From a virus, in the IMG/VR virus record IMGVR_UViG_3300018417_000026, positions 1 through 35,726 of that record: a stretch of DNA of 35,726 bases. One strand, written 5' to 3'. Below are positions 1 through 35,726 of this stretch, piece by piece. Each line of letters starts with the position of its first letter. Position 1 is the stretch's first letter. The notes under the pieces were generated by a model, which made no database searches, was not told the DNA's origin, and saw nothing but the letters and a program-made list of their open reading frames with translations. The position numbers and the translations under genes are program-made.

Positions 1-421
1 TACTTTTTACATGTTTTGTTAAATATCTATGGATAGTTGGCTTAATAAATTTCATAGGTAATTCTCCTTCACCCAATAAAGCATCTAAGGCTTTAGCTCT
101 GAGTACAGGAGGAAGATAGTGTAAATTTAAGCCGTAGAATCCACCCTTTGCTGGTCCCATCATAATAACTAATGGGAATGCATCGTAATAGGGTAAAGTA
201 TCTTTATATTTCGGATCATAGAAATACATGTACATATTACCGTACGGTGCTGTCTTTGGCCTATTCCTTAATGCAATTTCTTCTTCTCGCATAAGATCAA
301 GACGATTTACGCGCCCGAGCGCGACGGCCTTTTTACGGAACCACTCAATAGACTGTTTAGTCCGTGGGGTAATACCAGCACGGAATGCTTCAATTTCTAG
401 ATCTTTAAATAAGTTGCTCAT
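1..421 (-). CDS. 2: gp2-like DNA end protector / head completion protein (partial)
   Basis: This gene begins at an ATG complementary to 419-421 and runs off the left edge, so only about 140 N-terminal residues are visible (MSNLFKDLEIEAFRAGITP at the start). The visible part has a basic helical N-terminus followed by a conserved-looking core with YFYDPKYKDTLPYYD and GFYGLNLHYLPP. I recall that pattern from proteins annotated as gp2 in marine T4-like phages. In T4, gp2 binds the ends of packaged DNA and protects them from RecBCD. The position supports the call: it lies directly downstream of gp4 on the same strand, as genes 4 and 2 do in T4. The naming rests on memory and synteny, so another head or neck protein is possible. 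A late-promoter motif lies only 5 nt upstream of the ATG. Confidence 0.55.
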   Translation of the reverse strand, partial: MSNLFKDLEIEAFRAGITPRTKQSIEWFRKKAVALGRVNRLDLMREEEIALRNRPKTAPYGNMYMYFYDPKYKDTLPYYDAFPLVIMMGPAKGGFYGLNLHYLPPVLRAKALDALLGEGELPMKFIKPTIHRYLTKHVKS

Positions 422-426
422 ACGAG

Positions 427-434
427 TATTTATA
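427..434 (-). promoter_or_regulatory. T4-type late promoter motif upstream of gp2-like gene
   Basis: The minus strand reads TATAAATA, an exact match to the T4 late -10 element used by the gp55 sigma factor. Only 5 nt (CTCGT) separate it from the ATG of the gp2-like gene. If start-site spacing is as in T4, the transcript would begin at or just beside the start codon, giving almost no leader. Confidence 0.6.
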
Positions 435-453
435 TTGATTTATTCAATAAATG

Positions 454-1014
454 TTAATCCTTCCACTCTTTAGGTGCTGCATTCACATTCTTTGGAGGTT
501 TAACACGAGGTTTTGTATTCTTCCTTTTTCTATATGGTGCTGCCTTTTTTAATGGTTTTTTTATTTTACCAGGCATCGGTTTAGCAAGAAGTTTCATCTC
601 TTGCAATTTCTTTTCAGTCCATATTTCAAACGTCCAGCCACGATCCTCTGCATATTCCTTTGCGGCTTTCCACTTATTCATATTCTTAACATAAGTTAAT
701 CCTTCATAGATATATCTTTTTGTACGTCTTTCACCTGAAGGCGGCTGTGTTTCTTTTTCTGGTTTAATTTCGATAAGTGTTGTTTTATTATTTCTCCATG
801 TGATTTTAAGATCTACAAAATATCTGTGATATCTTTTATCAACATCGTAGAAATAAGGTATAACTGTTTCTTCAGAAGCCCAACTCTTGACCTCTATATT
901 AAGATCACACCATTTAAAGACTTTTCTTTCCCAAGAAGATCTGTATATGATATTAGCCGGATCGCCGGCATACTTATCTTGATTAACGACTTTATATCTT
1001 CCTGAATGTGCCAT
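454..1014 (-). CDS. 4: Head completion protein gp4, nuclease-like
   Basis: This is a 186-residue homologue of T4 gp4 (also 50/65), a virion protein needed to finish the DNA-filled head before tail joining. The N-terminus carries the family signature YRSSWERKVFKWCDLN (residues 24-39) followed by SEETVIPY. The core then has D68 in YFVDLKI and E82-I-K84 in LIEIKP, an arrangement like a PD-(D/E)XK nuclease centre. T4 gp4 is about 150 residues; the extra length here is a strongly basic C-terminal tail rich in Lys, Arg and Pro (about 150-180) that could contact DNA. It is followed on the same strand by the gp2-like gene 32 nt downstream, and diverges from the plus-strand baseplate run. Confidence 0.88.
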   Translation of the reverse strand: MAHSGRYKVVNQDKYAGDPANIIYRSSWERKVFKWCDLNIEVKSWASEETVIPYFYDVDKRYHRYFVDLKITWRNNKTTLIEIKPEKETQPPSGERRTKRYIYEGLTYVKNMNKWKAAKEYAEDRGWTFEIWTEKKLQEMKLLAKPMPGKIKKPLKKAAPYRKRKNTKPRVKPPKNVNAAPKEWKD

Positions 1015-1021
1015 AATTCCA

Positions 1022-1029
1022 TATAAATA
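1022..1029 (+). promoter_or_regulatory. T4-type late promoter motif for the baseplate run
   Basis: There is an exact TATAAATA on the plus strand, 37 nt before the first baseplate gene, in the 52-nt gap between divergent gp4 and that gene. It is the natural late promoter for the first block of plus-strand tail genes. Confidence 0.75.
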
Positions 1030-1047
1030 AGATTAAATCTTTCTTAT

Positions 1048-1055
1048 TATCTATA
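1048..1055 (-). promoter_or_regulatory. Possible late promoter variant for gp4
   Basis: The minus strand reads TATAGATA, one mismatch from TATAAATA, 33 nt upstream of the gp4 ATG. It is placed where a promoter for the gp4-gp2 pair would be expected. One mismatch in AT-rich DNA is weak evidence. Confidence 0.3.
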
Positions 1056-1066
1056 GGACTTTTCAA

Positions 1067-2182
1067 ATGGCAGATACATGGATCGTTGACAATCTTCAAA
1101 GTTCAAGACAGCCTGTTGTTTTAAACAACAGTATTGTAAGATCTAGTTTACTACAAAGCAACACGGTATTATCGTATCCTATAAAGAAGGATGAAACTTA
1201 TCAAGGTAGGATTCGCTTTACTGTAAAAAAAGCCGATAGACTTAATCCTGGTAGCGGTATTAATAAGTTACTAGAAGCAGTTGGTTTTGACAATGTATCC
1301 AGGACAGGCTCCAGCTCCAATAATAACAAAGGTAAAAGTGATGACGACCCGATACGTTTTAATAATTCAGTAGATCCGGGTTTATCTGCGGAACAGGAAC
1401 AACAAAAACAACAACAAGATGCCGGAGCTGAAGGTGCAGCATTAGCTTCTACACTATCAGATGGATTTAGGGGTATAAAGTATACAATAGATACCTCTGC
1501 GCCTGTTATTGATTTATACATGCCAGCTGGAAATATAGTTATGAATGAAGGGGTTCAATATGACACCACTAACCTTAATCCCATGGGAGCCGCGGCGATG
1601 GGAGGACTACAGTCTGGGGACACTATAGCGGGATCACTAGCTACCGGTCTTATGGAGGGACTCCGATCGATCTTTGATATGAGAGGCATCGATAATAATA
1701 CCCTTGCACGATTAGCTGCTGGTAGATTGGCAGATAAAATACCAGGAGGTGTTGGTATTGCTGGTCAATTAGCTGTACAGGCAACAGCAAATCCGAATAC
1801 AAGAGCATTATTTCGAAATGTAAATTTACGGGAATTTAATTTTACTTTTAAATTTATTGCAACCTCTCCAACTGAAGCAAGAACTGTAGAAAATATTATA
1901 AGACATTTTAGGACTGAAATGTATCCCGAATCTATTGAAGCTGCTGGTATACCTATTGGATATAATTTTCCTAATGCATTTGGAATAAGTTTTTCTTATA
2001 AAGGTGCAAAGGCTAGAATACCAAAATTAGAAACTTGCTATTTAAGAAATATACAAACGTCATATAATCCTACAAGTGCTACCTTCCATTCTGACGGGCA
2101 GCCAAATGAAATTGATTTAACATTAAACTTTGTTGAAATTAGGACTCTTCATAAAAAAGATATACTAGGGGACTTCGGATGA
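1067..2182 (+). CDS. 48: Baseplate tail tube cap protein, gp48/gp54 type
   Basis: This 371-residue baseplate protein most likely belongs to the gp48/gp54 group, which caps the central hub and starts tail-tube polymerisation. The C-terminal third (about 245-371) is the recognisable part: LFRNVNLREFNFTFKF, then an RTVENIIRHFR segment, a YPESI stretch, and IDLTLNFVEIRTLHKKD near the end. This is a tube-like beta domain of the kind seen in marine T4-like gp48 proteins. Residues about 75-125 are a low-complexity linker rich in Ser, Asn and Gln. The length is close to T4 gp48 (364), which favours gp48 over gp54 (320). It is the first gene after the late promoter and overlaps gp53 by 4 nt (ATGA). 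Which of gp48 or gp54 it replaces is not settled by sequence alone. Confidence 0.65.
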   Translation: MADTWIVDNLQSSRQPVVLNNSIVRSSLLQSNTVLSYPIKKDETYQGRIRFTVKKADRLNPGSGINKLLEAVGFDNVSRTGSSSNNNKGKSDDDPIRFNNSVDPGLSAEQEQQKQQQDAGAEGAALASTLSDGFRGIKYTIDTSAPVIDLYMPAGNIVMNEGVQYDTTNLNPMGAAAMGGLQSGDTIAGSLATGLMEGLRSIFDMRGIDNNTLARLAAGRLADKIPGGVGIAGQLAVQATANPNTRALFRNVNLREFNFTFKFIATSPTEARTVENIIRHFRTEMYPESIEAAGIPIGYNFPNAFGISFSYKGAKARIPKLETCYLRNIQTSYNPTSATFHSDGQPNEIDLTLNFVEIRTLHKKDILGDFG

Positions 2183-2925
2183 GATTTTTTAAAGATTTTG
2201 AAAAGGTACGATATAAATTTGGTAACGAAGCCTCAAATATACTTTTCCAGAATATAACTACCTATACGGACATTATTGATCAGATTAAGGACGATGCTTC
2301 TTTTTATCAATATGAGCAGATTCATGAAGGATTTCGACCTGATCAGGTTTCTATTCGTCTCTATAATTCTCCTCTTTATCATTGGACCTTTTATTTAATG
2401 AATGATAACCTTAGGCTACAAGGCTGGCCGCTTACTAATAGAGAGTTAGAAGCAAAGATTAAAAAGGATTATGAAGGAACAGCAATTACTACCAGGGATA
2501 GCTTAAATGGTATTTTTACTCTTGGTAGGACTTTAACTGGAGCACAATCAGGATCCTCTAGTAATATCATACATAGGAATGTAGAATTTGGACAAATTGT
2601 TGTGCAAGCTAATGACTTGGAATTTGAAGTAGGAGAATCATTGGTTGTAAATTATCCAAATCCTATTGATCCTCAGAGTATTGTAACCGAAACCGTAACT
2701 GTTCATTCATATTCAGAATATTATAATGCCGCTCACCATTATATTGATGGAAGCGGAAATTGGACAGATATTGATCCTTTAATCGGTCCGGGTGTGCAAT
2801 TAACAGAGGTTACGAATTTCGAGAATTATATTAATGAAAATGAAGCTTTAAGATCTATTAAGGTTATTAGACCTAATGTTATTAACGATATACTTTCGGC
2901 ATATAAGAAATCTATAAGGTCATAA
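2179..2925 (+). CDS. 53: Baseplate wedge subunit gp53
   Basis: This 248-residue protein is a gp53 homologue. In T4, gp53 is the last wedge component added and joins neighbouring wedges around the hub. The N-terminal half carries the family pattern: an N-terminal FKDFEKVRYKFG, an ITTYTDIIDQIKDDASFYQYEQ helix region, then RPDQVSIRLYNSPLYHW and TFYLMNDN (about residues 54-75), matching the T4 region where a predicted helix precedes a YWVLLMCND-like motif. The C-terminal half (after about 110) is extra relative to T4 gp53 (196 residues) and looks beta-rich. Its ATG overlaps the preceding stop, and the hub gene starts one base after its own stop, so translation is probably coupled. Confidence 0.85.
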   Translation: MRFFKDFEKVRYKFGNEASNILFQNITTYTDIIDQIKDDASFYQYEQIHEGFRPDQVSIRLYNSPLYHWTFYLMNDNLRLQGWPLTNRELEAKIKKDYEGTAITTRDSLNGIFTLGRTLTGAQSGSSSNIIHRNVEFGQIVVQANDLEFEVGESLVVNYPNPIDPQSIVTETVTVHSYSEYYNAAHHYIDGSGNWTDIDPLIGPGVQLTEVTNFENYINENEALRSIKVIRPNVINDILSAYKKSIRS

Positions 2926-2926
2926 A

Positions 2927-4291
2927 ATGGCAAACGGAGAAACCCAAAGCTCATACCAATTTGAATCTGTGCTATTTTTTGCAGATAGATCCCCAGATAG
3001 TATACCAGTCGATATTAAAAATTCTATATCTGACCTTGAGATCTTTGAGCATATAGAAAAACCTTATCTAACCGGCCAAATAGCTTTTGTTGATAATAAT
3101 AATCTTATAGCAGCTATGGACGTCCAGGGTGGGGAAAGAATAGTTGTTAATATTAGGCCAACTAATCTTGAAGAAAGAGCCAAGATTATAACTAAAACCT
3201 TCCGTATAGAAAAAATAATAGGATCTTATAAAGCCAATGATAAGAATGAAACAATATTTTTAAAATTAGTAGAAGATATTGTTTATACTTCAAGTGTTAA
3301 GAATATTAATAAATCTTATCAAGGAACTCCAATATCTATTATGGCAAATATACTTTCTACATTTTTAAAAAAGGAGGTTGTAAGCTCTATTGACGAATAT
3401 AAAGGGAAAATGAAAGTTATTGTTCCTAACCTACATCCAATTGAAGCAGCTTTATGGATTAGAAATAGAACGACTAGTAGTGATGGTTTACCTTTTTACG
3501 TATATTCTTCATTTGGTGATCAATTTCTTCGTATAGTAGATTTAGGGACTATGCTAAGAAGGCGGCCAATTAATATAAAGAACCCTTATGTATACTGGCA
3601 AAATGCAGCTAATACTTTAGGATCTTTTACTACTTTCACCTCTATACAGAGTTATAGGCAAGAGGAAAATGAAAATCTACTTCGACTTATTCGATCTGGA
3701 GTAGTTGGATCTAAATATAGTTTTTATGATACTATGAAAGCAATTCCCCAAGATGTTAATTTTGCTGTAGACAATGATGTATTCTATACCCTAGCAGGTT
3801 CAGACTATTTTAAAGAGGGACAAGAAAGATTTAATTATGGTCCTGATTTTAAAATCGAAGAAAAAAAAATAAGTGAATATAATTCTAGAGTTATTTCCCA
3901 TATAACAAATGGTGGGACATATGATGGTGCAGGCGGATTTAAAACTCTTCATCAGGAACCAGATGGCCCTTCACATAAGAAAAAAGTTATAGCAAATTCC
4001 TTAAGGAATTTTATGACCAAAACTCCAATGGTGATACAGGTTAGAGGTCAAGATTTTATAACTCATGAGGAACATGTCAGCGGCTATTCACATTATACTA
4101 CGGGAAATGTTATAAGAATTCTTTTTAAAGATAATTCTTCTGATGATCCAGACGAACCTAGATTTGATAGAAAAAAATCAGGAGACTATATAATCTATGC
4201 TGCAAAACACATGATTAAGGCTGAAAGATACGATGTTAGTCTATTATGTGCTAAACTAGCATCATTTGTTGAGGAACCGAGTATACAATGA
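2927..4291 (+). CDS. Baseplate hub protein, gp27-like
   Basis: This 454-residue protein looks like the baseplate hub ring that holds the cell-puncturing trimer (T4 gp27, or the gpD family in other contractile tails). The N-terminal 100 residues have a hub-like pattern: ISDLEIFEHIEKPYLTGQI, a following FVDNNNLIAAMDVQGGE turn and IVVNIR, which fits a tube-like beta barrel. Later segments such as FRIEKIIGSY and FYVYSSFGDQFLRIVDLG (about 190-207) fit the second barrel. T4 gp27 is 391 residues. The stop overlaps the gp5-type gene in ATGA, and hub-before-puncturing-protein is the expected order. Similarity to T4 gp27 itself is not visible residue by residue, so the call rests on pattern and context. 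Confidence 0.65.
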   Translation: MANGETQSSYQFESVLFFADRSPDSIPVDIKNSISDLEIFEHIEKPYLTGQIAFVDNNNLIAAMDVQGGERIVVNIRPTNLEERAKIITKTFRIEKIIGSYKANDKNETIFLKLVEDIVYTSSVKNINKSYQGTPISIMANILSTFLKKEVVSSIDEYKGKMKVIVPNLHPIEAALWIRNRTTSSDGLPFYVYSSFGDQFLRIVDLGTMLRRRPINIKNPYVYWQNAANTLGSFTTFTSIQSYRQEENENLLRLIRSGVVGSKYSFYDTMKAIPQDVNFAVDNDVFYTLAGSDYFKEGQERFNYGPDFKIEEKKISEYNSRVISHITNGGTYDGAGGFKTLHQEPDGPSHKKKVIANSLRNFMTKTPMVIQVRGQDFITHEEHVSGYSHYTTGNVIRILFKDNSSDDPDEPRFDRKKSGDYIIYAAKHMIKAERYDVSLLCAKLASFVEEPSIQ

Positions 4292-5106
4292 TACCAACGA
4301 CTTCAGATTTTTATGGTGATTCTACTAGATGGTTTATTGGAACTGTTATTTCCATTAATGACCCGTTAGAACTTGGTCGAGTAAAGGTTAGAATATTTGG
4401 CGTTCACACCGCAAATATAGATGATATACCGGAAGAGGATTTACCATGGGCTCAAGTAGTAACCCCTACAACTGAGGGAGGAAGTTCTGGTATTGGTACT
4501 AATATTGGTATTAAACCTATGGCTCAGGTATTTGGTGTTTTCCTAGATGGTACCAATTCACAAATACCTTTGGTTGTTGGATCAATACCTAAATTTGAAA
4601 CAGGCAGGATTAATGTAACAGAGGAAACTGCTCAAAGAACTTTAACTGGTAATACAAACATTGAAAAAGCTTATGTATTCTTTTTATCACCCGAAGGAGG
4701 TTCTTTTACAGTACAACAAACCTGTGGAATTATTGGAAATCTGATGGTAGAATCGGGAGCTAATACAAACAGAGGAGATCTAAATCCATTAGCATTAAAC
4801 TCAAGTGAAGGCTCCTTTGGAATTGCGCAATGGAATCCCTCTAGTAGAGCTGGTAATCGACTTGGTGCCTTAAAAGAATTCTGTTCAGAAAGAAAATATA
4901 ATTTTAGGGAATTATTGCCACAGTTAGAATTTATAAAACATGAATTGTACTCCTATCCTTATTTTGGTTTAGGACTATTGAGGAAAACCCAAACTGTTGA
5001 ACAAGCCTCAAGGGTCTTTGAGGCATATTATGAAAGACCTGCTCCAGGAAGTACTGATAGTAGAATTAAATTTTCTGAAGAGATATTAGAGAAGATGGAA
5101 ACTTAG
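4288..5106 (+). CDS. 5: Baseplate central lysozyme: gp5 OB fold plus tail lysozyme domain
   Basis: This 272-residue protein corresponds to the N-terminal and enzymatic parts of the cell-puncturing protein gp5. Residues about 12-102 form an OB-fold domain: WFIGTVISINDPLELGRVKVR, LPWAQVVTP and QIPLVVGSIP are typical of gp5/VgrG OB folds. Residues about 125-270 look like a phage tail lysozyme domain, not the T4-lysozyme fold found in T4 gp5. The motif CGIIGNLMVESG gives a candidate catalytic Glu155, followed by GSFGIAQW (176-183). The domain should cut peptidoglycan glycan strands during DNA injection. There is no C-terminal beta-helix; that part is encoded two genes downstream. The gene sits between the hub gene and an amidase-fold protein with a 1-nt gap. 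Confidence 0.8.
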   Translation: MIPTTSDFYGDSTRWFIGTVISINDPLELGRVKVRIFGVHTANIDDIPEEDLPWAQVVTPTTEGGSSGIGTNIGIKPMAQVFGVFLDGTNSQIPLVVGSIPKFETGRINVTEETAQRTLTGNTNIEKAYVFFLSPEGGSFTVQQTCGIIGNLMVESGANTNRGDLNPLALNSSEGSFGIAQWNPSSRAGNRLGALKEFCSERKYNFRELLPQLEFIKHELYSYPYFGLGLLRKTQTVEQASRVFEAYYERPAPGSTDSRIKFSEEILEKMET

Positions 5107-5107
5107 A

Positions 5108-7168
5108 ATGCCAATTGAAAGAGCCAGAAAAACTAATACGATTACCCTTGGTAGTATACCAACTTCAATTAATTCTGTGCAAGTGAAAAGAGGTGACAAG
5201 CCGTTTTTTACTAGTGTGTTTGACTATGAATTAGTTGAAAAAACTATTTCGTTAAGAAAAGCTTATGATGAGATTAAAGTAGATTACACCGTAGAGGAAA
5301 TTGTAGAATACGATCCACAATTGGCAAAGGAAATATTTAATTTCGATCTTCGTAGTCTTGAAGAAATTGCTTCATTAGCAGAAGTTGAAGCCAAGGCATT
5401 AAATTCTCAAATTGAAAGACTTTCAGCAGAAGGAGCGCCAACAGGAGATATTATAGGTTCAGTACTAGGGGGATTTAAATCCTTAACCGAAAATTTTAAA
5501 CAAAATATTGGTGTAAGTGATGAACCAGTAGTTGCTAAATTAACAGAAAGTGTTCCTAATATACCAGTTACAACTCTTTCTACTAAACAATCTGAAATTG
5601 AAACATTAACCGGAAAACCGGTTTCTTCCGCTCTGTTGAATGCTGTTACAGTTGCGGGTAATCCTAAATCAATTAGAAGCGCATTAAGTGGCGTATTTTC
5701 GGCTACTGATACTAATATGAGACAAGCATTAGAGGAAAGTTCTGCAGTTCCGGAAAAAGTGTCCGAATCAGTAAAAAAAGAAATACCTACTGAAATAACT
5801 GCAGAATCAAAAAAGATTGTTCGGAGAATTATGAGAAACCTAGATAACCCAGTGCAATCTGAAAGTGAGCTTGGGTTTGGAAACCTAGGTAGTAGCTTTG
5901 GTAACTTACTTGCTGCAGTCGCCGGTAAAATTAAAGGTACTGGATCGGCTAATAAGTTTGGAGAAGTTGTTACTTCAGTTCCCGATGGGTTTATAGTACC
6001 TGAAGGATATGATGTACCAAGTAATATAGTAGAAGAAAATGGCGCATCAAATCTAAATAAATTAATAGCAAAACCTAATAATACTAATAAGCAAATAAAA
6101 ATCTCAGATATCCCTTTTAATGCTATTGCCCAAGGTAATAAGTTCTTAGGTGCTCTTACTCCAGAAACTTATGTATTCGAAAATATTGATACAAAGGAAG
6201 AATTAGAATTTGATCTTAAGAAAAATCCTCGGAAAATCACTACCCTTGTTGTAGATTGGTCTAAGACTTGGAGTAATAATTTTTATAAGGCTAAAGATAT
6301 CCATGTGCAGGAAATACAAAGGTCAGTGTCACAATTTGGGCCGCTTTATCCAGTTCAGCAGGGTGTTAAATCGGGTATACAATGGCACTATGTTATACAA
6401 AAGGATGGTACCATACAAAGGGGTAGGCCTATATCTATAGATCCTGGACCACAAACAAAATGGAATAAAGGGACAATATACGTAGGATTTGTTGCAGGAT
6501 ATACAGTTCCAAGTAAAGTACCAAACTTAGATTTATATCTTAACTCAGGATCTATTACTTCGGAACAATGGAGTTCATTCGGGGCATTCATAGACACTTA
6601 CTATAAAATTTATCCTGGCGGGGAAATTGTTGGAAGAAGAGATATAGACAACGGATCTTCTGCACCAGGATTTGACGTAGAATTATATGTAAGAGGTCAG
6701 AAAAATAAAACTACTGTTTATGACTATGATATACGTCAAAAAGATGAACCTATTACTGAAGAAGAAGCTGTTAACTTGCTTCCTAAAAAGATATCCAGTC
6801 CTTCAGGTAAAGGAATTCCCCAGGTTATTCCTACAAAGGATATTCTTAAAAATGCTGGTAAAGAAATTGATGCAGCTACAGGGAAATTTAAATTACCGAC
6901 TGAAGAAGAATTAAATTCACTAGCATCAACGCTTTCAAGTAAAATAAAAAATTCAAATATTCTTTCTAGAGATCAAAGGGCTTTTGGTGAAAGTTCTATA
7001 CAAAATTTCATTAGTGGTAGCACTCAACGAAACGATGCTATAGAAAAGAATAATGTATTGCTTGGAAATATAGATGTACTTGTACAGGAAATAGATAAGA
7101 ATCGATCTGATCTGATAAACAATGGTTACATTTATAATTCTGAAACTAATTCATGGAGTAAAAAATAA
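5108..7168 (+). CDS. Baseplate protein with degenerate T7-lysozyme-type (Amidase_2) domain
   Basis: This 686-residue protein lies between the two gp5-type genes. Residues about 1-60 look like a small beta domain, and 60-340 are helical with low-complexity linkers. Residues about 377-530 resemble an N-acetylmuramoyl-L-alanine amidase of the T7 lysozyme type: ITTLVVDWSKT, then IQWHYVIQKDGTIQRGR, NKGTIYVGFVAG, EIVGRRDI and SAPGFDVELY in the right order and spacing. The three zinc ligands of that family appear to be replaced: T7 His17 by Asp383, His122 by Arg510 and Cys130 by Ala519; T7 Lys128 falls at Ser517. The fold is probably kept for binding or structure without zinc-dependent cleavage. The C-terminal 150 residues are helical. 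The alignment was done by eye from memory. Stop and next start overlap in TAATG. Confidence 0.65.
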   Translation: MPIERARKTNTITLGSIPTSINSVQVKRGDKPFFTSVFDYELVEKTISLRKAYDEIKVDYTVEEIVEYDPQLAKEIFNFDLRSLEEIASLAEVEAKALNSQIERLSAEGAPTGDIIGSVLGGFKSLTENFKQNIGVSDEPVVAKLTESVPNIPVTTLSTKQSEIETLTGKPVSSALLNAVTVAGNPKSIRSALSGVFSATDTNMRQALEESSAVPEKVSESVKKEIPTEITAESKKIVRRIMRNLDNPVQSESELGFGNLGSSFGNLLAAVAGKIKGTGSANKFGEVVTSVPDGFIVPEGYDVPSNIVEENGASNLNKLIAKPNNTNKQIKISDIPFNAIAQGNKFLGALTPETYVFENIDTKEELEFDLKKNPRKITTLVVDWSKTWSNNFYKAKDIHVQEIQRSVSQFGPLYPVQQGVKSGIQWHYVIQKDGTIQRGRPISIDPGPQTKWNKGTIYVGFVAGYTVPSKVPNLDLYLNSGSITSEQWSSFGAFIDTYYKIYPGGEIVGRRDIDNGSSAPGFDVELYVRGQKNKTTVYDYDIRQKDEPITEEEAVNLLPKKISSPSGKGIPQVIPTKDILKNAGKEIDAATGKFKLPTEEELNSLASTLSSKIKNSNILSRDQRAFGESSIQNFISGSTQRNDAIEKNNVLLGNIDVLVQEIDKNRSDLINNGYIYNSETNSWSKK

Positions 7169-8535
7169 TGGCTGAATATGATACAGTAGGGGTTGAGGAA
7201 GACGGATTTAAAGATCCCTCTAAAGTTTTTCCTAAAAAAGAATATATTAATGTAGCTTCTACTAACTTAGCTGCTAGAGGTATTATTCGTAATGAGCTTT
7301 ATACTGGGGGAGGGGATCGTGGGATTGATCTAGATCTAAATGATACTATAGCTTCACAATACCCCTTAAATCAAGTAAGAGAAACTATATCAGGTCACGT
7401 TACAGAGATTGATGATACTCCTGGCGGAGAAAGAATGCTATTTAAGCACAGAACCGGCGCCGGCGTAGAATTAAGAGCTGATGGAAGTGTTATAATTAGT
7501 TCAGTAAAAAACACCATTCGAATCTCTGGTGGAGATGAAAAAGTTATTATTGAAGGCGATGGAGAGATATCATATAATGGTAACCTGACATTAAACGTAA
7601 GTGGTGATTTTGATCTTAGGGTAGGTGGAGATTTTAATGTCAATGTTGGTGGCGATGAAGATAAAGATATAAAAGGATCATATCGTCAAAAGGTACATAG
7701 GAATCATGAGACAACAATTAAAAAGAATAAATCAAAATATGTATTAGGTTCTGAGACTGAAACAATTTATGTTGACAAAAATTCATTCGTAAGACAAGAT
7801 CTGAATGTTTTTATTGAAGGAGATACTAATCACTTTACTGGTGGTATTCTTACAATGACTGCTGAAGATGAAGTTGTACTTTCTTCTCCAAATATTAATA
7901 TCGGAGCTTCATCATTGACCGTTATCGGTGATAGTGGTACATTCGGTGGGGATGAAATTGTATATTATGGGAAGACAGCTCATATAGATCGAGTCAATAC
8001 TACATCAACACATTCAACTGCAATGTATGCTACTACATTCCATGGATCTTTAAATGGTAAAGCATCATTTGCTGCTGCCGCAGACCAAGCTGGGTCAGCT
8101 CCATTGGGACCTGGGTCTGGTGGTGGATCACAAACAATTGATAATACAGAAGCAACAAATAAAACTACTGTCGAAGTAGATAATATTATTATAGACGATT
8201 ACTTAAATGTTTCTAATAAAGGCGTTCGTAGGGTTAAAGTAGATTATGGCGACGGTCTTAAAAACCAAATTGATAAAACAGTAGATTACGGTGGAATATC
8301 AGCAAGACGATTAACAACACCAGAAGTTCGGTCTAAATTAAGAGATCCTATTACAATAGCAAATGAAAAATTTATAGGGTCTCAAATAGCAGAAGGTAAA
8401 TTATCAGCATCTTATATTAGACCAACACCTACATCTATTGGTAGAACAGTATCGAATGAACCTGGTATCAAGAGGGGTAGTACTCCAATTGGGAATTCTT
8501 CGAAGGGTATTAATAAGAGGTTTACGTCATCATGA
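7168..8535 (+). CDS. Central spike protein with gp5C-like beta-helix
   Basis: This 455-residue protein provides the needle that T4 gp5 carries at its C-terminus. Residues about 70-110 have an OB-exit pattern (ISGHVTEIDDTPGGERM, then HRTGAGVELRADGS) seen in VgrG and gp5 spikes just before the helix. Residues about 115-235 contain short beta repeats of the V-x-G type, such as LNVSGDFDLRVGGDFNVNVGG, as in the intertwined triple-stranded beta-helix of gp5C. The C-terminal 190 residues are different: a Gly/Ser linker near 305-320 and then a mixed region with no assignable domain. The protein should form a trimer at the tip of the hub together with the two upstream proteins. Its last codons overlap the next gene by 4 nt. 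Confidence 0.75.
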   Translation: MAEYDTVGVEEDGFKDPSKVFPKKEYINVASTNLAARGIIRNELYTGGGDRGIDLDLNDTIASQYPLNQVRETISGHVTEIDDTPGGERMLFKHRTGAGVELRADGSVIISSVKNTIRISGGDEKVIIEGDGEISYNGNLTLNVSGDFDLRVGGDFNVNVGGDEDKDIKGSYRQKVHRNHETTIKKNKSKYVLGSETETIYVDKNSFVRQDLNVFIEGDTNHFTGGILTMTAEDEVVLSSPNINIGASSLTVIGDSGTFGGDEIVYYGKTAHIDRVNTTSTHSTAMYATTFHGSLNGKASFAAAADQAGSAPLGPGSGGGSQTIDNTEATNKTTVEVDNIIIDDYLNVSNKGVRRVKVDYGDGLKNQIDKTVDYGGISARRLTTPEVRSKLRDPITIANEKFIGSQIAEGKLSASYIRPTPTSIGRTVSNEPGIKRGSTPIGNSSKGINKRFTSS

Positions 8536-9155
8536 AGTATGTACCTGATCCATATTATAATCCAGATTTTCAGGATAAGATTACATCTCGTACTAAATTA
8601 GCGCCTGGTATTACTATGGCTAAATTTCTAGGTGGTTATGCTGACCCAGTAACTTTAGATTACATAACCACTGAAGAAGAAAAGAAAAGAATAGCAAGAC
8701 AGTTATTAATGCATGCTGATGCTATGACTACTGTAAGGCAACCTGATGGAGAATTTTCTGATCATAGACTAATTGTTGCTGAAGGATTATATAGACCAGA
8801 ACCCTTAGAAAAACTAGATATCGACAGCATTAATTATTTTATGAAAACCGGTCAGGCTGTTGTTTATGAATTATTAAACAAAGAAGGTAAAATTAATCCT
8901 TCGAAGACTTTTGATCTAGCTGTATATTGGAAAGATAATTTAAATTTTGATAAACTCATTTTAGACTATGATACTTACGATCCCAGCGGTATTCTAAATG
9001 TACAAATTATTCTCATTCTTCCTAAAATTATTTCGCCCTGGAATGTAGAATATTCTAATATTGTAGAAACTCGGTTTAATAATTTTGTACAGGCAACTAA
9101 TGAATTAGTTGAATGTAAACTCAATTCTACTGAAAATATTCAGGTGTATTCATAA
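8532..9155 (+). CDS. Baseplate-region protein, possible degenerate M15 peptidase fold
   Basis: This 207-residue protein lies between the spike and gp25. I do not recognise it with certainty. Residues about 50-150 can be aligned by eye with M15 family D-Ala-D-Ala peptidases: a helix with RIARQLLMHADAM, a following LIVAEGLYRP, then TGQAVVYELLN where the family has S-x-H-x-x-G-x-A-x-D, and NLNFDKLILDY where it has a conserved FDQLI-like strand, ending in LNVQI where it has W-x-H. On that alignment all three zinc ligands are lost (Met104, Val111, Gln158), so it would be an inactive relic used structurally. It may equally be an unrelated baseplate protein. It closes the first late block and is followed by promoter-like motifs. 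Confidence 0.45.
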   Translation: MKYVPDPYYNPDFQDKITSRTKLAPGITMAKFLGGYADPVTLDYITTEEEKKRIARQLLMHADAMTTVRQPDGEFSDHRLIVAEGLYRPEPLEKLDIDSINYFMKTGQAVVYELLNKEGKINPSKTFDLAVYWKDNLNFDKLILDYDTYDPSGILNVQIILILPKIISPWNVEYSNIVETRFNNFVQATNELVECKLNSTENIQVYS

Positions 9156-9173
9156 TAAATAGAGAGATAAATA
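9154..9173 (+). promoter_or_regulatory. Two late-promoter-like motifs before gp25
   Basis: Two single-mismatch copies of TATAAATA occur in the 43-nt gap before gp25: AATAAATA (9154-9161) and GATAAATA (9166-9173), the second 25 nt before the ATG. The spacing matches the other late promoters in this window. Neither is an exact copy. Confidence 0.45.
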
Positions 9174-9198
9174 CGATTAACTATTAGAGAAAATACAA

Positions 9199-9642
9199 AT
9201 GCCCTTAAGATCTTTTTCAATTGAAGACGGAAATATAAGTACTAGTACACTTAATGTGGCTAGGAAAAAAGCTTTTAGTGACATAGATCTGTCATTTGCA
9301 TTAAGACCAGATAAAGATGTTTATAAGAAAACAGATGCCGCGGCAGTAAAACAAGCAGTTAAAAATCTTTTATTAACTAGTTACGGTGAAAAACCCTTTT
9401 TTGCTGACTTTGGGGGAAATCTAAATTCTCTTTTATTTAATCTAGATACAGACTTTGATGATGAGCTTTCAGAAGAAATTATAACAGAAGCGGTTGAAAA
9501 ATATGAGCCTAGAGCAAAGGTTTTAGAAGTTAAATCCTCTCTTCTGGGAGACTATAATTCAGCAAGTGTATCTGTTACTTTCCAGATTAGAAATACAGAA
9601 CAGATTGAAACTGTGGAATTACAATTAACGAGGTTAAGATAA
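9199..9642 (+). CDS. 25: Baseplate wedge subunit gp25
   Basis: This 147-residue homologue of T4 gp25 (132 residues) belongs to the gpW/gp25-like family. It joins the sheath-facing side of the wedge to the gp6 ring and helps to start sheath polymerisation. The family pattern is clear: FSDIDLSFALRPDKDV near residue 26, then a helix AAVKQAVKNLLLTSYGEKPF, the FADFGGNLNSLLF segment (about 73-85, compare the EP-F-GS-L motif in relatives), and a C-terminal ferredoxin-like beta hairpin pair. Its stop codon is followed directly by the gp6 ATG, as in most T4-like genomes where 25 and 6 are adjacent. Confidence 0.92.
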   Translation: MPLRSFSIEDGNISTSTLNVARKKAFSDIDLSFALRPDKDVYKKTDAAAVKQAVKNLLLTSYGEKPFFADFGGNLNSLLFNLDTDFDDELSEEIITEAVEKYEPRAKVLEVKSSLLGDYNSASVSVTFQIRNTEQIETVELQLTRLR

Positions 9643-11478
9643 ATGGCTACTACAATTAGATCTGCCGATCTGGATTTTGATACAGTTAAAGGTAGGCTTA
9701 AGGATTATCTGAAATCAAAAAGTGAATTTTCTGATTATAATTTTGAAGCATCAGGACTATCAAATATTCTAGATGTTCTAGCTTACAATACTCATTTTAA
9801 TGGATTGACAGCAAACTTTGCCTTAAATGAATCATTTCTAAATACTTCTCAATTAAGATCGTCAGTTGTATCTCATGCAGAGGCTTTAGGATATACCCCT
9901 AGATCTTATACTTCTTCTAAAGGTAATTTGAATATTTCAGTTACTATAACAGATTCGAATAGACCTACATCTATTAATTTACCAAGAGGTACTTCTTTTA
10001 CTGCAACTGTAGCTGGAGTATCCTATACTTTTAGAACTAGAGAATCATATTCTGCAATAGATAATGGTAGCGGATTCTATGAATTTAAAACATCAGAAGA
10101 TAGTAATTCAATACCGGTATATGAAGGTATTGAAAAAACAAAAACCTTTTTCGTAGGGGAAACCGAAGAAACCCAAATATATGTTATGCCAGATGTTACA
10201 CTTGATACAGAATCCTTATTAGTTAGGGTTTATGAAACAGCTGGATCTAGTACGTACGAAACATATACTAATTTGAAAAAAGCTATTCGTATTACTAGTA
10301 GTTCTAAACATTATCAGATAAAAGAAGTACCGAATGGTTATTACGAAATTCTATTTAGTGATGGTATTACAACGGGGAAAACCCCAACGGCTGGTAATAA
10401 AGTAGTAATTACCTATCTTTCAACGGTTGGTCCTACTGCAAATGGTGCTAGTGTATACGTCCCAACGGCTGACTTAAATATAGAAGGTACAGATTACCCT
10501 ATTACAGTAGTTACTGATGCTGTATCATCCGCTGGTGCATTTAAAGAGGGAATAGAATCTATAAGACAAAATGCTCCTATCTATTTTGCTTCGCAGCAAA
10601 GATTGGTTACAGCGGAAGATTATAAGGCTCAAGTATTAGCTAATTTCAATGCATACATTGACGACGTTGTATCTTGGGGTGGTGCTGATAATGATCCTGT
10701 AGAATATGGTAAAGTATTTATTGGTATAAAGTTTAAGCAAGGTATTTCCGAATCAGTCCAGGTAGAAGTAAAAGATCGAATTGTAAATGAATTAACAGAC
10801 AATCTTGCCGTCATGTCTATTGATACGGAATTTACAGAAACAGAGATTGCATATCTAGAATTACAAACGTTTTTTAATTTTGATCCTGATCTTACTAACT
10901 TGACCCCTAGAGCAACAGAAAATCTAGTATTTTCTACTATGCAGAATTTCTTTACAGTTAACCTCGCGAAATTCAACGAGGTGTTTAGACGGTCAAAGTT
11001 AATAGGCGAAATCGATGATCTTGATGAAGCTATTCTTAACTCAAGAATAGTAGTTAAAGTACAAAGAAGATTTACTCCGATAACTGGACAATCTTTATCT
11101 TACAGTATTAAGTTCCCTATGACAATTGCTGCCCCAGATAACCTGGATAGGATTGTAACGTCGGGTAGATTTACCTTTAATAATAAAATATGCTTCCTAA
11201 GAAATAAACTAAGCTCTAATAAAATAGAATTAGTTAATATCGATAATGAAGTAGAAATAGATAATATTGGTGAGTATAATCAAGATACTGGTATAGTATT
11301 ACTCCAAGGGTTTAATCCAACTGAACTAGAGGGGGGATCTTCTGAATTAAAAATATCAGTGACCCCTGCAAACCAAAGTACAATAAGGCCGCTAAGAAAT
11401 TACGTAATTCAATTAGATGAAGACCTATCATTTGCACAATCTCAAATCGATTACCAAAACACAGTATTGACCTTGTAA
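9643..11478 (+). CDS. 6: Baseplate wedge subunit gp6
   Basis: This 611-residue homologue of T4 gp6 (660 residues) belongs to the baseplate J-like family. Gp6 dimers form the continuous ring of the inner baseplate that holds the wedges together. Visible features are the N-terminal segment LKDYLKSKSEFSDYNFEASG and LSNILDVLAYNTHFNGL, the ALNESFLNTSQLRSSV helix, and HAEALGYTPRS (about 80-90), followed by a beta-rich core with the J-like segment around 315-345 (RQNAPIYFASQQRLVT, then EDYKAQVLANF). The C-terminal 200 residues are beta-rich. It directly abuts gp25 and precedes another baseplate gene after one base. Confidence 0.92.
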   Translation: MATTIRSADLDFDTVKGRLKDYLKSKSEFSDYNFEASGLSNILDVLAYNTHFNGLTANFALNESFLNTSQLRSSVVSHAEALGYTPRSYTSSKGNLNISVTITDSNRPTSINLPRGTSFTATVAGVSYTFRTRESYSAIDNGSGFYEFKTSEDSNSIPVYEGIEKTKTFFVGETEETQIYVMPDVTLDTESLLVRVYETAGSSTYETYTNLKKAIRITSSSKHYQIKEVPNGYYEILFSDGITTGKTPTAGNKVVITYLSTVGPTANGASVYVPTADLNIEGTDYPITVVTDAVSSAGAFKEGIESIRQNAPIYFASQQRLVTAEDYKAQVLANFNAYIDDVVSWGGADNDPVEYGKVFIGIKFKQGISESVQVEVKDRIVNELTDNLAVMSIDTEFTETEIAYLELQTFFNFDPDLTNLTPRATENLVFSTMQNFFTVNLAKFNEVFRRSKLIGEIDDLDEAILNSRIVVKVQRRFTPITGQSLSYSIKFPMTIAAPDNLDRIVTSGRFTFNNKICFLRNKLSSNKIELVNIDNEVEIDNIGEYNQDTGIVLLQGFNPTELEGGSSELKISVTPANQSTIRPLRNYVIQLDEDLSFAQSQIDYQNTVLTL

Positions 11479-11479
11479 C

Positions 11480-12412
11480 ATGTCACATAAACTAATTAAT
11501 TATGGCCGTAGGCCTGTTAACTTCAGAAATCGTAGTGTTAAGGAAGTACTGCCGGAACACTTTACTGAAGATTATCCTGACCTAGTTCAGTTTCTAGAAT
11601 ATTATTATGATTTTTTAGATTCTGATGGGGGATTTGATGAAGACATACAAGAGTTATTTTCTGTTAGGGATATAAGTGAAACTGATCTAGCAAGATTAGA
11701 TCAAATGGTTTCTTCCTTAGGATCAGGCCTACAGAATACCGATAATTTTTTAAAGCCTAGATTTTCTATTAGAAGGTTTGCTGATCACTATAGAAATAAA
11801 GGATCTAGATTTTCAATAGAAGAATTCTTTCGAGCATTTTTTCAACAAGAGGTAGAGGTTGAATATCCAAAAAAAGATATTTTTACTATTGGTAGAGATG
11901 CAATTGGTTATGATTCACAGAAATTTATACAAGATTATGCAAGATACCAGATATTCTCAATATTAATTAAAGTTGGTCTTGGCATACCAACTTATAGAGA
12001 ATTATATAAAAAGTTTGTTCATCCTGCTGGTTTTTATTTTGAGGGTATTGTTGCAGTAGAAGGTGAAGCAAATCTTGGTATAGGTACTATGCCATTATCT
12101 ATTGCAGATTCTGCAGAACTTAGTCTTATTGGCGAGGCATCTATTGGATTCAGTCTCTTTAGTACAACAACCGGACTTATCGATAGCGAAGGAACTAACA
12201 TTAGGTATGGTATAGATAGAACCCCAGCGGCATTTTCGGCCCTAACAATTACTCAGCTGAACAATTACTATCAAAGTATTGCTGAAGTTATTAGTCCGAA
12301 TTCGTTTACTATGGATGACAGTGGAAATTCAGGTTCACCGCTTATGTCACTTACAACTGAAACTATGGACGCAAATATGTTTACAAGATATCTAAGTGAT
12401 TCGAGTTATTAA
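11480..12412 (+). CDS. Baseplate/tail protein with gp7-like N-terminal module
   Basis: This 310-residue protein follows gp6, where gp7 lies in T4. The first 180 residues hold a pattern I know from large marine T4-like tail proteins: VLPEHFTEDYPDLVQFLEYYY, a FLDSDGGFDEDIQELF turn, RDISETDLARL, then FADHYRNKGSRFSIEEFF and a FRAFFQQEVEVEYPK end. The pattern suggests a helical docking module. Residues about 185-235 are beta-rich and Gly/Ser-rich, and the C-terminus is short. T4 gp7 is over 1,000 residues, so if this is the gp7 counterpart it is much reduced. The position and start (ATG one base after the gp6 stop) are secure; the function is inferred from position. Confidence 0.5.
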   Translation: MSHKLINYGRRPVNFRNRSVKEVLPEHFTEDYPDLVQFLEYYYDFLDSDGGFDEDIQELFSVRDISETDLARLDQMVSSLGSGLQNTDNFLKPRFSIRRFADHYRNKGSRFSIEEFFRAFFQQEVEVEYPKKDIFTIGRDAIGYDSQKFIQDYARYQIFSILIKVGLGIPTYRELYKKFVHPAGFYFEGIVAVEGEANLGIGTMPLSIADSAELSLIGEASIGFSLFSTTTGLIDSEGTNIRYGIDRTPAAFSALTITQLNNYYQSIAEVISPNSFTMDDSGNSGSPLMSLTTETMDANMFTRYLSDSSY

Positions 12413-12413
12413 G

Positions 12414-12421
12414 TATAAATA
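12414..12421 (+). promoter_or_regulatory. T4-type late promoter motif
   Basis: There is an exact TATAAATA, immediately after the preceding stop codon and 28 nt before the next ATG. The extended context TATAAATAGAT recurs at 20592. A candidate ribosome-binding sequence AGGATAG lies between it and the ATG. Confidence 0.72.
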
Positions 12422-12449
12422 GATGTAAATATTCTGTATAGGATAGAAG

Positions 12450-13463
12450 ATGACAAGACAAAATATCAATATCGGCACAGTTGCAAATGATGGTACAGGC
12501 GATACCCTCAGGCAAGCTGGTGAAAAGCTAAATGACAATTTCGTAGAGATCTATCAGAGATTTGGTGGGGATAGTAATATTCTTATGCCAGGTATTCAAT
12601 TTGATAGTAACGGTATTATTTTTGAAGGAACAACCCTTGATAATGTCACTACTAGAATTACAGTTGTAGACCCTACATCTAATCGTATTGTAACTATTCC
12701 AGATTATACTGGGGAAATGATTGTCGATAGCGCCACGCAGACTATGTCAAACAAGACTATCAATGACGCTAGACTTGTACATCCTGATATTGCAGATTCC
12801 GCCGACGCTACATATTTTTATTCATTCACACCAATTGATGCTAGTTTAATGTCGAAAAACATTAATCTGAATCTTCCTTCTCTTTCTGATAGTGATACAA
12901 TAGTTACAAATACATCAGTATCTACTATGTCAAGTAAAACATTAACAGCTCCTACAATTATTGCGCCTACAATTGGTAGTAGAATAGATGATTCGAATGG
13001 AGCAGAAATTATTATTTTGACGGCTGCGGCTTCGGCAACCAATGAAATAACTATATCAAATGGAGCTACTAATACTGGCCCTACTATATCAGCTTCTGGA
13101 ACAGATACTAATATTAATTTAAATATTAACCCTAAAGGGAATGGCTCAGTTGAGATTGGGAAAATAGCGCTAGACCATAACGATCAAACTAGCAGCGGCG
13201 CTGTTGATCCTACCTCGTCATATACTGTATTTAACCAAGGTACTCCTATCGCAGCGTCTTTAGCAAATGGTACAACAACTGGTGAAATGAAAATCATGTC
13301 TAATAAAGGTGCCGGTCTAGTAACAGTAACACCAACTAGCTTTCCACAAGGTAACTCTTTTTCGATCGCACAATATGGTGCGTGTCAATGTATATGGGAT
13401 GGAACAAATTGGCTTTTGATCGGCGCGGCAGATTCTGCAGATGCGTATATTTCGATTAATTAA
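12450..13463 (+). CDS. Tail fibre-like structural protein
   Basis: This 337-residue virion protein starts with INIGTVANDGTGDTLRQAG and then KLNDNFVEIYQRF, a short N-terminal module seen on many T4-like fibre and neck proteins that probably attaches the shaft. The middle (about 60-240) is Ser/Thr/Asn-rich beta repeats with segments such as ATQTMSNKTINDARLV and STMSSKTLTAPTI. These recur with a period near 60-65 residues and fit a trimeric fibre shaft. The C-terminal 80 residues (YTVFNQGTPIAASLANGTT, then IWDGTNWLLIG) form a tip-like module found at fibre ends in other phages. It has its own late promoter and lies between baseplate genes, so it may be a short fibre or a baseplate-attached fibre rather than the main long fibre. 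Confidence 0.6.
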   Translation: MTRQNINIGTVANDGTGDTLRQAGEKLNDNFVEIYQRFGGDSNILMPGIQFDSNGIIFEGTTLDNVTTRITVVDPTSNRIVTIPDYTGEMIVDSATQTMSNKTINDARLVHPDIADSADATYFYSFTPIDASLMSKNINLNLPSLSDSDTIVTNTSVSTMSSKTLTAPTIIAPTIGSRIDDSNGAEIIILTAAASATNEITISNGATNTGPTISASGTDTNINLNINPKGNGSVEIGKIALDHNDQTSSGAVDPTSSYTVFNQGTPIAASLANGTTTGEMKIMSNKGAGLVTVTPTSFPQGNSFSIAQYGACQCIWDGTNWLLIGAADSADAYISIN

Positions 13464-13475
13464 TAGGAAATTAAA

Positions 13476-14861
13476 ATGACGGCTATTGTAACAAATCGGT
13501 TAAAAAAAGACCTACTTGAATCAGTTTATAATGAAATTGTTAATCTAACAGACAATTACTACGTAGCGGTTGGTCGTACAGAACAATGGGATAGTTCTGA
13601 TACTGTTCCTGATCCTAGAAATAGTCTCAGAGATGAACGTAATTTCAGACTATCTATGCAGTCTATTAAAAAGATTACAGACGTTTCATATGTGATTCCC
13701 CGGTATAATTGGTCAACGGGAACGATTTATAATTCGTGGGATGACGATCTAGCAGGTTTACCAGTAAATTCTTATTACGTATTAACAGAAGACAATCAGG
13801 TATATGTATGTCTTCAATCTGGTAAAAATGCACAGGGAACGGTAGTTGCATCTACAGTAAAACCTACTGGTTCATCAACAAGGCCCATAAAAACTTCTGA
13901 TGGTTATGTGTGGAAATTCTTATATGGTTTAACTGGCGCAAATTCAAGTAAATTTCTTTCTGCTAATTTCCTACCAGTTCAATATGTTAATGATTCATCT
14001 GGATCCCCTGCAATTAACGCAGCTCAAGCACAACAGGCATCTGTACAAGAGGCAGCATCGAAGGGACAAATTTTAAGTATCCTGGTAACTGATGGTGGTA
14101 CTGGATTTACTTCTACCCCGACGGTTAATATTCGAGGAGATGGAGTTGGGGCTTCAGCAACGGCATTTGTATCAGGTGGTTCGATCGTTAAAATCGATTT
14201 GGATTCATCATCAGATAGCACAATGACTATGGGACATAGCTATAATTTTGCTGATATTACCCTTACCGGTGGTGGTGGGGGTACAGGCTTTGCTGGAAGA
14301 GTAATTATTGGCCCTGATTCTGGTATCGGTGCAAATGCTGTTAAAGATCTTAGAAGTACTTCTCTTTTATTTAATATCAAGCCGGCTGGGGATGAAAATG
14401 AAGATTGGCTTATTAATGATCAGGATTATAGACAAGTAGGTCTTATTAAAAATCCTAAAAATAATAATAGTCCTGACTCAGATTATACTGCTGTTACTGG
14501 TAGAGCACTAAGATATCTACTTCTTACCTCACCATCGGATGCAACTACTTTTACACGTGATGTAACTATTACCGGTACTAACTCTGGTGCAAAAGCAATT
14601 ATTGATGATATAGATAGTGATAGATTATATGCTCATCAATCTGAAGCTACTGGTTTCTTACCATTTAATGAAGGTGAACCTATAACTGGTGGTGGTGCAT
14701 CTGGTACACTGGTTAGTGAGGGATCTGATGCAGACTCAGATGCTTTTTATGATGATGATGTAGATAGATTTTCCGGAGATTTACTCTATTTAGAAAATAG
14801 AGCAGCAGTAGCAAGAACAGCTGAACAAACAGAAGATATTAAAGTTATTATTACGCTATAA
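13476..14861 (+). CDS. 8: Baseplate wedge subunit gp8
   Basis: This 461-residue homologue of T4 gp8 (334 residues) is a wedge protein that bridges gp6, gp7 and gp10. Diagnostic parts are the N-terminal AIVTNRLKKDLLESVYNEI and YYVAVGRTEQWDSSD, the VIPRYNWSTG segment, TSDGYVWKFLYGL (about 141-153) and the C-terminal DLLYLENRAAVARTAEQTE with DIKVIITL, which matches the end of T4 gp8. The extra length comes mostly from an insertion at about 195-290 with GTGFTSTPTVNIRGDGVGA and ITLTGGGGGTGFAGR, a Gly-rich beta module that is common in marine phage virion proteins and absent from T4 gp8. An AGG-type ribosome-binding sequence precedes the ATG. Confidence 0.85.
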   Translation: MTAIVTNRLKKDLLESVYNEIVNLTDNYYVAVGRTEQWDSSDTVPDPRNSLRDERNFRLSMQSIKKITDVSYVIPRYNWSTGTIYNSWDDDLAGLPVNSYYVLTEDNQVYVCLQSGKNAQGTVVASTVKPTGSSTRPIKTSDGYVWKFLYGLTGANSSKFLSANFLPVQYVNDSSGSPAINAAQAQQASVQEAASKGQILSILVTDGGTGFTSTPTVNIRGDGVGASATAFVSGGSIVKIDLDSSSDSTMTMGHSYNFADITLTGGGGGTGFAGRVIIGPDSGIGANAVKDLRSTSLLFNIKPAGDENEDWLINDQDYRQVGLIKNPKNNNSPDSDYTAVTGRALRYLLLTSPSDATTFTRDVTITGTNSGAKAIIDDIDSDRLYAHQSEATGFLPFNEGEPITGGGASGTLVSEGSDADSDAFYDDDVDRFSGDLLYLENRAAVARTAEQTEDIKVIITL

Positions 14862-14873
14862 GGTAAAAAAAAT

Positions 14874-17800
14874 ATGGCTACTACTCTTACTAATGCAACT
14901 TTTTCGAATACCTATAAAGATGATTATACAGATAGCGATGGCTATTATAGGATCTTGTTTAATAGTGGACGAACCCTTCAGGCGCGCGAGCTTACACAAG
15001 CGCAAACCATTATTAATAACCAGATTAAAAGAATGGCATCTGACATATATGTAGAAGGTTCAGTTATAAGTGAAGGTAGCTTAAATCCAAATCCCCTATA
15101 CGAATTTGTTAAATTAAATACTTCTGTTAACGCTTTACCCTCATCATATAATGATTTAATTGGTACCTCATTTACTGGACAGACAAGTGGTGTGGTAGCA
15201 AAGGTTATTGAAGTAGTACCTGTAGAAGGGTCAGATCCTGCTACTCTATATGTTCAATATACTAATACAGCATCATCGCCGGCTGCAACGACAGCGCCAA
15301 TTAGATTTAATCCCGGAGAAAATATAGACAACGGTAGTACAACTTTATCTATCCAAACTACTAATACTGTTGCAAACCCAGCATTGGGGGTTGGATATAG
15401 AGTTTCTGTTGGTGCTGGGGTTTATTATGCTAAGGGATTTTTTATCTTTACTGAAGCACAGTCAATTATTCTTTCAAAATATACTGATGATCCAACTGCA
15501 GAGATTGGGTTTAAAATTACTGAAGAAATTGTAACTACAGCTGATGATGTCGATCTATTTGATAATCAGGGCTCGACACCAAATCAGTCTGCGCCAGGCG
15601 CTGACAGATATAGAATACGTTTAACCCTTATTAATAAAATTAACTTGGCTGCAGATGAAAACTTTATACACGTGGCCACAATAGATGAAGGATCCGTAAG
15701 ATCTGCAGTTGTTGTCTCAGACAGATATAATGTTCCAAATGAAGTAACTGCAATAAGAATATCTGAAAATTCTGGCGATTATATAGTTAGTCCTTTTTCC
15801 TTATTATTTGAGCCTGACTCAGCTGATATTGCATTCCTTAATATGAAAGTAAGTCCTGGTGTTGCAGTTGTAGAGGGACATAGAGCAGCTAGAAAGGTTG
15901 GGACTCATATTCGAGTACCAAAGGCTACTAGTACCCTAGAAATAAACAACGAGGTTACGCCTGTCGACTTCGGTAACTATGTTATAGTTAACCCTGTCGG
16001 AGGTACCAGCGGCCTTCCTAATATTAACGTATTCGAATTAATGAATTTATATGATGCTACTGGAGGTACAGGATCGGTAATTGGTACTACTCGAGTAAGA
16101 GCTGTTACAGAAGATGGTGCAAATCTTAAGTACCATCTATTTGATATTAAATTAAATTCAGGTCAAGCATTTCGTGATGTAAAAAGTATTGGTACTGGTT
16201 CAACAAATTATTTCAATCCTATTCTAGAGAGTAGTAAAGCGGTTCTTAAAGAAGTATCTAAAAATAATCTACTCTTTAACCTACCAAACATAAGACCCCA
16301 GACTATAACCGATTTGAATTTTACAGTGCAAAGAAGATTTGGTAGTTTAACTGCTGATGCATCAGGTAATATTTCTATGCCAACTCTTACTAGTACTGAA
16401 GCATATACAAACACCGGTGATTGGCTTATCGCAGATGTTGATAGTGATGTTTGGACAGGATCTACATCAGTAACTCTATCTGGTGATGCTACTAACGGTA
16501 CTATTTCAGGTGGCCCAACAAATGGCGGATCTGGATATTCCGGTTCGATTGAAGTTTTAGCTTATGTTAACAAATCTGCAGGTAGTATAAGAAGTAAAAC
16601 TTTAACTAGTAATTCTGTTACTAGAACAATGGATTCGGATGGTAACGGATTTAAATATTTAAGACTTGATAAAGCTGATATCTATGATGTTCAAGAGGTA
16701 ATAGATGCTAATGACAGTAGCATCAGTTACGCAAATAGATTTACTTTAGATAATGGTCAAAGGGATAACTTTTACGGCCTAGGTAAGATGGTCCTTAATA
16801 GTGGTAATTCTGCCCCTGGCTCAAATATTCATATCAAATATCGATATTTTAATCATGGTACTAGCGGAGACTTTTTTGCAGTTAACTCCTATTCTGGGCA
16901 AGTAAATTATGGTAATATACCTGATCATACTTTAGCAAATGGGCAGAAAGTCCAATTAAGAAATGTCTTAGATTTTAGATCAGTTCAAGATTCTGCTGAA
17001 GGATATACAAATAGTTCTTTAGGGGCAAGAGTCAGTCAGCTACCTCAACCAGGAAATCTTGTCTCCGGTGATGTAACATATTATCTTCAACAGGCAGGTA
17101 AATTAGTAATCGATACCCAGGGGCAATTGATCTATGTTAAAGGCGAAGAAGCCTTTGAACCTCGCTTTCCAACAGCTCCAGACAGAACCTTACCACTATA
17201 TAATATTAGGTTTGGCGCTAATACACTAAATGATTCAGATGTAACAGTAAAAAGAATAGATCATAAAAGATTTACTATGAAAGACATCGAGTCTTTAGAA
17301 AAAAGAGTTGATGCTATTGAAGAATTAGCTTCTTTAAGTTTACTTGAAATTGCTACCTCTAATTTCGAGGTGTTAGATTCTGCTGGGTTAAATAGAACTA
17401 AGTCTGGTGTGGTAGTTGATAATTTTACTACACATGTTCTTTCCGCTACAAACTATGGCGATTATCGAGCTTCAATTGACCCCTTAAGAATGAATATGAG
17501 ACCTTCATTCAATGAAGACAATATTAGATTAATTTACGATTCTGACAAATCTATTAATACTATAAGAAAAGGCGATAATGTATATCTTAAACACACCGAG
17601 AAAGCTTATATTGATCAGTCTTTAGCTAGTAAAGCAATTCAGATTAACCCGTTTTCGGTTATTGTGTATGAAGGGGTAGCTACCCTTTCACCAACCTCGG
17701 ATGAATGGAAAGATGTGGTATATACAGCACCAAGAATAGTAAGTGGTGGAACCCTTCTAGATACAAAAAATGCCGTAGGATGGAAAAAATGGGAATGGAA

Positions 17801-18965
17801 CTGGGGTGGTACAGCTCTAGAAGATCTAGTTGTTGGATCCAAGGAATCTAAGAAAAATGTCAAAGGTAATACTACAACAACTTATGTTAATAAGGTAGCC
17901 TCAGAGGAAACCATATTAGAAGTTATAGGGGATAAAGTAGTTCAACTTATTGATATCCCTTGGATGAGATCTAGGAAAATATATTTTAAAGTAGATGGTT
18001 TAAGGCCTAATTCAAAGGTGTTTGCTTTCTTTGATGAAAAATCGGTTGCAAATTGGGTAAGATCTGAACCATTTGAGTTTTATTCAGATGGTTCAACGGA
18101 TTATGGAAACACTAAAAATAACGCAACTGAACATCCAGATGGTCCAACTGCCCTTCAAACAGATGCAGAAGGTAGTATTACTGGATCATTCTTTATTCCA
18201 AATAATAATACAATAAGATTTAGTACTGGTATAAGACAATTTAAACTTCTTGATATTAGTATTAATAAAGAAGAGGATGCTCTTTGTATTGCTCGAGCAA
18301 ATTATGCAGCTAAAGGTACTTTAGAAAAAAGAAGAGAAACAATACTTTCCACTCGTTTGCTTGTAATTCAAGGAAGTAAAAAGAGTGTAACTAAAAAACC
18401 ACCAAGCGGCGGCGGTGGCGGCTTCGACGGATATGAAGGTGGAGATGGTAACGGCGGCGGAGCACCTGACTGCGGCTCTCCCGATGATGGAGGCGGAGGA
18501 AATGGAGGTTCTTGTGATGCCGGCGGCTCCTCCGGCGGAGGCGGAGGCGGAGGCTCTACAGGCGGTGGATGTTTTGCAGCCGGAACATTATTTAGAATGG
18601 CAGACTATTCATTAAAACGTATCGAACACATTGTACCTGGGGATATAATGTTAGGTGGCGGATCAGTATATGCTATCATGCAAGGAGACGGCATGCGTGA
18701 AGAATGGTATAATTATAATGGAGTACATGTTACCGGAACACATCCTGTATACCATAATGGTACATGGGTAAGAGTACACGAAACAAATTCACCAAGAGTA
18801 GAAAAACAACCAGTATACTATAGTCTAATGAATGGTAAACATCTTATGATATCAGAAGACGGTCACACATTTACCGACTTTGTAGAAATTGATTCTGAAA
18901 TCGGTGGAAGAAGTGAATGGATGATAGATATGTTAAATGATACACAAAAAGGTAAGGTGGCATAA
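14874..18965 (+). CDS. Large DUF4815-type tail protein with C-terminal Hint domain
   Basis: This 1363-residue virion protein is the largest gene here. The N-terminus matches the DUF4815 group of marine T4-like tail proteins: FSNTYKDDYTDSDGYYRILF and SGRTLQARELTQAQTIINNQ (about 10-50). The following 1,100 residues are mostly beta-structure with Gly/Ser/Asn turns, an FTVQRRFGSLT segment and a helical stretch at about 800-830 (MKDIESLEKRVDAIEELAS). Near the end, residues 1176-1232 are a Gly-rich linker with two cysteines (Cys1200, Cys1214). The last 131 residues form a Hint domain starting at Cys1233. The role is probably tail-tip or fibre attachment. Its TAA overlaps the next ATG (TAATG). The next gene looks like the second half of the same architecture. 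Confidence 0.75.
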   Translation: MATTLTNATFSNTYKDDYTDSDGYYRILFNSGRTLQARELTQAQTIINNQIKRMASDIYVEGSVISEGSLNPNPLYEFVKLNTSVNALPSSYNDLIGTSFTGQTSGVVAKVIEVVPVEGSDPATLYVQYTNTASSPAATTAPIRFNPGENIDNGSTTLSIQTTNTVANPALGVGYRVSVGAGVYYAKGFFIFTEAQSIILSKYTDDPTAEIGFKITEEIVTTADDVDLFDNQGSTPNQSAPGADRYRIRLTLINKINLAADENFIHVATIDEGSVRSAVVVSDRYNVPNEVTAIRISENSGDYIVSPFSLLFEPDSADIAFLNMKVSPGVAVVEGHRAARKVGTHIRVPKATSTLEINNEVTPVDFGNYVIVNPVGGTSGLPNINVFELMNLYDATGGTGSVIGTTRVRAVTEDGANLKYHLFDIKLNSGQAFRDVKSIGTGSTNYFNPILESSKAVLKEVSKNNLLFNLPNIRPQTITDLNFTVQRRFGSLTADASGNISMPTLTSTEAYTNTGDWLIADVDSDVWTGSTSVTLSGDATNGTISGGPTNGGSGYSGSIEVLAYVNKSAGSIRSKTLTSNSVTRTMDSDGNGFKYLRLDKADIYDVQEVIDANDSSISYANRFTLDNGQRDNFYGLGKMVLNSGNSAPGSNIHIKYRYFNHGTSGDFFAVNSYSGQVNYGNIPDHTLANGQKVQLRNVLDFRSVQDSAEGYTNSSLGARVSQLPQPGNLVSGDVTYYLQQAGKLVIDTQGQLIYVKGEEAFEPRFPTAPDRTLPLYNIRFGANTLNDSDVTVKRIDHKRFTMKDIESLEKRVDAIEELASLSLLEIATSNFEVLDSAGLNRTKSGVVVDNFTTHVLSATNYGDYRASIDPLRMNMRPSFNEDNIRLIYDSDKSINTIRKGDNVYLKHTEKAYIDQSLASKAIQINPFSVIVYEGVATLSPTSDEWKDVVYTAPRIVSGGTLLDTKNAVGWKKWEWNWGGTALEDLVVGSKESKKNVKGNTTTTYVNKVASEETILEVIGDKVVQLIDIPWMRSRKIYFKVDGLRPNSKVFAFFDEKSVANWVRSEPFEFYSDGSTDYGNTKNNATEHPDGPTALQTDAEGSITGSFFIPNNNTIRFSTGIRQFKLLDISINKEEDALCIARANYAAKGTLEKRRETILSTRLLVIQGSKKSVTKKPPSGGGGGFDGYEGGDGNGGGAPDCGSPDDGGGGNGGSCDAGGSSGGGGGGGSTGGGCFAAGTLFRMADYSLKRIEHIVPGDIMLGGGSVYAIMQGDGMREEWYNYNGVHVTGTHPVYHNGTWVRVHETNSPRVEKQPVYYSLMNGKHLMISEDGHTFTDFVEIDSEIGGRSEWMIDMLNDTQKGKVA
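18570..18962 (+). other. Hint (hedgehog/intein) autoprocessing domain
   Basis: This is the protein domain at residues 1233-1363 of the DUF4815-type tail protein. It opens with Cys1233 in CFAAGTLFRM, followed by SLKRIEHIVPGD, the usual Hint start (Cys, then GT, then MADxSxKxI and GD). VTGTHPVYH supplies the block B pattern T-x-x-H (Thr1287, His1290). The end has YSLMNGKH and DGHTFTDFVEI, the typical last Hint strands. The intein C-terminal His-Asn and the following Ser/Thr/Cys are absent, so N-terminal acyl shift and cleavage or ligation to a nucleophile is conceivable, but normal intein splicing is not. No homing endonuclease is inserted. A Gly-rich hinge precedes it, as expected for an accessible scissile site. 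Confidence 0.78.
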
Positions 18966-20518
18966 TGGCAACAAATACACAAGGTTATCAAATTAATAAA
19001 AACCCTATTGCTCAGTCATTTTATGTCGATACAATAGCTGGCATATTTGTAACTAAAATTGATCTTTTTTTTGCTACTAAAGATCCTGATTTTCCAGTTA
19101 ACCTACACCTCAGAACAATGACAAATGGACTTCCGACATTCGATGTTATACCAGGTTCAAATGTTGTTAAAAGTGGTGGCTCTGTTAATACTTCTGTCGA
19201 TGCTACTGTAGCAACTACCTTCCAATTTGATGAGCCACTATACCTTCAGGGTCAAACTGATTATGCTATGGTAATTACAGCTAATTCGCCTGATTATAAA
19301 GTATATGTAGCAGAAATTAATGAATTTTTAATTGGATCTACGGAAAAAAGAATTGACAGACAACCTATTCTTGGAAGTCTATTCTTTTCCCAAAATAATG
19401 CTACATGGACACCAGCTCAAGCAAAAGACCTAACCTTCAAATTATACCAAGCAGATTTTGGAAGGAAGAGTGGAGAAATATTCCTAACAAATGCTGTGTT
19501 ACCTCAAACCCTATTAACTTCAGATCCCATCACTGTAGTAACGGGCGATGCTACTGCTACTGTATATCAACCTATGCATGGATTGCAGGTCGGAGAAGAT
19601 ATTACTATCAGAGACGCTATAGCCACAGGAGGCGTAAATGCTTCTAGTATTAACGGGGCTAGAACTATTACTGCCGTAGATTGGACTGGATACCAATTTG
19701 AAATGGATTCTACAGCGGATTCAGATGTAATAGGCGGCGGTTCAAATGTATTATCAAGTAAAAATATACCATTTAACGTACTTTGGCCAAATATATCCCA
19801 GATTGTTCCAAAGAATACCAATATGACCTCTTGGATTCGAATGACTAAGAGTAAATCGTTTGCTGGTACAGAAACAGCATTTGTTAAAGAAACAGAATTT
19901 AGTACTATTGAAATAAATGCGACAAATTTTACTAAAATACCATTTATGGTAGCACATGATAGCTCAGAGAGCAACGAATTGGCAGGATTAAAATCCTTGG
20001 ACGTTTCTTTGCCTATGATAACCACAGATTCCGATGTTAGTCCTATGTTGGATTTACAAAGAGCTTCTGTTACTTTAGTTTCGCATATTATTGATAGGCC
20101 AGATTCTGTAGCCAGTGACGGATTTAATACCCATTTTAATTTTGTAAATGAAACCGAACCAAATGGTGGATCTTCTGCAGCAAAGCATATTATGGAACCT
20201 ATTACTTTAGATCAGGATGCTGTAGGGCTAAAGATTATTCTATCTGCTTATCGACCACCTTCAACCGATTTCTTGGTATATTACAGAACAGCAACTGGCG
20301 ATGAAAATATCATAGAAAAATACTGGACACTTCAGCCGGAAGAGACTAACAACCCCACGGATGAGATTTCTGTAAGAGAATATCGATACACCCCTGGGGG
20401 GATAGGGGGTAGCTTACCTGCCTTTACTCAATTCCAAGTAAAGATTGTTATGAGATCTACTAATACGGCAAAGGTACCACTATTTAAGGATGTAAGAGTT
20501 ATAGCATTGAGTGTATAA
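18965..20518 (+). CDS. Tail structural protein, AQSF-type second half
   Basis: This 517-residue virion protein begins almost at once with NPIAQSFYVDTIAGIFVTKID and LFFATKDPDFPVNLHLR (about 12-52). It then has TVATTFQFDEPLYLQGQTDYA and a YAMVITANSPDYKVYVAE strand set. I recall this block as an internal segment of very large DUF4815 tail proteins in marine T4-like phages, where it follows the DUF4815 part in one chain. Here it is a separate gene, starting inside the stop codon of the DUF4815-Hint gene. The C-terminal half (about 300-517) is beta-rich, with a FLVYYRTATGDENIIE segment. The function is probably tail-tip structure. The stop overlaps the next ATG (TAATG). Confidence 0.6.
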   Translation: MATNTQGYQINKNPIAQSFYVDTIAGIFVTKIDLFFATKDPDFPVNLHLRTMTNGLPTFDVIPGSNVVKSGGSVNTSVDATVATTFQFDEPLYLQGQTDYAMVITANSPDYKVYVAEINEFLIGSTEKRIDRQPILGSLFFSQNNATWTPAQAKDLTFKLYQADFGRKSGEIFLTNAVLPQTLLTSDPITVVTGDATATVYQPMHGLQVGEDITIRDAIATGGVNASSINGARTITAVDWTGYQFEMDSTADSDVIGGGSNVLSSKNIPFNVLWPNISQIVPKNTNMTSWIRMTKSKSFAGTETAFVKETEFSTIEINATNFTKIPFMVAHDSSESNELAGLKSLDVSLPMITTDSDVSPMLDLQRASVTLVSHIIDRPDSVASDGFNTHFNFVNETEPNGGSSAAKHIMEPITLDQDAVGLKIILSAYRPPSTDFLVYYRTATGDENIIEKYWTLQPEETNNPTDEISVREYRYTPGGIGGSLPAFTQFQVKIVMRSTNTAKVPLFKDVRVIALSV

Positions 20519-20727
20519 TGAAGGATAATTATATAGAAATTCCAGATGCTCCCGGACTAGTAAGGGATCAGAATACTACCGCTTTATTAAATATAAATAG
20601 ATCTGAGGTAGAACAAGCAAGAGAAAGAAAAAAACTTCGTAAACAAAAAGAGAAAGAGTTCGAAGAATTAAAAAATGAAGTTAGTGAAATTAAGGGATTA
20701 CTTCTTAAACTTATAGAGAAACAGTAA
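20518..20727 (+). CDS. Small coiled-coil protein, conserved in marine T4-like phages
   Basis: This 69-residue protein has an N-terminal DAPGLVRDQNTTALLNIN segment and then a charged helix from about residue 28 to the end, rich in Lys and Glu (ERKKLRKQKEKEFEELKNE, then LLLKLIEKQ) with heptad-like leucines, so probably a coiled coil. I recall short proteins with the same G-LVRD-x-x-T-x-A-x-LN start and helical end near tail genes of cyanophages and pelagiphages, with no assigned function. Being read in series between two virion genes (TAATG upstream, 2-nt gap downstream) argues that it is real and may be an assembly factor or small virion component. Confidence 0.65.
   Translation: MKDNYIEIPDAPGLVRDQNTTALLNINRSEVEQARERKKLRKQKEKEFEELKNEVSEIKGLLLKLIEKQ
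20592..20599 (+). promoter_or_regulatory. T4-type late promoter motif inside the coiled-coil gene
   Basis: There is an exact TATAAATA followed by GAT, as at 12414, lying inside the 69-residue gene and 130 nt before the next ATG. It could supply extra transcript for the downstream fibre genes. Its position within coding sequence (Leu-Asn-Ile-Asn codons) means a chance match is possible. Confidence 0.4.
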
Positions 20728-20729
20728 TA

Positions 20730-21668
20730 ATGGCAAAAGCAACGATAAATCTTAGCGATAATATAGCTACCTGGGTCACTAAGGCAAATACTACTGTCAA
20801 CAGAATTGGTGATCTTTCATTATTAACAACTAGCCAAGACTCAAGCTTAGTTGGAGCTATTACCGGGTTAGATAGTGATATCAGAGGGCTTCTTGATTCG
20901 AATCTGCAAGCCTTTCAAAATGCTGATAGTGATATCAGAGGGCTTATTGATTCGAATCTGCAAGCCTTTCGAAATGCTGATAGTGATATTAGAGACCTTA
21001 TTGATTCCTCAGCACAAGTGATTTTAGATAGTGCCATTGGTGATAGAACTTTATTAACTACTGATGCTAAGGATAACCTTGTTGAGGCTATTAATGAACT
21101 TCAGCAAGAAATATCAATACTTGATTCTGATTTAGCCTTTAATAGTCCTATTGGTCTAGTATCGGATCTTAATACTGATACTGATAGTAATATAGTAGCT
21201 GCCATTAATGAATTACATTCGAATATAGATTCAAATTATGGGGCATTAAATCCTACAACTGTAAGATCTTTATTTACTACTCAAGGAGATGCCTATCTTT
21301 CCTATGATTCAGCTACTGGGGCAATTACTAGTAATATAGCAATTGCTACTACTAGTACAGTAGGACTTGCATCTTTCTCATCGGGTGACTTTGCAGTTGC
21401 TGCCGGGGCGGTTTCGATAAAATCTGACGGGGTTAGTTATTCTCAAATACAAAATATATCAACTGCGAACAGAGTACTTGGATCTACATCATCCAACGGT
21501 GTAATTAGTGAAGTTCAAGTTCAAACTAATATGATTGCGGATAATGCAATAACTAAAGGTAAAATGGCAGATGACGCCGTAGGTCAAAATGAATTAGAAA
21601 ATGTTGTTACATTACGAATATTAAACTCATCTGGAGCAACTTTAAAAACTTTATATGGCGCTGGTTAA
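20730..21668 (+). CDS. Fibre-like virion protein with 18-residue repeats
   Basis: This 312-residue protein begins with a helical segment (NIATWVTKANTTVNRIGDL). It then shows repeats of D-S-D-I-R-G-L-x-D-S-N-L-Q-A-F (about 48-95) coded by a 54-nt tandem repeat. Two further segments are NLVEAINELQQEI and NIVAAINELHSNID, a motif common in tail fibres where it forms coiled-coil shaft pieces. The C-terminal half (about 175-312) is Ser/Thr/Ala-rich beta structure with ADDAVGQNELENV near the end, also typical of fibre proteins. It follows the coiled-coil gene closely and precedes another virion gene after 20 nt. The exact structure it belongs to is not clear. Confidence 0.6.
   Translation: MAKATINLSDNIATWVTKANTTVNRIGDLSLLTTSQDSSLVGAITGLDSDIRGLLDSNLQAFQNADSDIRGLIDSNLQAFRNADSDIRDLIDSSAQVILDSAIGDRTLLTTDAKDNLVEAINELQQEISILDSDLAFNSPIGLVSDLNTDTDSNIVAAINELHSNIDSNYGALNPTTVRSLFTTQGDAYLSYDSATGAITSNIAIATTSTVGLASFSSGDFAVAAGAVSIKSDGVSYSQIQNISTANRVLGSTSSNGVISEVQVQTNMIADNAITKGKMADDAVGQNELENVVTLRILNSSGATLKTLYGAG
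20871..21008 (+). repeat. 54-nt in-frame tandem repeat in fibre gene
   Basis: Two full units (20871-20924 and 20925-20978) differ at only a few bases, and a partial third unit begins at 20979 and diverges after about 30 nt. Each unit codes for 18 residues with the core DSDIRGL-DSNLQAF. The near identity at DNA level indicates recent duplication, able to lengthen or shorten the shaft in frame. Confidence 0.9.
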
Positions 21669-21688
21669 CATGTTACAAAGGTTTTATT

Positions 21689-22708
21689 ATGGCACTTAGA
21701 CGTCCTCTCTATTATGACTCTAACGGTAACCTTAGAGAATTCAATGATACCGATCTAGAAACTTTTCGGACATATTTCAGATATCTTTGGGCACTTTCAC
21801 CTGGCGTGACTGTTTCCCAAGACAGTACTTTCCCATATACCTCTAACCTTCCAGGCGGTTATTGGACAAATACTTACACATATGCTGGTGTAGCAGATAC
21901 TGGTACTACAGACTTCCCTACTGACGCGTCGACACCGAATATATCTGTGCAATCAAGTACTGCAGGCAAATTAAACCAGAACATTGGCACTGATGCAGCA
22001 ACAGCAGATGCGACATTCGAGTATCCTGTATATCAAATTGTTACAGGTAGTGTTATCAGCATAAGATGCATGACACTGCAAGATATGTATGATACATTTG
22101 TCGACGATGCTATTCTCGATATAGTTAATGATCCTGAACATCGTGGTACTTATACAGTCCGCGGTCGGAACGATGCAACATTTACAGAATCGACCAAAAC
22201 CTTCACCCGGCTGGGGAGTTCGGACCTATTCACGGATACCTATGCAAATCTTGCCGCGTATACCGCCGCCGGTATACCGGAAAGAATTGACCAATTAACT
22301 ATCGGTACCTCATACCGGTTATATCGCGTTTCTAACGATACCGCCCTAGGTCGACCGTCCTATAGAAGACCGCTATTTGCTGAAGATACAGGTGGAAGTG
22401 ACTGGAATTTAAAAGAAGGAAGTGATAGTTATATGGATGATAGATTTCAAAGTTTAATGCAAAACGCATCTCAGTCATTTGGGAATGGCAGAGGAATAAG
22501 ATATACGTGCAACACTACTGCGGCTGGTTCAGAAACAAATCCTAGGATACAAGGAAATACTGTTACGGATACAAGATATAGTAATGACACTTCAGGATAT
22601 ACACAAAGTAGTGTTTATAATTCTGGTGATGATTATCGAGCACAAGATTTTCCAAATGGTACAAGACAAAATGTTAATCAATATGCACTTAGAATTTATG
22701 CAATTTAA
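21689..22708 (+). CDS. Virion-associated protein of unknown function, mosaic composition
   Basis: This 339-residue protein starts with RRPLYYDSNGNLREFNDTD and FRTYFRYLWALSPGVTVS, an N-terminal block I associate with marine myovirus tail-region proteins of unknown function. Residues about 140-165 (RCMTLQDMYDTFVDDAILD) look helical. The section around 170-230 has SSDLFTDTYANLAAYTAAG, and the C-terminal 100 residues are rich in Asn, Ser, Thr, Tyr and Arg (for example NPRIQGNTVTDTRYSND). The DNA for residues about 151-230 is distinctly richer in GC (about 51% over 22201-22380) than its flanks. It is probably a minor tail or fibre-associated protein; no enzymatic motif is visible. Confidence 0.5.
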   Translation: MALRRPLYYDSNGNLREFNDTDLETFRTYFRYLWALSPGVTVSQDSTFPYTSNLPGGYWTNTYTYAGVADTGTTDFPTDASTPNISVQSSTAGKLNQNIGTDAATADATFEYPVYQIVTGSVISIRCMTLQDMYDTFVDDAILDIVNDPEHRGTYTVRGRNDATFTESTKTFTRLGSSDLFTDTYANLAAYTAAGIPERIDQLTIGTSYRLYRVSNDTALGRPSYRRPLFAEDTGGSDWNLKEGSDSYMDDRFQSLMQNASQSFGNGRGIRYTCNTTAAGSETNPRIQGNTVTDTRYSNDTSGYTQSSVYNSGDDYRAQDFPNGTRQNVNQYALRIYAI

Positions 22709-22719
22709 GGGATAAGACT

Positions 22720-23286
22720 ATGAATGAGGTAGAAGAATTTTATGAAAATGTTAATCCTAAAGAGCTTGAAAAAAGATTTGTAAAAGCTCGATTTTCAAAT
22801 AATGATAGAACAGTTTTAAATATCACCTGGGCTCTTATTCATCCGGATACTGATAAAGAAATCGAGATGGATGAAACAATTGAAGTCCGCTTAGATGCTA
22901 ATGGTGATCCAAAGGATCCACCGAAACAGTTTGAGGAGGTATTAAAGCACACTACAATAGATCAGATCCACGAGAATACTGCTATTTTTGTAAGAGAGCA
23001 ACGAGAGCAATTTGAAAGATATGTCTTAGATTTAGCCAAAAGAGATGGACTTATTTTTGAATGGGAAAGTGGTAACGTAGAAGTATATAAAAAAATAATA
23101 ACGACTTTATTCGCCGACTTTGATCCAATAAAAGATAAAGAAAAGTTATTCTATTTAAAGCTTCAGCTTTTTGAAATTGATCAGATTAAAAAGAGTAAAG
23201 ATAGAGAAGCTAAGGCAGAACTGAGAAAAGCCCCAAATATACTTTTGGCGATGCAAAAGGCTATTGAGATCTATACTAAAGAATAA
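22720..23286 (+). CDS. Hypothetical protein at the end of the tail run
   Basis: This 188-residue acidic and lysine-rich protein is not recognised. It has an N-terminal beta-like section (VLNITWALIHPDTDKEIEM) and a helix-rich C-terminal half, including ENTAIFVREQREQFERYV and the segment KLFYLKLQLFEIDQIKKSK. There is no signal peptide or membrane segment. An AAGGGAT-type ribosome-binding sequence precedes the ATG. The last 11 nt overlap, tail to tail, the end of the first minus-strand glycosyltransferase. Being last in the tail run, it could be an assembly chaperone or small virion protein, but that is only positional. Confidence 0.45.
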   Translation: MNEVEEFYENVNPKELEKRFVKARFSNNDRTVLNITWALIHPDTDKEIEMDETIEVRLDANGDPKDPPKQFEEVLKHTTIDQIHENTAIFVREQREQFERYVLDLAKRDGLIFEWESGNVEVYKKIITTLFADFDPIKDKEKLFYLKLQLFEIDQIKKSKDREAKAELRKAPNILLAMQKAIEIYTKE

Positions 23287-24052
23287 CAGAAAAATCTTTA
23301 TTAACACAATGTATGAAGTGACATGCTATCGATGGTTCTCTTGTTATATGGTCTAAAATAAAATTCCAACCCATACCAATATTAGTAAAAGGTATATTGT
23401 ATCTTTCTAGTAAATAAGATACAAATACTTCATTATTTGGTATCCAGGCATCAGATATTAGTCCTGGATAAATATTATCATTCTTCGCCTGTTGCAATAA
23501 GTCCTTACATGGTTGTATATTTTCAGAAAATGCTAATTTTTCTATAGAATATTTATTAGCACCGAATACTCCTGTATTAACACATTCTTGACTACCAGTA
23601 ACTCCTTCAAGTAGTAGCATTGCATTTTTAGCACAGCATTTAACAAACATCTCCATTGGATCCCATTCAAATTCCCATTCTGTTATTCTCCAATGGAATA
23701 TATCGCGATCTGGTAATTTTGTAGATAAAGGATATATACAAAGATTATTTAAATCAAATCTATCAAAAAAATTTGTTAATGTTCTAGGTATTACATCAAA
23801 ATCTAGATATAAAACTTCATCATAATATTTACATAGCTCTTCTATTTTTAAAATCTTATCGAATTGTATAATATTATAATCGGTTTCCTTTGTAGTGAAT
23901 AATTCGTAATCAGCACCACAGGCTAAGGCATACTCTTTTTGTCTAGCCAATAAGAGATCTTTATATTCTAGAAATTGATTTCTTTTATAGCTAGTAGCTG
24001 ATTGGTGTTGATCAACATTATCAGTATATAAACTAAATATTATTCTTTTCAC
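23276..24052 (-). CDS. GT-A type glycosyltransferase
   Basis: This 258-residue protein has the shape of a GT8-like nucleotide-sugar transferase. The start is IIFSLYTDN, followed by ARQKEYALACGADYELF. The metal-binding DxD is LYLDFDVIP (Asp84, Asp86), and NTGVFGANK lies in the acceptor region. HFIHCVNKDF near the C-terminus probably supplies a further metal or sugar contact. The start codon is GTG, chosen because the alternative ATG codons would remove the first strand and because the paralogue upstream starts at the same place. The protein transfers a sugar to an unknown acceptor. It is the last gene of the island and overlaps the paralogous gene by 20 nt. Its 3' end overlaps a plus-strand gene. 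Confidence 0.72.
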   Translation of the reverse strand: MKRIIFSLYTDNVDQHQSATSYKRNQFLEYKDLLLARQKEYALACGADYELFTTKETDYNIIQFDKILKIEELCKYYDEVLYLDFDVIPRTLTNFFDRFDLNNLCIYPLSTKLPDRDIFHWRITEWEFEWDPMEMFVKCCAKNAMLLLEGVTGSQECVNTGVFGANKYSIEKLAFSENIQPCKDLLQQAKNDNIYPGLISDAWIPNNEVFVSYLLERYNIPFTNIGMGWNFILDHITREPSIACHFIHCVNKDFSVIL

Positions 24053-24815
24053 ACCAACCTCTTACAAAATTAAAATCTTTATTAATACAATGAATAAATT
24101 TCGTATTGTTTGGTATATAACTCCACTTATCCATAAAATAATGCCAACCTGTATCTAACAACTGTTGATAGGTTTTAACCTTATAGGCAAATACTGTTTC
24201 GTTATCATATCCAAATAAATTTCGAATATCATCTGGCCAGAAATCATCATTTATCAAATCGGTCATTAATTCTAAGGTATCGTTAAAATCACCGAAATAA
24301 TCTAACTCCTTTAATCCTTCTCTGGAAGCACCTATAATACCGGTATTAAATGTTTCGGTTTTTCTACCTAACATAGCTCTGGCATTCCAGCTTTTGGCTA
24401 AAGGTGATCTTACGCTATGTCTTTCTCGATCCTTATCTTTCCATCGACTATTCCAATCTTCAGACATAATTGCGATACCCTTTGACAGATCCCACTCTTC
24501 GAAGAAATTTAGTTTTGTAACTGGGATAACATCCATGTCTAGATATAGTATCTCGTCATAATCTAGCTGATATAACAAATGCATCTTATAAAAATTAATA
24601 ATATTATATTCAGATATTTCCGGGCCAAATTGTTTACTGAATTCAATATAGTTATCATCATAACCAAAGTGTTTATATTCTACGCCACAATGATTTGCGT
24701 ACTGTTTATGTCTATCTAATAACCAGTTATAATTCTTATTGAATTTATTTTTATTTTCGAAATGTGAAACAGCATTTTGTATATCAACATAGAAGCTGTA
24801 GATTATTCTAGACAT
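24033..24815 (-). CDS. GT-A type glycosyltransferase, paralogue of its neighbour
   Basis: This protein has 260 residues if read from the ATG at 24815; a longer form from 24845 adds ten residues with no counterpart in the paralogue. The chosen start gives MSRIIYSFYVD, matching the neighbour's MKRIIFSLYTD. The DxD motif is LYLDMDVIPVT (Asp93, Asp95). NTGIIGAS, NETVFAYKV and FIHCINKDF line up with NTGVFGAN, NNEVFVSYL and FIHCVNKDF of the next gene. The pair therefore comes from a tandem duplication and has diverged in the variable acceptor region. The role is sugar transfer to an unknown acceptor. It overlaps the methyltransferase-like gene by 8 nt with this start. Confidence 0.7.
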   Translation of the reverse strand: MSRIIYSFYVDIQNAVSHFENKNKFNKNYNWLLDRHKQYANHCGVEYKHFGYDDNYIEFSKQFGPEISEYNIINFYKMHLLYQLDYDEILYLDMDVIPVTKLNFFEEWDLSKGIAIMSEDWNSRWKDKDRERHSVRSPLAKSWNARAMLGRKTETFNTGIIGASREGLKELDYFGDFNDTLELMTDLINDDFWPDDIRNLFGYDNETVFAYKVKTYQQLLDTGWHYFMDKWSYIPNNTKFIHCINKDFNFVRGWCEKNNI

Positions 24816-25443
24816 AACCGATAACCATAAATCGTTTATAGCCATTTTCCATCTTAAAAGAGCCTTTGTACATTATCTTTGATAGTCTAGATTTTTCTAC
24901 AAGTTCATCCTCATTATTAACACAATTAATATGATCTTGAATGTGAAACATATTATTGCTTTGTAAAGCAAAAAGACAGCTAGACTTGTATTGTTTATCC
25001 TTTATTAATTCTGGAAGGTCTGGCATGTGCTCTGATGATGTGTTGATAACAATGTCCGTGTTAGGATCAAACTTATGAGGAGTCCTAACATCTCCACAAG
25101 TTGACTCTAATCGTTTATCACCAGTAGAATGTCTGTAATCCATAAACACGCGAATCGATTTTTCATCTAGATCAATATTATGAATTCTGTTTACGCTTAA
25201 ATTTTGAGTTAGCAAACGCGTTATTAGTATACCGTTCCACCCACCGAATAATTGTATATTGGCGTTTTTTATATTTGCCATCATTAATGAGTCTGTTAAC
25301 CATTGCTTAGACTCGATTTGTGATTTTGAAAAACTATCTAAGAAATGCTTTATGTCTATATTTAATTCAATAGCACGACGCATCGAAATGTATACAGCAG
25401 GGTCAATCCCAGTAATGTTCGAATCCATTATAGCCTTCATCAT
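24808..25443 (-). CDS. Class I SAM methyltransferase-like protein
   Basis: This 211-residue protein has a Rossmann-type methyltransferase pattern. The glycine loop is QLFGGWNGILITRLL (Gly67-Gly71), the acidic strand end is NIDLDEKS (Asp91, Asp93), a further acidic residue lies in CGDVRTP (Asp118), and DIVINTSSEHM (about 130-140) is the motif IV region. The GGW-G variant loop and N-T-S-x-EHM are shared with proteins I know from marine phage carbohydrate clusters. The likely role is methylation of a sugar or another small acceptor. The ATG at 25443 overlaps the preceding gene by 41 nt. An ATG at 25428, with AAGG five bases upstream, is a good alternative start. Confidence 0.6.
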   Translation of the reverse strand: MMKAIMDSNITGIDPAVYISMRRAIELNIDIKHFLDSFSKSQIESKQWLTDSLMMANIKNANIQLFGGWNGILITRLLTQNLSVNRIHNIDLDEKSIRVFMDYRHSTGDKRLESTCGDVRTPHKFDPNTDIVINTSSEHMPDLPELIKDKQYKSSCLFALQSNNMFHIQDHINCVNNEDELVEKSRLSKIMYKGSFKMENGYKRFMVIGYV

Positions 25444-26107
25444 CTAGTAAATATCTAGTTCCATTCCATTCGGTTTTTCTACGCCAGCCATTGAATATGC
25501 AAATATTATAGTCTGGTTCATAAAAATATTTTACTTCATCATGACCTGCTCTAAAATAATTATTTTCATGAACACCATAAAGCCTAGAATAAACTTCACC
25601 CTTTGGAAGATATAATAACTTATCAGATTGATTATGGTGTAGATATCCATCGATACCGTTATATTTAACCATATAATAATCTAGATCATGATCAAAGTGT
25701 TTCCATATTTCAGTACAATCACCTGACCATATCATGATAGAAGAATTTAAATTTGTATCTAATGGCTCTAGTTCATAAGGCTTCCAATACGCCTTAATCA
25801 TGCACAACATATCTTCAACACAATAATCTTTAAGGTGCGTGATATTATTTTGTATCACTACATCTAGATCTAAGAATAAGGTTGGGATACTGGTTGGATA
25901 TTCAAAAAGAGTAAGCTTCCACCACCAATTTTCTAAATCATAATCTGGCAAAGGCTGTATTATTACATTCCGATCAATACCATCTGCATTTTCAGTATAA
26001 CAAATAAAATTAAAATCATCATCAAAATTTTTACATACCATCCGATATAATCGATTAACGTGCTCGTGATTAAATTTATCACCCCATTTTAGACATACAA
26101 TATTCAT
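25403..26107 (-). CDS. Glycosyltransferase, GT-A fold
   Basis: This 234-residue protein has a GT-A layout. It begins NIVCLKWGDKFNHEHVNRLY, as in many phage and bacterial putative glycosyltransferases. FICYTENADGID follows, then ENWWWKLTLFEY and the metal-binding FLDLDVVIQNN (Asp80, Asp82). The C-terminal part has the SRLYGVHENNYF and CIFNGWRRK segments; this last Lys/Arg-rich motif after FNG is frequent in the family. It is not closely similar to the other two GT-A proteins here, so it probably adds a different sugar. The gene overlaps the carbamoyltransferase gene by 29 nt and the methyltransferase-like gene by 41 nt, implying coupled expression. Confidence 0.7.
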   Translation of the reverse strand: MNIVCLKWGDKFNHEHVNRLYRMVCKNFDDDFNFICYTENADGIDRNVIIQPLPDYDLENWWWKLTLFEYPTSIPTLFLDLDVVIQNNITHLKDYCVEDMLCMIKAYWKPYELEPLDTNLNSSIMIWSGDCTEIWKHFDHDLDYYMVKYNGIDGYLHHNQSDKLLYLPKGEVYSRLYGVHENNYFRAGHDEVKYFYEPDYNICIFNGWRRKTEWNGTRYLLDDEGYNGFEHYWD

Positions 26108-27590
26108 TAATTACCAACATATCCATTTCAGTTCTTTTATAAGTTGCTATTGCTTCTTCTGGTGTTTCAACAATTGGTTCTTGTGAATTAAAACTTGTAT
26201 TCAATACCATAGGAATTCCAGTAATCTTATAGAACTCATTAATTAAATCATAATACTTTTCATTCTGTTTTCTATTTACCGTCTGTATTCGAGCTGTATT
26301 ATCGACATGCGTTACTCCAGGAATCTGATCAGATTTAACTGGCATGATACGAGACATATACGGACTTGGTTGATTGGTATCAAAATAATGATGATAGTGT
26401 TCTTCCAATACAGATGGTGCAAAGGGTCTAAAATCTTCTCGCATTTTGATTGTTTTATTAATCCTATCCTTTATATTTGGATTACGAGGATCTGCTAGAA
26501 TACTACGATTACCAAGTGCTCGATTTCCTGATTCAGATTTACCTTGAAACCATCCTACTATTTTACCATCAGCAATTGCCTGAGCAACTTCTGTCAGATT
26601 AACTTTATGTTCACCTGTATATTCATATGCCTTACCACCATACATATCTGGAATATGAATATTACCATTTAAAGTATAATCAGCATGCATGTAGGTTCCA
26701 AGAGATTGTCCCTCATCGCCCGGCGCAGGTGGTATATGAACTCTTGTATAGTGTTTAGTAAATTCTTCATTCATATAACCATTGTATGCTACACCTCCAG
26801 CAATACAAAGATTATCACAAGATTTTAACGGTAAAACAAAATCATTAATCAATTCTTGGGTAGCACACTGTAAAGTATATGCGATATTTTCTTTATTAAG
26901 TATCGGGTGCCAATAAGAATCAAATATTATTTTTTTTAGGTTTTCATGGAATATAAAATTATTATCCAAATAATAATCTATATAACAATGAATCTCAGAA
27001 TTATATTCACCATATCCGGCGAGTCCCATTAACTTACCAGCCCCTAGATGACCGAATCCCATTTGTTTAGAAAAATAGTTCCACAAAATACCGATGCTCA
27101 TTTTATCAGATAAGTCGGTTATTGTTCCATTCTTGTCTATAAAAATACAATTAAACTTCCAGCCTCTGCCATCAATTGCTAATATATCCGATTCTTTAAA
27201 TCCCGAATTTAAATATGCATATGCTGCATGGGATTGATGATGATCAATATAGTATAGATTATCTTTTTGAAGATAATCCCAAAGTTTTTTGGGCTTAAAT
27301 TCTAAAAATTCTTGATCAATATTATGATGTGGTATCTGTTGTAGTCCACCAATTGTAGTAGTAAATGCTAGGAGTTGATGATCCTTCGGTTTAAAATATT
27401 CATTATAAAATGCTATTCCTGCACTATTATCATCTTGATTCATTTTTTCAGATTCAGAATCACTCGGATATGCATCAAAATGCCATGGAACATTATGTTT
27501 TCTACGAGTATATCTTTCACGCTGATTGTGGAAAATACCATCATATGTATTATGATCATGAGGACTTAATGCTACACTAAAGATTTTCAT
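26079..27590 (-). CDS. Carbamoyltransferase, NodU/CmcH/TobZ family
   Basis: This 503-residue enzyme transfers a carbamoyl group from carbamoyl phosphate, through carbamoyl-adenylate, to a hydroxyl of a sugar or similar acceptor. The N-terminal Kae1-like domain carries DHHQSHAAYAYLNSGF with His117 and His121 and then AIDGRG with Asp140. The spacing equals the iron ligands His114, His118 and Asp137 of TobZ. GAGKLMGLAGYGEY, LCIAGGVAYN and PPAPGDEGQSLG are also present. The C-terminal YrdC-like domain starts near 325 and includes IVGWFQGKSESGNRALGNRS, REDFRPFAPSVL and MVLNTSFN. All expected motifs are intact. The product may be a carbamoylated surface or virion sugar. Confidence 0.93.
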   Translation of the reverse strand: MKIFSVALSPHDHNTYDGIFHNQRERYTRRKHNVPWHFDAYPSDSESEKMNQDDNSAGIAFYNEYFKPKDHQLLAFTTTIGGLQQIPHHNIDQEFLEFKPKKLWDYLQKDNLYYIDHHQSHAAYAYLNSGFKESDILAIDGRGWKFNCIFIDKNGTITDLSDKMSIGILWNYFSKQMGFGHLGAGKLMGLAGYGEYNSEIHCYIDYYLDNNFIFHENLKKIIFDSYWHPILNKENIAYTLQCATQELINDFVLPLKSCDNLCIAGGVAYNGYMNEEFTKHYTRVHIPPAPGDEGQSLGTYMHADYTLNGNIHIPDMYGGKAYEYTGEHKVNLTEVAQAIADGKIVGWFQGKSESGNRALGNRSILADPRNPNIKDRINKTIKMREDFRPFAPSVLEEHYHHYFDTNQPSPYMSRIMPVKSDQIPGVTHVDNTARIQTVNRKQNEKYYDLINEFYKITGIPMVLNTSFNSQEPIVETPEEAIATYKRTEMDMLVINEYCMSKMG

Positions 27591-28395
27591 ATATATGTTC
27601 CGCTATTACGGCATGGCCCTTTCCAGTAGGATGGGCATCTCTCCAAGAAATCCTTAAATCTGGATTTTTATAAATTCTTAAGAATTCGGCTACAGTATAT
27701 CCCCCGAGACTGGGTACTATTGGATATCCAATAAAATTATTTTTCTTAACTTTAAGATTTTTTCGAATGAATTCGATAATAATTTCTTCTTGATCAATAT
27801 TATCTTTAATATTTCTTGTACTAACCATTTCTGGGGGTAGATCAAACCATTTCTGGTTAGATTCATCTTTTAGTTCTTCTAAATTTTTTATTTTATCGTT
27901 TACCGATAGCGATGATCCTAGCGCCACCCAATTTTCGTTTTTATTGGCCTCGAAATAATGTTCAAATAAAGCTATCATTTGGCAATGTTTATATGGTAAT
28001 TTATGGTATGAACAAAGCATTTCAAAACTCATATAATATCGTAATGATTCTCTTACCCATCCCATTATATTACCATATGGCTTTTCTCTTTTTCTTAACC
28101 AATCTAGACCACGAATATTGGGATGGTCTTCATAATCCAATCTTTGTGATTGCGACCAGGCGGCTATAACCATGCCAATATTATTCGTATCATGGGCTTT
28201 AATATAATCAAGTAGACTAGAATAAATGTATTTATTTCCTGCACCAGATATCGCCAGATTAACAACTTCCATTCCTAGTTTTTCTGCTAATATTTCAGGC
28301 CATTTTGGCCAGCTTGTATCTAGTGAAGGATAAGATATACTTTGATATTCTGCAGCAGTAAAACTACAACCGGAAACTAAAAGGATTTTTTTCAT
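27577..28395 (-). CDS. SGNH/GDSL-type hydrolase
   Basis: This 272-residue protein has the SGNH hydrolase blocks. GCSFTA near the N-terminus places the nucleophile Ser11. NLAISGAGNKYI (about 46-57) is the block with the glycine and asparagine, and DAHPTGKGHAVIAEH near the C-terminus supplies Asp253 and His255. The block III Asn is less clear; AAWSQSQRLDY occupies that region, as in related phage proteins. There is no signal peptide, so it acts in the host cytoplasm. In a sugar cluster such enzymes usually remove or transfer acyl groups. It overlaps the radical SAM gene upstream by 4 nt and the carbamoyltransferase gene by 14 nt. Confidence 0.78.
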   Translation of the reverse strand: MKKILLVSGCSFTAAEYQSISYPSLDTSWPKWPEILAEKLGMEVVNLAISGAGNKYIYSSLLDYIKAHDTNNIGMVIAAWSQSQRLDYEDHPNIRGLDWLRKREKPYGNIMGWVRESLRYYMSFEMLCSYHKLPYKHCQMIALFEHYFEANKNENWVALGSSLSVNDKIKNLEELKDESNQKWFDLPPEMVSTRNIKDNIDQEEIIIEFIRKNLKVKKNNFIGYPIVPSLGGYTVAEFLRIYKNPDLRISWRDAHPTGKGHAVIAEHIYENL

Positions 28396-29468
28396 ACTGA
28401 TCGTACCTGTTGTTTATCAAATTCTAATACATTAATACTGCATTTATGTTTACATTCATTTACTGGATCATTTCTTATGCTATCTTCTAAATGACGCTGA
28501 AACCAGTCATTATTTATTATTTCAGTTAACGGCTTATATCTTATGTTATTATCTAATCTATTTTCATTATATTTTTTTATAACTTCAAAATTGTAGAATC
28601 TTTCTTTATAGTTTTCTCTGTGATCAGCTGCACCAAAATAACAACATGGCCAAATTTGCCCGTCAAAATTAACATTTAAATGAGTTGTTTTTGCCCATCG
28701 ACATTCTATAGTTTTGGTCATAGATTCTACATTATGATAAAGAAAGGGTTTTTCGAAAGTTATATCTGCCCATTCTAAAGTTTCTGTTTCACCTTTTTCA
28801 TTATTAAATACTAATGGCAAATAGTTTCCTTCTTTATCCCGTTTAAACCTATCGCTCTTTACAAATTCGTGATATTGACTTCCATACTGATTAACTAGAT
28901 CTCGTATTTCTTGCATATAATCTTGATTGTGTTTAAATAGTATCGTTTGGGAATAGGTTTTAGAACCACCAGACTCACTGAAGGCTTTCATATTATTTAA
29001 GGCCTTTTGTAGACTGGTGTTTCTTCTATACTTATTGTGCATATTTTGGTTAATGCCATCTATATCAAAGGTTACATGTAAACTGCTTCTGCTAATTTTA
29101 TGTTTGTATGGCAAGCCCCCGAGTTTAAACCAAAAGTTTTCATCCCTCATAGAACCATTAGTATAAACGTATATGTTGGAGTGAGGTTTTAGATTTTTTA
29201 AAAAATGATTTATAATTTCGAAAATATCCGGATTAACCATTGCATCACCCCAGGTAGGACAAAGGGTTATGCTTTTTACATTGGCATTTAGTAATTGTTC
29301 TCTACTGTAATGTTTTCGAATATCATCTATTGACCAGTTTACAAGAGGTATATTTTCTTTTTTCTTTAAATTATTTTCTTTGTCTGTTCTATCACACTGT
29401 GGGCACTTTGCATTACAATAGGTTGATACGTCTATAACTAATGTTAACCCTTTTTTTAAATCCCACAT
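28392..29468 (-). CDS. Radical SAM enzyme with SPASM/twitch-like C-terminal domain
   Basis: This 358-residue enzyme binds a [4Fe-4S] cluster through CNAKCPQC (Cys18, Cys22, Cys25) and would cleave S-adenosylmethionine to start a radical reaction. The partial TIM barrel continues with SITLCPTWGDAMVNPDIF and IYVYTNGSMRDENFW. The C-terminal part has Cys256, Cys275, Cys276, Cys339 and Cys343 in CRWAKT, WPCCYFG and ECKHKC, consistent with a second iron-sulfur cluster of the SPASM or twitch type. The family acts on peptides, sugars or alcohols, and the substrate cannot be read here. It is followed by the SGNH hydrolase gene with a 4-nt overlap. It lies 3 nt after another radical SAM gene. Confidence 0.82.
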   Translation of the reverse strand: MWDLKKGLTLVIDVSTYCNAKCPQCDRTDKENNLKKKENIPLVNWSIDDIRKHYSREQLLNANVKSITLCPTWGDAMVNPDIFEIINHFLKNLKPHSNIYVYTNGSMRDENFWFKLGGLPYKHKISRSSLHVTFDIDGINQNMHNKYRRNTSLQKALNNMKAFSESGGSKTYSQTILFKHNQDYMQEIRDLVNQYGSQYHEFVKSDRFKRDKEGNYLPLVFNNEKGETETLEWADITFEKPFLYHNVESMTKTIECRWAKTTHLNVNFDGQIWPCCYFGAADHRENYKERFYNFEVIKKYNENRLDNNIRYKPLTEIINNDWFQRHLEDSIRNDPVNECKHKCSINVLEFDKQQVRSV

Positions 29469-29471
29469 TTA

Positions 29472-30296
29472 TTATAAAGCTCCCCAGACAGCTGGGCTTT
29501 CAGTTGTTAAAATTCTAGCAGTGTGCGCAGCACCACGGTTAAGTGTTTCTGTACAAGTTTTACAATACTCTTCAAATTCGAATAGCTCAAAGTTCATCAT
29601 CTTGTCTATATTTTCTTTTGTAATATCAAATTGTCTAGAACCTTTAATTACCTTTTTACTACAGTGCCGGATTTTTTGTAATTCAAAATCAATTACTGGT
29701 ACTGATGGAAATGCTGCACATACTCTTCTAACGATTTCTGGCTCTTGTTCTTCTTTCTCCCACCCGGGCGCGCGGGAATTAAAATGTTTAAATTCGGTAT
29801 TCTTATGATCAATTATTGATAGATCATGATTCTCTCTATACTTAAAATAATTAGGAGTCATTATTACTACATTATAATTGTTCTTATCATTCTCTTCAAA
29901 AAAATCATAGTTACCTAACTTTTCAATTCTATCCTCATAAAAATCTAAAACAAGATGTTCCATATAGAGAATATCTGGATCCTCTAATATCCATGGGTAT
30001 CTTTTACGGATAAATGAATTTGAAAGAACTGAACAAACAAGATTATCATAAGATTTAATCCTATGAATAACTTCATCTAAATTTTTTATAAGACCTGGTT
30101 CGCCGCCGAGTAGATTGATTCTTGTTTTATATGGGCTTAAGTATTCTAGGATTTTATTCGCGAAATCCATGTCAACTGTTAGGTTTCGCATTTCTAATGT
30201 CCAAGCTGTACAATAGTAACATGACTTATTGCACGACTTGGACAAATAGAAATCTATACCTAGATGAGAATCTTTTATATCATTTAAAGAAAACAT
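29472..30296 (-). CDS. Radical SAM enzyme
   Basis: This 274-residue enzyme has the cluster motif CNKSCYYC (Cys22, Cys26, Cys29) preceded by GIDFYLSKS, and a glycine-rich SAM motif INLLGGEPGL (about 60-69). LVCSVLSNSFIRKRYP fits the next barrel strand. The C-terminal third has scattered cysteines in RVCAAF, RHCSKK and EEYCKTCTE. These may bind an auxiliary cluster, although the spacing does not match a full SPASM domain. It is not closely similar to the neighbouring radical SAM protein. The ATG lies 21 nt after the nitroreductase stop in a very A-rich gap without a clear Shine-Dalgarno sequence. Substrate unknown. Confidence 0.78.
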   Translation of the reverse strand: MFSLNDIKDSHLGIDFYLSKSCNKSCYYCTAWTLEMRNLTVDMDFANKILEYLSPYKTRINLLGGEPGLIKNLDEVIHRIKSYDNLVCSVLSNSFIRKRYPWILEDPDILYMEHLVLDFYEDRIEKLGNYDFFEENDKNNYNVVIMTPNYFKYRENHDLSIIDHKNTEFKHFNSRAPGWEKEEQEPEIVRRVCAAFPSVPVIDFELQKIRHCSKKVIKGSRQFDITKENIDKMMNFELFEFEEYCKTCTETLNRGAAHTARILTTESPAVWGAL

Positions 30297-30317
30297 AACA
30301 AATTATACTTTTTTTAT

Positions 30318-31067
30318 TTAAGCAACGTCATCCACTATAACGTGCTTATTATGTGATTGGAATCTTTTTTCAGTTTTGTGATGCATAAGCCTAGATCTAG
30401 TTGGATCAGGATATCCAATCCCCATTAATAATAACGCGGGCTCGGTTTCTCCTAATAATCTACTAATTTCCTCCATATCACCACATTGGCAACAACCTGA
30501 AGAATATCCCAGCATATTTGCAGTAAGTGTTAAATAGCCTGCTCCAATTCCTAGAGCAACACTTTCATCACGCGAAACTGCACGGTGCTCTAAGCTTTCA
30601 TCTAGGTGTCTGCCAGTTTCTCGTTCTTCCTTTGTTCTATATCCCTCAGAAGGATCTCTATCTCTAATAAATGCTACAAGAAGATTTCCAAGAACCTGTG
30701 GATTTGTACTCATATCTGAGTTATCATAAATCCTTTTTGTCCAAAGATCCCCTGGTACTCTAAGATAATCGTTTCGAATTGCTTCATCTACGGATTTAAA
30801 TCCTAATTGTTCTAATGTAAACCAATCTTCTTTTTCTTTACTCCAATACCCAGCACCGCCTGTTGTCTTATAGATCTTTTCGATGATATCTCGATTGGTT
30901 ATGAATTTACATTTATAGAAGACGCGATTTTGTTTTGAAGAACATTGTGTAACTGAAGTCTTTAGTGTACTAATATCTTCAGCTGGGATCTCTTTACTTA
31001 AATCCCAATTTCTTTGGCATCTCTGACTTTTTGCTATTGTTTTTTCTAGAAATCTGTTAAATGACAT
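30318..31067 (-). CDS. Nitroreductase-fold flavoprotein
   Basis: This 249-residue protein appears to have the nitroreductase fold, which binds FMN and usually acts as a homodimer. The N-terminus has RCQRNWDLSKEIPAEDI, the phosphate-binding Arg and helix start of the family. A central helical insertion spans about 60-160. SVALGIGAGYLTLTANMLGYSSG (about 169-191) is the helix pair near the flavin, split here by its position before CCQCGD. Relatives oxidise or reduce varied substrates, including peptide azolines, flavins and nitro compounds. It has its own late promoter motif and a strong GGGAGGT ribosome-binding sequence 6 nt before the ATG, so it may be expressed separately from the upstream part of the island. 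Confidence 0.72.
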   Translation of the reverse strand: MSFNRFLEKTIAKSQRCQRNWDLSKEIPAEDISTLKTSVTQCSSKQNRVFYKCKFITNRDIIEKIYKTTGGAGYWSKEKEDWFTLEQLGFKSVDEAIRNDYLRVPGDLWTKRIYDNSDMSTNPQVLGNLLVAFIRDRDPSEGYRTKEERETGRHLDESLEHRAVSRDESVALGIGAGYLTLTANMLGYSSGCCQCGDMEEISRLLGETEPALLLMGIGYPDPTRSRLMHHKTEKRFQSHNKHVIVDDVA

Positions 31068-31098
31068 CGTTGACCTCCCGTCATTGAATGCTTGTTTT

Positions 31099-31122
31099 TA
31101 TACAGATTAAAAAGTCTGTATA
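31099..31122 (-). promoter_or_regulatory. Perfect 8-bp hairpin in the leader of the nitroreductase gene
   Basis: On the minus strand TATACAGA and TCTGTATA pair perfectly around an 8-nt loop. The loop contains the stop codon of the preceding broken gene. It is followed by A residues, not a T run, so it does not look like a terminator. It begins a few bases after the late promoter motif and may stabilise the 5' end of the transcript. Confidence 0.5.
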
Positions 31123-32088
31123 TTCACATTATTTATATTAGTTGGGTCAATTGTTGTCTCAATTCTATTCGGTTTTCCGTTGCATATCCTATAGCATCTT
31201 TGTGGCGCTATACCCTTGGATAAATTATCATAGAATTCTAACCATTCATCTGTTAACAAGATTTCTTCTATTGAATCATAATCATCAATCTTACTAACTT
31301 TTAATAATTTAGCTACCTGAGGATCTTCTCTAGTAGTCCCGTTGTCTAGTTGGCAGCAAGGTATTAACTCGGCTAAGTTTGTTATAGCAAGTTGCATTCG
31401 ATTACGCGGATTGTCACTACAGCATTGTGGGTAAAGGGGTTTTTTCATCATTTATCAACTCTATATTTTTTATCTGGTTTAAAAGGATCGATTTGGTCAT
31501 CTGACCTCCTCCACCTAGATGAATTTAACATATGAAAGGTGATATCATTTTCTATAGCTATTTTCTTAGCTTCTTCTATGTTATCTTGATTATATTTAAA
31601 TACGATATATTGCCAGCGCGGCTTTGGAATAAGATACTTTTTAGATTCTAACATCATGTCGAATAGTTTTTGGCCATCTTGATTTATTCTATATAAACAG
31701 CTTTCCTCAGGAAGACCATCAATACCAAACCACCACTGTGCATTAGGATTTGCTTTATATGCTTCTATATACCATTTCTTAGGACGAGCTAAGATGCAAC
31801 ATGAACATGAGCGCTTACTTTTTTATCCTTAGTTAATTTTAAAAATTCTATAAATTGGGGATGATGAATTGGATCTGATAACTGACCACAAAAATTGATT
31901 TTTTCAAAATGATTAACTACTTTCTTAAATTGATCTATCGTTAAATTGTTACCTCTGACTGGCAATCCATTATTTGTAAATTCTATCTGTCTTTGACATC
32001 TTGGGCATTCTAAACCACATTTATTCCCGATATCAATATTTACTTCGTTTCTAGAAAAGAAGTTTTCATATGCGGAGAATTTAGTCAT
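31107..32088 (-). pseudogene. Broken radical SAM/SPASM gene, two frame changes
   Basis: Three open segments join into one radical SAM protein. The N-terminal part (31789-32088) has CGLECPRCQRQ (Cys24, Cys28, Cys31) and FCGQLSDPIHHPQFIEF, and stops at TAG after HVHVAS. The next segment is open in the -1 frame from just before that stop and reads ARPKKWYIEAYKANP, WWFGIDGLPEES, LYRINQDGQKLF and RWQYIVFKYNQDN, a direct continuation; it stops at 31448. The third (31107-31451) is again -1 and carries PLYPQCCSD, LIPCCQLDNG and RCYRICN, a SPASM-like end. Its ATG overlaps the second stop (AAATGATG). A strong Shine-Dalgarno sequence precedes the first ATG. Either the gene is decaying or the assembly has two indels. 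The tail segment could still be translated by reinitiation. Confidence 0.8.
31130..31137 (-). promoter_or_regulatory. T4-type late promoter motif upstream of the nitroreductase gene
   Basis: The minus strand reads an exact TATAAATA, 62 nt before the nitroreductase ATG and inside the 3' end of the broken radical SAM gene. It is the only exact copy I found on the island strand, suggesting that the distal genes (nitroreductase onward) are boosted late in infection. Confidence 0.55.
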
Positions 32089-32095
32089 AGTACAA

Positions 32096-32103
32096 ACCTC
32101 CTT
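32096..32103 (-). promoter_or_regulatory. Strong Shine-Dalgarno sequence of the broken radical SAM gene
   Basis: The minus strand reads AAGGAGGT, a full match to the anti-16S core, 7 nt before the ATG at 32088. It is the strongest ribosome-binding site I see on the island, kept in front of a gene whose reading frame is interrupted. Confidence 0.75.
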
Positions 32104-32106
32104 CGG

Positions 32107-33162
32107 TTATACCATTATCCCTATAATCATACCCGTTGTATGAATTTCTTCTTCTGTAACCCAAGGATGAATAGGTAATGATAAAATAGTATCACTTGCT
32201 ATTCTAGAATTTATACCAGTCTGGCTTTGAAACAGACTGTTACTTGATATAGGTGCTTCATAATGTATTTTTGCACCAAGCTCATCTTTTACTTCATCTC
32301 TTATTTGTTTATTCTCAAACCTTACTACATATTTATGGTAGTTATGAATAAGACCATCATGAGACGTCTGGACAACTGTAGGCAAATCTTCTAAAAGTTC
32401 ATTATATTTATTTGCTATTTCTATTCTTTTTAGTTGGTACTCTTCCATTCTATCAAATCGAAATTCTATAAAGGCAGCATTCATATAATATAATTTTGAA
32501 TTATACCCAAGTATTTCGTAGTCGTTACCCTTACCATGTCGTCTGAGTTTACGAATAAGATCTGCATCTTCCCTTTTGTCGGTAAGTACAATACCTCCAC
32601 CAGAAATACCAGCAATTACTTTGTTGTTATTGAAACTAAATGAACTGATATTACCAATACTTCCAGCCTTTCTATTATTAAGACTTGATCCTAATGATTG
32701 AGCAGCATCCTCAATAAATGCAATGCCTCGATCTTTGCAGTACTCTTCAATCTCCTTTGTTTCAGTCATGTTGCCGAACAAATGAGTGTATATAAGAGCT
32801 TTTGTTCTGTCGGTAGTTTTTCTCTTAATTTCCTCGAATGTTATATGATAAGAATCGAGATCAATATCACAAAAGACTGGCGTAGCGCCTGCCATAAGAA
32901 TACATGATGCAGATGAAATCCATGAAAAATCGCTAACTAATACCTCATCCCCAGATCCTACACCATAGCACTTAAGAGAATAATAGAGAGCATCAGTAGC
33001 GCTACTAACTGCAATACCATATTGTCTTCCGGTATAGTCTGCTATTTTCTTTTCTAGAAATTCCACATTTCTATCATTATCTTCCTGCATTACTTTATCG
33101 AAGAGCTTCATGTACTCTTCTTTGTTTTCCAGGTAATCTTTATCCCAACCTTCATAATTCAT
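32107..33162 (-). CDS. DegT/DnrJ/EryC1/StrS sugar aminotransferase
   Basis: This 351-residue PLP enzyme of fold type I would transfer an amino group, normally from glutamate, to a nucleotide-linked keto sugar. Visible motifs are GIAVSSATDALYYSLK, the GDEVLVSDFSWISSAS segment, ATPVFCDID, IEDAAQSLGS with Asp152 for the PLP ring nitrogen, and SFSFNNNKVIAGISGGGIV with Lys181 as the Schiff-base lysine. HPWVTEEEI is the typical C-terminal end. The length is slightly short of the usual 370-390, with the N-terminal arm shortened. It provides an amino sugar precursor for the glycosyltransferases. Its 5' end overlaps the GT-B-like gene by 11 nt. Confidence 0.93.
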   Translation of the reverse strand: MNYEGWDKDYLENKEEYMKLFDKVMQEDNDRNVEFLEKKIADYTGRQYGIAVSSATDALYYSLKCYGVGSGDEVLVSDFSWISSASCILMAGATPVFCDIDLDSYHITFEEIKRKTTDRTKALIYTHLFGNMTETKEIEEYCKDRGIAFIEDAAQSLGSSLNNRKAGSIGNISSFSFNNNKVIAGISGGGIVLTDKREDADLIRKLRRHGKGNDYEILGYNSKLYYMNAAFIEFRFDRMEEYQLKRIEIANKYNELLEDLPTVVQTSHDGLIHNYHKYVVRFENKQIRDEVKDELGAKIHYEAPISSNSLFQSQTGINSRIASDTILSLPIHPWVTEEEIHTTGMIIGIMV

Positions 33163-33976
33163 TTACAATATTCTCCACGTCTGGTTCTAATATCCGTCTT
33201 TTCCAATATACCTGAGCACCTCTATTTTCAGCTTCAAATATAATAGGCTTATGATAGTATATACATTCCTGTATTATTCTCGGTGCAGGATCAAGAATGG
33301 GCTTTGTGTACACGTACGTATCAAAGATCCCAAGCAAATTATCTATTGGTACAATTATATGGTTTAGTCTTGGGTCAATTACACCTATATCATAAACCAT
33401 TATCCCATGCGATTTATATTTCTTTATAACTGATCTTGCTGCATTATAGTATTGTCTATTTGTACCATTAAAAAGATATTTAAATTGCATATCTTTTTCT
33501 AAAGGCTTGTAAATATTAAAATAGATTCTTTTTTCAAATGGTTTACCTGTTCCATCCGGATAAACGTCATAATCACAAAGATCAACTATTTCTTCTGGAT
33601 AAAAATAGTGAATAGCATCTTGGTATTCTCTTAAATGGTTTTCAGAATATACAGCTAAAACTTTACCCTTAAAGGCCAAATGTAGGATAAGAAGCTGATC
33701 CATAGTATATGATTCTCTATTCAAATAAGCAAGAGTCATCATACTTCTTCCCATGATCAAGGTCATAGGACCTTCATCTATATCATTAAATACAAGATTT
33801 TGTATTGTAATGTATTTTTGTGATAAAGAATTGAAATAATCTTCTACTGAAAAATGCGGATGAGTCACTATTACCAATTGTGTAGGTATACCTATAGAAT
33901 TTAGATATGAGCAGTACTCATAACTGTAATACAGTAATCCGTCACATGGTTTAGCAGTACATAGTATATTAATCAT
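33152..33976 (-). CDS. Glycosyltransferase-like protein, probable GT-B fold
   Basis: This 274-residue protein is the first gene of the island. The N-terminus is INILCTAKPCDGLLYYSYEY, followed by IPTQLVIVTHP, resembling the acceptor-binding half of GT-B enzymes. Near the C-terminus, GIFDTYVYTKPILDPAPR and IIQECIYYHKPIIFEAENRG have the shape of the donor-binding motif of GT4-like enzymes (a Glu in a P-x-x-I-x-E helix, then a strand). The rest is not assignable. I recall similar proteins next to DegT aminotransferases in marine phages. It overlaps the aminotransferase gene by 11 nt. Donor and acceptor are unknown, and a non-catalytic role is possible. Confidence 0.5.
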   Translation of the reverse strand: MINILCTAKPCDGLLYYSYEYCSYLNSIGIPTQLVIVTHPHFSVEDYFNSLSQKYITIQNLVFNDIDEGPMTLIMGRSMMTLAYLNRESYTMDQLLILHLAFKGKVLAVYSENHLREYQDAIHYFYPEEIVDLCDYDVYPDGTGKPFEKRIYFNIYKPLEKDMQFKYLFNGTNRQYYNAARSVIKKYKSHGIMVYDIGVIDPRLNHIIVPIDNLLGIFDTYVYTKPILDPAPRIIQECIYYHKPIIFEAENRGAQVYWKRRILEPDVENIVNEL

Positions 33977-34021
33977 ATAATTTCATCGCATTAATTATTT
34001 TAGGTCATTTTATATATGCAT

Positions 34022-34033
34022 TGGCTTAAGCCA
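34022..34033. repeat. 12-bp perfect palindrome in the divergent intergenic gap
   Basis: TGGCTTAAGCCA is a perfect inverted repeat in the 125-nt gap (33977-34101) between the island's first gene and the plus-strand virion genes. A minus-strand TATATAAA (34009-34016) lies on one side and plus-strand late motifs on the other. It could be an operator or a short hairpin. Confidence 0.45.
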
Positions 34034-34045
34034 TATAATTTTTAT

Positions 34046-34078
34046 CATAAATAGATCAGTACTGTTCTTTTATAAATA
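34046..34078 (+). promoter_or_regulatory. Late promoter motifs for the fibre genes
   Basis: There is an exact TATAAATA at 34071-34078, 23 nt before the next ATG, and a one-mismatch CATAAATA at 34046-34053 followed by GAT as at the other late sites. An AAGGAT ribosome-binding sequence lies between the exact motif and the ATG. Confidence 0.72.
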
Positions 34079-34101
34079 AAGAAAATAAGGATCATCTACT
34101 A

Positions 34102-34464
34102 ATGGCTCATTACGAAGAATTTGTAATTCATCAAGGTGCAGATATAGCAATTCAGATAGAGTTAGAAGACGAAAATGGTGGCGCTAAGAATTTATCCAAT
34201 TACAGCGTCTTTTCTTCTATGAAAAAAAGCTATAATTCAAGTACATCATATGATTTTAATACGATCATCGTAGATCCGCCGGCGAGCGGAATCCTGACAT
34301 TAAGTATGAATAATACTCAAACAGATGCTATTCCATCTGGTAGATACCTCTACGATACCTATATTACATTTACTGATAGTGATGGCGCTACTGTGTCTGA
34401 AAAAATCTTAGAGGGACGAATAGAAGTAATTGCTAATATCAGTAGTATTTCTGGTGGCGAATAA
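34102..34464 (+). CDS. Small virion protein, beta-sandwich (baseplate/fibre adaptor type)
   Basis: This 120-residue protein is of a kind frequent beside fibre genes in marine T4-like phages. It begins EEFVIHQGADIAIQIELEDE, then NLSNYSVFSSMKKSYNSS, IIVDPPASGILTLSMNNTQT and a YLYDTYITFTDSDG, ILEGRIEVI ending. The Q-G-x-D-x start, a K-S pair in the middle and the final EG-x-x-x-V strand resemble the N-terminal domain of BppU-type receptor-binding protein adaptors. It probably forms a small beta-sandwich linking fibre and baseplate. It is the first gene after the late promoter and lies 12 nt before the fibre gene. Confidence 0.6.
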   Translation: MAHYEEFVIHQGADIAIQIELEDENGGAKNLSNYSVFSSMKKSYNSSTSYDFNTIIVDPPASGILTLSMNNTQTDAIPSGRYLYDTYITFTDSDGATVSEKILEGRIEVIANISSISGGE

Positions 34465-34476
34465 TAGGTAGGTTCA

Positions 34477-35726
34477 ATGGCAACAAATATTAAAAACTTT
34501 GATGTTGGTACCGGTACCTATATCAAAAAGGTTACAATAGGTACCCCGATCAGAGCGGTTACCTCCGGTACTTTCTCACTCTTTAATATCGATGGTGTTA
34601 CGGCTACTAGAGCTGATGTAGGTCATCATGCTCTCCTCATATTCGATTCTTCTTCAGAAGCAGCTGATGGTGGTGGATTTATAACTTCAACGAGTTTAGA
34701 TAAACTACAAATTGGTAATGTTTTATATGATAGCACCGGTGCTAGAAATCTTGATGATGGTATCTTTAAAGTACAAGGAAGATTACAAGTTTCAGACTAT
34801 ACAACTGTAGCTGCTGATTCTGATCTTACTTCAAAATATTTTGTAGACAACGAAATAGAAAAACTCAAATATCTTGTAATCACAACAGATGATAATTTTA
34901 CAGATTCTATAGGAATATATGACCAAGAGACAGTTAGAATATTTGGTCTGAATACTGTTAAAACCTCAGCACAAAAAATTGGAAATCAGTATCAGCTTAA
35001 GGTTGGCCTTGATAGCACAGCAAATACAGCTTTAGTTCGTAGTTATTTTAGTGCTGGAGGTGATCTTGCATATAATGAAAGTAGTGGTGTATTCAGTATT
35101 AATGTTGAGGCTGTTTATGCCACTGTCGATTTTGATTCTGATTTAGATGCAGCACTTACAAATAGTGTTAATATAGAGTATGATAGTAGCAATAATTCAT
35201 TCGATCTAAGTACAACTGGAGTTGATTCCGGGACATATGGTACCGCTAGTTTAGTACCACAATTTACTGTAGATCGTTATGGTAGAATTGATAGTGTTGG
35301 TGAAATCTCAGTTGCTGGGGTTGATAGCACATCATGGGATTCTTCAACGTCTCAATTCATAATTAATACCGCTGACGGGGGAATATACAGAACTACTATT
35401 AATGGCTTTGGTGATAACCAGACATTGACATTTGGTGATGATGGTGATCTTACGATCAAACACGATGCAAATAATTTTAGAACAGTAATTAATAATGCAG
35501 GATTTGGTGATTTAAGGATCCAGAGCAACAATGTAAGATTGATGGGTGCAGCGGGAACAGAAACCCTTCTTCATGGTACAACCGGTGGATCAGTTAGTGT
35601 TTATTGGGACAATAGTAAAAAATTAGAAACAACTACTTATGGCGCTACTGTAACTGGTACACTAAATGCTGATTCTTCTACAGTAACAAACCTGACCGCA
35701 GACTCTGGAACAATTACAACTTTAAA
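34477..35726 (+). CDS. Tail fibre protein (partial, runs off the right edge)
   Basis: The gene starts at an ATG preceded by AGGTAGG and stays open to the window end, so about 416 residues are visible. The N-terminus MATNIKNFDVGTGTYIKKV leads into beta-rich repeats. Fibre-like segments are YGTASLVPQFTVDRYGRID, which recurs in many phage fibres, and a C-terminal sequence of strands including WDNSKKLETTTYGATVTGTL, where the shaft gives way to a tip-like motif. The protein is rich in Ser, Thr, Asp and Gly, like a trimeric fibre shaft. The end of the gene, which would carry the receptor-binding tip, is outside the window. It is likely the main long fibre or an early fibre segment. Confidence 0.72.
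   Translation, partial: MATNIKNFDVGTGTYIKKVTIGTPIRAVTSGTFSLFNIDGVTATRADVGHHALLIFDSSSEAADGGGFITSTSLDKLQIGNVLYDSTGARNLDDGIFKVQGRLQVSDYTTVAADSDLTSKYFVDNEIEKLKYLVITTDDNFTDSIGIYDQETVRIFGLNTVKTSAQKIGNQYQLKVGLDSTANTALVRSYFSAGGDLAYNESSGVFSINVEAVYATVDFDSDLDAALTNSVNIEYDSSNNSFDLSTTGVDSGTYGTASLVPQFTVDRYGRIDSVGEISVAGVDSTSWDSSTSQFIINTADGGIYRTTINGFGDNQTLTFGDDGDLTIKHDANNFRTVINNAGFGDLRIQSNNVRLMGAAGTETLLHGTTGGSVSVYWDNSKKLETTTYGATVTGTLNADSSTVTNLTADSGTITTL

Follow-up and report, generated by a model that had tools for sequence, protein, structure and literature searches.

Radical SAM enzymes of the twitch and SPASM kinds have an auxiliary domain that is, according to part of PMC9012708, a C-terminal extension of the same chain. 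The same part of that source describes SPASM enzymes as single chains that typically hold two auxiliary clusters, and it calls direct evidence for the role of the auxiliary clusters in SPASM/twitch enzymes long elusive. The twitch domain of SkfB has five conserved cysteines, four of which are at ligand positions (PMC6231123, in part). In pelagimyophages, radical SAM cassettes are found in the host recognition cluster together with glycosyltransferases (PMC7029224, in part). The gene ahbD is one of 14 globally conserved viral genes named by the authors of VIBRANT (PMC7288430, in part), and work on Baltic Sea viruses gives 261 ahbD calls and three contigs with both PF13186 and PF04055 (PMC9301287, in part). 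A split radical SAM/twitch enzyme is not described in the parts consulted of PMC9012708, PMC7029224, PMC7892664, PMC6231123, PMC9301287 and PMC7288430, and we found no description of one in the literature searched, which for the most part did not include subscription papers.

The DNA analysed here (the window) is the 35,726 bases of IMG/VR virus record IMGVR_UViG_3300018417_000026, an incomplete genome. One of its loci probably encodes a two-gene radical SAM/twitch enzyme of a type that belongs mostly to marine viruses, with the core gene interrupted in this record.

Layout of the locus and its relatives

Three reading frames, A, B and C, lie consecutively on the minus strand and each is -1 relative to the one before it (Table 1). 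The initial annotation had described them in this way, and the strong ribosome-binding site that it reported is present, as is CxxxCxxC. It had taken the two shifts between the frames to be breaks in a single radical SAM/SPASM gene, and this part of its reading holds for the first shift, which is private to this record, but not for the second, beyond which lies a separate ORF in most relatives.

Table 1. Features of the radical SAM locus and its neighbours in the window
Feature	Position	Strand	Remarks
DegT/DnrJ/EryC1 aminotransferase family	32107..33162	-	PF01041, E 1.8e-78
Ribosome-binding site AAGGAGG ahead of core gene	32103-32097	-	seen in sequence
Frame A, N-terminal half of radical SAM core, 99 aa	32088-31789	-	CGLECPRC; core profile 4-95
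CATGTTCATGTT, codes for HVHV	31809-31798	-	gapless alignment of relatives
Frame B, C-terminal half of radical SAM core, 114 aa	31792-31448	-	core profile 96-204; open upstream to 31822
Break 1, TAG stop of frame A	31789..31791	-	core frame lost here, in this record only among scored loci
Break 2, ATGA overlap of core stop and small-gene start	31448..31451	-	conserved gene boundary
Frame C, gene of its own coding for a free-standing SPASM/twitch-like protein (114 aa)	31451-31107	-	conserved Cys 10, 32, 33, 86, 90
Second radical SAM protein, 274 aa	29472..30296	-	PF04055, E 4.5e-6, below curated cut-off
One-chain radical SAM + SPASM protein, 358 aa (fused architecture)	28392..29468	-	PF04055 and PF13186
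Carbamoyltransferase	26079..27590	-	neighbour in window

A core profile built without the window matched frame A over positions 4-95 (domain E 8.1e-39) and frame B over positions 96-204 (domain E 2.9e-51). Since the first match ends at 95 and the second begins at 96, the cut is clean, and the core is complete and interrupted once. The C profile, of which the window is itself a member, matched frame C (E 5.8e-35). No other comparable damage was found when the window was covered with stop-to-stop ORFs of at least 140 aa: the stretches outside these ORFs were the locus (31098-32106), 33983-34467, which contains a 120-aa ORF, 20519-20708, which contains a 69-aa ORF, and seven of 34 bases or fewer. 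Rfam and tRNA scans of the window found none, and megablast of positions 24000-35726 against phages gave no match.

The core served to draw all of the related loci, and the sample would therefore miss any C gene that has no core. An IMG/VR scan seeded with frame B gave 122 relatives, from which the best 80 were used, and a second set added 79 new loci from the best 80 of 539. Together with 11 bacterial or archaeal loci and the phage Mosig these made a set of 171 loci, which was scored by core and C profiles and formed 78 clusters at 90% identity of the core. By locus, 159 were split, seven were fused, four were without C and one was without a scored core; by cluster, 70 were split, one was split with one truncated member, four were fused and three were without C. 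The locus without a scored core is L157, in which the match stops at the contig end, and it stands outside the 170 loci used below. Those without C are L102 (its contig ends 1 nt later), L072 (reversed order), L094 (25% identity, with its C match in another ORF) and L122 (C cut by the contig end). In the fetched sequence, window included, the C profile had 205 hits: 177 directly after the core ORF, 16 within it, one less than 700 nt from the start of its locus, and 11 classed as having no core upstream. Among these 11, L080, L051, L041, L060 and L079 overlap the core by more than the 30-nt limit; L009, L072, L146, L156 and L111 were inspected individually, and L151 has the same coordinates as L146. 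One scan seeded with C gave no relative and another gave just the source contig of L003.

The two interruptions of the reading frame

The core crosses the point of break 1 in one ORF in 168 of the 170 scored loci, and the other two, L007 and L073, are truncated at contig ends. In the first 80 loci, A and B were in one frame in 77; the exceptions were L007, L073 and L078, and the core ORF of L078 does cross the break 1 point. The initial annotation had proposed to look for an intact copy in close relatives; the relatives compared here lack break 1 but share break 2, as a gene boundary. Homology passes from A to B at TCT TAG (31794-31789), where there is no homopolymer. A run of six A lies upstream at 31824-31819, and we rejected a homopolymer error exactly at break 1 because the junction is outside the run and the relatives match frame A beyond it; this makes that type of error less likely and leaves an assembly error live. 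A search with an exact 23-base pattern for a near-identical record found none, and such records may be left out of this search. As far as comparison of the loci can tell, a recent lesion and an assembly error, both proposed at the outset, are the live options for break 1. The core is present twice in relatives L122 and L009, so this incomplete genome may likewise have another, intact copy elsewhere.

The tandem CATGTT duplication that had been pointed out just before the first break is present as CATGTTCATGTT, and we considered it as the cause of break 1. It was rejected because the relatives align without a gap: 91 residues of A align to 273 nt of L006, and VHVHNAS in L003 faces AHVHVAS in the window. 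Because the relatives are gapless across it, the repeat is conserved coding sequence rather than an insertion.

At break 2 the pattern is a different one. In 71 of 78 clusters the small gene stands immediately downstream of the core as an ORF of its own, and in four it is fused to the core. Its frame relative to the core is +1 in 44 clusters and -1 in 27. Its start, if the first ATG is taken, lies anywhere between 79 nt upstream and 5 nt downstream of the core end; the long overlaps depend on that choice. The most frequent arrangement is the window's ATGA overlap (20 of the 71 split clusters), and the start codon is ATG in 70 of the 71. A strong Shine-Dalgarno-like 4-mer was found ahead of 21 of 71 C starts and 11 of 66 core starts, and ahead of 40 of 1020 ATGs internal to the core. 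In the first 80 loci the part that matches C was mostly another ORF with its own start. Given the separate start, the Shine-Dalgarno-like signal and the varying frame, independent initiation fits better than does slippage or decay, and break 2 is, on this comparative evidence, a conserved boundary between the core gene and a stand-alone SPASM/twitch-like gene.

In-frame fusions are represented by L115, L068, L078 and L082. The fused state requires four changes when mapped on a tree of 77 cores, and well-supported branches force at least two of them. When the tree is rooted with outgroups, the first-branching ingroup rows (L075, L093, L079 and L080) are all split, although the outgroups sit on long branches and this rooting is tentative. 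A split ancestor followed by several re-fusions would be the simplest reading, but it is not proven.

We have weighed these observations against the idea that one gene decayed twice, with both shifts being recent lesions in a once-fused radical SAM/SPASM gene. The existence of fused versions in four of 78 clusters agrees with it, as does the restriction of break 1 to this record among the scored loci, and decay stays live for break 1. For break 2 it is already refuted by the conservation of the boundary, which is common to 71 of 78 clusters; moreover, all of the motif cysteines are intact, dN/dS is low in most pairs (see below) and the four first-branching ingroup rows are split, tentative as the root may be. 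As an account of both shifts, decay is extremely improbable. Programmed ribosomal frameshifting, by which the overlapping frames would yield a fused protein, also seems highly improbable. Heptamers of a suggestive kind lie near the two junctions (AAAAAAG at 31824 and AAAAAAC at 31445) and natural fusions are known among the loci, but at neither break did we find a conserved frame relation together with a slippery site at the junction. At break 2 a shift of +1 would be needed in 44 clusters but one of -1 in 27, the overlaps run from 79 nt to a 5-nt gap, the AAAAAAC of the window sits past the stop of frame B, and C precedes the core in L009 and L072. At break 1 the interruption is found in no relative, and AAAAAAG, the sole such heptamer near the A/B overlap, is by coordinate arithmetic out of phase for X XXY YYZ with frame A, which the relatives still match downstream of it. 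Slippage at break 1 is not supported, and the suggestion in the initial annotation that slippage restores the frames was rejected for both breaks.

The small protein might also act independently, as an Fe-S or scaffold protein for other enzymes of the cluster and not for the adjacent core. In several clusters C is followed by a 274-aa radical SAM gene, L156 and L111 carry additional C copies apart from the core, and in L090 (5627-6673) C continues into a stretch that by eye is glycosyltransferase-like, an extension in which no Pfam or NCBIfam family was found at E<=0.01. Yet relatives of the 274-aa gene occur in just 9 of 41 clusters (flanks up to 4 kb), and 177 of 205 C hits directly follow the core ORF and 16 share it, in loci that were drawn by core. 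We consider an independent protein unlikely and favour two subunits of one enzyme.

The core, the small protein and their surroundings

The three cysteines of CxxxCxxC are invariant in the cores of 71 of 71 split clusters. The core is about 210 aa long in most relatives, and PF04055 matched 20 of 27 cores. The predicted model of the core of a relative, L003 (pLDDT 93.3), has the six strands of a partial (beta/alpha)6 barrel. Its top structural matches were BlsE (Z 15.0), MoaA (14.9), SuiB (14.8), viperin (14.3) and SkfB (14.3); the absence of families from the VIA match lists was not taken as evidence. The match is limited to residues 100-301 of SuiB and 101-302 of SkfB; the core is therefore a barrel that lacks the auxiliary domain. 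The nearest NCBIfam family by count is TIGR04317, a tungsten cofactor oxidoreductase radical SAM maturase, with matches to 26 of 26 cores (best E 1.9e-13). The L003 core reaches just 30.8 of the 380 bits set as the curated cut-off and covers positions 6-177 of 349, which makes it a relative of this family and not a member.

Some cores are longer. Those of L025, L037 and L046 (303-325 aa) extend about 90-115 aa beyond the usual 210, and C is still a separate ORF there; in L075 (1438-2883) the core has a long N-terminal extension with weak matches to NAD synthase and TilS. In L156 an ORF with an SGGADS motif (3547-4227) lies beside the C gene. An ATP-pyrophosphatase may work with the radical SAM core/C enzyme.

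The C proteins are about 100-155 aa long across the relatives, and the five cysteines listed for frame C in Table 1 (window numbering) are invariant in 71 of 71 pairs. Of 25 C proteins, 19 had PF13186 at E<=0.1 (the best at 3.5e-7), and an NCBIfam twitch radical SAM model matched seven of 24; the window's own C had no Pfam or NCBIfam match. A Foldseek search of the PDB with the model of C (pLDDT 83.7) found nothing at E<=0.001, and the sole VIA match of this model among 45 chains, to BtrN 162-249, is weak (Z 3.1, rmsd 3.8, 82 aligned). Sequence searches of the PDB with C and with the natural fusion of L115 found no twitch enzyme. These results point to a SPASM/twitch-like protein, the fold of which is not settled by the model matches, and one auxiliary cluster is more likely on it than two.

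Of the 25 pairs of related loci compared, 22 had a dN/dS of C below 0.3; the other three gave 0.37, 0.75 and 0.82, the last two being pairs with different start choices. The core reached a dN/dS of 2.2 in two pairs with almost no synonymous change. In some pairs the core dS exceeded what can be computed, and several pairs nearly duplicate one another or belong to one lineage, so the values lend support and do not amount to a count of independent tests. Core and C distances were correlated (Mantel r 0.767, with 0 of 1000 permutations as high), a correlation that any two linked genes would be expected to show.

In Mosig, a cultured phage of Pelagibacter, the pair is gp84 and gp85, which overlap by 8 nt and are annotated 'putative molybdenum cofactor biosynthesis enzyme' and 'hypothetical protein', respectively; of 50,697 records searched by tblastn with frames B and C, Mosig alone gave a match. 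In the bacterial/archaeal collection C was a separate ORF at the core end in 10 of 11 matching contigs, many of which may be viral. The pair in L088 (4962-5929), on a 228-kb contig of a Hyphomicrobiales genome, lies between the genes for GMP synthase and SbmA/BacA (three neighbours were tested), a context that argues that the pair is not solely viral. Among genomes of the order to which G001 belongs, G001 included, 2 of 397 matched.

The DegT aminotransferase, the 274-aa radical SAM protein and the carbamoyltransferase each had relatives close to the pair in 9 of 41 clusters, within one branch and in flanks of up to 4 kb that were often shorter. This company might hint at a sugar or surface-glycan substrate, which is a weak guess from the neighbours in one branch. 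Directly after C in the window, the ORF at 30318-31067 matches nitroreductase (PF00881) at E 5.8e-4, slightly short of the curated cut-off; its relatives were found near the pair in one of 41 clusters with the window protein and in seven of 41 with the Mosig protein. Mosig gp83 (L083:4829-5695), labelled a molybdenum cofactor enzyme, matches the window ORF at 33152-33976 at 49%; this ORF had no Pfam or PHROG hit, and gp83 is probably mislabelled.

Comparison of the sampled loci gives separate genes, conserved motifs, conserved pairing and a private first break; complex formation, cluster binding, translational coupling and the substrate are matters on which we infer. Gene 1 (frames A and B here) is a complete radical SAM core, by its sequence with CxxxCxxC and by the six-strand partial barrel in the predicted model of a relative, and gene 2 (frame C here) is, by comparison, the SPASM/twitch-like auxiliary-cluster domain that is elsewhere a C-terminal extension and here a protein of its own. 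The start codon of gene 2, which mostly overlaps the core stop, would couple translation so that both subunits are made together. The subunits may then dock like the two domains of BtrN or SkfB, with the small one holding an auxiliary Fe-S cluster that would serve the substrate radical. In this record gene 1 has lost its frame once, near 31790, with either the virus or the assembly at fault, so the whole core cannot be made from the record as written.

The small gene is found in other arrangements too. The second pair in L009 is reversed, with C (6440-6811) followed by the core (6811-7470); in L072 a C ORF that starts with GTG immediately precedes the core and follows what by eye resembles a terminase ORF; and L146 has two C genes in a row. 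We put forward, tentatively and as the less probable case, that the free-standing twitch subunit is an exchangeable auxiliary-cluster module of marine viruses and at least one bacterial chromosome, one that is duplicated, placed before or after the core, fused to it or run into a glycosyltransferase-like stretch, and that perhaps serves more than one radical SAM core. Such a module could explain many of the half-enzyme 'ahbD' calls in viral metagenomes, and it would constitute a radical SAM system whose auxiliary cluster comes from a separate, dedicated polypeptide.

Relationship to described radical SAM systems

A cluster domain on a separate subunit could be added, omitted or swapped without mutation of the core. 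It also bears on annotation, which may count the halves as separate incomplete genes, the 'hypothetical' small gene of Mosig being a case in point. As a hypothesis, the viral 'ahbD' calls may each come from one half of a split radical SAM/twitch pair: a total of 261 against three contigs with both domains (PMC9301287, in part) is a pattern that split genes could produce. On the side of differences, the NCBIfam families listed at E<=0.01 for 26 cores number 25, and no AhbD model is one of them. The pelagimyophage cassettes (PMC7029224, in part) resemble this locus in the type of phage and in a glycosyltransferase-rich neighbourhood, as in the gene table of Mosig; they differ in that the main text of that source has neither 'SPASM' nor 'split'. 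In the gene table of Mosig the small gene is annotated as hypothetical.

Among the enzymes themselves, SuiB, anSME and PqqE represent the SPASM type, defined by PF04055 with PF13186. PF04055 was found on most of our cores and PF13186 on most of our small proteins, and the L003 core aligns to SuiB 100-301, but C has just five invariant cysteines. The twitch enzymes BtrN, MoaA and SkfB share with the pair a CX3CX2C core with a six-strand partial barrel that is followed by a small, cysteine-rich domain. In them the auxiliary domain is in the same chain, whereas here it is encoded by a separate gene in 71 of 78 clusters. The locus is best described as a conserved two-gene version of a known kind of enzyme, here with an interrupted first gene.
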